Source of the DNA: Natrarchaeobius halalkaliphilus
GTDB lineage: Archaea; Halobacteriota; Halobacteria; Halobacteriales; Natrialbaceae
DNA: 64,000 nt
NCBI RefSeq assembly: GCF_003841485.1
Contig: NZ_REFY01000007.1
Location: 62,001 to 126,000, forward strand
Direction: 5' to 3'
The notes below the pieces were generated by a model, which worked only from the letters and a program-made list of their open reading frames with translations, did no database searches and was not told where the DNA came from. The translations under genes and the position numbers were made by a program. Shown here piece after piece: positions 1 through 64,000 of the stretch. Numbering within the stretch: position 1 is the first letter of the stretch; each line of letters starts with the position of its first letter.

Positions 1-2
1 TG

Positions 3-1514
3 CTGTTGATCGTCGCCTCTGCACTCGTCGCGCTCGTGTTCATCGGCGTCGTGCTGGGTCGACAGACCGTGTTCCCGCTCCACCGTCTCCAGTCGAAAGC
101 TACACAGATGGGATCGGGCGACCTGAACGTCGACCTGACCACATCGCGCGTCGACGAGATTGGCCGGTTCTACGCGGCGTTCGACGATATGCGCGTCTCG
201 CTGCGCGAGCAGATAGAAAAGACGGAGACCGCACGCGAGGATGCAGAACGCGAGCGAAAGCGCGTCGGCCGACTGAACGACGAACTCGAACACGCGGCGA
301 CTCAGTACAGTACAGTAATGCAGTCGGCCGCCGCCGGCGATCTCACCGTCCGAATGGACGCCGAAAGCGATAACGACGCGATGGTCGCGATCGCTGCGGA
401 GTTCAACGAGATGATTACCGAGATCGAATCCACCATCGACCGTCTCAACGCGTTCGCCGCCGAAGTCGCCACCGCATCCGAACGGGTTACCGCCTCGAGC
501 GAAGAGGTCCGGTCCGCATCTGAACAGGTTGCGCAAGCCACCCAGGAAATCTCGACAGGAGCCGAGCGACAACACGAATCGCTGCAGACGGCAAACCAGG
601 AGATCGAACAGCTCTCGACGACGACACAACAGATCGCCGCTTCCTCGAATCAGGTGGCCGACATCGCAGCACGGACAGCCGACACCGGCCAACGCGGACG
701 GCGGGCCGCGACGGCTGCGATCGACGGGATGGACGAGATCGAAACCGACGTCGAGGGAACGGTCTCGGAAATCCGCCAGCTCGAAGACGAGGTTCAACAG
801 ATCGACGAGTTGATCGACTGGATCAAAGAGATCGCAAAGCAAACGAACATGCTGGCGCTGAACGCCAACATCGAAGCGTCACGGTCCGTAACGAACGAAG
901 AGGACGGCGGCTTCGGTGCGGTCGCAGAAGAGTTCAAAGAGCTCTCGAACGACGCCAAATACGCTGCCCAACAGGTCGAAACCCGTCTCGAAGCCATTCG
1001 GGAACAGACCGAACGATCCGCAACGGAGGTCACCGAGACCAACGCCGCCGTCGACAGCGCCAGCGAGCGGGTTCAAGACGCCGTCGACGCCCTCGAAGCG
1101 ATCGCCGAATACGCTCGAGAAACCAATGAGGGAGTCCAGGAAATTTCGGCTGCGACCGAAGAGCAAGCCGCGACGACCCAGGAAGTCGTTGCGATCGTCG
1201 ACGACGCAGCGACGATCAGCGACGAAACCACTGCCGAGGCGGAATCCGTAGCCGCTGCCGCCGAAGAACAGACCTCCGCGATGAGCGAAGTGTCGGAATC
1301 TGTCTCCGATCTCTCCGGTCAGGCGACTCAGCTCTCCGAAGCGCTCGATCGGTTCGAAACGGAAACGACGGGTGATGAGATCGAGTCGACGCTTCTGGCG
1401 GAGCCAGGTGCTGAACCCGATATCGACGAGGATCGGGGCGAAAACGGAGGGGAGGGCACGGACGACGGTCCGATGGACGATACTCGAGGAGCCTCCTTCG
1501 AATTCGACCAGTAA
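3..1514 (+). CDS. Htr-type methyl-accepting chemotaxis transducer, 5'-truncated by window edge
   Basis: C-terminal part of a membrane chemotaxis transducer that signals to CheA/CheW. The open frame runs into the left edge, so the N-terminal sensor lies outside the window. What is visible is the end of a hydrophobic membrane segment (about residues 1-18), a HAMP linker (about 20-75), a second HAMP-like helical stretch, and a long coiled-coil signalling domain (about 150-450). The conserved hairpin tip, containing KQTNMLALNANIEASRS, lies near residue 275. Alternating Glu/Gln/Ala-rich heptads around it are typical methylation regions. The tail is acidic (DEDRGENGGEGTDDGP), as in haloarchaea. The ligand cannot be judged without the N-terminus. 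Confidence 0.93.
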   Translation: MLIVASALVALVFIGVVLGRQTVFPLHRLQSKATQMGSGDLNVDLTTSRVDEIGRFYAAFDDMRVSLREQIEKTETAREDAERERKRVGRLNDELEHAATQYSTVMQSAAAGDLTVRMDAESDNDAMVAIAAEFNEMITEIESTIDRLNAFAAEVATASERVTASSEEVRSASEQVAQATQEISTGAERQHESLQTANQEIEQLSTTTQQIAASSNQVADIAARTADTGQRGRRAATAAIDGMDEIETDVEGTVSEIRQLEDEVQQIDELIDWIKEIAKQTNMLALNANIEASRSVTNEEDGGFGAVAEEFKELSNDAKYAAQQVETRLEAIREQTERSATEVTETNAAVDSASERVQDAVDALEAIAEYARETNEGVQEISAATEEQAATTQEVVAIVDDAATISDETTAEAESVAAAAEEQTSAMSEVSESVSDLSGQATQLSEALDRFETETTGDEIESTLLAEPGAEPDIDEDRGENGGEGTDDGPMDDTRGASFEFDQ

Positions 1515-1539
1515 CCGACTTCCCAGCGGATCGGTTATT

Positions 1540-2754
1540 TCACTGACGCTCGAGGTGCGTGCGAACGCGATCGACGACGTAGTCGCGTTCGCCGTCCTCG
1601 AGACACATCGGATTGATCGTCACGACGGCTTCGTCCAGGCGGTCCGCACCGACGAATATTCGCGGGGACTCCGATCGAAGCCCGCGGACCAGTTCCGTCG
1701 CAGAGCAGGCGGCTGTATCGGAATCCACGTGCACTTCGACCTCAGATGCAACCGAGGTATCACCGCCCGCAACGAGTCTCGTCTCGACGCCATCGACGGA
1801 TTCGATCGCCTTCGAGATGTATTCGGCGTCGCTGTACCACCGGTCCCGAAGCGCGTTCGGATCACTGTCGAGGAAGGACTCGAGGGCGACGATGAGGCCG
1901 ACGAGTTCTTCCTTTCCGACTTTCATCGGCCGGCCGATTCCCTGGCGGGGCACGCCATCGATCTCCTCGAGATCGATCAACTGCTCCGGCGGTTCCCAGA
2001 CTTCGCTCGCGGCGTGCATGTCGAGATGCTGGAGGGCGATCGACTGAATCAGGTCCGTGCGTCCCGCGACGAGACCGGTCGTCTGGGGGCCCCGGATCGC
2101 TTTGCCGCCGCTGAAGACGACGAGATCCGCGCCATCCTCGATGAACCGTGATAGGTTCGATTTCGGCGGGAGTTCGGCGGCCGCATCGACGATAACGGGA
2201 ACGTCGTGCTTCGCCGCGACGTCGGTAACAGCCGACAGCGGCGGTTCTGTGTAGGACTTTTGGACGTAACCGATGGCAGCGGTCCGGTCCGAAATCGCGT
2301 TTTCGATCTCCCACAGTTCGACGGCCGTCGAACCGGTTCCGAGCGCTCGATCGTTGGTCCCGACGTCGACGATCGTCGCCCCGGCCGCCCGAAAGGCGTG
2401 GTCGTAGCCGGTCCGATGGGTCCGTGGCATGATGATTTCGGCGGGCACGCCGGACGTATCCGGCAGCTGCGTCATGGCATCGACATCGTTGCCAGCCATC
2501 GCCGCGGCGGCGGAGAGAAGCATACCGGCATCCGCACCGGAGGTTACGTAGCCGGCTTCCGCACCGGTGACCTCGGAGATGAGATCGCTCGCGTTTGCCT
2601 GTAGATCAGAGAGTCTCACGAATTCGTTCGCAGCGCGTTCCATCGCCTCGAGTGCCTCCGGACGAATTCGACTGCCGCCGATTCGGGTTTTCGTACCGGT
2701 AGCGTTGACGACCCGGGGAACACCCAGATCGTCGTAGACAGTTCGGTCTCCCAT
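1540..2754 (-). CDS. SelA/DgaE-like PLP-dependent enzyme
   Basis: A 404-residue fold-type I PLP enzyme of the SelA (selenocysteine synthase) / D-glucosaminate-6-phosphate ammonia-lyase family. The segment LVVFSGGKAIRGPQTTGLV (Lys218) is the family's PLP-lysine motif, and VPVIVDAAAELPP (about 185-197) supplies the Asp that contacts the pyridine nitrogen. True SelA is unlikely because no Sec machinery is visible. DgaE-type members perform eliminations on amino sugars or amino acids. The ATG at 2754 is supported by a TATA element about 30 nt upstream. It ends 25 bp from the convergent transducer gene. The substrate is unknown, and no sugar-acid genes lie next to it. Confidence 0.85.
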   Translation of the reverse strand: MGDRTVYDDLGVPRVVNATGTKTRIGGSRIRPEALEAMERAANEFVRLSDLQANASDLISEVTGAEAGYVTSGADAGMLLSAAAAMAGNDVDAMTQLPDTSGVPAEIIMPRTHRTGYDHAFRAAGATIVDVGTNDRALGTGSTAVELWEIENAISDRTAAIGYVQKSYTEPPLSAVTDVAAKHDVPVIVDAAAELPPKSNLSRFIEDGADLVVFSGGKAIRGPQTTGLVAGRTDLIQSIALQHLDMHAASEVWEPPEQLIDLEEIDGVPRQGIGRPMKVGKEELVGLIVALESFLDSDPNALRDRWYSDAEYISKAIESVDGVETRLVAGGDTSVASEVEVHVDSDTAACSATELVRGLRSESPRIFVGADRLDEAVVTINPMCLEDGERDYVVDRVRTHLERQ

Positions 2755-2780
2755 TGCTGGTAACAGACAAATTCAGGCCG

Positions 2781-2790
2781 CTATATATAT
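2781..2790 (-). promoter_or_regulatory. TATA element of the SelA-like gene
   Basis: An alternating ctatatatat run lies 27-36 nt upstream of the ATG at 2754, which suits a leaderless haloarchaeal transcript. Confidence 0.6.
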
Positions 2791-3461
2791 GTTCTGTTGA
2801 ACGCAACGGGAGACGGGAGTTTCGCTCTGAGAAATACGAGGCGGGTGAGCTGGTCCGACACTGTCGGCAGAAAACCACGCTGCAACGCGCTCGAGAACCG
2901 AGTGTGCGAGTGGCGCACCGGATTGTCACAGCAGACACCGGTCTACCCAATTCCTCGCTCGCTTGAATACTGTGAGAAGTGTTTCTATCTGAGAAACACA
3001 AGGGAGACGACCTCGTTGGGTTACATCGGTACACTAGTAAAAAAAGTGGGTGGAAAGAGAGGAGAGGGGTTCATATCGGATCCTATATACTGGAATTTTC
3101 GCACATAGAAACAAGAGAAGATTCAGTTTTGATGCACGCAGCCGAGTTCGGGCAGTGGCGTCACCGATGACAACGAGGAGACGGACGTGGTAGTGATCAT
3201 GCCCTGTAGGCTCATACGCTCGAACGTTGGTGCGAAACCCGATATCGTGATTCTCTGTGGCGATTCGATCGAGTGGTGTTGCGAAGATACCTCTATAATT
3301 CACAGTTTTCAACCCTATATGTGCTGAAAGGATCGGACAAGAACCTCTGAGGATACGGTTTTGAGAAAACTATCGACTTTCGTTCATAAACTGTCGGAGA
3401 AATCGACGTTCAGGACAGCGCTGCCGCTCCCGGCCGAGCACACCCAGAGAGAATGAGCAGG
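2791..3461. other. Intergenic region without a recognisable gene
   Basis: About 670 bp between the SelA-like gene and the transposase remnant. Short open frames have no family features and overlap one another. The part nearest the transposase probably includes the end of that IS copy, but I could not identify its terminal repeat. Confidence 0.5.
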
Positions 3462-5183
3462 TTAGTCGGGAGGGTCGAGACCGTAGCTCTTCTTGGCGAA
3501 CGTTAGGAACGAGTTCGCCGTGATCGTCGGCTTGTCCCCGACTTCACCGTCCAGTTCCAGCTGTACGAGGATGTCCACGAGCCGCCAGCAGTTGTAGAGC
3601 ACGCACGCGAACGCGAAGTTGAAGTACCGGAATCGGTGATCTGGCGATTGCGTCTCCGCGAGGTACGTCTTCAGCTTCTTGAATCCGTTCTCGATACCCC
3701 AGCGTCGCTTGTAGCGGACCATCAACCGGCCGATCTGGTGTTTCATCTCCCGCTCGTCCGCGGGATCGACGTCCACCCACGGGAGGTTCGTCTCGAAGGG
3801 CACCGTCGGCGCTTCGACCCGCACCGGTTTGTCAATCTCTTCCTCGTTAGCGACCTCGTTGAGGAGGTTCCCTAACAGCGAGTCGCCGTCGCGGTCTTCC
3901 GAGAGCGGCGTCGCGTCGCCGACGTCCTCGAAGTCCTCGATGAGCTCCTGTCGAATCGTCACGTCCGTCCCGTCGTCGTCTTTCTCTTCGCGTTCCCACT
4001 CACGCTTCGGGAGATAGACCGCCTTCCGCGTTGGCCCGTTGTCAAGGCGCTCCTGTTCGACCACGTCGAAGTCCTTGTCCTCGCTGGCGAGCTTGGCGAT
4101 CTGATGTTCGTGATCACTGCTGGACCGCACGACCCCAGGGTTGAGGTAGTGGACGTCGTGGTCTTCGCAAGCGTCCTTCACGCCGTCGTTAGCAAACTCG
4201 CGGTCCATCATCACGAGGTCCAGCCCAGGAACGACAGCGGTCGCGCCGTCGAGGAGATCGTCTACGATATCAGCCCGATTCCGGCCACGTTCGACTGGAA
4301 CGGCATCGAGGATGAGCGGGACGTCGTGGCCGACGAGCTTGATAACTGCCCACTGGAAGAACGGGCCGTCTTCGCCCTTGTACCCCAGAATCCACGGCTC
4401 TTGATTCTCCCCGCTACTGTCGCGGGTGACCTTGCCTCCCCACGGGGTCCCCTTCGTAAGGTCGAGCGCTGTCATCTGTTTTCGGCCCATCTTGTCCTTC
4501 GGTTTCGCCCGTGCAATGAGCGTTCGTGCGGTCTCCCGCAGCATCGTCCGGATTCGCTCGACTCCGAGGCTCTTCGTCTGAAGTCGGTGAGAGTCACCCG
4601 ACGGCGTTCGTTCTCGCGTCGAGTCCTGTGCGAAATTTCCAGCGCCATCGTTTGGGTGAAGATCCGAACCCATCCCGAGGTAGGCCTGCTGCTCCCAGAA
4701 CAATCCGTCGGGGATCGAGGCGTTGTCGCCGCGATCGAGGTGGAAGCAGTCCTCGACGATCGGTTTCGCACCCTTCCACACTTCGCGGGCCTTCTCGCGG
4801 GCGAGTGTATCACTTGCTCTTCGATCGCGTCACCGTCCCGGTCGGTTGATTGGGCAAGAACTCGGGTTTGGGCGCGGAATGTCGTGGTAGCGGGCGATGT
4901 CGACGACGATTTCGGCGGCGTCCCGAACTGCCTCTTGCACGTTGCCGAGGCGATCTTCCCACGCCCGCCAGAGCGTAGACTGGTCCGGGATGTCCTCGAA
5001 TCCAAGCTGCGTACAGAGGAACGGATTCTGCTTCAGGTACCGGTACAGTTTCGTTGCGTTCTTCCAGCCCCTTACGCAGCGGAGGACATGCGCTCTGAAC
5101 ACTGCTTCCCAGGGTTTCGGATCTCCCTGTTGGTGGTCGTAGGTATCGTAGAATCGAAGGTAGCACGCCGACACTTCGGACAC
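3462..5183 (-). pseudogene. Disrupted IS4-type DDE transposase
   Basis: Remnant of a roughly 575-residue IS4-like transposase. The 3462-4781 part carries the catalytic core: LDLVMMDREFAND (a DDE aspartate) and YKRRWGIENGFKKLK, which fits the IS4 signature Y-x2-R-x3-E-x6-K. The N-terminal part (4830-5183, starting SEVSACYLRFYDTYDH) is in the same frame but ends at a TGA at 4830-4832. Between about 4815 and 4855 the sensible protein (AQSTDRDGDAIEEQ) is in another frame and then returns to the first (ASDTLAREKAREVWKG). That pattern means two compensating single-base indels rather than one stop mutation. Family-like sequence may extend further upstream in a third frame (about 5200-5290). Terminal repeats were not found. 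Confidence 0.8.
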
Positions 5184-5400
5184 GAGGTCCTCGAGCGTGG
5201 CCGATCGGTCGTATCGAATCTATTGCTGTACGGATAACTACGGAGAACGCCGTCGACCATCTCCTTGAACGTCATATTGAAGGACCGCGCTTCCACGAGA
5301 CCGCCGGTATTCGTGGTGAAGACCCCCTCTACTTCGTAGTCTTTGGGCGTAGATTCTCAGTCCGCGCTATCAAGACGCCTCGTCGAATCAAGGTGTTCCC

Positions 5401-5931
5401 ACCATCCGTTCTAGTTTAGCAGATCGAGGTATCCAGAGCCGCCAAGCTAGAATCGTCAGTAACTAGGAATGTGGGGATCCGGTGGAAAGTGTGTACAGCA
5501 GCGTGTTCGGATGGATCGTGTAACTGCGCCGACTGGCGCAGCAACACTCGACAGACGCTCATACTGATCCGGTCGAACGCCTTACATAACGTAGATGGTG
5601 TGGGGAGATCGGCCGCGCTGAGGCCGATCTCCCCGGTCATTTGTAACATCTACTTGACAGGTCAATCGTCATTCGGTAGGACGTATCGAGGTAAATCCGC
5701 AGACAATGCAGGGAAACGAGGGCATAGTCGGCGAATCCGCCACCACCTTCCGGGGCGGCGGATTCGCTTCCATCGCCAGTAACGTTTTGAGCAATCGGCA
5801 CAACTTCCCCAGTGAAGCGGGAGATTTGCGTCATAGACACTCGCAGCCTCCCGCTTCAACTCCTTTGATTTACTGACTCGTTCCGCTTCCGTCTAGTGAT
5901 TCAACGCAGCCGTTAAACTAGAACGGATGGT
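5401..5931. mobile_element. 531-bp IS5-type derivative with intact terminal inverted repeats
   Basis: The ends are perfect 18-bp inverted repeats: accatccgttctagttta at 5401-5418 and its reverse complement at 5914-5931. The repeats stop matching just outside these positions. The element encloses only the N-terminal part of an IS5-type transposase, so it is an internally deleted derivative that could move only in trans. No target-site duplication is evident next to the repeats. It abuts the IS4 remnant. Confidence 0.8.
5416..5840 (-). pseudogene. Truncated, frameshifted IS5-type transposase
   Basis: Two frames join to give the N-terminal half of an IS5-type transposase. The first (5637-5840) starts MSMTQISRF and contains GGGGFADYALVSLHCLRIYL. 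The second (5416-5649) contains TGEIGLSAADLPTPSTLCKAF and RISMSVCRVLLRQSAQL. A one-base loss and a premature stop lie at the join (about 5645-5665). The catalytic C-terminal half is absent and the protein diverges after HAAV. A related fragment lies at about 36.2-36.6 kb. Confidence 0.75.
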
Positions 5932-7013
5932 CGTCCGACAGACCGTATCACCGTTCGCGTTCCCACTCTAAACGTGATCTCTCTGCAGTTGTTTTCTGCC
6001 GTTGGGAACGGTACACTGGATCAGACCGTCGATGCCCTCCAGCTTTAGAGCGATTGTCCTGTCCCAACGACTGATAGTGACTTGGACGAATCTTTACCGG
6101 TCAAATACGTCCAGATCTTTGGCTCATTGTAATTGATAAAAGCGGGCTATTCACTTGTGAGCAAGGGTATGCGTGACCACTCAGTCCGGAAAGTGGTCGC
6201 TGTTGGACTATGCATTATTTCCTATCTTCGCAGCACGTCGATCGAATATTTATATCTCACTATGAGGTGTATTCGGGGCTGAGTACAAAAAGAGGACACG
6301 GTACGAAACACGCAGATCAACGAGCCCTGCATACACCACCGCGTACTGTGGGACTCAAATCATCGGCCCGGACTCAGAAGCCGGAGCGAAATCCCCACAC
6401 CGGTGGTGACGATCATCGCGGTCATGTTCTAGACCGGGATTTGGCGTCCCGACTCACCGTCACTCGAGGGACAAGCAAAGGCAACGATTGCTATTGCACG
6501 TCGACGACCACCAGTTCGAATGATGGTCGTACAATCAGTGAAATCCCTACGTAGTCGGTCTCTCGAGTGTGATTGTCGGTGACGGTATTTTCGGATACCA
6601 GATTGCATTGTTAAACTGTGATTTAACTAAGTGAGGGCTGCAGGACGAATATTGACACCAGTAGTAGATAGAACGGATCTCTGTGCGAGATGTGGATTGA
6701 TCAATCCTATCTAGCTATATCAAATGTGGGGTGTCGCGATAGGCACCGAGGGGACCTACGGTGGTTCGTCGGGATACTCTTCGGTTTCGAAGACCGTCGC
6801 CAGCGGGTGATCGGCACGTCTGGCGGTGAAAAAACGGCTGTTGTCCTTGAGACGAGGCCGATAACAAATCCCAGGGTTGGTCTCGAGTCACCCCTCCGAA
6901 ACCGATCCTGAACACGCACAGAGGATGTCCAGACGGCTGCCGGCCGACCGTACTCCACGATCTCGCATTCCGGAGTGACATTCGGGTAGTTTTTAGTATC
7001 GTTCCTCGAATGA
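5932..7013. other. Intergenic region without a recognisable gene
   Basis: About 1.1 kb between the IS5 derivative and the formate dehydrogenase genes. Open frames here are short, low-complexity and unlike any family I know. A T-rich stretch (gtagtttttagta, near 6990) about 30 nt before the next gene may be its TATA element. Confidence 0.5.
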
Positions 7014-7022
7014 TTGCCATCG

Positions 7023-8546
7023 ATGACGGATGAATCAGGAACCGTTCGCCGTTCTCCGGTCGTCCGCGTCGCGGCGGACGTCTCCTCACAGCGGGCCGAC
7101 CGCGTCTGCGAGGTCGCCCGCGACGCCGCGGATGCAGTTCCGGTCGTCCGCACGGGACCGACCGGTGTCGACGCCATAGAGCCGCTGGTTCTTTTGACCG
7201 ACGGAGGACGGACCGTCCTCTTCCCCGATCCGGCCCCGTCCGCAGTCTCCGACCTCGTGACGGCGTTCGAGTCGGACGGCGTTCCAGCGGCGTCGACCGA
7301 CGCGACGGTCGACCACGATCCGGACGCGACCGCGTTACCGACCCCCGAAACGGGCGCGCTGTCGGTCGGCTGTCGGCGCGTTCTCGGACCCTGCGGCTGG
7401 GCCGACCCGCTCGAGCCGGCGGACCACGCGCTCCGCTCGAGCGAGCGACACGCTGGCACGGTCGCGGACGTGGGAATACTCGGCCGCGGCAGGGGTGACG
7501 CCCGCGAGGACGAGCCGGCCGCTGACGCGTGGGAACTGGCCCGTGAGACGGACGGCGACCCCGTCGTCGTCGTCAACGCGAACGAACCCGACGACCGACA
7601 CCGAGCGGACCGAACGCTCCTCGCGGGGGCCCCGATTGCGGTCCTCGACGGCGTCGCGGCCGTCGCGGCGTACGTTGGGGCCGAGGACGCGGTGATCTAC
7701 CTGAACGAACGCGACGAAGAACTCGAGCGCCACCTTCGACGGGCCGTGGACGCGGCCGCGGACGCCCTTTCGATCGTTCCCGAGGTGGTCGTCGGTCCCG
7801 ACGAGTACCGCGCCGGCGCGCCGACGGCCGCGCTCGAGGTGATGGAGGGTGCGGACAGGATCGAACCGCGCCGGAAGCCGCCGACGCCCGCCGAGTACGG
7901 GCTCTACGGCCGCCCGACGGTCGTCCACACGCCGCGGACCTTCGCGCAGGTCCAGCGAGCGCTCCGCGATCCGGACTCGTTCGACGCGGACGCGCCCGAT
8001 CCGGGAACGCGGCTCGTGACCGTCACCGGCGACGTCGACGCGCCGGCGACCGTCGAGCTCGATTCGGCGACGGAACTCGCGGCCGTTCGCGAGGCCGTCT
8101 CGATGACCGGCGCGTTCAAGATGGCCTGCGTCGGCGGCGTCTTCGGCGGCATAACCGCCGACCTGGACGTCGTCGACTCCGAACCGGCGATCGCGGCGGC
8201 CGGTCTCGGGACCGACGGCGTCGTCGAACTGCTGAACGACGACCGCTGTCCGGTCGCGACCGCTGGCGAACGGGCGCGGTTTGCCTCGCTCGAGAACAGC
8301 GGCCGATGCGTTCCGGGACGTGAAGGGACGAAACAGCTTACCGAACTGTTGCGCGAGACGTATCTGGGTTCGTTCCGGAGCGACGAGATCCGCGAACTGG
8401 GCCGCGTCATGTCGCGCTCGAGCAACTGTCGAATCGGAGCCTGCGCACCGCGGCCCGTGATATCGGCGATGAACGAGTTCGAACCCGAGTTCCGGGTTCA
8501 CGCGGACGGACGCTGTCCGAACGGAACCTGCTTCGAAAACCGATGA
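7023..8546 (+). CDS. Formate dehydrogenase-associated NuoF-like subunit, degenerate cofactor motifs
   Basis: A 507-residue NuoF/HoxF-like protein translationally coupled (ATGA overlap) to the formate dehydrogenase catalytic subunit. In bacterial NAD-dependent formate dehydrogenases this subunit binds FMN, NAD and one 4Fe-4S cluster. Here the usual GRGGAGFPTG loop reads GRGRGDAREDEP. The cluster motif CGxCxPCREG reads NSGRCVPGREGT, so two of three clustered Cys are lost, while the fourth Cys region (SNCRIGAC) remains. The overall layout is kept: an N-terminal thioredoxin-like region, NANEPDDRHRADRTLL and a helical C-terminus. I infer a structural role or a different electron acceptor. The ATG at 7023 (MTDESG) is preferred over 7014. 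Confidence 0.78.
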   Translation: MTDESGTVRRSPVVRVAADVSSQRADRVCEVARDAADAVPVVRTGPTGVDAIEPLVLLTDGGRTVLFPDPAPSAVSDLVTAFESDGVPAASTDATVDHDPDATALPTPETGALSVGCRRVLGPCGWADPLEPADHALRSSERHAGTVADVGILGRGRGDAREDEPAADAWELARETDGDPVVVVNANEPDDRHRADRTLLAGAPIAVLDGVAAVAAYVGAEDAVIYLNERDEELERHLRRAVDAAADALSIVPEVVVGPDEYRAGAPTAALEVMEGADRIEPRRKPPTPAEYGLYGRPTVVHTPRTFAQVQRALRDPDSFDADAPDPGTRLVTVTGDVDAPATVELDSATELAAVREAVSMTGAFKMACVGGVFGGITADLDVVDSEPAIAAAGLGTDGVVELLNDDRCPVATAGERARFASLENSGRCVPGREGTKQLTELLRETYLGSFRSDEIRELGRVMSRSSNCRIGACAPRPVISAMNEFEPEFRVHADGRCPNGTCFENR

Positions 8547-11500
8547 GTATGGACGATCCACTTCCGAGAGTACCGGCGATCGACGACCCGAGAGAACGGA
8601 CGCCGGTGACGGCGACGTTCGAGACCGGAACGGCGAACGACCCACCCGTCGGCACCGCCGGCGACAGTCCCACGACGCTTTCGATCGACGGAACGGCGGT
8701 GACCGTTCCGCCCGGTTCGACGATCATCGACGCGATACAGGCGATCGACGACGGGGTCGTGACCGTCGGCCCGGGAACCGACGCACTCGAGGACGCAGCC
8801 GACGTTCCCGCTCTCTGTTACTACGATCGGGACGGCGACGGGGCCGACGAGATCGGTCCGAGAAGCGAGTGCCGGACCTGTATGGTCGATACCGACGAAC
8901 GGGGCCTCGTCCCCGCCTGTTCGTATCCGGCCGAGGACGGGTTGGCAGTTCGGACCGATACCCCGAACGCCGAGGAGAGCCGGAGCGTCAACCTCGATCT
9001 CGTTCTCTCGAACCACAACCTCCGCTGTACGACCTGTAACGGGAACGGCCGGTGTGAACTGCAGGACGCCGCGATCGACGAGGGCGTCGACCATCCGCGC
9101 TACGGCGTGTTCGCGGACCGAGACGAGTACGAGCCGATCGACGACACTTCCTCGTTCATCCAGATCGACCGGAACAAGTGCATCCTCTGTAACCGGTGCG
9201 TCGACGGCTGCAACGACGTGCAGGTGGAGGGCGTCCTCCGGATCGAGGGCCACGGCGAGGACACACGGATCGGGTTTCAGTCGGAGGCGGAGACGATGGC
9301 CGAGTCGGAGTGCGTCTCGTGCGGGCACTGTGCGACGGTCTGTCCGACCGGCGCGCTCACCGAGAAGGGGATCGGCGGCGTCGGAACGCTGCCGCTTCCC
9401 GGCTTCACGCAACGCAATTCCATCGGAACGGTCGTCGAAACCGACGACGTCGAGACGCTGGACGAGACGACCGCGCCAAACCGAACCCCCGCTCCCGGCG
9501 GAGCCGACGGCCCCCAATCCGCCGGTGGACCGGACGGGGACGAATCGACGGGAGTCGCTCGCTACGCACAAGCCGCCAGGGACCGGGCGACGAATATGGC
9601 CGCCGAGTACGGCCACAGGGCGATGCTGGCCGGCGAACACACCGCCGAACGAATCGCGATGGCGTCGCTGTCAGAGGGGAGGCTCTTCGACGTCGCCGAT
9701 CTCGTCAGCGACGTCCGTCTCGATCGGATCGACGTCGAGGAGACGACGTGTGGCTTCTGTGCGGTCGGCTGTCGGTTCGAGATGGTAGGGAAAGACGGCG
9801 AGACGCTCGGCGTCGAACCGGTCGAAGAACCGTCCGCGGCACCCGCGAACGACTTCTCGACCTGCGTGAAGGGGAAGTTCGGCCACGAGTTCGCCAACAG
9901 CGAACGACGGCTGACGGAGCCGCTCGTCCGAACCGAATCCGGCGAATTTACGGCCGTTTCGTGGGACGAGGCGCTCGAGTACGTCGCCGAGAACCTCGAT
10001 CGGATCCAGCGCGAACACGGCGTAGACGCCGTCGGCTGTCTCGCCTCATCGAAGGGGACGAACGAGGAAGCGTATCTCGTCCAGAAGTTCGCCAGACAGG
10101 TCCTCGGAACGAAAAATATCGACAACTGCGCCCGTCTCTGTCACTCCTCGACGGTCGCCGCGCTCCAGCAGACGGTCGGCTACGGCGCGATGACCAACCG
10201 CATCAACGAGGACGTCGGCGAAGCGGACGCCTACCTCATCACCGGCTCGAACACGACCGAATCCCATCCCGTTCTGGCGACGCGGATCAAGCAAAACGTC
10301 CGTGATGGTGCCGACCTGCTCGTGTTCGATCCGCGCAAGGTCGGAGTCGCCGAACACGCCGACCAGTACACCCGGACCAGACCCGGCTACGACGTTGCCT
10401 GGATCAACGGGCTGATTCGGTACGTCGTCGAACACGACCTCCACGACGAGGCGTTCGTCGAGCGCAACACCACCGGCTTCGTGGACCTCCGCGAGAAGGT
10501 CGAGCCGTACACGCCCGAGCGAGTCGAGGAACTGACCGGCGTTCCGGCGGACGAACTCGAGTCGGCCGCCGAGACGCTCGCGGCGGCCGACACCGTCGTC
10601 TTCGGATGGGCGATGGGAATGACCCAGTCCAGCCACGGCACGCAGAACGTCCTCGCGCTCGCGAACCTCGCGCTCGCGCTCGGTCAGGTCGGGAAACCGG
10701 GTGCCGGCCTCTCCCCGTTCCGCGGCCAGAACAACGTTCAGGGCGGCGGCGGTGACATGGGAACGTTGCCCGGGAGCCTCCCCGGCTATCAGGATCCGGC
10801 CGACGACGACGTCGGAGCGACGTTCGCGGACGCCTGGGGCGAGCGGCCGCCGGCAGAACCGGGACTCACGGTGCCGGAGATGTTCGACGAAGCCAACGCC
10901 GGAAATCTTCGGGGGATGTACGTCGTCGGCGAAAACCCGGCGCTCTCCGAACCGGACGTCGATCACGCGGGGGAGGCCCTCGAGGCGCTCGAGTTCCTCG
11001 TCGTCCAAGACATCTTCATGACCGAGACGGCCGAACACGCCGACGTGGTGCTCCCTGCGGCGACGTCGCCGGAGAAACACGGAACGTTCACGAACACGGA
11101 GCGGCGAATCCAGCGCGTCCGGCCGACGGCCGAACCGCCCGGAACCGCGCGCCAGGACTGGGAGATCACCCAGGAACTCGCGAACCGGCTCGGACGCGAC
11201 TGGGCGTACGATCACCCACGGGAGATCATGGACGAGATCAGCGACCTCGTGCCGATCTACGGCGGCGTCAGCTACGAGCGACTCGAGGAGGGGCCCCAGC
11301 ACGGCCTCCAGTGGCCCTGCCCCACCGAAGATCACCCGGGAACTCCGTACCTGTACGACTACGAGGACGGAAACTTCAACTTCGACGACGGACTCGCGCG
11401 GTTCGTCCCGGCGGACAGCGGCCACCCCGGCGAGATTCCCGACGAGGAGTATCCGCTCACGCTCACGTCCGGTCGCGTCCTCTATCACTGGCATACGGGA

Positions 11501-11869
11501 CAACTCACCCGCCGCGTGGAGGGGCTCATGAGCCACGTCGGGGAGAGCTTCGTCGAGATCCATCCGGAGCTGGCCGCGAAACTCGACGTCGCCGACGGGG
11601 ACTACGTTCGCGTCGAGTCCCGCCGGGGTGAGATCGTCGTCAGAGCGCGGGTCTCCGACCGCGTCGACGCGGGAACGCTGTTCATCCCGATGCACTTTGC
11701 CGCCGGCGCGGTCAACAAACTCACCCAGAAGACGTTCGACCCCCGGTCGGGGATCCCCGAGTACAAGGTCTCGAGCGTCCGCGTCGAAGCGCTCGGCCCG
11801 GAGACCGACGCGGACGTGCTTCGGACGCCCGACGTCGGTGCGGGCGGCGGAACGGCCGTCGACGACTGA
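8543..11869 (+). CDS. fdhA: Formate dehydrogenase catalytic (alpha) subunit, Mo/W-bis-PGD type
   Basis: An 1108-residue cytoplasmic enzyme that oxidises formate to CO2. The N-terminus is NuoG-like: a 2Fe-2S ferredoxin domain (ECRTCMVD and PACSYP), a His-Cys cluster (NHNLRCTTCNGNGRC), and two 4Fe-4S motifs (CILCNRCVDGC and CVSCGHCATVCPTGA). A linker of about 100 residues follows, then the molybdopterin module beginning TCGFCAVGCRFE. The active-site segment NCARLCHSS contains the Cys-His pair typical of formate dehydrogenases, with Cys in place of Sec. The C-terminal MopB domain (about 970-1090) includes LTSGRVLYHWHTGQLTRR. It overlaps the NuoF-like gene by 4 bp. Neighbouring dioxygenase and formamidase candidates could supply formate. 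Confidence 0.93.
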   Translation: MSMDDPLPRVPAIDDPRERTPVTATFETGTANDPPVGTAGDSPTTLSIDGTAVTVPPGSTIIDAIQAIDDGVVTVGPGTDALEDAADVPALCYYDRDGDGADEIGPRSECRTCMVDTDERGLVPACSYPAEDGLAVRTDTPNAEESRSVNLDLVLSNHNLRCTTCNGNGRCELQDAAIDEGVDHPRYGVFADRDEYEPIDDTSSFIQIDRNKCILCNRCVDGCNDVQVEGVLRIEGHGEDTRIGFQSEAETMAESECVSCGHCATVCPTGALTEKGIGGVGTLPLPGFTQRNSIGTVVETDDVETLDETTAPNRTPAPGGADGPQSAGGPDGDESTGVARYAQAARDRATNMAAEYGHRAMLAGEHTAERIAMASLSEGRLFDVADLVSDVRLDRIDVEETTCGFCAVGCRFEMVGKDGETLGVEPVEEPSAAPANDFSTCVKGKFGHEFANSERRLTEPLVRTESGEFTAVSWDEALEYVAENLDRIQREHGVDAVGCLASSKGTNEEAYLVQKFARQVLGTKNIDNCARLCHSSTVAALQQTVGYGAMTNRINEDVGEADAYLITGSNTTESHPVLATRIKQNVRDGADLLVFDPRKVGVAEHADQYTRTRPGYDVAWINGLIRYVVEHDLHDEAFVERNTTGFVDLREKVEPYTPERVEELTGVPADELESAAETLAAADTVVFGWAMGMTQSSHGTQNVLALANLALALGQVGKPGAGLSPFRGQNNVQGGGGDMGTLPGSLPGYQDPADDDVGATFADAWGERPPAEPGLTVPEMFDEANAGNLRGMYVVGENPALSEPDVDHAGEALEALEFLVVQDIFMTETAEHADVVLPAATSPEKHGTFTNTERRIQRVRPTAEPPGTARQDWEITQELANRLGRDWAYDHPREIMDEISDLVPIYGGVSYERLEEGPQHGLQWPCPTEDHPGTPYLYDYEDGNFNFDDGLARFVPADSGHPGEIPDEEYPLTLTSGRVLYHWHTGQLTRRVEGLMSHVGESFVEIHPELAAKLDVADGDYVRVESRRGEIVVRARVSDRVDAGTLFIPMHFAAGAVNKLTQKTFDPRSGIPEYKVSSVRVEALGPETDADVLRTPDVGAGGGTAVDD

Positions 11870-12164
11870 CGCCGCTCGCCGGAGTCAGGCGGTGTGAGCG
11901 ACACGGCGGTTCGTCGAGGCGCTCGAGGCAGTCGGTAGTATCGTTCGGGTCCAGGGTTCGAATGAGGGGCGACGAGACCGGTTCCCGCGGTCCTTGCGTT
12001 GTGACGCGGTACCAGGCGGTGACGTGATCTCGGCGGCTCGAGTTGATTCCGTCGTCGACTCGAACAGCACATCCAGCGCGGCCGAGTCGACGGAATCGAT
12101 GGGCTTCGCTCGATGTTTCCGTTGGTTTAGACGATCGAACTGACGATGGAGGACGACAGTCTAT

Positions 12165-12184
12165 TTACATTCATACTATTGTAA
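12165..12184. promoter_or_regulatory. Palindrome TTAC-N12-GTAA (copy 1)
   Basis: The site reads ttacattcatactattgtaa. Close relatives lie at 49740-49759 and 54467-54486. A TTTG-N7-CAAA site follows 52 bp downstream, as it also does (48 bp) at copy 2. Confidence 0.4.
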
Positions 12185-12216
12185 TTTAGTGGAACGGGAT
12201 TAGCGGGTAGTATGGA

Positions 12217-12231
12217 TTTGTCTATGACAAA
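12217..12231. promoter_or_regulatory. Palindrome TTTG-N7-CAAA (site 1)
   Basis: The site reads tttgtctatgacaaa, with perfect 6-bp arms (TTTGTC/GACAAA). It is one of nine intergenic copies in the window and a possible operator. Confidence 0.5.
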
Positions 12232-12326
12232 CAGCCCGGACCAATTGCGTATCAGGTGTGGGAAGGAGGCGCATGAGAGAGGGACATCTAGCAGGACCGA
12301 TACTCCGTTCGCCGGAAAAGTGGGAG

Positions 12327-12341
12327 TTTGTCAATGACAAA
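12327..12341. promoter_or_regulatory. Palindrome TTTG-N7-CAAA (site 2)
   Basis: The site reads tttgtcaatgacaaa, one base different from site 1 and 110 bp from it. Confidence 0.5.
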
Positions 12342-12769
12342 ATCAACGGGGTGGACGAGTAGCCGGCGATGCTTTCCCCAAAAATCAATCACGTGACAAA
12401 ATTACCGGCTGAACTTTACAGTTACCAGACCATTATTACCCTTCGAAACCGAGAAGGTTCGAGCGGGTCCGTGCGTGATGACGACGAGAGGATCGTTCGC
12501 CATACACAAACACGCACGAGACGACGACATCGTGAGAACGCTTTCCTAACTACATCGAGACGGGGTCCAGCGTGACAACCGGCGGGAAACTCATCAGCGC
12601 CCCGAATGACGGATCGAACGTAACGCGGATGGGGTAGACGCCAGTTTTGGTACAGAACCCCCCGCCCAATAACTGGTCTCGAGATGGACAGCACGCAGGA
12701 AAAGCGGCGATAAGCGCCCTGCGGCAACGTGGGGACAACCGAAACGACGGAAATCGGGCTGGCGGTCGT

Positions 12770-13342
12770 CTACAGGTCCTCGGCGTTACGCCAGACGTTC
12801 CACGTGTCGGGGGACTGCGGCCACTGTCGTGCGGGGCGGCCGCCGTCCTCCGGTGCTTCTTCCATCTTCGCGGTTAGCTCGATTGGATAGCCGTCCGGAT
12901 CCGGGAAGTACAGGAAGATGTTGTTACCGGGACCGTGTCGACCAGGTCCGCGATAAATCGGATGGTTTCGAGCCTCGAGTTCATCTGCAGCATCCCGGAT
13001 CGACTGATAGTTCGGAACTTCGAACGCGATGTGATAGATCGGGCCCGTGGTGGGGAGCATCGGTGGTCCGCCCTCGGGGAGATCCTCCTCGAACTCGTGA
13101 AGGTCGAGTTCGAGTTCTCCTCGCTGCTCGAGGACGTCGAGTTCCTCATCGGAGTACTGCGTGATGTTCATTTCGTGGTGGTCGGCCTGCTCTGAGACGG
13201 CAGGAGTGCGCAAGAACGCGACCGTGTCGCCGATTCGATCCGACACCGCCATGTTCATCACGTCGGTGTAGAACTCGATCGTCTGCTCGATATCCCGTAC
13301 TTTGATCGCTACGTGGTCTAGACCCATATTATCAACGACCAT
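12770..13342 (-). CDS. Type I extradiol ring-cleavage dioxygenase (VOC superfamily)
   Basis: A 190-residue vicinal-oxygen-chelate protein that resembles the catalytic domain of BphC/catechol 2,3-dioxygenases, which cleave a dihydroxylated aromatic ring next to the diol. The expected Fe(II) triad is present: His in QADHHEMN, His in IYHIAFEV and Glu in DGYPIELTAK. The loop GPGRHGPGNNIFLYFPDPDG is highly characteristic of extradiol enzymes. The ATG at 13342 lies about 25 nt from a tatatt element (13363-13369), which fits a leaderless start; ATG 13327 (MGLDHVAIKV) is an alternative. It follows the EamA and aspartate dehydrogenase genes on the same strand. The substrate is not determinable from sequence; 7,8-dihydroxykynurenate is my hypothesis. 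Confidence 0.82.
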   Translation of the reverse strand: MVVDNMGLDHVAIKVRDIEQTIEFYTDVMNMAVSDRIGDTVAFLRTPAVSEQADHHEMNITQYSDEELDVLEQRGELELDLHEFEEDLPEGGPPMLPTTGPIYHIAFEVPNYQSIRDAADELEARNHPIYRGPGRHGPGNNIFLYFPDPDGYPIELTAKMEEAPEDGGRPARQWPQSPDTWNVWRNAEDL

Positions 13343-13423
13343 GCAGTATACCCTCGAGCGAGGTATATTGAGTTTTCCGGTTCCAGCGGAGAGTAGTTGA
13401 TAGCCGACTATCACGAGCGACGA

Positions 13424-14305
13424 TCACGTCGACGTTGCCAACAGCCCGACTCCGACGACGACCAGAACGGTGCCGCTGATAACCTGTGGCGTAAACGGTT
13501 CGCGCTCGCGCAAGAACACGAACGTAAATACGAGTGCGAACAGCGGCGTCGTATTGAGGATCGGCGTGACGATCACCACCGTTCCCGAGCGCAACGCAGC
13601 GTACAGACAGATCAGTCCGAGACTCGAGGCGATTCCGGCGAGAACGAAGTAACGAAGGTCGGCAAACGGAATCGACAGCGCCGCTCGGTGGTTCGACGCG
13701 ACGGCGAAAAATGCGGCCGCGACGAGCCAGGACGTCGTGAGGTTGACCGCGGCACCGACGGCGGGTTCGGGAACGAGTTCCATTCCCACGTTTCGTAACA
13801 GCTGGACGCTCCCGTAGATGACTGCGCCCGCGATCGGGAACAGTAGATCGCGATACCGGACGTCAACTGCAGAACCATCACCGCGGCCCGCAGTGGCAAG
13901 TAAGATTCCACCGGCGATCGCCGCAAGCGCTCCGACACCGCCCTGACGGGTCAGCGTCTCTCCGAGCAAGAGGATAGCAAGCACGACCGAAACGAGCGGA
14001 TTCGAATTGCTAATCGGCAGCGTGAGATTGACACCGACCCGCTCTAGACCGATGTAGTTACAGAGACGACCGATGACGGGCGCGAACAGACCGGCGAGGA
14101 TGAAGTATCGCCACGCCCAGAGATCGACCGTTACGTCGTAGAGCGCGAGGCTGATCGCCCAGAGAACGACGACGTTGACACTGATCGTCGCGAACATGGC
14201 CGCCATCGGCGTCGATCGTTCGACTCCGAATCGGACGAGAACGGACGAGGTAGCGAACGCGGCAGCCGTCCCGAGCGCGAGAAGGACCTGAACTGGAAGC
14301 TCCAT
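13424..14305 (-). CDS. EamA/DMT-family membrane transporter
   Basis: A 293-residue protein with about ten hydrophobic helices arranged as two EamA repeats, the fold of drug/metabolite transporters that move small organic molecules. The internal repeat is visible as GRLCNYIGLERVGVNLTLPI in the first half and LICLYAALRSGTVVIVTPIL in the second. It starts 24 bp after the aspartate dehydrogenase gene and is followed by the extradiol dioxygenase gene, so the three probably form one transcript. A second EamA gene lies at 17446-18339. The cargo is unknown; a pathway substrate or product is likely from position. Confidence 0.85.
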   Translation of the reverse strand: MELPVQVLLALGTAAAFATSSVLVRFGVERSTPMAAMFATISVNVVVLWAISLALYDVTVDLWAWRYFILAGLFAPVIGRLCNYIGLERVGVNLTLPISNSNPLVSVVLAILLLGETLTRQGGVGALAAIAGGILLATAGRGDGSAVDVRYRDLLFPIAGAVIYGSVQLLRNVGMELVPEPAVGAAVNLTTSWLVAAAFFAVASNHRAALSIPFADLRYFVLAGIASSLGLICLYAALRSGTVVIVTPILNTTPLFALVFTFVFLREREPFTPQVISGTVLVVVGVGLLATST

Positions 14306-14329
14306 CGAATCGGACTCCGAAAGACTCGC

Positions 14330-15154
14330 TTACGTTCCGACGTCGATCGCCGTCTCGAGACTCCGAAGCTTTTCGATCGCGGAAATCGCCGCCAGATAGC
14401 TGGTCTTCGGGTTCGTAGGCGACGGAACGTTCTGAACGGTCGTCTCGATGTGTCCCATGTCTCCGTCAGCACTGATCCGGTGGACGTTGTTCTCCTCGTC
14501 GGGATCTGCGACGATTCGAACGGCCGTCTCGTCGGGGCCGATCCCCGCGAGGCTGAGCGCGACCGCGACGTTGATGTTCGACGGGAACGCCGCCGCAGCC
14601 TCCGTCGCCGGTCCCTCGAAGATCACCGTCGGCTCGTCGACGGCCGAGAGATCGATCCCGTTTTCGACGACGTAGGGAGCACCCTCGAGGCCCGCCGGCG
14701 GCTTCGTCGTGGTCAGCGAAACGGACTCGAGATCACCTGTCAGAGCCGCCGCCTTGATCGCATCGAGGCCGGCGATCGCTCCCGACGGCGCATAGAGCCG
14801 GCCGTCGCTCTCCTCTGCGGCGGCAAATACGTCCTCTCGGAGGTCGTCTGCGGCGAGCGCACCGACGCTCAACAACAGACAGTCCCGGTCGGCAGCGAGC
14901 GCATCTGCGGCGATTTCCTCGACGGCGGTCTGTCCCGCGGCCTCGAGAACGAGGTCCGCCTCGAGGAGTTCCGACGGCTGGGTTGCAGCGGTCGGTTGGG
15001 ACCGGTCGTCGAAGAGGTCTCGAATCGCCGTGACGTTCTCCGGATGTCGGTCGTAGACGACCGCAAGGTCTGCCGACAGCGTGCCATCAGCGATCGCACG
15101 CGCGATTTCGGTCGCAATCGTTCCACAGCCAAAGATACCGATCGATCGCGTCAT
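14330..15154 (-). CDS. nadX: Aspartate dehydrogenase-like protein
   Basis: A 274-residue protein of the NadX/DUF108 family, which interconverts L-aspartate and iminosuccinate/oxaloacetate with NAD(P). The N-terminal Rossmann motif is GIFGCGTIATEIARAI. The family core is clear: APSGAIAGLDAIKAA, FPSNINVAVALSLAGIG, VADPDEENNVHRISADGDMG and PSPTNPKTSYLAA. The ATG at 15154 has a TATA-like aattatta element 22-31 nt upstream. It is divergent from the NicX-like gene (155-bp shared control region) and leads the minus-strand set nadX-eamA-extradiol. In NAD synthesis this enzyme feeds NadA, but here no nad genes are near, so a catabolic role in handling a four-carbon amino or imino acid is plausible. 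Confidence 0.83.
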   Translation of the reverse strand: MTRSIGIFGCGTIATEIARAIADGTLSADLAVVYDRHPENVTAIRDLFDDRSQPTAATQPSELLEADLVLEAAGQTAVEEIAADALAADRDCLLLSVGALAADDLREDVFAAAEESDGRLYAPSGAIAGLDAIKAAALTGDLESVSLTTTKPPAGLEGAPYVVENGIDLSAVDEPTVIFEGPATEAAAAFPSNINVAVALSLAGIGPDETAVRIVADPDEENNVHRISADGDMGHIETTVQNVPSPTNPKTSYLAAISAIEKLRSLETAIDVGT

Positions 15155-15175
15155 ATCACCGGTTCTCGAGGGCAG

Positions 15176-15185
15176 ACTAATAATT
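15176..15185 (-). promoter_or_regulatory. TATA element of the aspartate dehydrogenase gene
   Basis: On the minus strand this reads aattattagt, 22-31 nt before the ATG at 15154. It lies in the divergent control region shared with the NicX-like gene. Confidence 0.5.
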
Positions 15186-15272
15186 GTAGTGGGATCGAGA
15201 CGGGTAGTACTGATGACAGGGGACCGGGACGAATAATGCTGAGTAACAAGCGAGAACAGCCGCAGGCACACA

Positions 15273-15283
15273 AATTATTTATG
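15273..15283 (+). promoter_or_regulatory. TATA element of the NicX-like gene
   Basis: aattatttatg lies 27-37 nt before the ATG at 15310. Confidence 0.55.
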
Positions 15284-15309
15284 CTTCCACCCGAATCATC
15301 AACTGTATC

Positions 15310-16362
15310 ATGGAAGCTGCTGGACTACTAGTGCCGATGTTCCGTCGGCAGATGGAACACTGTCAAGTGAACGAAGACGAAGCCGTCGCGGTCGTTACCG
15401 ACGTTAAAAGCAATCGCGAACACGTCGCCGCGAGCTTTGCAGCGGCCCAGGATATCGGGGCCGAGGTCTTCGAAGTACAGATTCCGGAGTACGGACGCAA
15501 CTCCGTCGGTGCCGAAGTCTCCGCCGGCCAGGGTGGCAGCCTTCGACTCCCCCGCGGACCCGTCGAAGCGTGCAAGAGCGCCGACATGGTGTTCGACTTT
15601 ACCCTCGAGGGATTCATCCACGTCCCGGAACGGGGCGAGATCCGCGATGCCGGTACCCGTATCCTTCGCGTCGGTGCACGCGAGCCGTTCGTGCTCCGTC
15701 GGTTGATGCCCTGGGAGCCCGAAGAGGCCCGGGCCGTCAAAGAGAAGGTACAGGCACACCGTGATCTGCTCGAATCGGCCGACGAAATGCGGGTCACCTC
15801 CGAGTACGGCACCGACGTGACGATGGAAGTGAGCCCGGAGACGGCGTTCGACTCCTACGGATTCGTCGACGAGCCCGGCAAGTGGGACGTCTGGGGCCAG
15901 AACATGGTCTCGAACTATCCGACGAACGTCAACGGAACGGTCGTCATCGCCGCCGGCGACTACAACGTCGTCCCGTTCAGTGATTACATCGATTCGTCGA
16001 TCGAGTGCGTCGTCGAGGACGGCTTCATCGAGGAGATCAACGGCGACGGCGGCGACGCCGAGTTGATGCGTGGCCACATGGAAAGTTACAACGATCGAGA
16101 CGTCTTCGCCACGAGTCACTTCGGCTGGGGACTCAACGAAAACGGAACGTTCTACAACATGGCGATCAAGGACCGGAAGCCCGACGAGACAGGCGTGAGC
16201 GCGAGCGAAGGCCGCGTCTGGGAAGGGAACATGCTCTGGAGTACGGGGCCGAACACCCACCAGGACCGATATACGAACTGTCACTACGACATCGCACAGA
16301 AGAACTGTAGCGTCTATCTCGATGGCGAACCGGTCGTCCTCGAAGGCGATCTCGTCGAGTAA
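15310..16362 (+). CDS. NicX-like 2,5-dihydroxypyridine-type ring-cleavage dioxygenase
   Basis: A 350-residue protein, the same length as Pseudomonas putida NicX as I recall it. NicX opens 2,5-dihydroxypyridine to N-formylmaleamate using Fe(II) and O2 and shares the fold of M29 aminopeptidases. Matching segments are FVDEPGKWDVWG, ATSHFGWGLNENG, LWSTGPNTHQ, NCHYDIAQKNC and YLDGEPVVLEGDLVE. The likely iron ligands are His270 (TSHFGW), His325 and Asp327 (NCHYD), which agree with the H..HxD ligands known for NicX. It stands alone between the divergent nadX gene and the convergent BphB-like gene. Many databases would label it an aminopeptidase. The exact substrate is unknown; a hydroxylated pyridine is most likely. 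Confidence 0.8.
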   Translation: MEAAGLLVPMFRRQMEHCQVNEDEAVAVVTDVKSNREHVAASFAAAQDIGAEVFEVQIPEYGRNSVGAEVSAGQGGSLRLPRGPVEACKSADMVFDFTLEGFIHVPERGEIRDAGTRILRVGAREPFVLRRLMPWEPEEARAVKEKVQAHRDLLESADEMRVTSEYGTDVTMEVSPETAFDSYGFVDEPGKWDVWGQNMVSNYPTNVNGTVVIAAGDYNVVPFSDYIDSSIECVVEDGFIEEINGDGGDAELMRGHMESYNDRDVFATSHFGWGLNENGTFYNMAIKDRKPDETGVSASEGRVWEGNMLWSTGPNTHQDRYTNCHYDIAQKNCSVYLDGEPVVLEGDLVE

Positions 16363-16415
16363 GACAGTCCCGTCAGTTCGAAGATCGAGCCGTATTCGAA
16401 ACCTCGTTTCTCAAG

Positions 16416-17255
16416 TTACGCCGTATCGACGCCGTCGGTGACGAACTCGAGCGCTCGGCCCGAGACGTTACCGATACCGCGGACGTTCCGTCCGAGATCT
16501 GCACGAACGATCGTTCCCGTCATCGGCCTCGAGTTCTCCTCGGAGGCCAACAGGACGTATGCCCCAGTGTAATCGGCCGGCGTCGGAACGATTCCGGCGG
16601 GATGAACCGACGGATCGAACTCCGACTCGTCGAGAACGCCTCCCTCCTCGCGCTCGAGAGATTCGATTCCCGAGAGGTTCGTCGGCACGTAGCCGGGTGC
16701 GACCGCGTTGACGCTGACCGACGGAGAGAGTTCGAACGCGAGCTGGCGAACGATACCGGCGATCGCGTGTTTGGACGGAACGTAAAGCGAGCCGCCGCCG
16801 TCCGGCTCGAAGCTCGCGCCCGAGGCAGTGAACACCATTCGACCGTTCGTTTCGACAAGTTCGGGCAGTGCAGCTTTCGCACCGAGGAGATAGCCCAGAA
16901 CGTTGATCTCGAAGAGATCACGGAAACTGTCGGCAATTGCCTCGTCATCATCGGGCAACTCCGCGATCGTGACGTTGTCGTCGAAGACACCGGCGTTGCC
17001 GACGAACACGTCGAGTTTTCCGAACGCGTCGACCGTCCGTTCGACGGCGTCCTCGTTATCCGAGAGTCGCGTCACGTCCCCCGTGCTCGTGACGACTGAA
17101 TCACCGAACTCGTCGGAGAGATCCGCCAGACCGTCCGCTGAGACGTCGAGTATGCCGACGGACGCACCTTCCTCAACGAATCGTCGAACGACGGCACGTC
17201 CGAGACCGGACGCACCACCGGTTACCAGTACAACACGATTGTCGAGCCAACTCAT
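16416..17255 (-). CDS. BphB-like cis-dihydrodiol dehydrogenase (SDR)
   Basis: A 279-residue short-chain dehydrogenase. It contains the NAD motif VTGGASGLGRAVV, the NAG motif (FVGNAGVFD), the catalytic Ser region TASGASFEPDGGG and YVPSKHA with the YxxxK pair. INVLGYLLGAKAALPELV, GGGSLYVPSKHAIAGIVRQL and PADYTGAYVLLAS resemble BphB-type enzymes, which re-aromatise the cis-dihydrodiol made by a Rieske dioxygenase. The ATG at 17255 (MSWLDNR) is preferred; the longer open frame upstream runs over the promoter of the divergent EamA gene. The Rieske genes begin 1.2 kb away, and the two functions form a natural pair. Confidence 0.8.
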   Translation of the reverse strand: MSWLDNRVVLVTGGASGLGRAVVRRFVEEGASVGILDVSADGLADLSDEFGDSVVTSTGDVTRLSDNEDAVERTVDAFGKLDVFVGNAGVFDDNVTIAELPDDDEAIADSFRDLFEINVLGYLLGAKAALPELVETNGRMVFTASGASFEPDGGGSLYVPSKHAIAGIVRQLAFELSPSVSVNAVAPGYVPTNLSGIESLEREEGGVLDESEFDPSVHPAGIVPTPADYTGAYVLLASEENSRPMTGTIVRADLGRNVRGIGNVSGRALEFVTDGVDTA

Positions 17256-17445
17256 ACGAAATTCATGGGCGGTCGACCGGAAATATCTTCCTGTCGGTGT
17301 TCGACGACGAATATAATTGCGGTGATACGTACTCGAAGAGATATTTCTAAGTGCCTTGGCTCCAACAGGGTGGTACAATGGCAACCGCGGTAATCCTCTG
17401 GAAACGACGGACGGCGCCGACCGATCGAAACGGCACCCACAGACG

Positions 17446-18339
17446 ATGCCAGTAACGATCGACGTCTTTCTGCTTTCGATCCTGGCAGCCGCTCTCTGGG
17501 GATTGAATCCGGTGTTCATGAAAAAAGGGCTCGAGCGGGATGGTAACGCAATTCTCGCGTCAGTCGTCGCGGCCACGGTGAGTTTCGGTCTCTTCGTGAC
17601 GATCGCAACCGTCGTCTACGGACCGTCGGAGTCGTATCTGGGCGTATCACGGACGGGAGCCGCCATCTTCCTCTTCGGCGGCGTTATCGGCAGTTCGCTC
17701 GGCCGACTCGTCGTCTACGCCGGCGTCGACAGGGTCGGCGTGAGCGTCAACACGGCGATTTTGAACACTCGGCCGCTGTTCGCCGCGATTTTGGCCGTTG
17801 GGCTGCTCGGAGAACCGATTACCGGATGGCTCGGTCTGGGTATCCTCGTGATCGTGGTCGGGGTCGTTCTCGTGTCGCTGTCTCGCGGCGGCGATATTCG
17901 CGGCTGGAAGTGGTACGAGCTCGCGTTTCCGCTGTTTGCTGCGATCGCGTACGGGGCGGGAAACGTCGTTCGACGGTACGGATTCACCGCGACGGATACG
18001 GACGTTCTCTCGGCGTTCGTTCTCAACGAGTTCGCAGCGCTCGGAATCCTGATGGGCTACGCGCTCGTCCGACACGGACGGAAACTGTTCGTCGTGTCTC
18101 GGCGGACGTACGCTCTCTTCGCCGCAGGTGGCCTTCTGTCGAGTCTCGCACTGCTGTCGCTGTTTACCGCCCTCAGTCGTGGTCCGGTGATCGTCGTCGA
18201 TCCACTCGCTGGAACGTCGCCGCTGTTCGCCGCGCTGTTTACCGTGATCTTTCTCAAGCGCGTCGAGCGGGTGACTCGCGGTGTCGTCATCGGTGCAGCC
18301 GTCATCATCCTCGGCGTCGTTTTCATCACGCTCGGATGA
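17446..18339 (+). CDS. EamA/DMT-family membrane transporter (second copy)
   Basis: A 297-residue protein with about ten transmembrane segments in two EamA repeats (LWGLNPVFMKKGLERDGN in the first, SLALLSLFTALSRGPVIVVD in the second). It is related to, but clearly different from, the EamA protein at 13424-14305. The ATG at 17446 gives a normal-length first helix; in-frame codons further upstream are not ATG. It lies 80 bp before the Rieske dioxygenase genes on the same strand. Two DMT transporters around one ring-cleavage set suggest dedicated uptake or efflux of the aromatic compound. Confidence 0.85.
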   Translation: MPVTIDVFLLSILAAALWGLNPVFMKKGLERDGNAILASVVAATVSFGLFVTIATVVYGPSESYLGVSRTGAAIFLFGGVIGSSLGRLVVYAGVDRVGVSVNTAILNTRPLFAAILAVGLLGEPITGWLGLGILVIVVGVVLVSLSRGGDIRGWKWYELAFPLFAAIAYGAGNVVRRYGFTATDTDVLSAFVLNEFAALGILMGYALVRHGRKLFVVSRRTYALFAAGGLLSSLALLSLFTALSRGPVIVVDPLAGTSPLFAALFTVIFLKRVERVTRGVVIGAAVIILGVVFITLG

Positions 18340-18419
18340 TCGATAGAATCCGAGCCAGACATGAAGGTGATTCGATAATATCCACAACTTAGATAAAGCT
18401 GCGCGCGATTGTTCCTAGT

Positions 18420-19775
18420 ATGGCACAGAACAGGTCAGGAGGCACGGGAGGGAGTCGCTCCTCCATCGATTCGAAACTCGAGCGAATGGCCGACGCGCTC
18501 GAGGAGGGCGAAGCACTCCTTGAGATCCTTCACGACGACGAGGTGTTCGAACGGGAACTCGAGGAGATTTTCGCCAAAAGCTGGGTCTACATCGGCCACG
18601 AATCGGAGATTCCGGAAGAAGGCGACTATCGACAGCGGAGCATCGGAAAGGACCCGTTCATCTTCGTCAGGGACGAAAACGGCGAGGTCCAGGTGCTCTG
18701 GGATAGCTGTCGACACCGCGGCACGAAGCTCTGTCGAGCCGAAAAGGGGAACACGACGCACTTTCGGTGTCCGTACCACGGCTGGACGTACCGAAACACG
18801 GGAGAACTCGTCGGCGTTCCCCAGAAGGGCAACGGCTTTCCGGACCTCGACATGGAGGAGAAGGGGCTCCACGGAGCACCAAACGTCGAGAGCTACAACG
18901 GTCTCGTCTTCGCCTCGCTCGACCCGGACGCACCGGACCTAGAGACCTACCTCGGCCCGTCGGCGTGGTACCTGGATCTGTACTTCAAGCTGGCCGATAT
19001 GGAAGTGATCGGAGATCCACACCGCTGGGAGATCGATACGGACTGGAAGACGCCGTCCGAAAACTTCTACGGCGACAACTACCACGTCCCGATGGGCCAC
19101 AAGTCAGCGATCGACGTGGGTATCGGAAGCGCGACGGCGAAAGGCGAAAAGGAATCCGAACTGTACGCGATTTCGGACGTCGGCGGCCACGCGTTCAGCA
19201 TTTACCAGATACCCGGGGAAGACTTCTTCTGGGGACACCCTCCCGAAGTAACCGAAACGTTCCACCCGGAACGACTCACCGACGAACAGTATCAGATCGC
19301 GCGACAGTCCGGCGTCTCGCTCGGAACCATCTTCCCGAACCTCTCGTTTATCTACCTCGGTGGCTCGGACGATCCCGAAAAAGACACCGTCGGGACGTTC
19401 TGTCTGCGTCAGTGGCAGCCCATCGAACCCGGAAAGATGGAGGCCTGGAACTGGATTATGGCTCCCAAAGACGCACCACAGGAGTACAAAGATCGAGTCT
19501 ACGAGGTCGGCGTCGGAACGTTCAGCCTCTCGGGCAACTTCGAGGTCGACGACATCGGGATCTGGGACGGCATTCCCGAAGCGGCCGACAGCGTCTTTGC
19601 AGAACAGGTAAACGCGACCACGGTCTTCTCGATGGGACGTGGCGAAGACACACTGGCCGAAGTAGACGACTCGTGGCCCGGTCCAGGGACGGTTTACAGG
19701 GAAGGCGGAATGACGGACGAGAACCAACTCGAGTTCTACCGAAAATGGCACCAGACCATCAGCGAGGCCCACTAA
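18420..19775 (+). CDS. Rieske ring-hydroxylating dioxygenase, alpha subunit
   Basis: A 451-residue catalytic subunit that adds both atoms of O2 to an aromatic ring, giving a cis-dihydrodiol. The Rieske 2Fe-2S motif is complete: Cys97-x-His99 (SCRHRG), 17 residues, then Cys117-x2-His120 (RCPYHGW). The mononuclear iron site is also complete: Asp219/His222/His227 in GDNYHVPMGH, with an Asp in the FEVDDIGIWDG region as probable third ligand. The beta-subunit gene begins 1 bp after the stop. No reductase or ferredoxin gene is in the cluster, so electrons must come from elsewhere. The family fits substrates from benzoates to polycyclic and N-heteroaromatic compounds; sequence alone does not decide. 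Confidence 0.92.
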   Translation: MAQNRSGGTGGSRSSIDSKLERMADALEEGEALLEILHDDEVFERELEEIFAKSWVYIGHESEIPEEGDYRQRSIGKDPFIFVRDENGEVQVLWDSCRHRGTKLCRAEKGNTTHFRCPYHGWTYRNTGELVGVPQKGNGFPDLDMEEKGLHGAPNVESYNGLVFASLDPDAPDLETYLGPSAWYLDLYFKLADMEVIGDPHRWEIDTDWKTPSENFYGDNYHVPMGHKSAIDVGIGSATAKGEKESELYAISDVGGHAFSIYQIPGEDFFWGHPPEVTETFHPERLTDEQYQIARQSGVSLGTIFPNLSFIYLGGSDDPEKDTVGTFCLRQWQPIEPGKMEAWNWIMAPKDAPQEYKDRVYEVGVGTFSLSGNFEVDDIGIWDGIPEAADSVFAEQVNATTVFSMGRGEDTLAEVDDSWPGPGTVYREGGMTDENQLEFYRKWHQTISEAH

Positions 19776-19776
19776 T

Positions 19777-20295
19777 ATGTGGGACATAGACGCACGCTCG
19801 GTTCGCGAATCGTGTGAGAAGTTCCTCTACACGGAAGCGCAGCTGCTCGACGACCGGGATCTACTCGAGTGGCACGAAACCATCATTACCGACGACATCG
19901 AGTACCGAATCCCGATCCGAACGACCAAAGAACGCTCCGCTGAAACGGAGTTCAGCGACGAGTCGTTTCACATGATCGAGGACTGGGGGTCGTTGAAGGT
20001 GCGAGTCGAGCGGATGGAAAACGACTTCGCGTGGTCTGAAGATCCACCCTCACGGAATCGACGGTTCGTCTCGAACGTCCGGGTAACCGACGAGAATCCG
20101 GAGAATGCGGAGGTGTCGATCAGAAGTAATCTCCTGATCCATCGGCTCCGGGCCAGCGATACCGATCCCGATCTGCTCTCGGCCGAACGTCGCGATACGT
20201 TGCGACGGGTGGACGGATCGTGGCAGCTGACGGAGCGAACAGTGTTGCTCGATCACACCGTCATCGGTACGCCGTCGCTTTCGATCATCCTATGA
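19777..20295 (+). CDS. Rieske dioxygenase, beta subunit
   Basis: A 172-residue protein of the ring-hydroxylating dioxygenase beta family (NTF2-like fold), which packs with the alpha subunit into an alpha3beta3 enzyme. Typical segments are FLYTEAQLLDDRDLLEWHETIITDDIEYRIPI near the N-terminus, RNRRFVSNVRV in the middle and RRDTLRRVDGSWQLTERTVLLD near the end. It starts 1 bp after the alpha gene and shares an ATGA overlap with the next gene, so all three are translated from one message. Confidence 0.88.
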   Translation: MWDIDARSVRESCEKFLYTEAQLLDDRDLLEWHETIITDDIEYRIPIRTTKERSAETEFSDESFHMIEDWGSLKVRVERMENDFAWSEDPPSRNRRFVSNVRVTDENPENAEVSIRSNLLIHRLRASDTDPDLLSAERRDTLRRVDGSWQLTERTVLLDHTVIGTPSLSIIL

Positions 20296-20759
20296 CGAAC
20301 CAGTACTACCCGACCACCGACGTCGACCGCATCGTCGTCGAGACGGGAGACACGCGCGTCGACGTGACGAAAGTCCGGACACCGACCGGAGAACGGATCC
20401 AGATCGAACACGACGATCTGGGTCAGATCCGTCTCGATGCGGTCGAACTCGAGGCGCTGACCTGGCAGGACGAAGCGTTCTTCGCGGATCTCGTCGACGG
20501 CGAGTACGACTACCGCAACGTCGATCCCCGTCCGAAATCTGCCGCCGATCTCCAGGTCAGCAACGAATACGCTCTCGCACGGCTTCGCGGAAGCGACGAC
20601 GGTGCGGGCGTGTCCCTTACCGCACCGAAGATGGGGTACGGAATCGGCATCGACGCCCGCGTCCTTGCAGCCGTTGTCACCAGACCGAAGACGTTCTTTT
20701 CCGAACTGTTGCGAACGCCGTACGGTCCGGACGATGACGACGATGTCCACGTCTTTTAG
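20292..20759 (+). CDS. Unrecognised 155-residue protein coupled to the Rieske dioxygenase
   Basis: An acidic soluble protein, coupled by an ATGA overlap to the beta-subunit gene. I recognise no family. It appears to be a mix of beta strands and short helices (IVVETGDTRVDVTKVRTPTG, LTWQDEAFFADLVDGEYDY) and ends in an Asp-rich tail (GPDDDDDVHVF). There are no Cys residues, so it is not a ferredoxin, and no flavin or NAD motif is visible, so it is not the missing reductase. Translational coupling argues for a subunit, chaperone or dedicated downstream enzyme of this dioxygenase. Confidence 0.75.
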   Translation: MTNQYYPTTDVDRIVVETGDTRVDVTKVRTPTGERIQIEHDDLGQIRLDAVELEALTWQDEAFFADLVDGEYDYRNVDPRPKSAADLQVSNEYALARLRGSDDGAGVSLTAPKMGYGIGIDARVLAAVVTRPKTFFSELLRTPYGPDDDDDVHVF

Positions 20760-20833
20760 GAGCTCGTGATCGGCGTTCGGTTCAAAATCGTAATAATCGA
20801 AATGTCTTTTGCAAATAACTTCCGAGGAGGTGA

Positions 20834-21175
20834 TCATCCACGGCGTGGCGAAACTGAGTTTTTTAGAGATTTCTCGAAGAGTCGACGATCGAGGGTGCTC
20901 GAGGATCTTTCAGATCTGTTCGAGCAGGCCGAGATCGATGAGCCAACCGGGGAAGGGGAGATAAATGCCAAGTTAGTGCGCACATTTACGCGTGTATTAA
21001 CAGATATGTGATAGGAAGTATCCAGGATGAACAGAATCCACGTTTCTGAATTCTGCTCGAGAACCCGTTTAAACAGCGTACAGACGTTCTCTTTTGACTG
21101 ATCCTTAGCAAGCGTAAAGACACTCTCACCGTTGAATGTGTAGCAACCGATCGCTAGTTCGTCAAGCCCCATCAA
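20834..21175 (-). pseudogene. Remnant of an IS630-type transposase
   Basis: The first 75 or so residues (about 20950-21175) contain GCYTFNGESVFTLA, KENVCTLFKRVLEQN and WILFILDTSYHIS. These resemble the core of IS630-type transposases around the second catalytic Asp (normally LDNASxH). The rest of the frame is unrelated and the DDE Glu region is missing. A C-terminal fragment of the same type lies at about 38.1-38.2 kb. This marks the left side of the AT-richer segment that begins with IDO. Confidence 0.45.
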
Positions 21176-21249
21176 CTGTCATTCGAGAGTTTGATCGTCA
21201 ACGAATCACAGTCAATGCGAGTTGTCGGTTACAACCTAGGGGATGAGCA

Positions 21250-22410
21250 CTAGTCTATTCGAGCAGCCTCTGTTTCTTCTTTCATCTTCTGTAGATAATA
21301 CGCATAATTAGTCCCACCAGTTCCCGTTGTATCGCCGGTTTCTTCACGAATGTACTGACTTATTTGTCTAAAATGAACTTTTCTGAACGTTATAAGGTTT
21401 GTTATGCAATTATTATACGCCCTACGTAATTCGTCTGAACCTTGTTTTGCTACGTATTCTTTGATGTCAGGTCCGGTATCGAGTTCCGTAATGGTATTAC
21501 GATGAAACGGTGGCATATAGCTCCGCATGTCGTCAAGCTTCTCTATCATCTTGGTCGCGTCATGTTTAATACCAAGTGTGGCGTCTATCGATGGCAGAAT
21601 GGAACTTTGTGCACCAGATCCTCCTCGAAGCGATTGTGGTGTTCCCTCTAGCTCGTTAACACCTTCAAATATGATTTCGTCAAACCCGTAGTAATACGGC
21701 CGATACTCATTTGCAAATACCGATGTATCGTTTCCTTCGGTCATTCGCTGCATGATTGAGGTTTGTTCAACGAGGGACTCCTCAATTGTATGTAATTTTC
21801 TCAGTAGTAATTCAGGATCATCCTCACGAACGGCCTGTTGGGCGGTTGAGCACGCAGTTATTGCGGGGCCAGCGGCGGCTTCAATTGCGACGTGAATAAT
21901 TACAAACCAGCGTTCATCGTCGTGGTGTGTGAAACTCTGAATTAGGTCCAAGTTCTCAACCGATAAGTCACCATCAGGATCTTTTCGTTGGAAGTTATGA
22001 AGACAGAGAAGGTCGTATGAGAGAATGGGTTTCCTCCCGATCTCCTCTGACGTTTCATAGAGCGGAATCGCCATTCCAGCTGGGAGTACAGAATCGTCTT
22101 CTCCAATTAGTTGACCGTAGTTTACGTATGCACTTGCAAAAAAACCACTCAGCTGACATAGACGGATCATCTCTCGGTCGTTGAGCTTATCTAATAACCC
22201 AGCTGGTGGTTTCTCGAGAGATCGAAGAACAGGTCTCACTTCACCAGATTCGATAAGATCGGGGAGGTTGTCCCCGACCTGGTCCAACCGCTGTAGATAC
22301 TCACTCGTCATAGAATCGTATTGATCAGTATTAAACGAAGTTAGTGGATCAGGCGTTGGTAAGAACCCACGCTGGTTGTCAATGCTTTCATCCAGTTTTG
22401 CTTCAGCCAT
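21250..22410 (-). CDS. Indoleamine 2,3-dioxygenase (IDO) family heme enzyme
   Basis: A 386-residue heme dioxygenase, close in length to human IDO1. Known members open the indole ring of tryptophan to N-formylkynurenine. Family signatures run end to end: RGFLPTPDPLTSF, LPAGMAIPLYETSEEIGRKP, RGGSGAQSSILPSIDATLGI, SYMPPFHRNTI, LRRAYNNCITNLITFRKVHF and TGTGGTNYAYYLQKM. His346 (RKVHFRQI) aligns with the human proximal heme ligand. By my hand alignment the distal position of human Ser167 is a His (FVIIHVAIEAAAG), as in tryptophan 2,3-dioxygenases. The ATG at 22410 is chosen over an in-frame TTG at 22437. It lies downstream of an aminotransferase gene on the same strand. IDO is very unusual in archaea as far as I know. 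Confidence 0.9.
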   Translation of the reverse strand: MAEAKLDESIDNQRGFLPTPDPLTSFNTDQYDSMTSEYLQRLDQVGDNLPDLIESGEVRPVLRSLEKPPAGLLDKLNDREMIRLCQLSGFFASAYVNYGQLIGEDDSVLPAGMAIPLYETSEEIGRKPILSYDLLCLHNFQRKDPDGDLSVENLDLIQSFTHHDDERWFVIIHVAIEAAAGPAITACSTAQQAVREDDPELLLRKLHTIEESLVEQTSIMQRMTEGNDTSVFANEYRPYYYGFDEIIFEGVNELEGTPQSLRGGSGAQSSILPSIDATLGIKHDATKMIEKLDDMRSYMPPFHRNTITELDTGPDIKEYVAKQGSDELRRAYNNCITNLITFRKVHFRQISQYIREETGDTTGTGGTNYAYYLQKMKEETEAARID

Positions 22411-22684
22411 GTCAATAGGATCCGCATCCCAAAGCAAGTTAATATTTTCTGGATAAGTGAATACGGTACTGGGTATTACTATCGATGCTTCTCCAATTCT
22501 ATGCGCTAATGTACGTTGTCGTAGTACAACTTTTGCCGTCTGATTTGGATTGGCTGTTAACTCCTTGTTCAGAAGTGAAACACAAGAGCCATGTGTTACT
22601 ATTAACCAGTAGTCTATGAAGTGTTAATAACCAAAAGTGGATCCGCATGAGAAATATACCGCATTTGCCGTATAAGTGGGACGT

Positions 22685-23854
22685 TTATTGGACCGATTCA
22701 GCGTACTTTTCGATCCGATCGAACCCGAGCTCAAGCCGATCGAGGCTGTTCGCAAAACTAATCCGAATATAATCATCGAGTCCCGGACCAAACCCAGTTC
22801 CAGGAACAGTTACGACGCCGTGTTCTTCGAGCAGCTGCTTGGAGATCGTAGTACTATTTCTCTCGAGCTCTCCACAATCAAGGAAAGCGTAAAATGCTCC
22901 TTCGGGTTCTGGGCAGACGACTCCGGGAAGCGATTCAACTCGTTCGACAACATAGTCGCGCCGTTCGCTTAGTGAAGAGAAAATCGATTGGACCGGTTCT
23001 TGATCTCCCGTTAACGCTGCGACGGCAGCCTGCTGAGATGGGGCAGGTGCACACGCAATTATACTTTCGTGAAACTCCAATGCGGCATCAATAATCTCAC
23101 TATCGGCTGCGAACCAGCCGACACGCCATCCAGTCATTGCATAGGGTTTCGAACAGGATCCAACCGTAATTACATGCTCTGGGTATGCTGTGTTCGCGGC
23201 TATCGGGGTTGACTCCTGGTTGTAGATAATGTCTTTGTACACCTCATCAGCGATGACGTATGCATCATGGTTAGCAGCGGCTTTGACAACCTCTGCCGTC
23301 GCAGATGAATCGAGCACTTGACCGGTTGGGTTCGACGGGGTAGCAAGAAGAACTGCAGCAGTATCATCAGTTATTTTATCGGTCAGCAGTTCGATATCGA
23401 GCGAGAAACCTCGTTCTTCATCTAGGGGGACGTTTGTTATTTCTCCACCAGCCATAATTGCCTGAATTTGATAGTTCGGCCAAGAAGGAGTCGGTATAAT
23501 CACCTCGTCACCGGGGTCAACAACAGTCAAACATGCCAATGCGAGCGCCTCGACAGCGCCAGCCGTGACGATGATTTCTGACTCGGGATCATATTCTGAG
23601 TCGAGATCCGTAGCGATGGCAGTACGCAGTTCAGGAATGCCAGCGCTCGTGGTATAGTGGGTTGCACCGTTTCGTAGTGCTTTCGCTGCTGAGTCGATGA
23701 TATGTTCCGGTGTGTCGAAATCGGGCTCTCCTATCTCTAAGTGAACGAGGTCTCTATCACTATGCTGACGGGCGAGGTCGAACATTTCCCGAATCGGTGA
23801 TCGAGTTACTCGCTTAGTACGGTTCGCTACCGGTAAGCTACCATCTTGACACAT
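22685..23854 (-). CDS. Class I (aspartate/aromatic-type) aminotransferase
   Basis: A 389-residue fold-type I PLP aminotransferase. It has the N-terminal VHLEIGEPDFDTPEHI motif, ATPSNPTGQVLD, YVIADEVYKDI, the PLP lysine Lys236 in VGSCSKPYAMTGWRVGW and the C-terminal substrate-carboxylate Arg in YIRISFANS. Members transaminate aspartate, aromatic amino acids or kynurenine and cannot be told apart by sequence. The ATG at 23854 has a tatacc element 26-35 nt upstream and gives standard length. It is 275 bp upstream of IDO on the same strand. If the pair acts together, a kynurenine aminotransferase giving kynurenate would be logical. Confidence 0.88.
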   Translation of the reverse strand: MCQDGSLPVANRTKRVTRSPIREMFDLARQHSDRDLVHLEIGEPDFDTPEHIIDSAAKALRNGATHYTTSAGIPELRTAIATDLDSEYDPESEIIVTAGAVEALALACLTVVDPGDEVIIPTPSWPNYQIQAIMAGGEITNVPLDEERGFSLDIELLTDKITDDTAAVLLATPSNPTGQVLDSSATAEVVKAAANHDAYVIADEVYKDIIYNQESTPIAANTAYPEHVITVGSCSKPYAMTGWRVGWFAADSEIIDAALEFHESIIACAPAPSQQAAVAALTGDQEPVQSIFSSLSERRDYVVERVESLPGVVCPEPEGAFYAFLDCGELERNSTTISKQLLEEHGVVTVPGTGFGPGLDDYIRISFANSLDRLELGFDRIEKYAESVQ

Positions 23855-23879
23855 ATTGTAAGGATCACAGAGAACCGAC

Positions 23880-23889
23880 ATATACCTTA
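23880..23889 (-). promoter_or_regulatory. TATA element of the aminotransferase gene
   Basis: On the minus strand this reads taaggtatat, about 30 nt before the ATG at 23854. Confidence 0.45.
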
Positions 23890-24565
23890 TGGTCGAGTGA
23901 GTTGTTGTCTTGATCTCGTTTCGAATGGTTCCTCGTTCACGATCTGTCGCACGAAACGACCGTAACTCATAGGGATTATTGTAGCCAACCGCAGAGTTTG
24001 ACGCCCGTCCGTCGACGCTGTGTCTCAGTACGTTGAGGGAGAAACTCTGAACTCCTACGATAATCCCTATCACTACGTCACTTCGGAGCGACACGCTCTA
24101 CTCGTAGCAATCCAAATCGACTTCTCAGCTTGTCTCCAGTATCACCGAATTCATCGATAACACCCAACAAAATTCTCATGTCGAGTTAACAGGTATATGG
24201 GCTTTTACAGGTACGTGAATGGATGGTTCGTCGATTTGTTCCGCCGAGTATCTCCCAATCTCACAGCCCCAATGATTCACGTGATACGCTGTATTGGTCG
24301 ACTCAATTCCACCGCCGATCGTATCGTCTCTGGATGCCATGCCACATTTCGGGGGTCCTGAGTAACCGTAGCGCCTACGAGTGGAACTGAAGGCGACTCC
24401 GTTACTGCAATTCGAATCTCACCTACTGTCAGCGCTTGAGCAATCAGTATATATACTCCTGTGGGTATCTAACTCTCTAACTCTGCACCCTTGATAGGTA
24501 CTTGTCTGCCACAATACGACAGATGTCGTAGTAGTACTTTAGTTATTGCCGATAATAGGTTGGCC

Positions 24566-24667
24566 ATGAACTACACCTGTCCCCGTTGTACCGAGCAACG
24601 TGAGCTACGAGAGTATATCACCAACTGTTCCGTTTGTGGTTTCGTGCCAAATCAAGGATCTGATTGA
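24566..24667 (+). CDS. 33-residue zinc-finger microprotein
   Basis: A short frame starting MNYTCPRCTEQ and ending CSVCGFVPNQGSD. It has two Cys pairs (Cys5/Cys8 and Cys21/Cys24, CPRC and CSVCG), the layout of haloarchaeal zinc-ribbon microproteins. A TATA-like tttagttatt lies about 25 nt upstream, so a leaderless transcript is plausible. The function is unknown; such proteins often act in regulation or RNA/DNA binding. Confidence 0.6.
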   Translation: MNYTCPRCTEQRELREYITNCSVCGFVPNQGSD

Positions 24668-24762
24668 GGAGGAACAATAACGACCATTCTCGACATTCAA
24701 CGTACCGAAACCGTCCTGTATAACCAATTACAACAGTACAGCGTCGAGATCGTACTTTGGCG

Positions 24763-24777
24763 TTTGTCAGCTACAAA
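24763..24777. promoter_or_regulatory. Palindrome TTTG-N7-CAAA (site 3)
   Basis: The site reads tttgtcagctacaaa. It lies between the aminotransferase and trpB genes. Confidence 0.45.
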
Positions 24778-24929
24778 CATAGTGTGTCGTGCTCGGTAAA
24801 CGAAGAACAGCTACTACCAGGTAGACTGGTATCGATCAGAGCTTTGAACCACGGAATGAGTATTACGAATAGTATAGAACCATACATAGTTACGGTGAAA
24901 AGATAGAGAAGAAACTAATAGCTGGATGT

Positions 24930-24944
24930 TTTGTTAATTGCAAA
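24930..24944. promoter_or_regulatory. Palindrome TTTG-N7-CAAA (site 4)
   Basis: The site reads tttgttaattgcaaa and is followed by cacac, as is site 5. Confidence 0.5.
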
Positions 24945-25065
24945 CACACTCTCCGGGAAGCACACGAAACACAAAAATAGACAATAGTATGTGTGTAAAA
25001 TATGGTCAGCATCTGTGCGTCTGACGTTCTCCAAGCTACCGTGATATAAGTTATCTCCCCACTTG

Positions 25066-25080
25066 TTTGGCAATTGCAAA
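25066..25080. promoter_or_regulatory. Palindrome TTTG-N7-CAAA (site 5)
   Basis: The site reads tttggcaattgcaaa. It shares aattgcaaacaca with site 4, 136 bp away, and is about 270 bp upstream of the trpB TATA element. Confidence 0.5.
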
Positions 25081-25350
25081 CACATACAGAGTCACAACGA
25101 AAGTGAGATAGATTACCGATTCCGGCACGATCGTAGGGCCCGCAGATACGAGGAGAAACAGGGATAGCAAGCCCGTGTGAAAGCGTGGGAACTTCCAGTA
25201 AATTTTTCAGCTCATCACAGATGAAGTTCAAAAACAGAGAAAGAAAAATCGCTCAAACGGTGCCCAGAGCTTTCGTGCATTCCACCCAATAGTTAAGCAA
25301 GAGCCGGTATCAATCAGTACCGTTTTAGATATCAGTGGTGTAGACAAGTA

Positions 25351-25360
25351 GATTTATATA
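25351..25360 (+). promoter_or_regulatory. TATA element of trpB
   Basis: gatttatata lies 24-33 nt before the ATG at 25384, consistent with a leaderless transcript. Confidence 0.6.
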
Positions 25361-25383
25361 GGATGTGAGTATAATGCTCTGGT

Positions 25384-26556
25384 ATGGTACGCGATGGTTC
25401 ACCACAGACGTTTGGACAGTTTGGGGGACGGTATGCGCCAGACGAACTAGAAGAAGTACTCGAGGATTTGGCTACAGAGTACGACCACCTGAAAGACGAC
25501 GAAGAGTTCCGAGAGGAACTTGACGAGCTTCTACGCAATTTCGCTGGTCGCCCGACACCACTTTACCATGCATCATCGCTCTCAGAGGAGTACGGTGCAA
25601 CCATTTACTTCAAACGAGAAGATCTCGTTCACGGAGGGGCTCACAAACTCAACAATGCACTTGGGCAGGCACTACTCGCAAAACATGCAGGAAAAGAGCG
25701 GCTGATTGCTGAAACGGGCGCCGGCCAGCACGGTACAGCGACATCATTTGTAGGCGCACACACGGGCCTTGAAACGGAAATCTATCAAGGCAAAAAGGAT
25801 GCCGAGCGACAGCGGATGAACGTCTTCCGAATGGAGCAGATGGGTGCCACGGTAAATAAAGTAACACGGGGTGGTTCTGGGCTTGCAGACGCGGTGGATG
25901 CGGCCATGGAGGATCTAATCAAAAATAACGAAAATACCCACTACTTGGTCGGGTCGGTCGTCGGTCCGGATCCGTGGCCACGTATGGTCCGTGATTTTCA
26001 ATCAGTGATCGGTGAAGAAGCACGTGAACAAATTTTGGAGCAAGAAGGTAAGTTACCGGACGCCGCTGTTGCCTGCGTTGGTGGTGGGTCAAACGCAATC
26101 GGATTGTTCCACCCATTTTTCGATGACAGCGAGGTCGACTTCTACGGCGCAGAGGCTGCTGGAAAAGGTCTCGATACCAACCAACATGCTGCACCACTAT
26201 CCGAAGGAAAAGAAGAAGTGTATCAGGGGATGCGAACGCGAGTGATCGATGACGACGTCGAGGTCCACTCAATCGCGGCCGGCCTCGATTATCCCGGCGT
26301 TGGACCAGAACACGCAAATTATCAAGAGCTTGATCGGTGTTCCTATCGGGGAATCGTAGACGAGGACGCACTCCAGGCGTTCCAAGACCTCTGTAAGTAC
26401 GAAGGGATCGTGCCTGCGCTTGAGTCGAGTCACGCCGTTGCACTCGCAAAAGAGTTAGCCGCTGAGATGGACGAGGACGATGTTCTCCTCGTGAATCTGA
26501 GCGGACGGGGTGACAAAGACGTCGAAAAGATTGCCGAGGAGTATCTGCAAGACTAA
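25384..26556 (+). CDS. trpB: Tryptophan synthase beta chain, TrpB1 type, stand-alone
   Basis: A 390-residue PLP enzyme that condenses indole with L-serine to tryptophan. It has PLP lysine Lys88 in HGGAHKLNNALGQ, AETGAGQHGTA with the catalytic Glu, the phosphate loop CVGGGSNAIGLF and YPGVGPEHA near the C-terminal third. The length and the N-terminus (FGQFGGRYAPDEL) are of the classical TrpB1 type that normally partners TrpA. No trpA or other trp gene is adjacent, unlike the usual haloarchaeal trp clusters, so this may be an extra copy that captures free indole. Its neighbour IDO consumes tryptophan. Base composition is AT-richer than genes at 7-20 kb. Confidence 0.92.
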   Translation: MVRDGSPQTFGQFGGRYAPDELEEVLEDLATEYDHLKDDEEFREELDELLRNFAGRPTPLYHASSLSEEYGATIYFKREDLVHGGAHKLNNALGQALLAKHAGKERLIAETGAGQHGTATSFVGAHTGLETEIYQGKKDAERQRMNVFRMEQMGATVNKVTRGGSGLADAVDAAMEDLIKNNENTHYLVGSVVGPDPWPRMVRDFQSVIGEEAREQILEQEGKLPDAAVACVGGGSNAIGLFHPFFDDSEVDFYGAEAAGKGLDTNQHAAPLSEGKEEVYQGMRTRVIDDDVEVHSIAAGLDYPGVGPEHANYQELDRCSYRGIVDEDALQAFQDLCKYEGIVPALESSHAVALAKELAAEMDEDDVLLVNLSGRGDKDVEKIAEEYLQD

Positions 26557-26657
26557 TACGTTATAGAGGACGTATTGAATCACTACTTGACTTTGCACCT
26601 TCTGCTGGTGAAGTGCGTAGAGATAGCATGAGCCGCTAATTTTCCCGTTACATCGTT

Positions 26658-26678
26658 CTTGTTGTGGGCAGCAACAAG
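26658..26678. other. Inverted repeat CTTGTTG-N7-CAACAAG
   Basis: Perfect 7-bp arms with a 7-nt spacer, 100 bp downstream of trpB. It could be a terminator hairpin or an operator; no T-run follows. Confidence 0.3.
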
Positions 26679-26829
26679 AGACCGTTCAGGACATCTCGAA
26701 CAATGTTCTCCCGGTAAAAACGAACGGATCCTAAGCACTGAGAACATTTCCTAGTATACCAACTAAAATAAAGGAAGATTCACCAAAGAATGGTTGGGGC
26801 TGTTTAGCTAGGCCAACGATACGAAATAG

Positions 26830-27099
26830 AACAGTAACAGTGCCGTCATCATTGACGGCATCTTCACGCACGAGATTGCCACACAAATCACGAATGCCGG
26901 GAAATTATGCGACCACACCGTCCTGGCTACATCTGGAAACAAAATCTTATACGCGCTCTACGCCGACGAGAAAACGACGTATTCACTCGGCTTTCGACTC
27001 TGCGAAAAAGATGTTCAGCGGTGTGTTGAGGCGGCTATCGATCTCGTCGATGAACTCATCGAGATGGGTGTCCGTCGGATACCTATCTCTTCGACATGA
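26830..27099 (+). pseudogene. Unrecognised gene remnant without a start codon
   Basis: An open frame of about 90 codons with protein-like composition (VIIDGIFTHEIATQI, DHTVLATSGNKILYALYA, CVEAAIDLVDELIEMGVRR). It begins after a stop codon and has no usable start. I do not recognise the family. It may be the 3' part of a decayed gene. The rest of the trpB-pdxS gap shows nothing else. Confidence 0.3.
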
Positions 27100-27300
27100 G
27101 CTACTGTTCCGGAACGAGCAACCTCTATCCGCACCAAGATGACCGAACCTTCAGCGAAAGCGTTGGAAATCTTTTGTCTGGGCACTCAACAGCCCCAACT
27201 CGTAGTGCCGACGAGCTAATGCACTAGATCAGGGTATGTTCATCTAACATGTGAATTCAAGTAGCTGGATGGTTATTTCTGACGAATTTTTAAATAGTCA

Positions 27301-28209
27301 CTAGACACCGCGCTCTTGTATTTTTTCTTCCTTAGGAAGATCTACATTCGCATCTCCTTTCATTCCTTGCCCGACCCCATCAGTTATTTCAGCTAGTACT
27401 TCGGGGTCATTCCAGTTGTTGACTGCAGCCACAATCGCTTCGGCCATCGCTTCAGGATCTTCGGCTCCAAAAATACCGCTCCCGACGAAAATACCGTCAC
27501 AACCATGATCCATCATCAATGCAGCATCTGCTGGTGTCGCGATTCCACCGGCGGCAAAATTCACAACTGGGAGCCGGCCCATTTCTGCTGTTTCGTGTAC
27601 TAACTCCGCGGGAGCGTCGTTTTCTCGAGCCCAGGCAGTGCGTTCTTCGGCGCTTTTTCCTTCTAATTCCCGAATGGCTCCTTTGATAGTACGCTGGTGA
27701 TGAACAGCCTGATTCACATCGCCTGTTCCCGCTTCCCCCTTTGTTCGGATCATTGCCGCCCCTTCGTCGATCCGTCGAAGTGCTTCACCGAGGTCGCGAG
27801 CGCCACAGACGAAGGGAGCAGTAAACTCGTGTTTTTCGATATGGTAGCTGTTGTCTGCAGGTGTAAGTACTTCACTTTCGTCGACCATATCGACGCCCAC
27901 GGCCTCGAGAATCTCGGCTTCTTTCGTATGGCCGATTCGGGATTTTCCCATAACCGGAATAGAAACCTCACCGATGATTTCACGGACAGTCGCTGGATCC
28001 GCCATTCGAGAGACGCCACCGCGCTTGCGGATATCTGCTGGTACTGCCTCGAGCGCCATTACGGCAACCGCTCCGGCGTCTTCGGCGATTCTGGCCTGCT
28101 CACGAGAAACGACGTCCATGATGACCCCACCTTTCTGCATTTTGGCGAAACCGCGTTTGATGAGTTCTGTTCCCTGATACAGGCTCTCTAATTCCATTGG
28201 ATCCGACAT
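27301..28209 (-). CDS. pdxS: Pyridoxal 5'-phosphate synthase subunit PdxS
   Basis: A 302-residue TIM-barrel enzyme that makes PLP from ribose 5-phosphate, glyceraldehyde 3-phosphate and ammonia from PdxT. Near-invariant segments are present: [67 protein letters not shown] and the C-terminal FVGSGIFG. pdxT is not in the window. It sits among at least three PLP enzymes (TrpB and two aminotransferases), which suits cofactor supply, though PdxS is a housekeeping protein in haloarchaea. Confidence 0.96.
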
Positions 28210-28511
28210 ACCTACTAAGTAGATGTCGTCCTATACATAGATCTACCGGTCGTTCTGTCTGTTCACTGTCGCTTGTGATTCCTAGATGTAAAGGCCCATG
28301 ACTAACCCAACGGTGGTATCTTGCCCATTTGTAAAATCCGAGGTAAACATAGCTGGACAAAGAAGTTGCGGTTCAGCCGGAAACAACCAGTTACCGAATC
28401 GATCACAGCTGGTATGAGGCCCACGATTCAGCGTGTGCAGAAAGATACCGGAGTGACCTCGAAGACGCTTCGATAAAACGAGTACGAGATCTACAACGAC
28501 ACAGATTGAGG

Positions 28512-29438
28512 TTACCCGAGCTGCGATTGAATGTGATCTGCTAATTGATTCATGGCTTCGTTAGCCTCGTCAACGGAGTCTGTCACGCTGAGAAAGCCGT
28601 GTGCAAGCGTCGGATAGTGTTCGTGGGTTGTTGGAACGTCGTTTTCTAGAAGTTTCTGAACATATTCAAATCCATCGTCTCTGAGCACGTCAAAGCCAGC
28701 CGTTAGCACTACTGCAGAAGCAACACCGGACGGATCAGCCACGCGCCCAACCGCCGCGAGCGGATTGTACTTTTGGACCGGGTCCTCGAGATATTGCTCC
28801 CAGAACCATTCCATATCTCGGCGAGTGAGCAGTGGCTCATCAGCATGCTCGGTGTATGACTCCGTCCCACGAACGACATCTGTAATCGGATACAACAGGA
28901 ACTGCCCGCCAAGGGAGACGTCTGCTTCTCGAGTGCGAAGCGCAACCGCAGCGGCAAGATTCCCACCAGCACTTGTTCCAGCTACACCCACTCTGTCTGG
29001 GTCGGCACCGAACTCGTTCGCATGGTTCGCTGCCCAAGTAAGTGCGGAAAACGCATCGTTGAGCGCCGCAGGAAACGGGTGATCTGGCGCGAGACGGTAA
29101 TCGACCGAAATGACAAGGCAATCACTCCTACTTGCAAGTTCGCGACAGATGTTATCTGCCGAATCAAGCGTGCCGAGGGTCCATCCACCGCCGTGATAAA
29201 AGACGAGAGTCGGCGGGTTTTCGACGCCGGGATGGTAGACGCGAATCGGAATCGGTCTGCCCTTTCCCTCTATCTCGAAGTCACGGACTGACTTCACTGT
29301 CGCTCCCTCGCCACGAGAGAAGACGTCATCTTCGATTCTCCGAGCACACTGTATTGACATCGCGTGCCAGTTTGGTAACCCCATCTCTTCAATCTCGTCA
29401 ATGACGGTCTCCATCTGCGGGTCCATCTGCTGACTCAT
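28512..29438 (-). CDS. HSL-family alpha/beta hydrolase, candidate arylformamidase
   Basis: A 308-residue esterase/lipase of the hormone-sensitive lipase family. The oxyanion motif HGGGW is at 82-86, the nucleophile is Ser156 in GVAGTSAGGN, and the Asp and His of the triad lie in GFDVLRDDG and TLAHGF. There is no signal peptide, so it is cytoplasmic. This superfamily includes kynurenine formamidase (AFMID type), and its place beside IDO makes N-formylkynurenine a reasonable substrate. That assignment is inference, since most family members are carboxylesterases. It lies about 300 bp from pdxS on the same strand, with no recognisable gene between. Confidence 0.88.
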   Translation of the reverse strand: MSQQMDPQMETVIDEIEEMGLPNWHAMSIQCARRIEDDVFSRGEGATVKSVRDFEIEGKGRPIPIRVYHPGVENPPTLVFYHGGGWTLGTLDSADNICRELASRSDCLVISVDYRLAPDHPFPAALNDAFSALTWAANHANEFGADPDRVGVAGTSAGGNLAAAVALRTREADVSLGGQFLLYPITDVVRGTESYTEHADEPLLTRRDMEWFWEQYLEDPVQKYNPLAAVGRVADPSGVASAVVLTAGFDVLRDDGFEYVQKLLENDVPTTHEHYPTLAHGFLSVTDSVDEANEAMNQLADHIQSQLG

Positions 29439-29652
29439 CTATCTAGCGAGGGTAGCTGTTGCAAATAATTCAAACTATCGATTCACTGGTGGTCTGATCT
29501 CCATACAAAAACCGTCCGATGCGATAGCAGCCCGACGCTTTGTTAACCGAATAACAACGTTCACGCAACAGCAGTCCCGATCGTGTCGCCTGCAGCCGGC
29601 TATCAAGATGCCCCAAGTATCATAATGTCTCGCTTCAAACTGGTCTAACCAG

Positions 29653-30774
29653 GTGGTTTGCGTGACCAAAAAAAGCGAGTACAAATTCAATTATCCCAAC
29701 AAGAAGCTGTATATTCCAGGTCCAACTGAAGTACGTGACGACGTTATCGAGGCCATGTGCGAGCCGATGTTCGGCCACCGTATGGATCAAATGACTGATC
29801 TGTACACGACCATCGTCGAGGATACGAAAGAGTTTCTCGACACTGACAACGACATCATCATCCTGACGGGGTCGGGCACTGAGTTCATGGAGAGTTCGAT
29901 CCTTAACCTCGTCGACGAAGATGTCCTCGTGACGACTTGTGGAAGCTTCAGTGAACGACAGACAAACGTCGCCGAACGACTGGGCAAAACCGTCGACACC
30001 CTCGAGTACGAGTGGGGACAAGCAGTCAAACCCGAGGACGTCCGCGAGTATCTCAAGAAAAGCGACACTGACTATGATGTCGTCACGTGCGTGAAAAACG
30101 AGAGTTCGACTGGAGTCCGGAATCCTGTCGAGGAGATCGGCGACGTAGTTGCCGAGTACCCGGACACCTCCTTCGTCGTCGACGCCGTCTCGTCGCTAGG
30201 GGGCGATTACGTTGACATTGACGAGCACAACATCGACGTCATCTTCACCTCCGTACAGAAAGCCTTCGCCATGCCGCCTGGTCTGGGCGTCTGTGTCGTC
30301 AGTCAGGATGCCTACGAGGCCGAACTCGAGGCAGACTCAGCCTCTTGGTACGGTGGTTTCCAGCGTACGCTCGATTACTACGATCGGAAGGGCCAGACCC
30401 ATTCCACCCCCGCTATCTCGATCATGCTTGCCTACCGAAAGCAGATGAAACACATGCTTAGGGAAGGCCACGACGCACGAGATCAACGCCACCGCGAGAT
30501 GGCCGAGTACACCCGCGAGTGGGCACACGAACACTTTGAGATGTTTCCCGAAGAGGGCTATGAGTCCCAGACGGTGAGCTGTATCGAAAACACTAGGGGT
30601 ATCGATGTCGCCAGCACCATTGACGCCGTGAGCGAAGAGTACGACATGGTCTTCTCGAACGGCTACGGTTCCACTCTTGGCGAAAAGACGTTCCGAATCG
30701 GTCACATGGGCGAACACGATCTCGAGAGCATCAAAGAACTCACTGACGCGATCGAAGACGTTGCAGGGTTGTGA
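29653..30774 (+). CDS. Class V aminotransferase (serine-pyruvate / alanine-glyoxylate type)
   Basis: A 373-residue PLP aminotransferase with the family's N-terminal YIPGPTEVRDDVIEAM, VVDAVSSLGGDYVDID and the PLP lysine Lys203 in TSVQKAFAMPPGLG. The AGT/SPT family transfers amino groups among serine, alanine, glyoxylate and pyruvate, and some archaeal members stand in for SerC. SerA and SerB lie 8-10 kb away, so a serine role is possible. Kynureninase shares this fold but lacks the N-terminal PGP motif. Starts at GTG 29653 and GTG 29662 are both possible. Confidence 0.85.
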   Translation: MVCVTKKSEYKFNYPNKKLYIPGPTEVRDDVIEAMCEPMFGHRMDQMTDLYTTIVEDTKEFLDTDNDIIILTGSGTEFMESSILNLVDEDVLVTTCGSFSERQTNVAERLGKTVDTLEYEWGQAVKPEDVREYLKKSDTDYDVVTCVKNESSTGVRNPVEEIGDVVAEYPDTSFVVDAVSSLGGDYVDIDEHNIDVIFTSVQKAFAMPPGLGVCVVSQDAYEAELEADSASWYGGFQRTLDYYDRKGQTHSTPAISIMLAYRKQMKHMLREGHDARDQRHREMAEYTREWAHEHFEMFPEEGYESQTVSCIENTRGIDVASTIDAVSEEYDMVFSNGYGSTLGEKTFRIGHMGEHDLESIKELTDAIEDVAGL

Positions 30775-30937
30775 ATTGAGCGAACGGCTGATCGTGTGAC
30801 GATGAGTTTTGAGTGAGAATACATGTTGTTTTTTAACTTCGTACTCGATGAGATGCTACACTATTGCTAACCTAGCGGCGAAAACTTCCCCTACTGGGGA
30901 AATACTTATTTCACCAGGCAATCGTGATAAGCTCACG

Positions 30938-31276
30938 ATGGCAAAAATATCATCGGAAACGGAGTTCACTGTGTACGACCTCCGCGTCGAATGTGTCGAG
31001 ATAAATGGCGACGCAGAAGGCAGTTACGATGTTGGAGACTATTTCGAAGTTCACGGCGAAAATCTTGTTTTTCCGGAAAAACAGACGTTCCCAATATACG
31101 CGCTCTCAGCACTCATTCCCCTCTTACCGGCAAAGCAGCGCGAAAGCGATTCGAACGATTGGATGTCGACTCCTGTGAAAGTGACTGATCCAGATCCGGA
31201 CGTGGACGGCACTTTCGAAATCAGCCGAATCGGAGAACGGACTGTCACTCCGAAAAGTGCATCTGATGGGGAGTAG
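30938..31276 (+). CDS. TIGR04076-like small protein
   Basis: A 112-residue soluble protein. FTVYDLRVECVEINGD, the middle SYDVGDYFEVHGENLVFP and the ending GTFEISRIGERTV resemble the TIGR04076 group of small proteins of unknown function. The usual Cys-rich loop is absent. The ATG at 30938 is used because the upstream extension crosses the probable promoter (aatacttattt, 30901-30911). It stands between the class V aminotransferase and the amino acid transporter. Confidence 0.65.
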   Translation: MAKISSETEFTVYDLRVECVEINGDAEGSYDVGDYFEVHGENLVFPEKQTFPIYALSALIPLLPAKQRESDSNDWMSTPVKVTDPDPDVDGTFEISRIGERTVTPKSASDGE

Positions 31277-31604
31277 CGACATGTACAAAGAAAGTATCGC
31301 GCTTGGGCTATAGTTGCCACTGCAAGTCAATGTACACCTGACCGCACGAATTATGACCGGTCAGTACACAAATCGCTTAGTTATTACTATAGACTATAGC
31401 AGTTAGGTGTAAAAACGGATATAAAGCTTGACTCTTAGTTCGTGGAATAAGCGTACTGTTCAATTTCGATAGTCCGTTATACCGTTTTTTCGGCTACATA
31501 ACCCATAGAGGCAGTAATATCTAAAATACAGCACACAATTCGGCAATAGCTGTGATGTTAATGACATAGGAGTTAGTGTTTCGTGCAGATATTAAGTGGA
31601 TCCC
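31277..31604. other. AT-rich intergenic region before the liv-type transporter
   Basis: About 330 bp with no coding potential. It contains the short palindrome ctatagactatag near 31388. Confidence 0.4.
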
Positions 31605-31614
31605 AATATTTATG
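31605..31614 (+). promoter_or_regulatory. TATA element of the liv-type operon
   Basis: aatatttatg lies 25-34 nt before the GTG at 31639. Confidence 0.5.
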
Positions 31615-31638
31615 TGTAATCAATAACGAAAGAGGCAC

Positions 31639-32799
31639 GTGACAAACAACAGCACGCGAAGACGGTTTGTTATTAGTACAGGAGCCCTCGGTGCAGCAGC
31701 TATTGCTGGTTGCGTGGGAGACGATGAAGTTCAACGAGCTATTGGCGCAGCAACTCCCCAATCCGGACCACTTGAACCGGATGGGACTGCCGGTATTCGC
31801 GGAATGGAAGTTGCTATCGAAGAATTAACAGAAGAATTGGATGAGCCGATCGAACTACAGGCCACAGACGGTGAGGCAGCACCCGATCGAGCAGTTAGTG
31901 TTGCTAGAAACATGTATGATAATAACATTCCAGTTATCACTGGTACGTTCTCGAGCGACGTGTCGAACGTACTTAGTGACCTTGCTGAGGATGAGGAAGT
32001 TCCGTTTATAACGTCGATCTCGGTTGATCCAGAGATCATCAATGAGGATGACGAGTATACGTTCCGTATGACCGGAGACACGACTCAGAAGCTCAAGGGG
32101 ATGGCCGAGTTCCTAGAAGAGGAGGGCGTGTCCGGTATTGCGGTGATTGCAGCAGACTATTCGATGGGGGAGTCCTCTATTGAATTTTTCGAAGAACGTG
32201 CCGAAGAGTACGGAATGGAGTTAGTACATTCAGCAGAAGTTCCAATGGAGACCGACAACTTCGTGCCGGAAATTGGGGACCTCGATACCGATGAAATCGA
32301 TGCACTGTTTTATCCGTTCCCAGGTGGGACTGCACCGACACTCATAAGTCAAACTCGTGAGCAAGGGCTGTTCGACGAGGTGGACATTGTTATTGGGCAC
32401 GACTCGTACGGGACAGAAACGTTCTACGAGTCACTCGGTGACGACCTTCAAGATATGTACTTCTGGGGGGTCGATCTTGAAAACGAGCAGGCCCAACAAG
32501 CAAACGAACGGATGCAAGAGATGTTCGACGTGAGAATGGACCCACTGAGCCTACCGTATTACGACACCATCCATCTAATCGCAGAAGTAATGGGGGAACA
32601 GGGATCAGTTGATCCACAAGACATTCGCAACGGCCTGGCCGACATTGAATATGAAACCGCATCAGGCTGGGACGTGAGATTCGATCAGAATGGGAACAAT
32701 ACAGAATTTCAAATGATTGTGGGCCAGTGGCAAGAAGATGACGACGGTGAATTAGCGCCCAACGTTGAGTATACAAGCCACGTTGTGTCCACAGAGTGA
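31639..32799 (+). CDS. ABC transporter substrate-binding Tat lipoprotein (branched-chain amino acid type)
   Basis: A 386-residue periplasmic-binding protein of the LivK family. It starts with a Tat-type signal (STRRRFVISTG) and a lipobox AIAGC with Cys25 as the lipid anchor. The Leu/Ile/Val-binding fold follows (QSGPLEPDGTAGIRGMEVAIEEL, PVITGTFSSDVSNVLSDLAE, VIAADYSMGESSIEFFEE). LivK-type receptors also bind amides and aromatic compounds, so the ligand is open. It is the first gene of a five-gene operon. GTG start, with a TATA element at the right distance. Confidence 0.9.
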   Translation: MTNNSTRRRFVISTGALGAAAIAGCVGDDEVQRAIGAATPQSGPLEPDGTAGIRGMEVAIEELTEELDEPIELQATDGEAAPDRAVSVARNMYDNNIPVITGTFSSDVSNVLSDLAEDEEVPFITSISVDPEIINEDDEYTFRMTGDTTQKLKGMAEFLEEEGVSGIAVIAADYSMGESSIEFFEERAEEYGMELVHSAEVPMETDNFVPEIGDLDTDEIDALFYPFPGGTAPTLISQTREQGLFDEVDIVIGHDSYGTETFYESLGDDLQDMYFWGVDLENEQAQQANERMQEMFDVRMDPLSLPYYDTIHLIAEVMGEQGSVDPQDIRNGLADIEYETASGWDVRFDQNGNNTEFQMIVGQWQEDDDGELAPNVEYTSHVVSTE

Positions 32800-33533
32800 T
32801 GGTGATGGGAACGACAACACTCCTGCGTATTGAGGAGGTGCACAAGACCTTCGGAGGAATTGTTGCGCTTGATCAGTTTACAGCAACGGTCAATGAAGAC
32901 GAAATAACAGGTCTGATCGGTCCGAACGGGGCTGGGAAAACGACGCTATTTAATGTGATTACCGGTGTCTTGACACCGGATTCAGGTTCGATTCGATTCG
33001 AGGGAAAAGAATTAACAAGTTTGAAATCACATCAGATCTGTCATGAGGGAATTGGTCGGACCTTCCAAACACCCAAACCAGTCCGTTCGCTGACTGTCAG
33101 AGAGAACCTCCAAGTCGCTCGTAAATACGGTGTTGGCGACAATGAAAAGAGAGAAACAATACAATCAATCAACGAAGTAATCGAGTTGTTTTCCCTCGAG
33201 GAAAAGCAAGATACGATAACAAAGGAACTCCAACTCGTTGAGCAAAAGTTCGTTGACGTGGCTCGAGCACTCGTGACTGGTCCGAAATTGATTCTTCTGG
33301 ACGAAATCATGGCCGGGTTGAATCCAACCGAAAAGCAAGAGATGATGTCGACAATCAAGACAATCAATACAGAGTTCGGTTCTACCTTCCTGATTATTGA
33401 ACACGACCTCGGTATAATCCGTTCGATCTCAGACCGAATTATAACGATACACGAAGGTAGCGAACTCACCAGTGGCTCGCCCGAGAAAGTAATGGAAAAC
33501 GACAAGGTCAGGGAGGCATACATTGGCAAATAA
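32799..33533 (+). CDS. ABC transporter ATP-binding protein, LivG type
   Basis: ATPase of the same transporter, about 244 residues. Walker A GLIGPNGAGKTTLFNVITG, the LivG-typical GIGRTFQTPKPVRSLTVREN, a signature region reading ITKELQLVEQKFVDVARAL (the LSGGQ motif is weak, reading LQLVE), Walker B PKLILLDEIMAGLNP and switch His LIIEHDLG. The ATG at 32799 overlaps the stop of the binding-protein gene by 1 bp; ATG 32805 is possible. The degenerate signature motif is notable but seen by eye only. Confidence 0.9.
   Translation: MVMGTTTLLRIEEVHKTFGGIVALDQFTATVNEDEITGLIGPNGAGKTTLFNVITGVLTPDSGSIRFEGKELTSLKSHQICHEGIGRTFQTPKPVRSLTVRENLQVARKYGVGDNEKRETIQSINEVIELFSLEEKQDTITKELQLVEQKFVDVARALVTGPKLILLDEIMAGLNPTEKQEMMSTIKTINTEFGSTFLIIEHDLGIIRSISDRIITIHEGSELTSGSPEKVMENDKVREAYIGK
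33512..33517 (+). promoter_or_regulatory. Shine-Dalgarno sequence that sets the livF-type start
   Basis: ggaggc ends 5 nt before the TTG codon at 33523. It supports that codon as the start of the second ATPase gene. Confidence 0.5.
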
Positions 33534-34239
33534 TATACTCGAAGCCAGTGACGTTGACGCTGGCTACGGCCAGGTCGAGATTCTGGATGAGATCGCGTTT
33601 GAGGTACCTGAAGGCGAAATACTGTCGATCATCGGTCCTAATGGTGCTGGGAAGACTACTCTCATGCGGGTACTAATGGGACTTATTCCAGCTCGTTCGG
33701 GATCGGTAGAACTTCAAGGGGGACTAATCACCGATCGACCGACCCACGAAAGAGTCAAAATGGGTATGTCCCTTGTCACTGAAAAGCAGAACCTATTCAC
33801 AGAGATGACAGTTGCTGAAAACCTCAAGCTGGGATCGTACACAGCACGTGGGGACGAAAAGGAAAAACGCTTAGAGCGTGTTTTTAAGCTATTCCCCCGG
33901 CTTGAAGAACGGCAAAGTCAACATGCCGGGACACTAAGCGGCGGGGAAGCTCGAATGTTAGCACTAGGTCGAAGTCTGATGACCGACCTTGACATCCTTT
34001 TGCTGGATGAGCCCTCAATCGGTCTTGCACCTCACCTCATCCCGGAACTGTTCGAGAAGATACGGGAAATCAATGATCGGGGAGTCTCTATCGTCCTCGT
34101 TGAACAGCGTGCCCAAGAGGCACTCGAACTGGCAGACTCCGGTTGTCTGCTCGAGAATGGCTGTATTGTCCATCGAGACGATGCGAGTGCTATGTTAGAC
34201 AGCGACGAAGTAATCGAGCAGTACTTGGGTGGTGCGTGA
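33523..34239 (+). CDS. ABC transporter ATP-binding protein, LivF type
   Basis: Second ATPase of the transporter, 238 residues. Walker A SIIGPNGAGKTTLMRVLMG, signature LSGGEARMLALGRSL (the ABC motif is normal here), Walker B DILLLDEPSIGLAP and switch region IVLVEQRAQEAL (Gln-Arg at the usual His position, as is common in LivF). It starts at TTG inside the end of the previous gene, after a good Shine-Dalgarno sequence. Confidence 0.9.
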   Translation: MANNILEASDVDAGYGQVEILDEIAFEVPEGEILSIIGPNGAGKTTLMRVLMGLIPARSGSVELQGGLITDRPTHERVKMGMSLVTEKQNLFTEMTVAENLKLGSYTARGDEKEKRLERVFKLFPRLEERQSQHAGTLSGGEARMLALGRSLMTDLDILLLDEPSIGLAPHLIPELFEKIREINDRGVSIVLVEQRAQEALELADSGCLLENGCIVHRDDASAMLDSDEVIEQYLGGA

Positions 34240-35108
34240 TGCTCGACCTTGGACAAATCGCGTTCGCGATCATCAATGGGTTGGTTTTCGGATCGATCCT
34301 CGCGTTGATTGCGGTTGGATTGAGTCTGATCTACGGTGTGCTTGATGTTCCAAACTTTGCTCAAGGAGAGTTCGCGACACTTTCGGGTTTCATCGTCGTT
34401 GGACTGATGGGCTTTGGTCTGGGTCTGGTACCGAGTATCATTGTCGCAATCGTCGCAGCAGTCGTTGCTGGAATCGCATTAGAGCGGCTTGTCATTGCGC
34501 GGTTTTATGGTCGAGAAGAGTTCCTTCTTCTTACTTTCTTCGCGACATTTGGTGTGACAATCATATCAGAAAACGCACACCAAATGATTTTTGGCGGGTT
34601 TCGTCAAATTCAGGGTCCGGAACTAGGAACGATCTCACTAGTGGGCAGTACCTACAGCCTGTTGAACGTTCTTAGTGGCGTTTTTGCTATCATCATGATC
34701 ATTGGTTTGTATATCTTCACTAAATACACGTATACAGGATTGGCGATGAGAGCAGTGGCAGATGATCAGACTGGAACCGAAATTCTTGGAATTAATTACG
34801 GGCGGATCTACATGGTCACGTTCGCTTTGGGTGGGGCACTCACTGGGATCTCAGGAATTCTCTATGGAATGTCCTACACACTCAGCCCGACACTTGGGGT
34901 CTTACTGACGTTGTTCGCTTTCACGATCGTCGTTGTTGGTGGTATTGGAAGCTTCCAAGGTGCAATTATCGCGAGCTTCTTGGTCGGGTTAGTTGAAAGC
35001 TTCGCATCAACGTTCATTGGTAGTCAGTGGCGGTTATTCGCAGTATTCTTCCTTCTCTTTGTCGTCCTCATACTTCGTCCGCAGGGCATTGGAGGTGTCC
35101 GTTCATGA
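34239..35108 (+). CDS. ABC transporter permease, LivH type
   Basis: A 289-residue membrane protein with about eight hydrophobic helices and the LivH signature: IINGLVFGSILALIAVGLSLIYG at the start, GLAMRAVADDQTGTEILGIN in the cytoplasmic loop that docks the ATPases, and VVGGIGSFQGAIIASFLVGL near the end. The ATG overlaps the previous stop by 1 bp (TGATG). Confidence 0.92.
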   Translation: MLDLGQIAFAIINGLVFGSILALIAVGLSLIYGVLDVPNFAQGEFATLSGFIVVGLMGFGLGLVPSIIVAIVAAVVAGIALERLVIARFYGREEFLLLTFFATFGVTIISENAHQMIFGGFRQIQGPELGTISLVGSTYSLLNVLSGVFAIIMIIGLYIFTKYTYTGLAMRAVADDQTGTEILGINYGRIYMVTFALGGALTGISGILYGMSYTLSPTLGVLLTLFAFTIVVVGGIGSFQGAIIASFLVGLVESFASTFIGSQWRLFAVFFLLFVVLILRPQGIGGVRS

Positions 35109-36076
35109 ATCAGATTCAAGAGTTCGTCAAATCGGTGATGAACCAGGTTCAACCATACAGCAAAGAGTTAATTATCATCTCCGCGCTCATCAGTGCTGTG
35201 CTCCCGTTCATCGTAACGAGTTCGACCCTCTTCGATCTCAAAATTATGCTGATTTTTGCTATACTTGCATTCGCCGTGATTTTGCCAATTGGTTACACGG
35301 GTCAACTAATCCTATCACAGGGAGCGTTCTTCGGGATCGGCGCGTATTCGTTTGTACTATTGGTCAGCCGTGGAGTCCCCAGTATTGTTGGCGTCGTGGT
35401 AGCGGTTACTCTGACGGCACTTGTTGCGTATTTGCTGGGAAAACCTGCGACGAGAGCCCATGGGATCTATCTCGGCATCATCACGCTCGCATTTAACATG
35501 TTGTTTGTGATCGCTTTAGAGATTTTTTCCAACGTGACAGGTGGTAACGTCGGGCTGACAAGTCCGGATCTGCTACCGGAAGTTGTTACTGGAGCGCTTC
35601 CTGAAGACGTACTGCTATACTATATCGTGTTGGTTACATACATTGGTGTGTTTTTGTTCTTCTCGAGGATTCTGGACTCGGAAATTGGATCTGCGTTCCT
35701 CGCGATCAAAGAAGACACTGTTGTCGCCGAATCGATCGGAATTGATTCACACCGGTACCGTCTCCACTCATTTACCCTCTCAGGTGCCGTTTGTGGGCTG
35801 GCTGGCGGGCTATTCGCACCAGTTAATGGATTCGTGTCTCCACCGGTATTCGACCTTGATACGACGATAGAGATTATTCTAGCTGGTGTTGCAGGAGGAC
35901 TATCGATCCCTTTCGGAAGCATTTTCGGTGCAAGCATTGTCGTGTTACTCCCCGAATACCTCCGTGCTATCGAGCAATACCGGTTAATTGTCTACGGCGT
36001 GTTGATTATTCTCATATTAGCATATCTACCGCAGGGTGTTGGCGGATGGCTTCAGGAACAGTGGCGTAATAAATAA
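35105..36076 (+). CDS. ABC transporter permease, LivM type
   Basis: A 323-residue membrane protein, the partner permease. Family segments are LILSQGAFFGIGAYSFVLL, AFLAIKEDTVVAESIGID and AGVAGGLSIPFGSIFGA. The ATG at 35105 overlaps the livH-type stop (ATGA). It ends the operon, and the DNA after it runs into an IS5-type remnant. Confidence 0.92.
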   Translation: MNQIQEFVKSVMNQVQPYSKELIIISALISAVLPFIVTSSTLFDLKIMLIFAILAFAVILPIGYTGQLILSQGAFFGIGAYSFVLLVSRGVPSIVGVVVAVTLTALVAYLLGKPATRAHGIYLGIITLAFNMLFVIALEIFSNVTGGNVGLTSPDLLPEVVTGALPEDVLLYYIVLVTYIGVFLFFSRILDSEIGSAFLAIKEDTVVAESIGIDSHRYRLHSFTLSGAVCGLAGGLFAPVNGFVSPPVFDLDTTIEIILAGVAGGLSIPFGSIFGASIVVLLPEYLRAIEQYRLIVYGVLIILILAYLPQGVGGWLQEQWRNK

Positions 36077-36183
36077 CACCAACGTCTTCTCTCTTCCGTA
36101 GGAGATTGTTGATAGAGTTCGGCACAGTCGGTACTTCCGGCCGTGTTTAATCCCTAGACAGCGTTGGATCAGGTCGTCAGAGT

Positions 36184-36605
36184 AAGGAAAATGAAGCGGA
36201 AGAGTGCGGTTTGCGCCAACGCAAATCTTCTCTTCACCGAACGTGTGGTCTTCGCAGTCAAAAGGGTCGCCGATGGTTGGGACGAACCTGCCGCCTCAGA
36301 AGGGGCGGCGGGTTCACCGATGCGGCGATGATATCCCTCCACTGTCTCCGGATTTACCTCGAGACAACCTACCGGATGACGATTGATCTACTGAAGGAAA
36401 TGCAACGAATATCGCGGAAGATCGGCTTCGAACCGGCCGATCTCCCACATCCATCCACGTTATGTCTCGCGTTCGATAGAATCGAGATGGCGGTCTGCCG
36501 GACTCTTCTTCAACAGTCCGCTCAGCTTCACAACACCGGTCCGATTGGCGCGATTGACGCTACGTACTTCGAGCGCTCGCCCCTCGATCCCGGCGAGATT
36601 TGGAC
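36184..36605 (+). pseudogene. IS5-type transposase remnant
   Basis: N-terminal half of an IS5-type transposase related to the one at 5.4-5.8 kb. Shared segments are VSLHCLRIYL-like (ISLHCLRIYLETTYRMTIDLL), EPADLPHPSTLCLAFDRIEM and CRTLLQQSAQLHN. A frameshift lies in the Gly-rich stretch (about 36300): upstream sequence reads NLLFTERVVFAVKRVADGW in one frame and continues as GGGFTDAAMI in the next. The C-terminal half and the terminal repeats are missing. Confidence 0.75.
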
Positions 36606-36707
36606 TGTCGTTATCATTGTAGCTACCGCTCAGCAGTATCAACAATCTTTTACCGGAGAGCGTAGACCAGAAGATCTATAACATTTGGACTAAACTTTAT
36701 ATTTATC

Positions 36708-37793
36708 ATGGGACGAATTGACAAGTACATGGCCGTCGGGTTGTCGCCAACCGTGTGGGGCGCTGAGGAACGAAGCGACATTCAAAAGAATCTGGATCAT
36801 ATACACGAAAATCTCTCGGCCGCAACCTGGCTAAGTGGGACAGATTTACCGGTCAAATTAGCGGTTATCCCAGAAGGTGCGTTGCAAGGATTCACGGATG
36901 AGGTCTTTGATATGGACCACCAAACCTACCGTGACGAAATCGCTGTCGACATTCCGGGGAAAGAGTCAGATACGCTTGGGGAGTACGCCAAAGAGTTTGG
37001 AATTTACATCGTTGCATCAGCGAAGGAGAAAGCACCAGAGTACGATGACAGGTTCTATAACACGGCGTTTGTGATCAGTCCTGACGGAGAGTTGATCCTC
37101 AAACATCGGAAGAATACGCCACTTTTGCCGGTAGAACGGTCTGTAACGCCACATGACATGTGGGATGACTGGGTCGAGGAACACGGAAAAGACCTCGACT
37201 CGTTTTTCCCAGTTGTTGATACCGACATCGGACGAATCGGTATCTCACTCGCAATCGAGGGGGCGTATCCTGAATACGTTAGAGGATTAGCAATGAATGG
37301 GGCAGAAGTCGTCTGCCGGATTGCATGTCCCGAACCGATGGTTGCGAACAATGCTTGGGAGATCCAAAACAAAGCTCGAGCGCTTGACAACAATGTGTAC
37401 TTCATGGCCCCTAACTTGGGCACCTACTATCTCACACAAGATAAAGAAGAGCCGATCGACACGTTCGGCGGCGGCTCAATGCTTGTGGATCACAAGGGAC
37501 GAACGATCTCCGAACACGATTACGGCGCAGGATCATCGTACTGTGCCGGCGTTATCGATATCGAAGGGCTCCGTGAGTTCAGAACGCGGTCCCCACAGAT
37601 GAACTGGATCAAAGACCTCCGAACGGAGTTGTGTGAGGTCATCTATGATCGTGAATTGTATCCGAAGAACCTATGGCTCGACGACCTGCCGGTTAATCAC
37701 GAAGAATACAACGAAGAAGTTACTCAAAAGCAGATAGAACTGATGGTCGAAAAAGACATCTACGTTCCGCCATACTGGGAACGAGAAGAATAG
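36708..37793 (+). CDS. Nitrilase/amidase-fold protein lacking the catalytic Cys
   Basis: A 361-residue member of the carbon-nitrogen hydrolase superfamily, most like AmiE/AmiF-type amidases in its second half (NGAEVVCRI, NNVYFMAPNLGTYYL, GGGSMLVDHKGRTI). The triad Glu is present (VIPEGALQGF) and the Lys is present (LKHRKNTPLLP). The nucleophile position, normally IGxxICYExxYPE, reads IGISLAIEGAYPEY, so the Cys is Ala. The reading is unambiguous in the DNA (ctc gca atc gag). It may be a non-catalytic member or use another residue. The length and an undisturbed frame argue against simple decay. Confidence 0.8.
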   Translation: MGRIDKYMAVGLSPTVWGAEERSDIQKNLDHIHENLSAATWLSGTDLPVKLAVIPEGALQGFTDEVFDMDHQTYRDEIAVDIPGKESDTLGEYAKEFGIYIVASAKEKAPEYDDRFYNTAFVISPDGELILKHRKNTPLLPVERSVTPHDMWDDWVEEHGKDLDSFFPVVDTDIGRIGISLAIEGAYPEYVRGLAMNGAEVVCRIACPEPMVANNAWEIQNKARALDNNVYFMAPNLGTYYLTQDKEEPIDTFGGGSMLVDHKGRTISEHDYGAGSSYCAGVIDIEGLREFRTRSPQMNWIKDLRTELCEVIYDRELYPKNLWLDDLPVNHEEYNEEVTQKQIELMVEKDIYVPPYWEREE

Positions 37794-37882
37794 TTCGGGA
37801 ACTATTCTCAGTACTTCACCTACGGAAACGCTGCTGACTGAACGAACCACTGCTACCGATAAATAGTTGTGCCAAAGTTAAG

Positions 37883-37908
37883 GGCTGCCGCCTTTACAAC
37901 CGGCAGCC
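37883..37908. terminator. Hairpin downstream of the nitrilase-fold gene
   Basis: Perfect 8-bp stem ggctgccg/cggcagcc with a 10-nt loop, 90 bp after the stop codon. No T-run follows, so termination is only a possibility. Confidence 0.3.
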
Positions 37909-38088
37909 GGTCGAAACCGTATTCGACGAGGTCACGAGATATGCGAGTATCGGAGTCAACCGTGTAGAAGCCCCCGGAGAGAGCGACTCGTCGACAGTGG
38001 AATTGTAGGTACGTCTGAATGTCGCAAGCGTTTGGCTTTCGCCTAGAGTGGTCAGCGTAACTTTTGGATATCCGGAGGATCGTTCGAT

Positions 38089-38250
38089 CTAATCATATGG
38101 AAAATTAATACAATTGGACAAGTATAGGAACGTGTTAGTAACGAACTGTTTGAGCGTTTTCCAGACCGGTTCGATGGCATTAAACATCGGCGTGGTCTTC
38201 AAGCGCTTCAGAGGGAAGATGATTAGTGAGATGGCGTTCAATATGACGTG
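38089..38250 (-). pseudogene. C-terminal fragment of an IS630-type transposase
   Basis: The frame contains FNAIEPVWKTLKQFVTNTF, matching the NPIExxWKxLK region that carries the catalytic Glu of IS630-type transposases. Only this end is preserved. With the fragment at about 21 kb it may mark the two sides of a transposed or inserted segment. Confidence 0.4.
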
Positions 38251-38259
38251 AGGAGGGTT

Positions 38260-38431
38260 CGATGTGCACAGCTGCCACCTCCTCATTTCTTCCGAAAATT
38301 AGCACCGGTAAACCTCCGCTGTCACGTGTTTCTTGGCCTAGCAGACGGATGAGGCGACACCGTAAGGAGGTAACGATCAATATCTTTCACAAGTACATTT
38401 GTAAAAACAGAATTCAAAACAGACACTATTG
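38260..38431. other. Intergenic region before serA
   Basis: AT-rich DNA after the IS630 fragment with no coding potential. The TTTG-N7-CAAA site follows it. Confidence 0.3.
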
Positions 38432-38446
38432 TTTGCTAAACACAAA
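38432..38446. promoter_or_regulatory. Palindrome TTTG-N7-CAAA (site 6)
   Basis: The site reads tttgctaaacacaaa, about 175 bp upstream of the serA TATA element. Confidence 0.45.
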
Positions 38447-38620
38447 CGGGGGGGAAATCTGTTAGATTCGGGTTGCAGTGATGATAGATGATCAAAAGAC
38501 GTTCCCAATCGAAAAGCAAGCGAATGATTCGGTTACTGGAATCGAAGGATAGTTTTTCGCGACATAGATGTGAAGAGCTCGATACTGGTGTGGTTTGTCA
38601 TAGCAACTGTACCGAAACTA

Positions 38621-38630
38621 ATTTATATCC
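38621..38630 (+). promoter_or_regulatory. TATA element of serA
   Basis: atttatatcc lies 23-32 nt before the ATG at 38653, which suits a leaderless transcript. Confidence 0.55.
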
Positions 38631-38652
38631 CTATACAAGATTTGCCCTGTAG

Positions 38653-40239
38653 ATGAAGGTATTAGTTACAGATCCAATCGAAGATGCAGGTTTAGATAAA
38701 CTCAGAAGCGCCGGCCACAAAGTCGAAAGGGGCTATAATCTCGAGGGTGAACCGCTTCTAGAAGCGGTCTCAGACGTTCATGGACTGATCGTTCGCTCGG
38801 GAACTGAAGTGACCGCAGACGTGATCGAAGCTGCAACGGAGTTAGTTATCGTCGGCCGAGCCGGAATCGGCGTCGATAACATCGATATCGACGCAGCAAC
38901 GGATAACGGCGTCATCGTCGCCAACGCACCCAAAGGGAACGTCCGCGCGGCGGCTGAACACACGGTCGCAATGATGTTCGCAACTGCCCGATCAATCCCA
39001 CAGGCCCACGTTCGGCTCAAACACGGTGACTGGGCGAAAAGCGATTATCTCGGAGCCGAACTGAATACCAAAACGCTCGGGGTAGTCGGCCTCGGTCGTG
39101 TCGGTCAGGAGGTTAGTAAAAAGCTCAACTCGCTGGGGATGGATATCGTCGCCTACGACCCGTACATTTCCGAGGAGCGCGCGGAACGAATTGGTGCCGA
39201 ACTCATCGAGTTCGAGGCCTGCCTCGAGCGTGCTGACTTTGCAACAATCCACACGCCGCTGACTCCGGAAACGGAGGGAATGATCGGTAAGAAAGAACTC
39301 AAGCTACTTGAGGGGGGTTACCTTGTAAACGTTGGTCGCGGCGGCATTGTTCAAGAGGACGCCCTTGCGGCCAAGGTTGAAGATGGAACGATATCCGGGG
39401 CAGCACTCGACGTTTTCGCAGAGGAACCAGTGGCCGAAGATTCGCCGTTACTCGAACACGAAGAAATTATCCTCACTCCCCACCTCGGTGCGTCAACTGA
39501 AGCAGCACAGGAAAACGTTGCCGTCTCGACGGCCGAGCAAGTCAACGCTGCGCTTTCTCAGGAACCTGTCGCGAACGCGCTCAACGCACCGTCGATCGAT
39601 GACAGCGCTTTCTCACGTCTCGAGCCGTTCATTGAGATTTCCGAAACCGCCGGAAGGATCGCTGCTCAGTTGCTTGACGATCGCGTCGAAGGTATTGAAA
39701 TTACATACGAGGGTAATATTTCCGAGGAGGACGTCGAATACATCACCGCTAGCGCTCTGAAAGGTATCTTCGAGCCGGTTAAATGGCAGGTCAACGCCGT
39801 CAACGCCCCCCAGATAGCCGAAGAGCGTAGCGTCGACGTGACAGAGTCCAAGACCCGCCAGGCAGAGGACTTCCAAAGTTTGATCACCGTAACTGTGAAC
39901 AACAGCAACGACGAAATTTCGGTCGACGGGACGCTTTTCGCCGACGATGATCCGCGAATCGTTCGGATCGATGGATACCGCGTCGACGCAATTCCACACG
40001 GGAAAATGGTTGTAACGCGAAATGCAGACACACCTGGCGTGATCGGCTTCATCGGATCTGTGCTGGGCGAGAACGAAATCAATATCGCTGGGATGTTCAA
40101 TGCTCGCGAGACGATTGGTGGCGAAGCGCTGACGGTTTACAATGTAGATAGAGAGGTTCCTAACGGTGTTAAAGAAGAGCTCAAAGCTCACGAGTCGATT
40201 ATCGGTATTGATCACATAACGCTAAACGGACAAGATTGA
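38653..40239 (+). CDS. serA: D-3-phosphoglycerate dehydrogenase
   Basis: A 528-residue enzyme of the first step of serine synthesis. An N-terminal substrate/NAD domain contains VVGLGRVGQEVSKKL (NAD fold), VNVGRGGIVQEDAL and ILTPHLGASTEAAQENVA with the catalytic His. An intervening domain (about 320-440) and a C-terminal ACT domain (about 450-528, ADTPGVIGFIGSVLGENEINIAGM) follow, as in the long SerA form that is feedback-inhibited by serine. serB follows in the same direction after 180 bp. Together with the class V aminotransferase it could complete serine synthesis and supply TrpB. Confidence 0.95.
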   Translation: MKVLVTDPIEDAGLDKLRSAGHKVERGYNLEGEPLLEAVSDVHGLIVRSGTEVTADVIEAATELVIVGRAGIGVDNIDIDAATDNGVIVANAPKGNVRAAAEHTVAMMFATARSIPQAHVRLKHGDWAKSDYLGAELNTKTLGVVGLGRVGQEVSKKLNSLGMDIVAYDPYISEERAERIGAELIEFEACLERADFATIHTPLTPETEGMIGKKELKLLEGGYLVNVGRGGIVQEDALAAKVEDGTISGAALDVFAEEPVAEDSPLLEHEEIILTPHLGASTEAAQENVAVSTAEQVNAALSQEPVANALNAPSIDDSAFSRLEPFIEISETAGRIAAQLLDDRVEGIEITYEGNISEEDVEYITASALKGIFEPVKWQVNAVNAPQIAEERSVDVTESKTRQAEDFQSLITVTVNNSNDEISVDGTLFADDDPRIVRIDGYRVDAIPHGKMVVTRNADTPGVIGFIGSVLGENEINIAGMFNARETIGGEALTVYNVDREVPNGVKEELKAHESIIGIDHITLNGQD

Positions 40240-40421
40240 GTACTGGATTCGGCTCGAAGGAACGACCGGACCAAGGACGGTTCCTGTTCAGGGAAATCCA
40301 AAACACGCCTCAGTCGACAGTTGTCACCACGGCTACTGTGAATATTATTACCCCACACATAACGTGTAAATAGAATTGGCAAATATAAACTACTTTATCC
40401 GGCCCCGTCAAAGAGAGGATT

Positions 40422-41072
40422 ATGTCAGTCGTAGCATTCGATTTCGACGGGACGCTTTCTGATTCCGAGATGACCGTATTGCTCGGCAAACGGTGTGGCG
40501 TAGCTGATGATATGGCCAGAATCACTGAACGATCGATGAACGATGAAATCGAGTACGCTGAAAGCCTTCGCGAGCGCGTGGCGCTTCTTGAGGGGCTTCC
40601 AGAAACCGATGTTGCAGCAGCCTTCAGCGAGGTCAAACTCCGCGACGGTGCAGCCGACCTCCTCGAAAAGTTAAACGACGCTGGAGTAACCACAGCGATT
40701 CTCACAGGTGGATTCGAACGCGGCGTTGCAGTTGCACTCGAGCGCGAAGGGGCGACTGTCGATCATATTGTCTCTAACAAGATGCCGATGACCGACGATG
40801 GCAAAGCGCTAACCGGACAGGTCGAAGGACCACTTATTGAAGGAACAAAAGACGATGCACTCGAAGAACTCGCCAACACCGTCGGGACGTCCCTCACGAA
40901 GACGAGTGCGATCGGGGACGGCGCAAACGACTTGCCGATGCTCGAAGTAGCCGGACTTGCGATCGGTTTCGAGCCGAAGCCGGTCGTCGAGCCACACTGT
41001 GACGCCACCGTAACCTCGATGGCGGAGGCACGTGAGATCCTTGTCGAGGAAGGTATTTTCGAGGATGCCTGA
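40422..41072 (+). CDS. serB: Phosphoserine phosphatase
   Basis: A 216-residue HAD-superfamily phosphatase. The nucleophile motif is FDFDGTLSDSEM (Asp8/Asp10), motif II is ILTGGFERGVAVAL and motif III/IV is SAIGDGANDLPMLEVAGLAIGF, all of SerB type. It produces L-serine from phosphoserine. It has its own AT-rich promoter (ctttatccgg, about 29 nt before the ATG) and lies between serA and a TPP enzyme gene. Confidence 0.9.
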   Translation: MSVVAFDFDGTLSDSEMTVLLGKRCGVADDMARITERSMNDEIEYAESLRERVALLEGLPETDVAAAFSEVKLRDGAADLLEKLNDAGVTTAILTGGFERGVAVALEREGATVDHIVSNKMPMTDDGKALTGQVEGPLIEGTKDDALEELANTVGTSLTKTSAIGDGANDLPMLEVAGLAIGFEPKPVVEPHCDATVTSMAEAREILVEEGIFEDA

Positions 41073-41193
41073 AGAGCACCATTCGAAACATAGCGGACGA
41101 CGATGTGATTATCGGTATAGGTTTTGTGAATTATTGTAATGATTTTATACCGATAACTTCCGTCACTCATTAGCGTTCGGACCGAACGACGAC

Positions 41194-41203
41194 AAATTTA
41201 TTA
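41194..41203 (+). promoter_or_regulatory. TATA element of the TPP enzyme gene
   Basis: aaatttatta lies 24-33 nt before the ATG at 41227. Confidence 0.5.
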
Positions 41204-41226
41204 GGTCGGGCTAGTCTTCCACTAGT

Positions 41227-42888
41227 ATGACAACTGGAGGCGACGCTGTCGCGCGAGTACTCGCTGAGAACGGCGTTTCGGAAGCGTACGTACTGCTCGG
41301 AAATCAGACGGTAACGATCGCGGACGGGCTCTATGAACGCGACGCTGACGTGATTACGGCCCGCCACGAGTACAACGCGGCCGTGATGGCGGACACATAC
41401 GGCCGGCTCACCGGCGATCCAGGGATCGCAATCACCGTCGCCGGACCGGGCGGGACGAACGCGTTGACCGGTGTTGCACAGGCCTACACCGCGGCGTCCC
41501 CGATGATACTCATCAGCGCCGTCCTTCCGGAAGACGAACACACCGAAGCACTCCACGGAGTCGACGATCAACACTTCCTTCGAAAAGCGTTCGAACCGGC
41601 AACGAAGTGGAGCACACAGGTCCACGATTCGGCTCGGCTCCCCCAGGTCGTCGCTCGAGCGTTCGACATCGCGACCAGTGGTCGACCTGGTCCCGTGTTT
41701 ATCGGCGTCGACGAGGACATTCTGCGATCCGACGTGGAGATCCCACCGGCTGCCTTCGATCACGAATCCCACGAGACGCCCGCTGTCGCCTCATCCGACG
41801 TCGCGGACGCGCTCGAGCCAGTCCGAGCCGCCGAACAACGCTGTCTGTACGTCGGCAAGGGAGTCCTGCGGGCGTTCGCGAGCGACGACGTCGTCGAAAT
41901 CGCGGAGTCCCTCGACGCCCCCGTCGTCTGTCCACGACACTACCCCGACGCGTTTCCGAACGACCACCAGCTGTTCGCCGGCACCGTCGGAATGTCGGAC
42001 CACCCCGCCGCAACCACCGCGCTGGCGAACGCCGATGCCGTCCTTTCGCTCGGCGTCCGAACGAACTCACACGAAGCGGCTGTACTCGGTGATCGAACGC
42101 CAGACGATACCGACATCGTTTATCTCGACGATCCGCCGTACGAGTTCCCCGCCTCGAGCGCGACCGAGGTGGTCTCGGGCGATCTCGGTCCGGCACTCGC
42201 TGACGCTCGTGCGGCACTCGACGGGAACGCCGGCGAGACCGACGCCGCCTACGCACGGGCGGTCGGAGAAGAGAGTGATCGGGTCTCGGCGGAGATCGAC
42301 GCATATCTCGAGGAAGTTCGCTCGCAGACGCCGGTCCATCCGCTCGTGATCATGGCCGAGCTTCGCGAGGTGGTCGACGACGACGTCCTCCTGACCGGCG
42401 ACGCGGGTGCGGCCGGCGGCGCGTGGCCGAACGACGCCTTCGAATACCGCGAGCCAAATAGCTTCCAGCACTCGCGTCTCTACGATTCGATGGGGTTCCC
42501 GGTTCCGTCCGGCAACGCCGCGAAACTGGTCGATCCCGACCGCCAGGTCGTCAATCTCATCGGTGATGGCGGCTTCCTGATGTGCAACATGGAACTCGCA
42601 ACTGCAGTCGAAACCGAAACCGATGCGGTAACGATCGTGTTCAACGACGGCAAGTACGGAATGATCTGGAACTACCAGCGAAGCGCGGGACACGCCGAGG
42701 TCGCCACCGACATCCCGACGGTCGACATCGCCACGATGGCGGAATCGTTCGGCGTTCGCGGCATCCGCGTCACCGAACCCGATGAGGTTCGACCGGCGCT
42801 CGAGGAGGCACTCGAGGCTGACGAACACGTCGTGCTCGACGTCCGAATCGATCCGACCGCGGAGTACGTCTCGGGGCGGATCTGGTAG
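41227..42888 (+). CDS. Thiamine diphosphate-dependent enzyme, acetolactate synthase-like
   Basis: A 553-residue TPP enzyme with the three-domain layout of acetolactate synthase, benzoylformate decarboxylase and indolepyruvate decarboxylase. The activating Glu is in RHEYNAAVMADTYGRLTG (about residue 51). The TPP/Mg motif is IGDGGFLMCNMELATA, followed by VFNDGKYGMIWNYQ. True biosynthetic IlvB usually sits with ilvN and ilvC, which are absent here, so a catabolic 2-keto acid enzyme is more likely. It is GC-rich compared with the serA-serB region upstream and is followed by a NitT/TauT-type transporter. The substrate is unknown. Confidence 0.85.
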   Translation: MTTGGDAVARVLAENGVSEAYVLLGNQTVTIADGLYERDADVITARHEYNAAVMADTYGRLTGDPGIAITVAGPGGTNALTGVAQAYTAASPMILISAVLPEDEHTEALHGVDDQHFLRKAFEPATKWSTQVHDSARLPQVVARAFDIATSGRPGPVFIGVDEDILRSDVEIPPAAFDHESHETPAVASSDVADALEPVRAAEQRCLYVGKGVLRAFASDDVVEIAESLDAPVVCPRHYPDAFPNDHQLFAGTVGMSDHPAATTALANADAVLSLGVRTNSHEAAVLGDRTPDDTDIVYLDDPPYEFPASSATEVVSGDLGPALADARAALDGNAGETDAAYARAVGEESDRVSAEIDAYLEEVRSQTPVHPLVIMAELREVVDDDVLLTGDAGAAGGAWPNDAFEYREPNSFQHSRLYDSMGFPVPSGNAAKLVDPDRQVVNLIGDGGFLMCNMELATAVETETDAVTIVFNDGKYGMIWNYQRSAGHAEVATDIPTVDIATMAESFGVRGIRVTEPDEVRPALEEALEADEHVVLDVRIDPTAEYVSGRIW

Positions 42889-42944
42889 CGGTCAAAACGA
42901 TCAATAAGAATTAAAGATCTACTGGGTTGGACTCGAGAGGATAC

Positions 42945-43991
42945 TCAGTCAGGAAGGTACGAGAGATCCCAGAGGTGATCGATCGAAACCTCTTCGTCGA
43001 GCCAGCCGATGTCGACAGCGAGCGAATTGATCTCTTCGAGACTTTCGGTCATCGGTGATGCCGAGTACGTGTAGTAGGGTAAGTCGACGTACAGTTCCGT
43101 CGGGGTCTCGACGTAGCCGGCTTCGGCGATCATCTCGAGGGATGATTCGGGATCGTCGTTGAACCGGTCGACGGCAGTCGAGTAGTCCTCGAGGAACAGT
43201 TCGACGACGTCGCCGTTGTTCTCGAGGAACTGCGTCGAGAACCACAGCTCCATCAGATCGTGTTCGAACCCGGTCGAATCGATGACGTCGAAGACCGGTT
43301 CGAGTCCGGTTTCGTTGATTCCGGTGTGGTGGAACGGCTGTGGGAACATCGCGGTATCGACCTCGCCACCGTTGACCGCTTCGGGCATCGACGGGAACGG
43401 CGTCACGACGACTTCGACGTCGGTTCCGACCTCGAGACCGGCCTGGAGCGCGGCCGACTGGGCCCACATGTCACAGGAAGACCGGGGCGCACAGATGCCG
43501 ATTCGGGTATCCTGAAGCGATTCTTCGTTGAGCCCGTCGATATCGGAGTCAGGCGTGACCAGGAACTCCTCGGTAAACGTCTCTTCGCGACACTGCGAGA
43601 CGTTCGCGACGACGGTCATCGGAAGGCCGCTTTCGGTTGCGAAGATCGTCGTGATCGCGGCCGCGGTTCCGGCCTGAAGCTCACCTGCCTGGAACGCCTG
43701 GAGCCGTTCGTCGTTCGCGCTGAACGGGATGAACTCGGCTTCGTACGCCTCACCCCAGTGATCGAGTTCGTCGGAGATGACCTCCATCAGCCAGAGCGGT
43801 TCCTCCGCTGCGATACCGTGGCCGAGCGTGATTGTCGGAATCGATCCATCGCCGTTACCGGTGTCGTCGTCCGTCTCTCCGTTCGAATCGAGACAGCCAG
43901 CGAATCCAGCGGTCAGTGCTGCCCCCGAGGACAGTATCGCGGCTCGCCGTGAAATGTGACTCCTCCCACCATTACCTGATCGTACTGGCAT
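42945..43991 (-). CDS. NitT/TauT-type ABC transporter substrate-binding Tat lipoprotein
   Basis: A 348-residue extracellular binding protein of the SsuA/TauA/NMT1 family. It has a Tat signal (ISRRAAILSSGAALTAG) and a lipobox with Cys33 (AGC). The ligand-binding domain begins IPTITLGHGIAAEEPLWLME and includes QAGELQAGTAAAITTIFA and GEVDTAMFPQPFHH. The ATG at 43991 lies about 25 nt from a TATA element. Its permeases (44866-46517) and ATPase (47799-48566) are in the same cluster on other transcripts. Families of this type take up sulfonates, nitrate, aromatic acids or thiamine precursors. Confidence 0.85.
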   Translation of the reverse strand: MPVRSGNGGRSHISRRAAILSSGAALTAGFAGCLDSNGETDDDTGNGDGSIPTITLGHGIAAEEPLWLMEVISDELDHWGEAYEAEFIPFSANDERLQAFQAGELQAGTAAAITTIFATESGLPMTVVANVSQCREETFTEEFLVTPDSDIDGLNEESLQDTRIGICAPRSSCDMWAQSAALQAGLEVGTDVEVVVTPFPSMPEAVNGGEVDTAMFPQPFHHTGINETGLEPVFDVIDSTGFEHDLMELWFSTQFLENNGDVVELFLEDYSTAVDRFNDDPESSLEMIAEAGYVETPTELYVDLPYYTYSASPMTESLEEINSLAVDIGWLDEEVSIDHLWDLSYLPD

Positions 43992-44012
43992 GTGCAAAGG
44001 TATTAGATTGTG

Positions 44013-44021
44013 AATTTATAA
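44013..44021 (-). promoter_or_regulatory. TATA element of the binding-protein gene
   Basis: On the minus strand this reads ttataaatt, 22-30 nt before the ATG at 43991. Confidence 0.55.
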
Positions 44022-44116
44022 GTGTTTCCCCGCGGGAATCGGATTCGTCAGTGAGAGCGCGATCGTAGATCGCCGTTAGTTCGAAGCGATCAGATCTGAG
44101 CGACAGTGTCGGGACG

Positions 44117-44548
44117 CTACGAGTCGGCCGGCGGTTCCATCAACTCGACGTAATTCCCGTCCGGATCGCGAAGATACGCGATCTGTGCGCCGTTGCCAAC
44201 CGTCTCCGGCTCGTTAACGAACTCGACATCCGGAGCGAGGTCGTCGTACAGGTTCCAGATATCCTCCACCTCGAGACAGAGGTGCGCAACCCCGACGTCG
44301 TGACCGGAAGCTTCGTCGTGGACGTTCTCGTTCGGTGGTTCGTCGTATGCGATCAGCTCGATCGAAAACCCGCCGGCATCGAGAAACGTGATGTCGCCTT
44401 CGACGCCCTCGACGCCCACGATATCGCTTTGAACCTCGCTTATCGGAAAGCTCCGGTCGACCTCGAGGCCCAGCGTTCCCTCGTAGAACGCGATTGCCTC
44501 TTCCATATCCGCTACGTTCAACCCGTAATGTGTTGCACTACCGACCAT
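44117..44548 (-). CDS. VOC-superfamily protein (glyoxalase/dioxygenase fold)
   Basis: A 143-residue protein with two betaalphabetabetabeta modules. Candidate metal ligands are His7 (ATHYGLNV), Glu in FSIELIAYD, His in VAHLCLEV and Glu in NYVELMEP, so the site looks complete with an HEHE pattern, as in glyoxalase I or methylmalonyl-CoA epimerase rather than extradiol dioxygenases. ATG 44548 (MVGSATHYG) is preferred. It lies between the binding-protein gene and the permease genes, and its function is unknown. Confidence 0.75.
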   Translation of the reverse strand: MVGSATHYGLNVADMEEAIAFYEGTLGLEVDRSFPISEVQSDIVGVEGVEGDITFLDAGGFSIELIAYDEPPNENVHDEASGHDVGVAHLCLEVEDIWNLYDDLAPDVEFVNEPETVGNGAQIAYLRDPDGNYVELMEPPADS

Positions 44549-44824
44549 GAGTAAATTCGTTCGAATCACGGTGGCGAGCACACATAATTGTTGTGTCTCT
44601 TTCGGTCGTGCGGAGACGTTTCATCGGACACCGTCCGAAAGCACCGTACACGACGAGGTTCGGAGCTGAGAACACCGAGGACGCACGGTGTGAGAGATAG
44701 CTGTAATGACAGTCACGAAGAATGGTGAAAATCGATTACCGACGGTCGGTTTGTCCGGATTAGCAGAGAGATTCCAGCGACGAACTGGGTCGGGACAATC
44801 GGAGCGGGTTTCGGTGAGTAGTTA

Positions 44825-44834
44825 GATTTTTATT
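44825..44834 (+). promoter_or_regulatory. TATA-like element of the permease operon
   Basis: gatttttatt lies 32-41 nt before the ATG at 44866. Confidence 0.4.
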
Positions 44835-44865
44835 GGCCACCCAGAATGGGTATATCAGGGCGTAC

Positions 44866-45699
44866 ATGACAGAAACGACTTCAACGGACAGCGATCGATC
44901 CCCGCTTTTCGGGTCGACGGGGCGACTGACCACCGTCGGCTCGAGAACCCGGGACACGCTCGTGAACTATGCGCCAGTGTTGGCCCTGTTCGTGGCGTGG
45001 GAACTCGCGGGGATAGTAAACGCGTTGCCGTATTACTTGCCGGCACCGTCCGTGATCGTTCAAGAAATCTTCGAGTTGCTACAGGACGGCGTTCTCGTTC
45101 CAAACGCCTCCGCTTCACTCCAACTCGTCTACGTGGGTTTCTTCGGCGGAGCGGCGCTGGGGATTCTCTCGGGGCTCGTCACTGGACGGGTCGACACGCT
45201 CGGCAAGCTGTTCGATCCGCTCATTTCGATCACGTACCCGATCCCGAAGATCGCGCTCTTTCCGATCTTTCTCATCTGGTTCGGACTCGGGTTTACTTCG
45301 AAGGTCGTCGTGGTATTTCTGGCTGCGTTCTATCCGACGTACATATACACGTACGACGGCGCAAAGGGCGTCAACGATCTCTACATCTGGTCGGCGCGCA
45401 ATTTCAACGCGTCGCGTACGCGAGTTTTCCTTACGGTCGTCCTGCCGAGTTGCTTGCCACAGATACTGTCGGGACTGCGCGTCAGTCTGGCACTCGCGTT
45501 CGTCGTGATCTTCTCCGTCGAGTTGATCGCGTCTCAGATCGGACTCGGAAGCCTCATCGTGTCGGCCCAACAGAGTAACAATTTCGAGCTGATGTTCGCC
45601 TCGATCGCGGTAATCGGGACGCTCGGGTTCGTTCACGACCGCGCGTTGCTCCTCGTTCGAAATCGTATCCTGTCGTGGAACAGCGGGGGTGAAGAATAA
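44866..45699 (+). CDS. NitT/TauT-type ABC transporter permease 1
   Basis: A 277-residue membrane protein with about six helices and the SsuC/TauC-type loop DGAKGVNDLYIWSARNFNASRTRVFLTVVLPS that contacts the ATPase. AALGILSGLVTGRVDTLGKLFDPLI and YPIPKIALFPIFLIWFGLG are family hallmarks. The second permease gene overlaps its stop codon (TAATG). A pair of distinct permeases implies a heterodimeric channel. Confidence 0.88.
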   Translation: MTETTSTDSDRSPLFGSTGRLTTVGSRTRDTLVNYAPVLALFVAWELAGIVNALPYYLPAPSVIVQEIFELLQDGVLVPNASASLQLVYVGFFGGAALGILSGLVTGRVDTLGKLFDPLISITYPIPKIALFPIFLIWFGLGFTSKVVVVFLAAFYPTYIYTYDGAKGVNDLYIWSARNFNASRTRVFLTVVLPSCLPQILSGLRVSLALAFVVIFSVELIASQIGLGSLIVSAQQSNNFELMFASIAVIGTLGFVHDRALLLVRNRILSWNSGGEE

Positions 45700-46517
45700 T
45701 GTCTTCGAAGACACAGACCGCTTCCGGACTAGATCAGTTCTCCTCGTGGCTGCAGGGGTCCTCTCGAGCGCTCGGACTCGTCTCGGTGCTGTTGCTTCTC
45801 GCTGTCTGGCAGGCGACCGCAATATACGTCAACAATCCACTATTGTTGCCCGACATTCCAGCCGTCTCAGAGCGATTGTGGGAGATGTTTCTCGTGGATC
45901 GATCGGTCTATCCACACATCTGGGCGAGCCTCTATCGGGTGGCGGTCGGCTTTATCGCCGCCGTCCTGATCGGCGTCCCGCTCGGTCTGTTGATGGGGTC
46001 TTCGAGTACGGTCGAGTACCTCCTCGAGCCCTACATCAGTACGCTGTATCCCGTGCCGCGGATCGCGTTCTATCCGTTGTTGCTCGTTATCCTTGGATTC
46101 GGTCACTCCTCGAAGATCGCGATCATCTTCGTCGAGGCGTTGATCCCGATAATTCTTGGGGCGTACTACGGCGTTGGCGGCGTCCAACAACGGTATCTCT
46201 GGTCGGCTCGCAACTTCGGTGCATCCCAACTACAGACCTTCCGAGAGGTTATTCTTCCGGGAAGTCTACCGTACATCTTCTCGGGCATTCGGATGGCGAT
46301 GCCGATCGCGATCATCGTCACCGTCGTGACCGAGATGATCTCCGCATCACAGGGAATCGGCTACCTCATCATCTATTCACAGGCGTCCTTCGAACCTGAA
46401 ACGGTGTTCGCGGCCGTCATCGTGATCTCGGCCATCGGAGTCCTCTTCGACCGGCTGCTCGCGGTCATCCGCGAGCGGCTCCTGTTCTGGGCAAAGGACG
46501 TCAGTATGGACATATAG
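45699..46517 (+). CDS. NitT/TauT-type ABC transporter permease 2
   Basis: A 272-residue permease homologous to permease 1 (VPRIAFYPLLLVILGFG and GVGGVQQRYLWSARNFGASQLQTFREVILPG occupy the same positions) but clearly diverged, so this is an old duplication. About six helices. It is coupled to permease 1 through TAATG. Confidence 0.88.
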   Translation: MSSKTQTASGLDQFSSWLQGSSRALGLVSVLLLLAVWQATAIYVNNPLLLPDIPAVSERLWEMFLVDRSVYPHIWASLYRVAVGFIAAVLIGVPLGLLMGSSSTVEYLLEPYISTLYPVPRIAFYPLLLVILGFGHSSKIAIIFVEALIPIILGAYYGVGGVQQRYLWSARNFGASQLQTFREVILPGSLPYIFSGIRMAMPIAIIVTVVTEMISASQGIGYLIIYSQASFEPETVFAAVIVISAIGVLFDRLLAVIRERLLFWAKDVSMDI

Positions 46518-46577
46518 ACGACGGTCCGGAGACCCACTTTCGTCACATTCAATACGCGGGACGAGTAAACACACCAC

Positions 46578-46775
46578 ATGGATACTGGAGATCTCTCACC
46601 TGGTGCATGTTGCCTTCACTGCCCGCACCGAAAGCCGGTCGCTGGTGGCTGCGATCACACGATCCGACAGGCCTTGATCAGACAGCTAGCCACCGAAAAA
46701 GACGCCATCTGTCCGGTCTACCAGGAAGAACGTGCTCGAGCGATGGCCGAGCTCTCGGAGACACTTACTCAGTAA
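46578..46775 (+). CDS. Small Cys-rich protein, possible zinc binder
   Basis: A 65-residue protein starting MDTGDLSPGACCLHCPHRKP. Cys11, Cys12, Cys15, Cys24 and one later Cys (AICPVY) with several His could bind a metal. The second half is helical and charged. It follows the permease genes by 60 bp and precedes the hydrolase gene. No family recognised. Confidence 0.5.
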   Translation: MDTGDLSPGACCLHCPHRKPVAGGCDHTIRQALIRQLATEKDAICPVYQEERARAMAELSETLTQ

Positions 46776-46859
46776 CCAGCGGTTCCAGTCCCAGCCCGAA
46801 CGTATCGATCGGTGACCGACAGTATAATTGTCCTCCCCACACAGGTATCGAACGTCACA

Positions 46860-47732
46860 ATGGCAGTCATGAATCCGACGCCGGAGGACATCACCCTTCG
46901 CGGAATCAACTACGAGAGCGACGATGGAACCGAATTCGACGGATTCGAACTCACGAGCGACGTCTCCACGTTCGAGGGACGAAACGTTGGCGTCCTCTTT
47001 TTACACGGACTCCGCGGATTCGCCCTCGGTGCCGGCATCTCGCCCGTCGCGCATCCGCTGGCTCGAGCGGGCGTTCGCTGTCTCACGATCAACAAGCGAA
47101 ACAGCGGTAAGGGATACGTGACGTCGGACTTCGCTGAGATCGATCGCGACATCCGAGGAGGCGTCGAGTGGCTCCTCGATCAAGGCTGTGAGGACGTCGT
47201 CATCTGGGGCCGAAGTCTCGGCGCGACCGAAGCGGCATATTACCAGGGAAAGCGAAACGACGACGACGTCGACGGGCTGGTACTGGCCGCACCGTTTGCG
47301 GACATTCGCGAGCGATCGACGCGCGGCTACTTCGAGGCGATTTCGGACGAGCCGGACGAGGCGTACGAGTCGTTCGTCGCGGACGCACGCGAGCTCGTCG
47401 AAGACGGCCGTGAGACGGAAATCGTCGCGTTACCGCGACCGGTCGGTGACGATATCGAATACATTCCGATGACCGCCGAAGCCTTCCTCTCGTACCGATC
47501 GCCGGAAAGCGCGTGTGCGACGATCGACTGGGTGCCGAAGATCGACGTTCCGAACCTGCTGGTGCCACACGCCGCGGATCGAAACGTAACGCCCGCAGAA
47601 GCGGAGGAGATAGCCGACGCGTATCCCGGATCGACGTCCGTCGACGTTCATCCCGTCGAGGCCGATCACTTCTTTACGGGAGCCGAGTCCGAGGTGGCCG
47701 GCGTCACCGCCGACTTCCTACGGACGCTCTAG
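46860..47732 (+). CDS. Alpha/beta hydrolase
   Basis: A 290-residue soluble hydrolase. VLFLHGLRGFALG gives the oxyanion region, VVIWGRSLGATEAAYY the nucleophile elbow (Gly-Arg-Ser-Leu-Gly), and PVEADHFFTG the catalytic His. It is not of HSL type (no HGGGW). Possible roles include a ring-cleavage product hydrolase or an amide/ester hydrolase acting on the imported compound. The ATG at 46860 or 46869 may be the start. It is last in the plus-strand set after the permeases. Confidence 0.8.
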   Translation: MAVMNPTPEDITLRGINYESDDGTEFDGFELTSDVSTFEGRNVGVLFLHGLRGFALGAGISPVAHPLARAGVRCLTINKRNSGKGYVTSDFAEIDRDIRGGVEWLLDQGCEDVVIWGRSLGATEAAYYQGKRNDDDVDGLVLAAPFADIRERSTRGYFEAISDEPDEAYESFVADARELVEDGRETEIVALPRPVGDDIEYIPMTAEAFLSYRSPESACATIDWVPKIDVPNLLVPHAADRNVTPAEAEEIADAYPGSTSVDVHPVEADHFFTGAESEVAGVTADFLRTL

Positions 47733-47798
47733 ATCGAAGCGAGAACGATTCCGGCGAACGCGCGAGTCGGACGGCGATACGACACTATCGAAAGCCGG

Positions 47799-48566
47799 CT
47801 ACGGTTCAGCGATGGCGACTTCTTCTTGAAGCGTCTGCCAGACTTCTTCTCGGCGGGACCGGAACGCCTCGGATTGTTTGAGCGACGAGTCGCGTGGGCG
47901 CTCGAACTCCGTGAGATCTACCTCGAGTTTGATCGATGCCGGCCGAGCGGTCAGAACGAGTACGCGGTCGCTGAGGAACAGCGCCTCGTCGATACTGTGG
48001 GTGACGAACACGCAGGTCTGTCCGGTCCGCTGCCAGATATCCAGCAGTTCGTTCTGCATCACTTCACGGGTCTGTGCGTCGAGCGCACCGAACGGTTCGT
48101 CCATTAGAAGTACGTTCGGATTGCTCACCAGAACGCGCGCCATGGCCGCGCGCTGTTGCATCCCACCGGAAAGCTCGGATGGATAGGCTTCCTCGAATCC
48201 CTCGAGGCCGATCATGGAGATGAACTCCTGGACGGCTTCCCTGCGTTCGTCCCGTGGGACTCCCTGGATTTTCAGTCCCCAGCCGATGTTGTCTTCGACG
48301 GTGAGCCAGGGATAGAGGACGCTTTCCTGAAAGACCATACCACGGTCCGGACCGGGCTCGTGTACGGTCTCACCTTCGACCAAAATGTCGCCGTCCGTGC
48401 GCTCGATAAACCCGCCGATCATGAACAGGAGCGTACTCTTTCCGCAGCCGGACGGGCCGAGAATGCTAACGAACTCGCCGGACTCGATAGTCGCAGTAAC
48501 GCCGTCGACCGCAACGACCTCGGAGTTGTACACCTTTTCGACGTCCCGTAGCTCGATCTGGCTCAT
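47799..48566 (-). CDS. NitT/TauT-type ABC transporter ATP-binding protein
   Basis: A 255-residue ATPase with Walker A ILGPSGCGKSTLLFMIGG, Q-loop VFQESVLYPWLTVEDNIGWG, signature LSGGMQQRAAMARVL, Walker B VLLMDEPFGALDAQTREVM and switch His FVTHSIDEAL, all of the SsuB/TauB type. It serves the two permeases and the binding protein of this cluster. It is on the minus strand below the IclR gene and 200 bp from it. Confidence 0.93.
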   Translation of the reverse strand: MSQIELRDVEKVYNSEVVAVDGVTATIESGEFVSILGPSGCGKSTLLFMIGGFIERTDGDILVEGETVHEPGPDRGMVFQESVLYPWLTVEDNIGWGLKIQGVPRDERREAVQEFISMIGLEGFEEAYPSELSGGMQQRAAMARVLVSNPNVLLMDEPFGALDAQTREVMQNELLDIWQRTGQTCVFVTHSIDEALFLSDRVLVLTARPASIKLEVDLTEFERPRDSSLKQSEAFRSRREEVWQTLQEEVAIAEP

Positions 48567-48769
48567 GGTAGTGTGGAGATATCGGATGGTACTGACTCCG
48601 CGTATATTATTCTATCCATCCATCGAAGCGGCGCTGATCTCGACTGCGACCAGCGCCACGCTTAACTCGAGCAGGAGGTCGTGCACGGTTCGTGGTGACC
48701 GGGGACAGTCGATGAGCGGCCAGTGAGCGGTCGATGAGCAGCCAACGAGCGGTCGACCGGTAGTAGTCT

Positions 48770-49552
48770 TCAGGAGTTGTGTCGCATCTGAATATTGATC
48801 TCGACGATGTTCGCCGCATTTTTGACGAGTTCGGGAATTTCGTCTCGGAATCGGTCGCCCTGCAGCCGACTCATCGGTCCACAGACGCCGATCGCAGCCA
48901 CCACGTTCCCATCCGGGGCGTGGACGGGCGACGCCACACAGCGCATCCCACGAGTTACTTCACTCCGACTGAAGGCGACCCCACGGTCGCGGATCGTCTC
49001 GAGATCATCGAACAGTTCGTCGATGTCAGTGATCGTATCCTCGGTTCTCGCCGGAAGCCCGTGCTCCTCGACGATATCGTGGACGTCCGCTTCGGAGAGG
49101 TGTGCGAGAATCGCTTTCCCCTGTGACGTACAGTGAAGATACTCCCGCTGGCCCGGCTGAATGGTCGTTTCGATCGCGTTCTCCCCTTCGGCTTTGGAGA
49201 GGTACACTCCGTATCCCTGCTCTTTCACGACGAGACGGGCGAGCTCACCCGTCTCAGTCGCTATTTCCTCGAGAGGGTCCTGTGCACACTGGTAGACGGG
49301 ATTCTGACGTTTTGCGAACTCGCCCAGCTCGAGAAGGTGAAGCCCGAGGCGGTACTCCCCGTCGTTCTCGGTCACGACACCCTGGCTCTTGAGCGTACTC
49401 AAATACGTGTGGACGGATCCCTTGGACATGTCGACGCGGTTCGCGAGCGCCGTAACACCGGAACCCTCCTGGTCGTGAAGCGCCGAAATTATTCGAAACG
49501 CATTATCGACGGACTTGATCCGCCGTTGTCCCCCACCCGAGTGTTTGCTCAT
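48770..49552 (-). CDS. IclR-family transcriptional regulator
   Basis: A 260-residue regulator. The N-terminal winged helix-turn-helix (about 10-75) includes RIKSVDNAFRIISALHDQ, MSKGSVHTYLSTLKSQG and EYRLGLHLLELG. The effector domain (about 85-255) contains LHCTSQGKAILAHL, ITDIDELFDDLETIRDRGVAFSRSE and GMRCVASPV. IclR proteins commonly sense aromatic acids or small organic acids. The ATG at 49552 is supported by a TATA element (49575-49583). A perfect palindrome overlaps the upstream edge of that element, so autoregulation is likely. It is the only clear DNA-binding regulator in the window and the best candidate for the TTTG-N7-CAAA sites. Confidence 0.92.
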   Translation of the reverse strand: MSKHSGGGQRRIKSVDNAFRIISALHDQEGSGVTALANRVDMSKGSVHTYLSTLKSQGVVTENDGEYRLGLHLLELGEFAKRQNPVYQCAQDPLEEIATETGELARLVVKEQGYGVYLSKAEGENAIETTIQPGQREYLHCTSQGKAILAHLSEADVHDIVEEHGLPARTEDTITDIDELFDDLETIRDRGVAFSRSEVTRGMRCVASPVHAPDGNVVAAIGVCGPMSRLQGDRFRDEIPELVKNAANIVEINIQMRHNS

Positions 49553-49574
49553 ATCGGTGTATAGGATCTCAGCG

Positions 49575-49583
49575 CTAAATAGT
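49575..49583 (-). promoter_or_regulatory. TATA element of the IclR gene
   Basis: On the minus strand this reads actatttag, 23-31 nt before the ATG at 49552. It touches operator site 7. Confidence 0.5.
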
Positions 49584-49597
49584 TTGCTAATAGCAAA
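49583..49597. promoter_or_regulatory. Palindrome TTTG-N7-CAAA (site 7), probable IclR operator
   Basis: The site reads tttgctaatagcaaa, with 5-bp arms TTTGC/GCAAA (six counting flanking G/C). It lies directly upstream of the IclR TATA element, where a bound protein would affect TFB/TBP loading. Confidence 0.6.
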
Positions 49598-49672
49598 CAA
49601 CACGTCTGGTTGGGAGGAGTACGCACGCCGAGTAGTTCGGCAGGCTACCGTACTTTGGCGGTGTCGTCGAAG

Positions 49673-49687
49673 TTTGTTTTGCCCAAA
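49673..49687. promoter_or_regulatory. Palindrome TTTG-N7-CAAA (site 8)
   Basis: The site reads tttgttttgcccaaa, 90 bp upstream of site 7. Confidence 0.45.
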
Positions 49688-49739
49688 CGCGGTCGATTCT
49701 GGGGTGAGTCGCCAGTTGCAGCCGATCAGTCGGGGTATT

Positions 49740-49759
49740 TTACATTCGTATTATCGTAA
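49740..49759. promoter_or_regulatory. Palindrome TTAC-N12-GTAA (copy 2)
   Basis: The site reads ttacattcgtattatcgtaa, differing from copy 1 (12165-12184) at three positions. Confidence 0.4.
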
Positions 49760-49787
49760 AATCATACGGGCGGTACCAGCCAACGTG

Positions 49788-49802
49788 TTTGGGAACCACA
49801 AA
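49788..49802. promoter_or_regulatory. Palindrome TTTG-N7-CAAA (site 9)
   Basis: The site reads tttgggaaccacaaa, 48 bp after TTAC copy 2. Confidence 0.45.
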
Positions 49803-49930
49803 CAGGAGCGAAACCGACGGTACTGAACAGCACCGCACTGGAGAGCTCAGTTCGGTGAACGGACGAGAAGACGACCGGATAGACTCCCATCCGGCCACGT
49901 GGTCACGACAAAAACCGATCGTCGGGGCAT

Positions 49931-51709
49931 TCAAACCGTGTATCGCTCGAGCGAGGATCGGATATCGGCGATCTGGTTTCGCTGTGACTCGGTCAGTTCG
50001 GGAATCGTCCGTACGTCCGTCGCGACGGCGTCCGCGTTTCGACTCGCCTGATCGACCATCGTCGCGATTTCGTTGGTGCTGGCCGCCTGGGTATCCGTCG
50101 CCGTAGAGATCTCTTGGATCCCCTGTGACGTCTCCTGGACAGCGTCCACGATGGATTCGAATCGCTGCTGTACCGTCTCAACTTGCTCGATCCCGTCATC
50201 GACGACCATAGAGGCGTCAGCGATCTCGTCGACGGCCCCGCTGGCGTCGCTCTGGATCGTACGAACCGTCGCTTCGATATCCTCGGCGTGCTCTTTCGAC
50301 TCCTCAGCGAGACTTTTGATTTCGTTCGCGATCACGAGAAATCCGTCGGTCGTGTCGTTCGATCGTGCAGCCTGAATATTCGCGTTGAGTGCCAGCAAGT
50401 TGGTCTGGTCGGCAATTTCGTCGATCACCGCGACGATCTCGTCGATTTCGGTGATCCGATCGTGAAGCTGCTCGACATCGTCTCGAACAGCGTCGGTAGT
50501 CTCATCGAGGTCGTTCATCGCAGTCAGTGCGTGATCGGCCGCGTTTTGTCCGGATTCAACCAGCTCTTCCGCCTGAACGCCGGACCGTTCGATTTCGTCG
50601 GCCGTCGAGGCGATCTCCTCGATCGTTGCCGAGAGGTCAGCAACCTCGTCGTCGACGGTCTGCATTCGCTCCGACTGTTCGACGACTGCATCACTGATTC
50701 CGACCGTAGTCTCGGTCACCGACTCCGCCGACCGCTCGAGATCCTCGACCTGTTCGACGACGTGCGTCGAGAGCTGTTCGAACTGATCGGCCAACGCGTT
50801 CAGTTCGTCCTGAACAGCTACCAGCGACTGATCGACGTGCCCATCGCCACTGAACGTCGCCCGAGCGGACTTATCGCCGTCCATAATGGCCGATACCGTT
50901 GACTCGAGTTCCTCTACGAGTGCTTCCATTTCGATCGCCCGCATGACGTCCTCCGTTCGATCGGTGACCATCTCGGCAACGCCCACGAGTTCCTCGTCGC
51001 GATAGAGGGCAACGGCGCTGAACCGAATGTGTCGTTCACTGCCGTCCTGGGCGACGAACTGTGTCTCATCACGGTAGACCGGTATTCCGTTCGCCTCCGC
51101 TCGTTCGATATCGAACTGCTCGTGTGCCGTTCTGGGGGCTTCGAGGACCTTGTCCGCGAGAAGCTTCTGGCGACGATCGTCGGGGTACATCGCCTGACTT
51201 GCCATCTCCTTGGATTGTGCCTCGGGTTCGGAAACCCCAGAGAGTTGCTCGAGTGCAGCGTTCCAGTGGATAACGCGACGATCACGGCCGATCGTAAAGA
51301 TCGGTGTATCGATACGATCGAACGCGTACCCAAGGGAGATCGGGAGATCGCGCTCGTGGGAACGCTCCAACGGTTCCCCGTCTCCGTCGGCAATGGACGT
51401 CCCGCCATCCGTATAGAGTGGTCGTACGACGTTATGAGGTGTTGCTGTATCGAGACGGGAATTATCGGTTGGCGATCGAACTGGCAGCTCAGACTCGAGA
51501 CGTTCGACCAATCGCTCTCTGACGAGTTCAACTGCCTCCTCCGGAGTTTCCGAAACGGACGCAACGCGGGAGGGATCGCAAACGTCAGTTATCGCGTCGA
51601 TAGCGTCTGTTCGATGTCGTTCGTGGCTATCAAAGGATCCAACGAGCCCATGAGCCACATTACAATCAACTCCCGAACGACCCGCTGGAAAGTCCAGTCC
51701 AACACGCAT
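49931..51709 (-). CDS. Soluble Htr-type transducer with PAS sensor domain
   Basis: A 592-residue chemotaxis transducer without membrane segments, so it should sense an intracellular signal. The N-terminal 110 residues are unassigned. A PAS domain follows (about 125-250: YAFDRIDTPIFTIGRDRRVIHWNAA, RHIRFSAVALYRDEELVGVAEMVTDRTE), then a linker and the MCP signalling domain (about 300-590) with the tip QTNLLALNANIQAARS near 440. The ATG at 51709 has a tatttataag element 26-35 nt upstream. It shares the intergenic region with the IclR gene but is not on the same transcript start. Position suggests taxis linked to the substrate of the transporter cluster. Confidence 0.92.
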   Translation of the reverse strand: MRVGLDFPAGRSGVDCNVAHGLVGSFDSHERHRTDAIDAITDVCDPSRVASVSETPEEAVELVRERLVERLESELPVRSPTDNSRLDTATPHNVVRPLYTDGGTSIADGDGEPLERSHERDLPISLGYAFDRIDTPIFTIGRDRRVIHWNAALEQLSGVSEPEAQSKEMASQAMYPDDRRQKLLADKVLEAPRTAHEQFDIERAEANGIPVYRDETQFVAQDGSERHIRFSAVALYRDEELVGVAEMVTDRTEDVMRAIEMEALVEELESTVSAIMDGDKSARATFSGDGHVDQSLVAVQDELNALADQFEQLSTHVVEQVEDLERSAESVTETTVGISDAVVEQSERMQTVDDEVADLSATIEEIASTADEIERSGVQAEELVESGQNAADHALTAMNDLDETTDAVRDDVEQLHDRITEIDEIVAVIDEIADQTNLLALNANIQAARSNDTTDGFLVIANEIKSLAEESKEHAEDIEATVRTIQSDASGAVDEIADASMVVDDGIEQVETVQQRFESIVDAVQETSQGIQEISTATDTQAASTNEIATMVDQASRNADAVATDVRTIPELTESQRNQIADIRSSLERYTV

Positions 51710-51734
51710 ACTGAACGTAATATGGTAACATCAC

Positions 51735-51744
51735 CTTATAAATA
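51735..51744 (-). promoter_or_regulatory. TATA element of the soluble transducer gene
   Basis: On the minus strand this reads tatttataag, 26-35 nt before the ATG at 51709. Confidence 0.6.
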
Positions 51745-52513
51745 TTGGCAAGCAAGTGAATGGTTGTGAAAAACGAGACGCACGCTGTGATGGAACCGAG
51801 GTCGTGTGTCAGTGTCAGAACACTGTTCATGGGTAATGACAAACAGTATCAGACACTATCCACGGTATTTCCCGCGCACGAAAGCTGAACAAACAGTGTA
51901 CGACATGTGTCATCAACCCGATACAGAAATCGGAGTTTCAGTTTCCCCACTATCGTGCTGACCAAGCGAGTCGATATCTGCGTTATAGTCGGCGTGGGAA
52001 ATCGGTCATACTCATCGATAGGGTCACGTATACAAAATCTATAATTGAAAGATTATGCTTCTACGTTTGATATTTTTTGAGTGTATCGAGGAGTAGCACG
52101 AACGGAAAACAGTGACGGTCCCTGCGGACGCGATCAGATTGCGAACAGGGGTGATCAGACCTTTCAAGGTCTACAAAGCGGTTCAAATGCTATTCGGAAC
52201 GAGATTGGAAGCGGCCCATCATAAAATCCGAACTGAGCGGAACGGTATCGAAATACCCAACGAATATCGGTTATCGGCCGATATCAGACCGGAAACGAGC
52301 TCACAGCGACAAGCAAAAGTAATCTGTATGCAGCATTACCAATCACTGGCGACGAGAATGGATCAGCCGAAGAAGCGACTCAAATAGCTTTACTGGAATG
52401 TCATATATAGAATATATTCTACGAGACATACTTGATATGTTATCTCTGAAAAGAAGCTGGTTGGCAGGGAAATCAAGCGTGATGTTAATACACTCCACCG
52501 AGAATCCACAGCC
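51745..52513. other. Intergenic region without a recognisable gene
   Basis: About 770 bp. One open frame of 91 codons (52112-52387) has no family features or clear promoter, so I do not call it a gene. Confidence 0.5.
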
Positions 52514-53188
52514 ATGCGAGTGATTCGCGGTGAGACACAATCTCTCGAAGCGGACACGGCAGTGACGATCAGTTTACTCGAGCGAACGGCTCACGACCGA
52601 ACGCCCGTCGTTCGAGTATGGCACCCCCACCGTCAGGTCGCCTTCGGGCGGCGTGACACAAACGCGAGGCAGTACGACAGTGCGCGTCAGATCGCTCGCC
52701 GGGAAGGGTTCGAGCCCGTCGAACGAACCGTCGGCGGTCGAGCCGTCGCCCACACCGGAACGACCGTCGCGTTCGCTCGGTGTGTGCCGATCGATGACCC
52801 TCGAACCGGTCTCAACGAGCGATACGAATCGACCAGTAGCGACGTTCGCACAGCACTCGTCGAACTCGGAGTCGACGCCAGGCGTGGCGAACCGGACGAC
52901 TCGTTCTGTCCCGGAACGCACTCGTTTCGCGCGAATGGAAAACTCGTCGGTATCGCCCAACGAGTGCGAAACGACGCCGCTCTCGTCTCTGGAATCGTAC
53001 TCGTCCGTGACCACGGAGAAATTGCACGCGTGCTCTCACCGGTGTACGACGCACTCGAGGTACCGTTCGATCCACAGTCGGTCGGGAGCCTCGCACGCGC
53101 CGGTGGCGAAACCGATCCAGCCGTCGTACGAAGCGTTCTCGAGGATGCACTGACAGGAACGAGTTGTCCATCGATCGAATGGGTATGA
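52514..53188 (+). CDS. Lipoate-protein ligase A-like protein
   Basis: A 224-residue protein of the biotin/lipoate ligase (LplA/LipB) superfamily. The family motif RRxxGGxxxxH appears as VERTVGGRAVAHTGTTVAF, and the catalytic Lys is in FRANGKLVGIAQRV. HRQVAFGRRDTNARQYD near the N-terminus is also typical. It attaches or transfers lipoyl/octanoyl groups to carrier domains, or is a related amidotransferase. It is short for bacterial LplA, lacking the C-terminal accessory domain, as is usual in archaea. No lipoylated complex is encoded nearby. Confidence 0.82.
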   Translation: MRVIRGETQSLEADTAVTISLLERTAHDRTPVVRVWHPHRQVAFGRRDTNARQYDSARQIARREGFEPVERTVGGRAVAHTGTTVAFARCVPIDDPRTGLNERYESTSSDVRTALVELGVDARRGEPDDSFCPGTHSFRANGKLVGIAQRVRNDAALVSGIVLVRDHGEIARVLSPVYDALEVPFDPQSVGSLARAGGETDPAVVRSVLEDALTGTSCPSIEWV

Positions 53189-53482
53189 TTCAATGGTGAC
53201 AGAAACGATCGCCAACAGGCACGGCATTTCGCTCCGTCGACTGTGGATGAGGACGTTCACGGTTCGAACTGTGGACGAATCGCGAAGAGTGGTGTCGACG
53301 GTGTGGGTTCGTTATTCCATTAGTGGAATGCTAAACGAATTCGATATGCTTATCCGATGCTTCGGGGAAGGGTGTCGTATGGTCGATCAGCACTCAGCAT
53401 GGAGCCGATCGTACGCACAGCGGGCGGTCACGCTCGATTCAGTTGAAACGCGACGAGCGAGGTTCTCCGATCGAGGTGACAG

Positions 53483-54142
53483 ATGACAGCGAGTGATGAT
53501 TTCGAAATCGAGACTGACCAGCTCGCAGACGCCGTGACGGCGTTCGCTAATGGAAATCCAATCCTCGCATACGACAGCGCGGATCGGGAAAACGAGGTCG
53601 ACATCATCTATCCGGCAGCTACTGTCGAACCACAGGACGTGACACGACTGCGAAACGATGCTGGAGGATTGATCTGTGTCGCACTGTCGGATACCGTCGC
53701 AACGGCGCTCGAGCTTCCGTTTGCGCGAGACACGCTGGATCATCCGGTCGCGGCCAGCGAGGAGCTCAAGTACGACGACCGGTCCGCCGCTTCGATCACG
53801 GTAAATCACCGCGACACGTTCACCGGAATTACCGATCAAGACCGATCAGTGACGATCAACAGACTCGGTGCTCTCGCCGCTGATCCAACGACGGAGGCCT
53901 TCGTGGAAGAGTTCAGATCGCCCGGTCACGTCCAGTTGCTTCGCGCTGCGCCGAACCTGCTCGCGGATCGGCGCGGGCATACGGAGTTTGCAATCGCACT
54001 CACGGCGAAAGCGAATCGGGCTCCCGTCGCGGTCGTCTGTGAAATGTTAGACGACGAAACTGGAGGAGCGCTGTCGCCGGCTGCTGCGAAGCGTTACGCG
54101 GCGTCCGAAGAACTGGTATACGTTGATATGAGCGAGCGGTAA
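53483..54142 (+). CDS. ribB: 3,4-dihydroxy-2-butanone 4-phosphate synthase
   Basis: A 219-residue stand-alone RibB of riboflavin synthesis, converting ribulose 5-phosphate to DHBP and formate. The active-site loop DSADRENEVDIIYPA (normally DDEDRENEGDL) and the C-terminal RRGHTEFAIALTAKANRAPVAVVCEML are recognisable. The first loop shows substitutions at positions usually Asp-Asp-Glu-Asp and Gly, which is ordinary for haloarchaeal members as far as I recall. No other rib genes are adjacent. Confidence 0.88.
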   Translation: MTASDDFEIETDQLADAVTAFANGNPILAYDSADRENEVDIIYPAATVEPQDVTRLRNDAGGLICVALSDTVATALELPFARDTLDHPVAASEELKYDDRSAASITVNHRDTFTGITDQDRSVTINRLGALAADPTTEAFVEEFRSPGHVQLLRAAPNLLADRRGHTEFAIALTAKANRAPVAVVCEMLDDETGGALSPAAAKRYAASEELVYVDMSER

Positions 54143-55060
54143 TCGATCCCGCGAGACGAGATTTTCCGCACGGTATCGAACGCTGGAAGTACCGAACGGA
54201 CCGACGACGAATAGGTACGCGAACTCCACCAGTCAAGGCCGGTATCGCCTGGACTCCTAGAATTACACGACTATCGAACGAGAACGTCTCTCGTTTCCGG
54301 TACCGAGGGTCCGGCGGTATCGGAGAGCGACGGTGCCGGACGACCACGCTGATATTGAGATCGGCTCGAGAAGCCACCCCCGCATAGTTCAACCGACGAG
54401 ACCGCCACGAGGTTCCATCAAGCAGAATGAGATTCCTGTTATGCAGAACACGGTCGATCAGCTTATTACACATGTACTAATGTAATGAGATAGTCTACGG
54501 AAACGGTTTCAACATCGGCGGTCGGATCAGTGAACGACTGAGACAGGCCGATTCCGGGGGCCTTGGCGACACCCTGAGACAGAACGGCGGGCACACTCCG
54601 TCGTCTGCCGAACGAGCTCGCCCGCGAACGGATACGCGGAATGAGTCGGGAGTCCTGAATCAGTGCCCGGTGTTCGGAACGCCAGCTGCGACGTCGGTAG
54701 TGGACGTCGATCCATATCGGAGAGTGTTATCGATACTATACACCCACACAGAACATATATTACAGCTATCAGAATTAAAGTTGTGTATACAATAATACAC
54801 TGAACGAACGATCCGCATCGAGCCGTGTCGAGCGATGGGAGCAGTCTCGTCAGAGGAGCCACGATGAGCTGCGACAGAGTGACCAGTACGCAATCGCTGG
54901 TGTGGACCGACGACACACCCGATGGAGAAACGTTCGATACCGATGAGAGGACAGTATCTCGATGGCTCGGTTTCGAAACGAAAACGTAGAACCCGTGTGA
55001 GCTGAGCCCCGAATCTCCGAAATAGTTATAATGAACTGACCGAAACGCAGGGAACCAACG
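54143..55060. other. Intergenic region with one TTAC-N12-GTAA palindrome
   Basis: About 900 bp between ribB and the FGGY kinase gene. The minus-strand frames crossing it are antisense to the kinase or composition artefacts. Apart from the palindrome I see nothing. Confidence 0.5.
54467..54486. promoter_or_regulatory. Palindrome TTAC-N12-GTAA (copy 3)
   Basis: The site reads ttacacatgtactaatgtaa, with the same outer arms and spacing as copies 1 and 2 but a more divergent core. Confidence 0.35.
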
Positions 55061-56599
55061 ATGGGGAACCAATATCTTCTGGGAATCGACGTCGGAACGT
55101 CCGGGTCGACCGGCGTCATCGTCGATCGAAAGTTGAACACGGTGGTCTCCGAGTCGACAGAACACGACGTGCTCACCCCGAATCCAGGATGGGTAGAACA
55201 CGACGCCGACGAGATGTGGTGGGCCGACGTCGTCCACCTGTCTTCCCGATTGCTCGAGCGAAGTGGCCTCGATCCAGCGGACATCGCCGGCGTCGGAATC
55301 AGCGCACTGCACGCTGCGATGGTCCCCGTCGATCGGAGTGGCGATCCACTTCGGCCTGCGATCCTCTATGGAGTCGATACGCGAACGACCGACGAGATCG
55401 AACTCCTCAACGAACGAATCGGGACGGAGCGGATCTACGGCGTCTGTGGAAATGCGCTGACGTTCCAATCGGTCGGCCCCAAAATCCTCTGGTACAAACG
55501 AAACGAGCCCGAACGCTTCGAGCAGACCGATCAAATTCTCGATGCGACGGGGTATATCGTCTCCCGGTTGACGGGGACCTACACGATGGACAACGCCATC
55601 GCCGGCTACTTCCACCCCCTGTTCGATCCGACAGCACTCGAGTGGAACGACGAGATGATCGACGCCCTCGGCATCACGAAAGACCTGCTGCCGGAGACGC
55701 AGTGGTCGACCGAAATCGCAGGTCATGTGACACCGGATGCGGCAGCGGCGACCGGACTGACAGCGGGGACACCGGTGATCGTCGGAACCGGTGACGCCAT
55801 CGCCTCGCTGGTTAGCGTCGGTGCTGTCGACGACGGTGACTCGATATTCATGTACGGAACGACCGGCGTCATCTTTACCACGCTGGACGAAGAGCGCCGA
55901 CCCGAGGGACTGTGGTCGTTTCCACACTGTCTCGAAGGAAAGTATACAGCCGCAGGTGGAATGGCAACGTCAGGTGCCATCGTCAACTGGTTCAAAGACG
56001 AGTTCGCCTTCGAAGAGCGACAACTCGAGGACGACACCAGATCGGCCTACGAGCTACTCGACGAGCAAGCAGCGGCGATCGATCCCGGCTCCGACGGACT
56101 TTTATTGCTACCGTATTTCAGTGGAGAACGAACACCGATCACCGACGAGTCAGCTCGTGGGACGATCACCGGTTTGACGCTCTCGCACACGAAAGGACAT
56201 GTCTACCGAGCGATACTCGAAGGTGTGGGGTACGGGTTCAGACATCACCTCGAGGCGATGCGAGAGGAAGGCGTCCCGGTCGACCGGGTCCGTGCGATCG
56301 GCGGTGGCGCACAGAGCCCGCTGTGGCGTGAGATCGTCAGTGATATTACGGGAACTACCCAAGAGTATGTTGCCAAATCGGAGGGTGCACCGCTTGGAGG
56401 TGCGTATCTGGCAGGGATTGGAACGCAAACTATTGGTAGTGTAGAGGATCTGAGAGGAGAAGTTACGGTCAGTAACAAAACAGAACCAGACCCAGAAGCG
56501 AACGAAACGTATGACGACTATTATGCTGTCTATCGAAATCTATACCCCTCAATGAAAAATTCTATGCACCAATTAGCGACGTTGTCCAGTGAACAATGA
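55061..56599 (+). CDS. FGGY-family carbohydrate kinase
   Basis: A 512-residue sugar or polyol kinase of the xylulokinase/gluconokinase type. The phosphate-1 loop is LLGIDVGTSGSTGVIVD. The second half holds VIVGTGDAIASLVSVGAV, LLLLPYFSGERTPITDESARG and VRAIGGGAQSPLWREIVSDI. This family phosphorylates xylulose, gluconate, erythritol, glycerol and others, and the substrate cannot be read from sequence. The next gene is a SAF-domain dehydrogenase on the same strand, 126 bp on, and the two may act in sequence. Confidence 0.9.
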   Translation: MGNQYLLGIDVGTSGSTGVIVDRKLNTVVSESTEHDVLTPNPGWVEHDADEMWWADVVHLSSRLLERSGLDPADIAGVGISALHAAMVPVDRSGDPLRPAILYGVDTRTTDEIELLNERIGTERIYGVCGNALTFQSVGPKILWYKRNEPERFEQTDQILDATGYIVSRLTGTYTMDNAIAGYFHPLFDPTALEWNDEMIDALGITKDLLPETQWSTEIAGHVTPDAAAATGLTAGTPVIVGTGDAIASLVSVGAVDDGDSIFMYGTTGVIFTTLDEERRPEGLWSFPHCLEGKYTAAGGMATSGAIVNWFKDEFAFEERQLEDDTRSAYELLDEQAAAIDPGSDGLLLLPYFSGERTPITDESARGTITGLTLSHTKGHVYRAILEGVGYGFRHHLEAMREEGVPVDRVRAIGGGAQSPLWREIVSDITGTTQEYVAKSEGAPLGGAYLAGIGTQTIGSVEDLRGEVTVSNKTEPDPEANETYDDYYAVYRNLYPSMKNSMHQLATLSSEQ

Positions 56600-56725
56600 A
56601 CGGTAATTCTTATTTATTCAAATGAGTTAATTTCGAATACGTCATCAGTCAACTGTCGATTCGTTATCTATTCAGATGAGTAACAAGGGGAAAAGTTAAT
56701 TAGCTATGGTCGGAAATCGGAGTGT

Positions 56726-58018
56726 ATGTCGACGACTAGCTTGTATAAGGAACTCGAATCACTAGATGAACCTCTCAGACTTGGAATCATCGGAGTCGGT
56801 CGAATGGGCCAATCGATCTCGGTTACATCCGAGCGACTCCGTGGAATCGAGATCGCTGCCATTGCAGACATTGACCTCGAGCGTAGCTGGGATACGATGC
56901 ACGCGATGGGTCACGACGAACAAGCAGTTCGGACTGTCGAAACCGTTGATGAAGCTAGGAACGCACTGAAAGCAAATGGCAAAATAATAACGACTGACAG
57001 CTTTATTCTCCCCAAACTTGACGGACTCGACGTCATTATTTGTGCGACAGGTGTCCCTCATATTGGAGCGAAGATTGCATTGCGAGCGATTACCAACGAA
57101 AAACACGTCGTAATGCTCACTGACGAGGCAGATGCCGTAGTTGGCCCGTATTTGAGTATGCTCGCGAAAAAAACGGGCGTAACCTACTGCGGAGCTGCAG
57201 GCGATGAACCGGGCGCAATTCTGGAGCTATATAATTTTGTTAAAAGTTGTGGGTTCGAGGTGGTTGCAGCGGGAAAAGGAAAGAACAATTCACTAGATAG
57301 AAATGCAACTCCCAAAGCGGTAGCCGAAGAAGCAAAAGAGAAAAAGCTGAATCCAGAGATATACACCGCTTTCGTCGACGGAACGAACTCGATGCTGGAG
57401 ATGACCATGGTTGCGAACGCGACGGGACTTTCAGTCGATAAACGGGGACTCCATGGCCCCGAAGTTGATGATGTACAAGATCTCGCGAACGTTTTTTCGA
57501 GTACAGGAGAAGGTGGAATCCTCTCGCGAAATGGGGTTGTCGACTATGCATTAGGTGGAAATGTCGCACCGGGAGTGTTTGTCGTTGTGACTACAGAAGA
57601 TGACACCATTCAAGACGACCTCGAGTATCTCAAGCTGGGTACCGGCCCGAATTACGTGTTCTACAGGTCGTATCACATCCCCACAATCGAACCATTGCTT
57701 AGCGCTGCTCGAGCGGAACTCCATGGCGACGCCAACTTAGTGCCACAGGAACCAGTCGTGGATACCATTTCGGTAGCCAAGCAAAATCTGGCTTCTGGCG
57801 ATGAGATCGATGGAATCGGCGGTGAAACTGTCTATGGGCTTGCAGAAAACGCGAATACCGCTGCTGAAAACGACTTGGTCCCAATCAGCCTTATCAGGGG
57901 AGCAACCCTAAGACGAGATGTCGAACAGGGTGAACCAATCCAGTACAGCGACGTGGAACTACAAGACTCGGAACTCCTCCACCTCCGGAAATTGCAAGAT
58001 TCCTACTTTGAGTTATAA
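56726..58018 (+). CDS. NAD(P)-dependent oxidoreductase with C-terminal SAF domain
   Basis: A 430-residue protein. The N-terminal Rossmann domain (LGIIGVGRMGQSISVTSE) resembles homoserine dehydrogenase/Gfo-Idh enzymes; the middle segment has FVDGTNSMLEMTMVANATGL and LGGNVAPGVFVVV. A SAF domain occupies about 365-425 (NDLVPISLIRGATLRRDVEQGEPIQYSDVEL). This fusion is found near FGGY kinases and other sugar-acid or polyol genes in various genomes. It probably oxidises or reduces a phosphorylated four- or five-carbon substrate (inference from context). Confidence 0.82.
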   Translation: MSTTSLYKELESLDEPLRLGIIGVGRMGQSISVTSERLRGIEIAAIADIDLERSWDTMHAMGHDEQAVRTVETVDEARNALKANGKIITTDSFILPKLDGLDVIICATGVPHIGAKIALRAITNEKHVVMLTDEADAVVGPYLSMLAKKTGVTYCGAAGDEPGAILELYNFVKSCGFEVVAAGKGKNNSLDRNATPKAVAEEAKEKKLNPEIYTAFVDGTNSMLEMTMVANATGLSVDKRGLHGPEVDDVQDLANVFSSTGEGGILSRNGVVDYALGGNVAPGVFVVVTTEDDTIQDDLEYLKLGTGPNYVFYRSYHIPTIEPLLSAARAELHGDANLVPQEPVVDTISVAKQNLASGDEIDGIGGETVYGLAENANTAAENDLVPISLIRGATLRRDVEQGEPIQYSDVELQDSELLHLRKLQDSYFEL

Positions 58019-58197
58019 TATTAGCTCCCATCAGCAATGAGAACAATAATCAGGTGATCGTAGAGTCGAATTTCGGATGGTGTACTGGTAAATAATTGTC
58101 GCGGAACAGTTCGATCGCGTATACTCAGAAAACAGAATACTTTCAGTGGCGATTGAATCCTTTATATACTATGGTTGTGAAGTAGCACCAGATACTG

Positions 58198-58893
58198 ATG
58201 AAACGGTGGCTGCGAAAAAGACAAAATTCACCCGACCCAATTGACTTTAACTGGGTCAAAAAGAGCGTAAGTCCCGAAAGTTCGAGTACTAAGAGTGTTT
58301 CTTTCGATGGCAATGAGTACAATTGTCGGTGTGTTTCATCTCCAGGTGGAGACTGGATGGCAGCATTTGGACTCTCTAAGACCCGTTCTGAGCAACGCCT
58401 ATTTATTTTCGAAAATGGAGAAATACACTCGACTACTAAGCTAAAGCATCCTCACAGATGCGCTATCGCGAACAACGGGTTTACCATTGTCGGAGACAGG
58501 GGGGATCCCCGACGGCTAAATGGAATAATACTGATCTATGATCAAAGATCGAACGAGTTGATGTCGCAGCGGTACAGTTCAAACATCGCCGTAGTCGATA
58601 TGTCTGACGACGGTAAATATGCCGCAGTTGTAACTATGGAACCAGACTGCAGAACATATATATACTATTTGCCAGATCGTCGCCTGGTTACCGAGCACGA
58701 TAATCAAGAGTCAAACATACATCGAATTCGATTTCAAATTGATGAAGAATTCCGGCTCTATATGTCTAATGATGATGATGCAGAGCCACTGTATGGAGTG
58801 AATTTGGAAGGTGATACTGCCTGGAAGAGTGACCGATTTCGTAGTCCCCGTAGCGGGATTCTAGACCGGGTCAAAGGCTACCTGAAAAGATAA
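58198..58893 (+). CDS. Haloarchaeal protein of unknown function, beta-propeller-like
   Basis: A 231-residue soluble protein with repeated four-strand-like units (NCRCVSSPGGDWMAAFGLS, KHPHRCAIANNGFTIVGD, AVVDMSDDGKYAAVVTM, IHRIRFQIDEEFRLYMS) that suggest a WD40/YVTN-type propeller fragment. It has no signal peptide or metal motif. AT-rich compared with the kinase gene. I recognise no named family. Confidence 0.65.
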   Translation: MKRWLRKRQNSPDPIDFNWVKKSVSPESSSTKSVSFDGNEYNCRCVSSPGGDWMAAFGLSKTRSEQRLFIFENGEIHSTTKLKHPHRCAIANNGFTIVGDRGDPRRLNGIILIYDQRSNELMSQRYSSNIAVVDMSDDGKYAAVVTMEPDCRTYIYYLPDRRLVTEHDNQESNIHRIRFQIDEEFRLYMSNDDDAEPLYGVNLEGDTAWKSDRFRSPRSGILDRVKGYLKR

Positions 58894-59233
58894 CCCGTTC
58901 AGACTGTTACCACCAACCGCTATCATTTGTTTCAGGGTGTCATAGAATACGTCTCACACCCCCCATCTGGTGATTATGTGGGTCTCGTTCTACACTTCAC
59001 TCCCTAAAAACGCCATCTCAGATTTAAAGTCTCATCGCAGTACCTGGAATATTCTGATTGAGAGCCATTGTATGACGCCCTCTTTGTTTTGAAGTTAGAC
59101 GATGGGTGTTATTTCACGGAGTTTATAAATACACCTCCATTCAAGTCGATAGGTACATACTGATGAGATAAAACGACACCACAGGTACCACATCAGTAGT
59201 AACCTATAATGCCACGGAAATAGTGATAGACAC

Positions 59234-60031
59234 ATGGACGACTTGCCGGAAAATGAATATCTGAAGACCGCTATTACTGCAGCGAAAAGCGTGGGAGACC
59301 TGCAAAACGAGCACTGTGGAAACATCGCTAAATCAGAATTCAAGTACAAGTCTCGGAGAGATCTGGTTACAGAAACAGATATACAATCAGAGAAAGAAAT
59401 TATTGACATTATTGCCACCAAGTACCCCAATCATACGATCGCTGGAGAAGAAACAAAGGGTGTACAGGGGGAATCTGATAAACGATGGGTAATCGATCCG
59501 ATCGATGGTACGACAAATTATTATCACGGTGTTCCGTTTTACGCAGTATCAATCGCATTCAAAAAAGACGGGGAAGCCGAGATAGGGGTGGTGTATTGTC
59601 CATCAACGGACGAAACCTATTGTGCGATTAATGGAAACGGAGCATATTACAACAACAAACGTATCACAGTATCTGGAGAAACAGATTGGGAGAGGTCGCT
59701 TATTGGAACAGGTTTCCTCTCGAAACACATAGTGGATGAAGAGCTACTGGGAGTTTTGCAAGTAGTGGTTAACACTACACATGGAATACGGAGATTTGGA
59801 TCAGCAGCAGCGTCACTAGCGATGGTGGCGAGTGGCCAGATTGAGGGATACTATCACCCGTATCTAAACACGTGGGATATTGCAGCAGGAGTGTTGATGG
59901 TAAAAGAAGCAGGTGGGACCATTGAGACGTTCGAAACAGACGAGGGAGACAGTTTGCACGTAGTTGCAACTAACGGTAATATTCAAACGGAGCTTTCAAG
60001 ATTGTTCACATCTTCCGTCACCCATCATTAG
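59234..60031 (+). CDS. Inositol monophosphatase-family phosphatase
   Basis: A 265-residue Mg-dependent phosphatase. The metal-binding motifs are complete: HTIAGEETKG (GEE), WVIDPIDGTTNYYHG (DPIDGT) and NTWDIAAGVLMVKEAGG (WDxAAG). In archaea such enzymes dephosphorylate inositol phosphates, fructose 1,6-bisphosphate or other sugar phosphates. It lies downstream of the kinase and dehydrogenase genes, and its stop codon is inside a hairpin. Confidence 0.92.
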   Translation: MDDLPENEYLKTAITAAKSVGDLQNEHCGNIAKSEFKYKSRRDLVTETDIQSEKEIIDIIATKYPNHTIAGEETKGVQGESDKRWVIDPIDGTTNYYHGVPFYAVSIAFKKDGEAEIGVVYCPSTDETYCAINGNGAYYNNKRITVSGETDWERSLIGTGFLSKHIVDEELLGVLQVVVNTTHGIRRFGSAAASLAMVASGQIEGYYHPYLNTWDIAAGVLMVKEAGGTIETFETDEGDSLHVVATNGNIQTELSRLFTSSVTHH

Positions 60032-60047
60032 TAAGTATTTTACTAAT
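60027..60047. terminator. Hairpin overlapping the phosphatase stop codon
   Basis: Perfect 8-bp arms attagtaa/ttactaat with a 5-nt loop; the TAG stop is in the left arm. A separate 12-bp palindrome, cgtaatattacg, follows at 60050-60061. It may act as a terminator or attenuator. Confidence 0.35.
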
Positions 60048-60061
60048 CTCGTAATATTACG

Positions 60062-60334
60062 ATACATAGATTCGTATTATATTTAGAATTATTTACACCT
60101 TTTTGGACCTGATTATAACACAATAGCTAAATGTACGCCTATTGGATGGGATTCCTGTAAATACATTCTCCCCCTGATAGAGAACGCATCAACAGGCGAA
60201 GTAACAGTTTGAATCACCGCCCGTACCAGCAGTATAGTATGGTGCGGTACGATCACACCGAACTAGACCAACGTTTGTTGGCCATATAATATGAACACCA
60301 GTACAGACACGAAAGAAAATTACACCAATATGCA
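60062..60334. other. AT-rich convergent intergenic region
   Basis: About 270 bp between the convergent phosphatase and MFS genes. No feature seen. Confidence 0.4.
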
Positions 60335-61549
60335 TCAACTTAGGACAGTATCTGAGAATAAAAAAGCGAACAGTAGCAAATATATGCCGACGAAAACGGC
60401 TGATGAAGCAAACACTATTGAATAATTGAAAGTGGCGAGAATGAAACCGAGAACTGCTGGTGCTGTGGTTTGGCCGATTCGTTTCAGCACATACAATGTG
60501 TTTACGATACCAGCTCTGTGCTCATTATCCGTTAGAGACGTCACAGTACCTTTCATCACAGGGTCGAGGACGGCATCACCAGCGGTGTGACAAAGGATTA
60601 AAATCGCCAAGACGAATAGATTGTTCACGAACGGTAAAAGAAAGAGCGCGAATCCGGAGACAAAAAACGAGGCGAATAAGACCTGTTTTCGTTTGAACCA
60701 ATTGAGCAACTCGCCGGAAAACGGGGACGCCACAACGTAGACAGCACCAGGAATTGAAAGCAAAAGTCCGACCTGAAACAGGGATGCCTCGAGAGTGCTA
60801 ACAGCAAAAAGTGGAACAAAGATCACCAGTGCATATCTAGTAAAACCTCGAGTGAATCCACCGAAGACCAGGATTGCCAATGAGGGTTCTGATATTTTCT
60901 TCCGAATTGTCCAGGCGTATTCCGTAACGGCAGAACGAAGAGTACGCTCGTCTATTTTATTTGGTAGTGGTTCGGAAAGGGATAAGTGAACGATCCCAAC
61001 TACGGGAAAGACAAAAAGGAACAGAATAAAGGGATAATTCCACCTAATTTCTGCTAGATAACCAGTTGCAACGGGAACAAAAATCATACCCAATCCGATC
61101 ATACCCACTCGTATACCTTGCCCAGCAGAATTTTGTCTTCCCTCGAAGAAGTCACCTAGGAGGGTCACAGTTAGCGGATAGATTGCAGCTGCTCCAGTTC
61201 CAAGGACCACAGCAAGAAAAAGAAGGGTGGAGAAAGACTGTGCGAAAAACATGATCGTCCCAGCACCACCAAATAAAATGAGAGACGGAAGCAAAACAGT
61301 TCGTCGACCATATATATCAGCGACGGCTGCAGCTACGGGAATAATTAGAATCGAAGGCAATTTGTACACCGTAATAACATACCCAATTGTCCCTTCAGAG
61401 ACCCCCAATCCAGTAGCAAGACCGGGCAACGCAGGAGGCAGAAGAGTTCCGATTGTAGCAGACACTGATACTAGTATGATAATCCCAAAGTTTTTATTGG
61501 TTAGTAAATCAGCATACGACACACCAGAACGAGAGCGTTCAGTAGTCAT
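60335..61549 (-). CDS. MFS transporter
   Basis: A 404-residue membrane protein with about twelve helices. Major facilitator loop motifs are visible: VAAAVADIYGRRTVLLPSL between helices 2 and 3 (motif A-like) and GELLNWFKRKQVLFASFF in the second half. The ATG at 61549 (MTTERSRSG) is preferred over the longer frame. Substrate unknown; its place among sugar-phosphate enzymes suggests a sugar or polyol. Confidence 0.88.
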   Translation of the reverse strand: MTTERSRSGVSYADLLTNKNFGIIILVSVSATIGTLLPPALPGLATGLGVSEGTIGYVITVYKLPSILIIPVAAAVADIYGRRTVLLPSLILFGGAGTIMFFAQSFSTLLFLAVVLGTGAAAIYPLTVTLLGDFFEGRQNSAGQGIRVGMIGLGMIFVPVATGYLAEIRWNYPFILFLFVFPVVGIVHLSLSEPLPNKIDERTLRSAVTEYAWTIRKKISEPSLAILVFGGFTRGFTRYALVIFVPLFAVSTLEASLFQVGLLLSIPGAVYVVASPFSGELLNWFKRKQVLFASFFVSGFALFLLPFVNNLFVLAILILCHTAGDAVLDPVMKGTVTSLTDNEHRAGIVNTLYVLKRIGQTTAPAVLGFILATFNYSIVFASSAVFVGIYLLLFAFLFSDTVLS

Positions 61550-61793
61550 ATGAGTAATAAAATCGAAATCGAGCACGCACAGGATCGTCTTCGGACATAC
61601 ACATAGTGGAATTTTGGATATAAGAGCCTATTATCTGAATCTCGGGATTGGCACCGACCACCACACTGTGGACCTGAACGGATGAAACAACTCCATAATT
61701 TACTGAGAGGGGTTACACTCGACGGGGAACAGATGAATAGAGAGAGAATGCGCACAAAGAAGATCATACTATTTCACCCTTAAATTAATATAT

Positions 61794-62573
61794 TCAGTGA
61801 GAATTAAGTACCTCGTTGATCGATCCCAATGAATCCAAGATGTAATCAGGCAAAGTCGATGAGTTCCGCTCAACACGTCTGTTGTCGACACCGCTTTGGA
61901 CTAACACAGTTGTCATTCCCGCGCGCTTGCCCATCGCAATGTCTGTATCAACGTTATCCCCTATAACAAGCCATTCCGAAGGCGACGAGTCGACCGAGTC
62001 CAATGTTATGTTAGCCATAGACTCGTTGGGTTTTCCGACGACTATATCCGGATCGCGGCCCGATGCTGCGACAATCGCTGCAATAATAGCACCAGTTCCA
62101 GGGGCGATACCAGAGTCGGTTGGGCTAGAACGGTCCGGATTTGTAACGATGAACGGGATACCCGTGTCAAGAATGTTTAAGGTCATTTGTAATGTGTTGA
62201 AATCAAATGAACGATCTTTTCCAACGACGAGAGTTTCAGCATCACAAGGATCTGAGCTTATCGCTACGCCACGTTCGGACAATTCATCGCGCAGAGGGTC
62301 CTCTCCAATGACAAACGCAACCGCATCTGAGTACGCCTCAGAAACATATGATGCAGTTACTGATGCGCTGGTAAGGATTTCGTTTCGATTGGTCGACACA
62401 CCCATACTTTCTAGCTTTTCTACACACGTGCGTATTGATTTTGTAGAAGAGTTTGTGGCAAAGACGATATCGAGGTCAAATGATCGCATTCGGTTGATTG
62501 CCTTCACAGCACCAGGAATCGGTTCATTGGAACGATACACTGTCCCATCTAAATCTATAATAGCTCCGTCCAT
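61794..62573 (-). CDS. HAD-IIA (NagD-type) sugar phosphatase
   Basis: A 259-residue HAD hydrolase. Motif I is AIIDLDGTVYRSNEPIPGA with the NagD-type spacing, motif II FATNSSTKSIRTCVEKLESMG, and motif III/IV VIGDNVDTDIAMGKRAGM. The C2 cap domain lies between. NagD-type enzymes act on small sugar phosphates, glycerol phosphate or nucleotides. Confidence 0.9.
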   Translation of the reverse strand: MDGAIIDLDGTVYRSNEPIPGAVKAINRMRSFDLDIVFATNSSTKSIRTCVEKLESMGVSTNRNEILTSASVTASYVSEAYSDAVAFVIGEDPLRDELSERGVAISSDPCDAETLVVGKDRSFDFNTLQMTLNILDTGIPFIVTNPDRSSPTDSGIAPGTGAIIAAIVAASGRDPDIVVGKPNESMANITLDSVDSSPSEWLVIGDNVDTDIAMGKRAGMTTVLVQSGVDNRRVERNSSTLPDYILDSLGSINEVLNSH

Positions 62574-62843
62574 GTGATGTGTGCAATTCTTTTACCGGGA
62601 CTTAATGATTTGGATGGGTATGCAGCAGCAATATGTAAAGAAGGGTGAGAGTATATATTACTGTTAAGATGGTCTTTAGATGAACAGTAGAAAGGAAGTT
62701 TGCTACCTCGCAAACACATCGTACGGTACAGTAGTCTCTGCGAGTCGGTATACACCAGATCGCACGACAGCTGTGCACCAGCATTCGAATCGTTACAGTA
62801 ATCAGCATAACCGTGCTATCCAGAATAGCACGAAATCCCAGTA
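62574..62843. other. Short intergenic region between the HAD genes
   Basis: AT-rich. A gtttgc-N6-gcaaac palindrome lies near 62698-62715; it resembles the TTTG-N7-CAAA motif but with spacing 8, so it is not counted with it. Confidence 0.35.
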
Positions 62844-63497
62844 CTACAACGTACTGATTAAACTCGGTAACTCTTCAGCAATTTGATTCTGTTCAACGTG
62901 ACCGGCGGCTCTTGAGTGTGGATCGGGGCCACCGTCATAGAGCACCTGAATCGCGCGAAGACCAGCATTGGTTGCCCCATTTATATCGGATTCAATACTA
63001 TCACCAACGTAGACCGCCTCCTCCGGACTTACAGCTAATTCATTTAGAATGGTTTTGAAAGAAAGGGAGTCAGGTTTACCGCTTTGAATCTCGCCTGTTG
63101 CCAAAGCTTCGTCAAAGAGATTATCCCAACCCAGGGTCGCAAGCTTTTCACGCTGAGCGCGTTCTGGACCATTTGTCAATAGGCCAATAGAATACTCATG
63201 AGAGAGTTCTTCTAACATAGCCACCACGCCATCAAGGGGCAGTATGGCTTCAGCCGTCACATCACGGTATGCTGCTGCTGCTGCTGCTGGATCGATGTCA
63301 TCCTGATCCGCAAGTAGTTCCGCAAAAATTGGCTCGCGTGTTTCATTTGTTAAATATTTCTTATGGACACTCAAATATTCCTCATTTGTTAGAGGGGGTG
63401 CACCAACCTCATCTGTAGTCGCAGCTAAGCGAGCGTTCCTATCGCGATCAAACACGACAAGCGTGTTATCTAGGTCAAATATAACAGTCTCAACCAT
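62844..63497 (-). CDS. HAD-family phosphatase
   Basis: A 217-residue HAD hydrolase of the haloacid dehalogenase/phosphatase type. Motif I is ETVIFDLDNTLVVFDRDR, motif II GLLTNGPERAQREKLATLG, motif III the Lys in IQSGKPDSLSF and motif IV VYVGDSIESDINGATNAG. The ATG at 63497 (MVETVIFD) fits the family; the longer open frame is unlikely. A run of GCT/GCA codons (63273-63291) encodes a poly-Ala stretch. Substrate unknown. Confidence 0.87.
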   Translation of the reverse strand: MVETVIFDLDNTLVVFDRDRNARLAATTDEVGAPPLTNEEYLSVHKKYLTNETREPIFAELLADQDDIDPAAAAAAYRDVTAEAILPLDGVVAMLEELSHEYSIGLLTNGPERAQREKLATLGWDNLFDEALATGEIQSGKPDSLSFKTILNELAVSPEEAVYVGDSIESDINGATNAGLRAIQVLYDGGPDPHSRAAGHVEQNQIAEELPSLISTL

Positions 63498-63824
63498 AGC
63501 AATTTCAACGAGTTCACCAGTGATGAATGTTTCTATAGAAACCACCAGAATGAACTCGAGAGAAAAATCACAATCAGTGTACATCTGTACGTCAACCAAC
63601 CGAAACAACGTTTCCCGAACTTTAAGCCGACCGATCAATCAGGTGAAAACCGGAGGCGTAGCTACTAAATTCACTGAGGCCAGTGTGTTCAACGATCAGT
63701 GGCAGTCCATGATTGCTTATACCCCTATTTTAACAAAAAAGTCGGTTCATATTATCGTCTGTGAACCGATATGGTCGTGATGTTTTTTATATATTATAGG
63801 ATAGAAACATGTGGCATGCGTGAG
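63498..63824. other. Intergenic region before the right-edge gene
   Basis: AT-rich DNA with a TATA-like tttttatatatta at 63784-63796. No gene seen. Confidence 0.4.
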
Positions 63825-64000
63825 TTACTCTTCGACAAGAAGGGGCAAACGCCCAAGACGATTAGAAGCCATCTCCAAACTACCTTGAGAAGTAACGCTA
63901 CCGTTCTTGGCAAACCAATACGACTCAGTGATCTCATCACGATCCGATAATGGAACGAGAAAGACTGTTGTACCCCTTGAGGAGATCTCTGCCAGTAAGT
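63825..64000 (-). CDS. 3' end of an unidentified gene, truncated by the window edge
   Basis: An open minus-strand frame of 58 codons enters from the right edge and ends at the TAA at 63825-63827. The protein tail (TTVFLVPLSDRDEITESYWF, EMASNRLGRLPLLVEE) looks like genuine coding sequence, but the family cannot be judged. Confidence 0.55.
   Translation of the reverse strand, partial: LLAEISSRGTTVFLVPLSDRDEITESYWFAKNGSVTSQGSLEMASNRLGRLPLLVEE

Follow-up and report, generated by a model that had tools for sequence, protein, structure and literature searches.

Does the stretch between positions 12770 and 23854 of this DNA carry one gene set for the breakdown of tryptophan through kynurenate, as an earlier note had proposed? 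Kynurenate is a neuroactive and immune-active product of tryptophan, and the bacterial enzymes that degrade it were described biochemically around 1960: in the classical pseudomonad pathway, 7,8-dihydroxylation, dihydrodiol dehydrogenation and 8,8a extradiol cleavage are followed by side-chain reduction, decarboxylation and oxidation. To our knowledge these enzymes still lack genes, and our literature search turned up no genes assigned to the degradation of kynurenate, the kynurenate 7,8-dioxygenase included, in agreement with the note, which knew of no gene set for this branch. Glutamate, alanine and organic acids are cited as the products that pseudomonads form from kynurenate (PMC11354673, PMC5770815). 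The genes named in the note, namely indoleamine 2,3-dioxygenase (IDO), an aminotransferase, a Rieske alpha/beta pair, an SDR, a VOC-type extradiol enzyme, a NicX-like dioxygenase and aspartate dehydrogenase (AspDH), were all found about where it had placed them. However, the stretch is two things, a conserved catabolic operon and an insert, and not a single gene set. In the window, by which we mean the whole 64,000-nt stretch analyzed and to which all positions refer, the conserved operon comprises an IclR regulator, the VOC protein, AspDH, the NicX-like enzyme, the dihydrodiol dehydrogenase, Rieske alpha and beta, HypX, a TPP enzyme, a hydrolase and an NMT1-type importer, arranged as follows.

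8543-11869: formate dehydrogenase, a real gene, outside the operon
12770..13342, minus strand: single-domain VOC protein, extradiol-dioxygenase type (PF00903, 1e-17); core operon
13424..14305, minus strand: EamA transporter (PF00892, 2.2e-26); core operon, in most operons
14330..15154, minus strand: AspDH, NadX type (PRK13304); core operon
15310..16362, plus strand: NicX-like Fe(II) ring-cleavage dioxygenase (PDB 7cn3, E 1.4e-54); core operon
16416..17255, minus strand: cis-dihydrodiol dehydrogenase-type SDR (best NCBIfam matches of HcaB/BphB types); core operon, conserved
17446..18339, plus strand: second EamA transporter (ORF)
18420..19775, plus strand: Rieske oxygenase alpha (PF00355, 1.1e-20); core operon
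19777..20295, plus strand: Rieske oxygenase beta (PF00866, 2.4e-35), adjoining alpha; core operon
20292..20759, plus strand: HypX, conserved partner of haloarchaeal Rieske oxygenases
20760..41190 (about 20.76-41.19 kb), no strand: low-GC insert between HypX and the TPP gene, splitting the operon
41227..42888, plus strand: TPP-dependent enzyme, acetolactate synthase (ALS)/2-oxoacid decarboxylase type (three TPP_enzyme Pfam domains); core operon
42945..43997, minus strand: NMT1/SsuA-type substrate-binding protein of an ABC importer (PF13379/PF09084)
45699..46517, plus strand: ABC importer permease, SsuC/TauC type (PF00528; 83% ortholog in G001)
46860..47732, plus strand: alpha/beta hydrolase (Abhydrolase_6/DUF1749); core operon
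47799..48566, minus strand: SsuB-type importer ATPase (92% ortholog in G001)
48770..49549, minus strand: IclR-family regulator, PcaR/BhcR-like (PF01614, 4.2e-39)

The division of the locus is evident from its base composition, as the GC content falls from 0.60 (12.77-20.77 kb) to 0.50 (20.77-41.19 kb) and returns to 0.59 (41.19-49.6 kb). The insert is missing from Natrarchaeobius chitinivorans (L035), where an uninterrupted gap of about 100 bp separates HypX from the TPP gene; it sits exactly in that gap with clean junctions, and a search for repeats at both of its ends gave nothing convincing. The conserved operon resumes at 41.2-49.5 kb, beyond the interval considered in the earlier note. 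The insert carries IDO, the aminotransferase and a formamidase-like HSL hydrolase, together with second copies of serA, serB, trpB and pdxS and a class V aminotransferase. The low-GC block is foreign-looking DNA bearing tryptophan-to-kynurenine genes that was inserted into the middle of the operon in this strain.

The same operon composition recurs in 11 further haloarchaea, which belong to several families and none of which has IDO or the aminotransferase inside the operon. Natrarchaeobius chitinivorans and Haloferax elongans, for instance, have the operon and no IDO. Since these two genes are carried on the low-GC insert and are absent from the other operon copies, they are not core parts of the operon. 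The clustering of Rieske, SDR and extradiol genes without IDO in relatives, which the note had held to count against its own proposal, is therefore what the 11 genomes display. A hidden tryptophan oxygenase in the form of TDO was sought genome-wide in 11 operon-bearing genomes and rejected (0/11). Among 392 Halobacteria genomes, 10 carry IDO and 18 the NicX ortholog, with 1 shared (Fisher p 0.38); the association by species counts is not significant at the level of the class (p 0.38) or the family (p 0.10). Formate dehydrogenase and the HSL hydrolase are real genes, but the proposal that they belong to one pathway set did not hold, since formate dehydrogenase is near the operon in 0/11 of the other genomes and the hydrolase belongs to the IDO context.

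The insert genes that bear on tryptophan are the following.

21250..22410, minus strand: IDO (PF01231, E 1.3e-73)
22685..23881, minus strand: class I aminotransferase, candidate kynurenine aminotransferase (PF00155, 5.2e-69)
25384..26556, plus strand: second tryptophan synthase beta (TrpB) copy
28512..29438, minus strand: HSL-family hydrolase, candidate kynurenine formamidase (LipP1 HSL family, 362 bits)

IDO scores 248.6 bits against a PF01231 cut-off of 26, and its proximal heme His aligns with that of human IDO1. The nearest solved structures to the aminotransferase are the P. horikoshii aspartate/aromatic aminotransferases, and its candidacy as a kynurenine aminotransferase comes from context only. 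Orthologs of the insert's IDO, HSL hydrolase and TrpB form a neighborhood with kynureninase in other haloarchaea (G066, G064, G075, G058), which points to the anthranilate branch; the HSL orthologs near IDO and kynureninase are about 60% identical, while TrpB has 68% orthologs near IDO in several haloarchaea and a further copy elsewhere in the window's genome (G000). In contrast, the insert has an aminotransferase and no kynureninase. A haloarchaeal kynureninase query gave no match in G000 at E 1e-20, whereas kynureninase was found in nearly all other IDO-bearing haloarchaeal genomes tested. The sole other IDO-aminotransferase pair that we found is in G078, which also bears the operon; there the 73% aminotransferase ortholog lies next to an apparently broken IDO on another contig, and the half of the operon with the Rieske genes has a 73.6% ortholog of the HSL hydrolase nearby. 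The weight of this pairing is reduced because the G078 assembly is 83% complete, with a truncated IDO and a frameshift in the neighboring HSL gene.

These data bear on the possibility that the operon degrades another imported N-heteroaromatic acid, for instance an N-containing biaryl or a different carboxylate of quinoline or isoquinoline, and that only chance placed the IDO block, a tryptophan/serine island with no relation to the operon, at this site. The lack of IDO in all other operon copies and of a cross-species association would fit such a substrate, as would the dedicated importers alongside many operon copies and the insert's own agenda of duplicated serine, tryptophan and pdxS genes. 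However, the insert brings a kynurenine-forming pair plus an aminotransferase without kynureninase, a pairing that recurs in one other operon-bearing genome, and AspDH fits a ring that, like that of kynurenate, is oxygenated at C4 and has its nitrogen beside a carbon bearing a carboxyl group. We consider this alternative unlikely, although it deserves serious attention.

We then turn to the enzymes of the operon itself. Rieske alpha has the naphthalene and phthalate dioxygenases as its nearest solved structures, and its CxH/CxxH cluster ligands and 2-His mononuclear Fe motif are kept in the 11 alpha sequences tested; these motifs and the neighboring beta subunit identify a predicted two-subunit Rieske ring-hydroxylating oxygenase. 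HypX adjoins every haloarchaeal Rieske locus compared, has no match in Pfam or NCBIfam and in a fold search gave nothing beyond weak, PUR-alpha-like matches whose TM-scores were low. The SDR falls under every equivalog cut-off (PRK06200 314/330, HcaB 306.8/450, BphB 273.3/459.85 bits) and can at most be called functionally BphB/HcaB-like. The iron triad that had been noted in the VOC protein was confirmed: the 2-His-1-Glu pattern (His..His..Glu), together with RGPGRHG, is retained in nearly all 11 orthologs, and the protein matches HpaD/catechol 2,3-dioxygenase profiles far under cut-off. AspDH scores above the cut-off of PRK13304 (290.7 against 267 bits) and, like the TPP enzyme (65-88%) and the alpha/beta hydrolase (63-88%), has an ortholog in 11/11 other operons; the TPP enzyme is ALS-type but under all equivalog cut-offs. 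An IclR homolog is found in nearly all operons, the NMT1/SsuA-type binding protein is conserved in those of G001, G123 and G275, with a sodium:solute symporter in some others, and the second EamA transporter has a close ortholog only in G001 (88%).

The resemblance of the Rieske alpha to naphthalene and phthalate dioxygenases, and of the SDR and beta subunit to HcaB and HcaF, could suggest the catabolism of a carbocyclic aromatic acid of the phthalate, phenylpropionate or benzoate type, with side roles for the NicX-like enzyme and AspDH. Yet all profile matches are under equivalog cut-offs, the operon lacks a CoA ligase, a thiolase and the central catechol/gentisate enzymes, and a conserved member of a pyridine-cleaving family together with AspDH would be unexplained without a ring nitrogen, making such a substrate highly improbable.

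The NicX-like protein shares a fold family with the Pseudomonas putida NicX, a 2,5-dihydroxypyridine 5,6-dioxygenase, as well as H105 and R293, and alignment to 7cn3 indicated that it retains the Fe ligands H265, S302, H318 and D320 (identified in PMC7910607). However, at the positions of the substrate ligands E177 and H189, where Pseudomonas BYT-5 and Peribacillus keep Glu and His, the window protein and every operon ortholog aligned have Ser and Val. A NicX double mutant in these residues is inactive on 2,5-dihydroxypyridine (PMC7910607), and on the two pocket residues we rejected that compound as the substrate here. The role that the note gave to this enzyme needs changing, and the altered pocket suggests a type of ring cleavage that has yet to be described.

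NicX-family genes also occur with Rieske and SDR genes in the 2-hydroxypyridine catabolism of Rhodococcus rhodochrous PY11, where a dioxygenase dihydroxylates pyridine (PMC6525221), and in a similar plasmid cluster of Rhodococcus pyridinivorans YF3 (L075), as they do in the window operon. It could thus be that the Rieske enzyme, the SDR and NicX act successively on one pyridine ring, with the VOC protein, the TPP enzyme and AspDH processing a side chain or later products. A Rieske-SDR-NicX cluster in Natribaculum longum (L080) and Rieske-NicX linkage in N. chitinivorans contig 9 (L139) are in keeping with this arrangement. On the other hand, the NicX residues differ between the PY11/YF3-type system and the window operon, and a Rieske tree, read without the extreme long branch of L014, grouped the operon enzymes apart from the other NicX-linked ones, although with mixed fork support (61/99). 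In YF3 the cluster includes lower-pathway genes of isochorismatase-like and Asp/Glu-racemase-like types but neither a TPP enzyme nor AspDH, whereas the operon has no maleamate amidase or maleate isomerase, and its TPP enzyme and VOC protein would be left unexplained. We regard successive action on one pyridine ring as improbable.

A kynurenate-type substrate, a 4-oxygenated quinoline-2-carboxylate, is the best hypothesis. In our judgment there is almost an even chance that the operon serves the uptake and breakdown of a bicyclic N-heteroaromatic acid with a carboxyl group, kynurenate or a close relative of it being the most likely substrate, and that the IDO block could feed it. We infer the following substrates and order of reactions. 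The Rieske pair, served by general cellular electron carriers, would form a cis-dihydrodiol on the benzene ring, which the SDR would convert to a diol with re-aromatization of the ring. Extradiol opening of the diol ring by the VOC protein would give a dihydroxypyridine that bears a carboxyl group and a 2-oxoacid side chain, and the TPP enzyme would decarboxylate this side chain. The NicX-like dioxygenase, with the alpha/beta hydrolase, would open the remaining ring, and AspDH would take the four-carbon amino-acid fragment (iminosuccinate/aspartate) from N1-C2(COOH)-C3-C4(O) of kynurenate. On the insert, IDO, the formamidase-like HSL hydrolase and the aminotransferase may convert tryptophan to kynurenine and then kynurenate, feeding the operon from within.

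Kynurenate is favored because AspDH suits the aspartate skeleton left by a carboxylated ring, because the operon slots, the decarboxylase included, fit the classical steps, and because G000 has IDO with an adjacent aminotransferase and no kynureninase detected, a pair whose sole other example is in an operon-bearing genome. It is disfavored by the absence of IDO, TDO and the aminotransferase from the other archaeal and bacterial operons and by the non-significant association. In addition, the role of the NicX-like enzyme is the weakest step of the proposed pathway, since NicX uses a para-dihydroxypyridine whereas kynurenate would leave a meta pattern. The claim of exactly one candidate per step was too strong, since no ferredoxin/reductase, side-chain reductase, aldehyde dehydrogenase or second SDR is present in the archaeal cluster, which also weighs against kynurenate. 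The kynurenate branch thus persists as a proposal for the operon, supported by the TPP enzyme, the bacterial slots and the missing kynureninase, but the IDO and aminotransferase are not conserved with it.

A widespread bacterial operon whose functional slots are almost identical was found in Acinetobacter (L154), Klebsiella (L156), Caballeronia, Novosphingobium, Pseudosulfitobacter (L157), Paracoccus and Nitratireductor, and partly in Streptomyces, a spread that includes Burkholderiales and Rhodobacterales. Its slots are Rieske, SDR, VOC, alpha/beta hydrolase, second SDR, TPP enzyme, AspDH, aldehyde dehydrogenase, cupin, IclR and an MFS or, in some, NMT1-type importer; the copies that we read have no IDO, TDO or aminotransferase inside. 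NCBIfam names for the Klebsiella genes did not indicate a substrate, and the sole literature match was a mucin transcriptome with A1S_0956-0958 up about 2.2-2.4-fold (PMC5757984). More tentatively, and with appreciably less confidence than in the substrate class, we suggest that the operon and its bacterial counterpart supply the genes still missing for the catabolism of kynurenate, that pyridine opening in the archaea proceeds by a new NicX-family reaction, and that the inserted block completes an anthranilate-bypassing route from tryptophan to central metabolism. Steps that are long known and gene-less would then gain testable candidates, and because the archaeal operon has a match in bacteria that are common and in several cases human-associated, the question could be addressed with a handful of clones. 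Which microbes remove kynurenate matters beyond metabolism, given its neuroactive and immune-active properties.

Compared with the archaeal operon, the bacterial one shares IclR control but has a one-subunit Rieske alpha with its own ferredoxin/reductase instead of two subunits, a two-domain instead of a single-domain VOC protein, and a cupin in the slot of the NicX-like gene, and it adds the aldehyde dehydrogenase and second SDR. Identities between the two are low (TPP 24-26%, VOC 24-28%, SDR about 30%, AspDH 33-43%), and the archaeal AspDH showed no special kinship with that of the bacterial operon, being 47% identical to an AspDH of an ectoine-uptake cluster. Since the enzymes are only distant relatives, which itself tells against kynurenate, a shared pathway is suggested by the slots and not by orthology. 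Set beside the classical kynurenate pathway, the published scheme has no place for a NicX-like enzyme, and its reductase and aldehyde dehydrogenase steps are without a candidate in the archaeal cluster, whereas for dioxygenation, dehydrogenation, extradiol cleavage and decarboxylation the operon conserves the right class of enzyme.

All of the genes named in the earlier note were found close to where it had placed them. Motif checks showed that the Rieske oxygenase retains CxH...CxxH and the mononuclear-iron His pair, and that the VOC protein retains its His-His-Glu pattern; all four iron ligands of NicX are kept in the NicX-like protein, as is the proximal His in IDO. The claim that IDO and the aminotransferase form a single gene set with the Rieske, SDR, VOC, NicX-like and AspDH genes did not hold, since neither is in the operons of 11 other haloarchaea and, in the window, both lie on a low-GC block. 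We compared the window proteins by tblastn with the operon loci of these haloarchaea, which include Natrarchaeobius chitinivorans (sister to the 3.5 Mb genome of the window), Halostagnicola sp. A56, Natrialba chahannaoensis, Halostella pelagica, Haloferax elongans, Haloarcula amylovorans, Salinigranum rubrum and Halocatena salina. A single conserved set was recovered, comprising VOC, EamA, AspDH, NicX-like, SDR, Rieske alpha and beta, HypX, TPP enzyme, alpha/beta hydrolase and IclR regulator genes, often accompanied by an importer (NMT1-type ABC or sodium:solute symporter). In the window, the TPP enzyme, hydrolase, importer and IclR genes lie at 41.2-49.5 kb, beyond the interval of the earlier note.

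The intervening DNA (window 20760-41190) carries, at 21-41 kb, IDO, aminotransferase, TrpB, PdxS, HSL hydrolase, class V aminotransferase, LIV-type transporter, nitrilase, SerA and SerB genes, none of which was found in the 11 other operons except for an HSL ortholog close to one half of the Halostagnicola operon and a weak SerA-family match close to that of Halocatena. The gap between the HypX and TPP genes is ~100 bp in N. chitinivorans compared to ~20.4 kb in the window, and homology is lost right after the HypX stop and regained right upstream of the TPP gene. The GC content of the block is 0.50 compared to 0.60 and 0.59 in its flanks, and third-position GC is 0.41 in IDO compared to 0.70-0.77 in the operon genes. 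Further copies of SerA, SerB, class V aminotransferase, PdxS and TrpB exist elsewhere in the genome; the insert's second copies, together with IDO, would fit a route from indole and serine through tryptophan to kynurenine that is self-sufficient in serine and PLP. A sister genome with neither IDO nor the operon (G002 contig 26, locus L138, 8766-16945) has SerA-TrpB-nitrilase-LIV transporter genes that share 47-86% identity with those of the insert, suggesting a mobile module. A small protein gene is common to the insert (30809-31276) and the Halostagnicola IDO remnant locus (L144, 12702-13031).

Elsewhere in haloarchaea, IDO is usually close to kynureninase, often also to an HSL hydrolase and TrpB, and these neighbourhoods represent the anthranilate branch. 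One locus (L082, 6877-10528) has IDO, kynureninase and HSL hydrolase as direct neighbours and is a good candidate for an archaeal operon taking tryptophan to anthranilate, in which HSL would serve as the kynurenine formamidase. The window genome has no kynureninase match, and its IDO adjoins the aminotransferase. Among 392 Halobacteria genomes, the NicX ortholog is present in 10 and IDO in 18, the window genome alone having both (Fisher p 0.38); the corresponding numbers for the 125 genomes of the family are six and 12, with two shared (p 0.10). The closest relative of the window aminotransferase (73%), in Halostagnicola sp. A56, adjoins an IDO remnant (residues 120-386), an HSL disrupted by a frameshift and an ortholog of SerA. 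Since that genome also carries the core operon, with the HSL ortholog (73.6%) near its Rieske half, both observed IDO-aminotransferase pairings are in operon-bearing genomes; this is suggestive of a tie to the operon, in two genomes, one of them incomplete and with a broken IDO, and was spotted post hoc. The IDO block would be either a strain-specific feeder of the operon or a coincidence.

In the NicX-like protein, Ser and Val stand in place of NicX Glu177 and His189, a change common to all operon orthologs aligned, whereas Glu and His are retained in the homologs from Pseudomonas and Peribacillus. Linkage of Rieske and NicX genes also occurs in Rhodococcus and in other haloarchaeal clusters, which would favor simple hydroxypyridine catabolism of the Rhodococcus kind as the role of the operon. 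However, a NicX double alanine mutant is inactive on 2,5-dihydroxypyridine (PMC7910607), making this an unlikely substrate for an enzyme in which both residues are replaced and arguing against such a role. Two further haloarchaeal Rieske-NicX clusters (L080, 5854-11891, which also holds SDR, VOC and nitrilase-like genes, and L139, 8212-15153), with Gln replacing Glu177, probably represent another N-heterocycle pathway.

HypX (window 20292-20759) was present alongside each of the haloarchaeal Rieske oxygenases that we compared and has no match in Pfam or NCBIfam; its predicted fold consists of two beta-beta-beta-beta-alpha units (pLDDT 85.5), with weak, PUR-alpha type matches in the PDB. A second Rieske alpha/beta/HypX locus, 48% identical to the first, is found on contig 6 of the window genome (L031, 57565-58851). 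A transposase-like ORF lies at window 3462-4781, upstream of the formate dehydrogenase genes.

Searches of plasmid records with AspDH and Rieske proteins led to a widespread bacterial operon, with these loci:
L156, 12368-25083: bacterial Rieske-SDR-VOC-TPP-AspDH-ALDH operon
L154, 647-12750: the same operon
L157, 10031-22973: the same operon

It encodes IclR, Rieske alpha with ferredoxin/reductase, SDR, VOC, cupin, alpha/beta hydrolase, second SDR, TPP enzyme, AspDH, aldehyde dehydrogenase and an MFS or NMT1-type importer, and was identified in Acinetobacter, Klebsiella, Caballeronia, Novosphingobium, Pseudosulfitobacter, Paracoccus and Nitratireductor, and in partial form in Streptomyces. One Caballeronia copy has an additional RidA-family protein, which would be consistent with an intermediate of enamine or imine type. 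NCBIfam gives no substrate for any member, and none is named in the literature searched. In Acinetobacter baumannii, the AspDH, ALDH and TPP genes A1S_0956-0958, which probably belong to this operon, show mild induction by mucin (PMC5757984). Sequence identity between the bacterial and archaeal proteins is low, so the two operons are alike in their slots rather than by proven orthology.

Kynurenate is degraded by 7,8-dioxygenation, dehydrogenation and then 8,8a extradiol cleavage, giving a pyridine whose carboxy-oxo-propenyl side chain is later reduced, decarboxylated and oxidised. The older work on this compound is cited in PMC11354673 and PMC5770815. In the leftover ring the nitrogen is beside a carboxylated carbon and C4 is oxygenated, so that its opening could leave an aspartate skeleton, which would be handled by AspDH. 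No other ring pathway known to us requires AspDH as well as a TPP decarboxylase acting after extradiol cleavage. From these matching slots and AspDH we infer that kynurenate, as the earlier note had proposed, is still the most favoured hypothesis for the substrate of the core operon, with slightly less than an even chance of being correct; IDO, which that proposal included, is not part of the operon. The enzyme classes that the kynurenate steps would call for (Rieske, SDR, VOC, a second SDR, TPP decarboxylase, aldehyde dehydrogenase) are all present in the bacterial operon.

Follow-up and report, generated by a model that had tools for sequence, protein, structure and literature searches.

The window analysed here, a 64,000-nucleotide stretch of Natrarchaeobius halalkaliphilus DNA, encodes an indoleamine 2,3-dioxygenase (IDO) in which histidine stands opposite the distal Ser167 of human IDO1. 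On balance, we favor the reading that this prokaryotic His-type IDO turns L-tryptophan into N-formylkynurenine, with a kynureninase or an aminotransferase acting after it, and that its gene arrived on a low-GC island.

The window protein is an IDO with histidine at the distal position

The open reading frame spans positions 21250-22437 on the minus strand, where its start codon is TTG; the ATG at 22410 gives a protein of 386 residues. The gene and the codons discussed below are as follows.

21250..22410, minus strand: IDO, 386 aa from ATG, identified by PF01231 and by its fold match to human IDO1/2
21892..21894, minus strand: codon CAC of the distal His173 (human Ser167), from the alignment
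21373..21375, minus strand: codon CAT of the proximal heme ligand His346 (human His346), from the alignment
21700..21702, minus strand: codon of Arg237 (human Arg231, substrate carboxylate), from the alignment, role as given in an excerpt of PMC5758539
21319..21321, minus strand: codon of Thr364 in the GTGGT loop (human Thr379), from the alignment, role as given in the same excerpt

In a profile search, the protein matched PF01231 over residues 18-389 with an E-value of 1.4e-73 and 248.5 bits (cut-off 26), and a genome-wide search found this single IDO copy in N. halalkaliphilus. The structure prediction that the preliminary description had suggested as a check against human IDO1 gave an IDO fold: the AF2 model, computed from a 43-row alignment, has a mean pLDDT of 91, and among the matches listed the solved structures nearest to it are those of human IDO1 and IDO2 (357-365 residues aligned at Z 42-45 and rmsd 2.0-2.2). 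Residues 6-386 of the model cover human residues 13-401, that is, the whole length, and the best 50 fold matches listed are all IDO. A chance match is excluded by the PF01231 E-value together with the conservation seen across the 18 haloarchaeal homologs that the profile retrieved. The window protein is thus a genuine IDO by family, fold, and residue identities, which bears out the earlier claim of a whole-length IDO match with a retained proximal His346.

The hand alignment behind the proposed distal histidine also proved right, since both phmmer and a separate pairwise alignment place His173 opposite human Ser167. In the phmmer alignment, human FFLVSLLVE lies opposite FVIIHVAIE of the window protein, without gaps around the distal site. 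The pairwise alignment further equates human His346 with His346, Arg343 with Arg343, Arg231 with Arg237, Tyr126 with Tyr132, Phe163 with Phe169, Phe227 with Ala233, Ala264 with Gly266, and Asp274 with Asp276; the GTGGT loop begins at residue 363, and its Thr364 corresponds to human Thr379. His173 is unvarying across the 43-row alignment and falls within a predicted helix (residues 164-195), and the gap-free alignment within this confident helix suggests that its side chain is placed on the distal side.

The distal histidine is usual among prokaryotic IDOs

A reading of the distal histidine as peculiar to the window protein is not supported: among prokaryotic IDOs this residue is the norm, and we rejected the idea that His167 (human numbering) is unique to this copy. 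Profile searching found IDO in 18 of 391 Halobacteria genomes, and all 18 copies have His at 167, Arg231, and His346. For bacteria, the corresponding searches covered the phyla around four centre genomes, where 8/398, 6/201, 1/198, and 11/188 genomes carry IDO, counts that include the centre genome itself. Among the 23 scored bacterial matches, the residue at 167 is His in 17, Gln in 3, Ala in 2, and Thr in 1. None of these profile searches selected for His, and the 23 rows leave out the copies that the peptide pattern had found in the centre genomes (L099, L114, L115, and L117), the short second piece of the frameshifted gene L105/L107, and L106, a below-cut-off match with no alignable row.

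Other collections gave a similar picture. His was present in 80 of 80 IDOs from a scan of named genomes, a count that is biased because the peptide search pattern ended in that His, and in all 14 named haloarchaeal IDOs of the scan. Ten plasmid records matched IDO, seven of them haloarchaeal, and the plasmid copies examined (from haloarchaea, Methylocystis, and Sphingobium) have His in 6/6; searching plasmids with L108, a Thr-type copy, returned no records beyond the same ten. L108 is the sole canonical non-His copy and has Ala264-Gly265 as in the human enzyme. In every His row counted, position 264 is Gly (18 haloarchaeal, 17 bacterial, 80 from the biased scan, and 6 plasmid rows, with some genes appearing twice). 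Such co-variation of His167 and Gly264 is suggestive only, the two Ser/Thr rows lying on one side of one split in the tree. Arg231, Arg343, and His346 are kept in 98 of 98 haloarchaeal and bacterial rows, some of which represent the same gene twice.

Five of the six bacterial exceptions are IDO-like domains in large fusion-type ORFs, and the Gln and Ala matches also lack Arg231. Three of these ORFs (L122, L124, and L127; ~1630-1680 aa) have Gln at 167 and Ala at 231, with His346 kept. In L122 and L127, a Pfam scan showed that the IDO-like domain is fused to two further parts, one resembling gamma-glutamylcyclotransferase and the other, at the C-terminus, resembling a diflavin reductase (FAD_binding_1, NAD_binding_1), an architecture that looks as if it formed a self-sufficient heme oxygenase. 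In L125 and L126 (~960-980 aa), an IDO-like domain with Ala at 167 and without Arg231 is fused to a cyclic-nucleotide-binding domain, perhaps as a heme sensor. Two copies on Methylocystis plasmids (L131 and L132) have Val/Ile at the Asp274 position and are otherwise His-type.

Comparison with human IDO and tryptophan 2,3-dioxygenase

The window IDO is about 28-30% identical to human IDO1 and IDO2 and shares with them, besides the fold, the equivalents of His346, Arg231, the Thr379 loop, Tyr126, Phe163, and Asp274. Relative to human IDO1, it has His for Ser167, Gly for Ala264, Ala for Phe227, and Tyr for Leu234. It resembles tryptophan 2,3-dioxygenase (TDO; PF03301) in the distal His but has the profile and fold of an IDO: TIGR03036 scored 19.9 bits against a cut-off of 390.7, and the N. 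halalkaliphilus genome gave no PF03301 match at E 0.001. A likeness to TDO in 66 bacterial IDO rows of the genome scan is Tyr at position 227, which we take to be the place of an active-site Tyr of TDO.

According to the excerpt of PMC5758539, Ser167, Arg231, and Thr379 of human IDO1 correspond to His76, Arg144, and Thr342 of human TDO, where His76 hydrogen-bonds N1 of tryptophan, and an S167H substitution in human IDO1 dramatically destabilises the ferrous-oxy complex. PDB entries 6cxu and 6cxv are engineered human IDO S167H with tryptophan and cyanide, the same change at the same place as in the window IDO; there it is a single change in a Ser-type enzyme, whereas the natural His is accompanied by Gly264. 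A literature search for S167H as a topic found nothing. The interest of natural His-type IDOs lies in their having to cope with the oxy-complex destabilisation reported for the human variant.

The bacterial IDOs of Yuasa et al. 2011 are prokaryotic like the window IDO, and those named in an excerpt of PMC4217691 include no archaeal enzyme. By that excerpt, the Erythrobacter and Neptuniibacter enzymes are very slow with tryptophan, and those of Gemmatimonas and Streptomyces are active. The slow enzymes are probably His-type. A literature search on bacterial IDO evolution found nothing.

The IDO gene lies on a low-GC island

A phylogeny with bacterial IDOs, as proposed in the preliminary description, placed the 25 haloarchaeal rows in one clade (support 99/96), with Methylocystis as its sister (100/100) and other bacteria around. 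In this 62-row tree, human IDO1 and L108 stand apart from the 60 His rows (100/97). The tree was rooted at its midpoint, with human IDO1 on a long branch. Duplicates and the five fusion-type rows were kept out of it, as were most SAR86 rows, the frameshifted L105/L107, L123, and the partial L022. The simplest reading of the tree would be a single entry of IDO into haloarchaea, its direction being presumed.

The surroundings of the gene in the window consist of two parts.

20761..41200: low-GC island carrying IDO; GC 49.6%, with boundary genes that adjoin in other haloarchaea
12770-20759 and 41227-42888: aromatic-degradation cluster, on both sides of the island, from profiles

The flanks of the island have a GC content of 59.6 and 57.7%, and three other stretches of the genome have 61-64%. 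Third-position GC is 0.41 in IDO versus 0.72-0.80 in the Rieske/TPP genes of the flanks and in the remaining two copies of trpB; Rieske alpha and TPP stand at 0.75, and these trpB copies at 0.77-0.80. The flanking cluster includes Rieske alpha/beta genes (18420-20295), an HcaB-like dehydrogenase (16416-17399), a VOC protein (12770-13414), an aspartate dehydrogenase (NadX), a TPP enzyme, and a protein of 350 aa that resembles 2,5-dihydroxypyridine 5,6-dioxygenase (7cn3, 1.4e-54; NicX-like). Halocatena and Salinigranum have a like cluster (Rieske, NicX-like, NadX, TPP, VOC) with no IDO in its vicinity. On plasmids of Halocatena salina and Salinigranum rubrum, the Rieske alpha/beta genes with a small protein and the TPP gene (matched by family, length, and place) lie close together, with just a hydrolase between them. 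Because the flanking genes adjoin there without IDO, the island appears to interrupt a separate aromatic-degradation cluster, and we rejected this cluster as part of an IDO pathway, given its occurrence without IDO, its interruption by the island, and its different GC.

Horizontal acquisition, which had been suggested beforehand, is therefore supported by the position of IDO in a 20-kb low-GC island inserted into an unrelated cluster, as well as by its presence in so few haloarchaeal genomes and on plasmids. Halostagnicola sp. A56 was not a recent donor, since its copy lies in DNA of 60-61% GC. A second low-GC stretch (45.3%) occupies positions 57001-64000, at the window's end.

IDO adjoins kynureninase in most haloarchaea

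Over 26 distinct haloarchaeal places (the window included, and L022 and L143 taken as one), tblastn found the kynureninase gene kynU near IDO at 17, a LipP1-type hydrolase (at least 54% identical) at 12, and trpB at 11; with L148 included, the counts are 18, 12, and 12 of 27. All are lower bounds, since several loci stop at contig ends. At the genome level, kynU was present in 17 of the 20 IDO-bearing haloarchaea tested, and, within the 391-genome sample, in 16/18 genomes with IDO versus 159/373 without (Fisher p 1.1e-4, kinship ignored).

On plasmids of Natronosalvus, Natronococcus, and Haladaptatus, the genes annotated beside IDO are kynU, an alpha/beta hydrolase, trpB, CoA ligases, acyl-CoA dehydrogenase, MaoC, an FAD monooxygenase, and an ABC transporter, though not every gene in each. 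Downstream genes of haloarchaeal IDO loci also include benzoate-CoA-ligase-family proteins and a 722-aa FAD/FMN bimodular protein (PF01494 and PF00724; NF006101 at 826 bits, below the cut-off of 1078). The latter resembles salicylyl-CoA 5-hydroxylase/oxidoreductase, a salicylyl/2-aminobenzoyl-CoA-type monooxygenase, and such a bimodular build is, we assume, that of 2-aminobenzoyl-CoA monooxygenase/reductase. The gene content suggests that the haloarchaeal clusters likely lead from tryptophan through formylkynurenine, kynurenine, and anthranilate to aminobenzoyl-CoA. Literature searches found no paper on an archaeal tryptophan breakdown route of the IDO-kynU-trpB type and nothing on haloarchaea and kynureninase, judging by the listings.

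Haloferax volcanii, used as a control, has a kynureninase and gave no match in the IDO and TDO searches, so that another enzyme may carry out the first step of its pathway. Across 95 bacterial IDO loci (43 of at least 16 kb), kynU was matched solely in L106, the below-cut-off case. In SAR86-type neighbourhoods, no gene family besides IDO occurs in more than 12 of 35 long loci, and none of the families scanned was recognised as a kynurenine-pathway gene.

The window represents a variant of this arrangement. Halovivax, Natronosalvus, and Natronococcus have complete IDOs 53-60% identical to the window copy, a LipP1-type hydrolase, mostly trpB nearby, and a kynureninase, whereas the neighbour of IDO in the window is an aminotransferase, and a genome-wide search found no kynureninase in N. 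halalkaliphilus. The argument from kynU context therefore fails for the window copy itself. Nor was kynureninase found in Halostagnicola sp. A56, and genome G351 gave a weak match only, below the cut-off. The island genes and their evidence are listed here.

22685..24094, minus strand: class I/II PLP aminotransferase, upstream of IDO; PF00155 8.9e-69, A56 neighbour 73%
25384..26556, plus strand: trpB paralog (one of three); TIGR00263 545 bits
27301..28209, minus strand: PdxS, PLP synthase, from a profile match; an island member by place alone
28512..29438, minus strand: Abhydrolase_3 (LipP1-type) hydrolase; NF058653 362 bits, PF07859
29653..30774, plus strand: class V aminotransferase (BhcA/PhnW-like by profile, under cut-offs)
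30809..31276, plus strand: TIGR04076 family protein, from a profile; 69% to a gene near IDO in Halostagnicola A56
31639..36076, plus strand: branched-chain-amino-acid-type ABC transporter with a binding protein, two ATPases, and two permeases, from ORFs; PF02653 in one permease
36708..37793, plus strand: carbon-nitrogen hydrolase (nitrilase/formamidase superfamily); PF00795 2.7e-31, 84% to a trpB neighbour in G159
38653..40239, plus strand: SerA, phosphoglycerate dehydrogenase; TIGR01327 611 bits, 77% to a gene near IDO in A56
40422..41072, plus strand: SerB, phosphoserine phosphatase; TIGR00338 159 bits

The window and A56 share the IDO (74% over 267 residues), the aminotransferase (73%), SerA (77%), and the TIGR04076 protein (69%), and a trpB 87% identical to the window copy lies on the same contig as the A56 IDO. 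The A56 IDO gene is broken or misassembled: it is shortened to a 267-residue match, with an N-terminal piece containing a stop on another contig (G396:C13).

The upstream aminotransferase has an internal true start, because homology begins at about residue 87. Its closest solved chains are aspartate/aromatic aminotransferases, and from its position we guess that it is a candidate kynurenine or tryptophan aminotransferase. Its family is broad, with 54% relatives in unrelated settings, and the notion that it is IDO-specific was rejected. The hydrolase at 28512..29438 belongs to the same family as the hydrolase adjoining IDO-kynU in other haloarchaea and is a candidate N-formylkynurenine hydrolase. 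Three trpB genes exceed the cut-off in the N. halalkaliphilus genome; in a TrpB tree, the window copy groups with those of A56, the IDO-less G159, and the IDO-linked copies of Haladaptatus. G159, of the same genus, carries a block (L159, 7765-17000) of SerA (46%), TrpB, the nitrilase (84%), and an ABC transporter, which may represent a TrpB paralog served by a dedicated uptake system.

Proposed function and alternatives

In the mechanism that we favor, ferrous heme on His346 would hold O2, Arg237 and Thr364 would bind L-tryptophan through its carboxylate and ammonium groups, and His173, on the distal side, would probably form a hydrogen bond with N1-H of the indole, a role that the active-site His plays in TDO. 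The product would be N-formylkynurenine, with L-tryptophan as the presumed substrate, and the Abhydrolase_3 enzyme may deformylate it to kynurenine. In most IDO-bearing haloarchaea, kynureninase would then convert kynurenine to anthranilate; in N. halalkaliphilus, the adjacent class I aminotransferase would probably convert it to kynurenic acid instead. The gene itself would have arrived on the low-GC island. TDO-like chemistry is plausible as a fair deduction on structural grounds, and the low tryptophan activity of other bacterial IDOs (PMC4217691, in excerpt) counsels caution here.

The preliminary description had also raised the possibility of action on another indole, for which we found no specific support: since IDO adjoins kynureninase in most haloarchaea, the context points to L-tryptophan and kynurenine, and L-tryptophan is most likely the substrate. 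A stronger form of this alternative holds that His-type IDOs are slow or inactive as tryptophan dioxygenases, that another indole derivative or a monooxygenation is their true reaction, and that the kynU neighbourhood is secondary. Excerpts of three papers are consistent with it, reporting very low tryptophan rates of some bacterial IDOs (PMC4217691), a monooxygenase side activity of human IDO (PMC12921851), and the unstable oxy complex of human S167H (PMC5758539), and bacterial loci have no kynU near scored IDO. However, the invariance of Arg231, Arg343, and His346 over the 98 rows and the repeated kynU-IDO adjacency and genome co-occurrence in haloarchaea argue against it, and we regard it as unlikely. 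Somewhat less likely still is that the island forms a route for external indole, with ABC uptake, serine from SerA/SerB, TrpB joining indole and serine to tryptophan, and IDO opening the tryptophan. The presence of a trpB paralog close to IDO in 12 of the 27 loci, the additional serA and serB in the window, and the TrpB-nitrilase-ABC-SerA block of the IDO-less G159 fit such a route, but members of this TrpB clade are also found apart from IDO and in genomes that lack IDO, 15 of the 27 loci have no trpB nearby, and the SerA of G159 is just 46% identical.

The flanking cluster raises a further alternative, in which IDO, the aminotransferase, and the Rieske dioxygenase with its dihydrodiol dehydrogenase form a pathway for degrading kynurenic acid. 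Kynurenic acid (quinoline) degradation runs via a Rieske dioxygenase and a dihydrodiol dehydrogenase, and Rieske, HcaB-like, and VOC genes are physically close to IDO. Yet Halocatena and Salinigranum have the Rieske cluster with no IDO nearby, and in the window an island of unlike GC breaks it up, which makes this alternative very improbable; a literature search on the kynurenate quinoline pathway found nothing.

Implications

The window IDO is ordinary in its family, a member of a widespread His-type whose interest lies in the active site and the pathway. A joint reading, which we put forward as speculative, is that prokaryotic His-type IDOs represent a TDO-like form (distal His, Gly264, and, in bacteria, Tyr/Phe227) from which the Ser167 of animals would be derived, and that haloarchaeal IDO belongs to a horizontally moving pathway from indole or tryptophan to anthranilate or, in the window, to kynurenic acid, with TrpB first turning scavenged indole into tryptophan. 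The distal His of TDO, as against its absence in animal IDO, has so far been probed via a His put into human IDO1; the large natural set of His-type IDOs, with co-varying Gly264, would make the question directly testable where the arrangement evolved. The IDO-kynU-trpB clusters of haloarchaea also outline an archaeal route of tryptophan breakdown.
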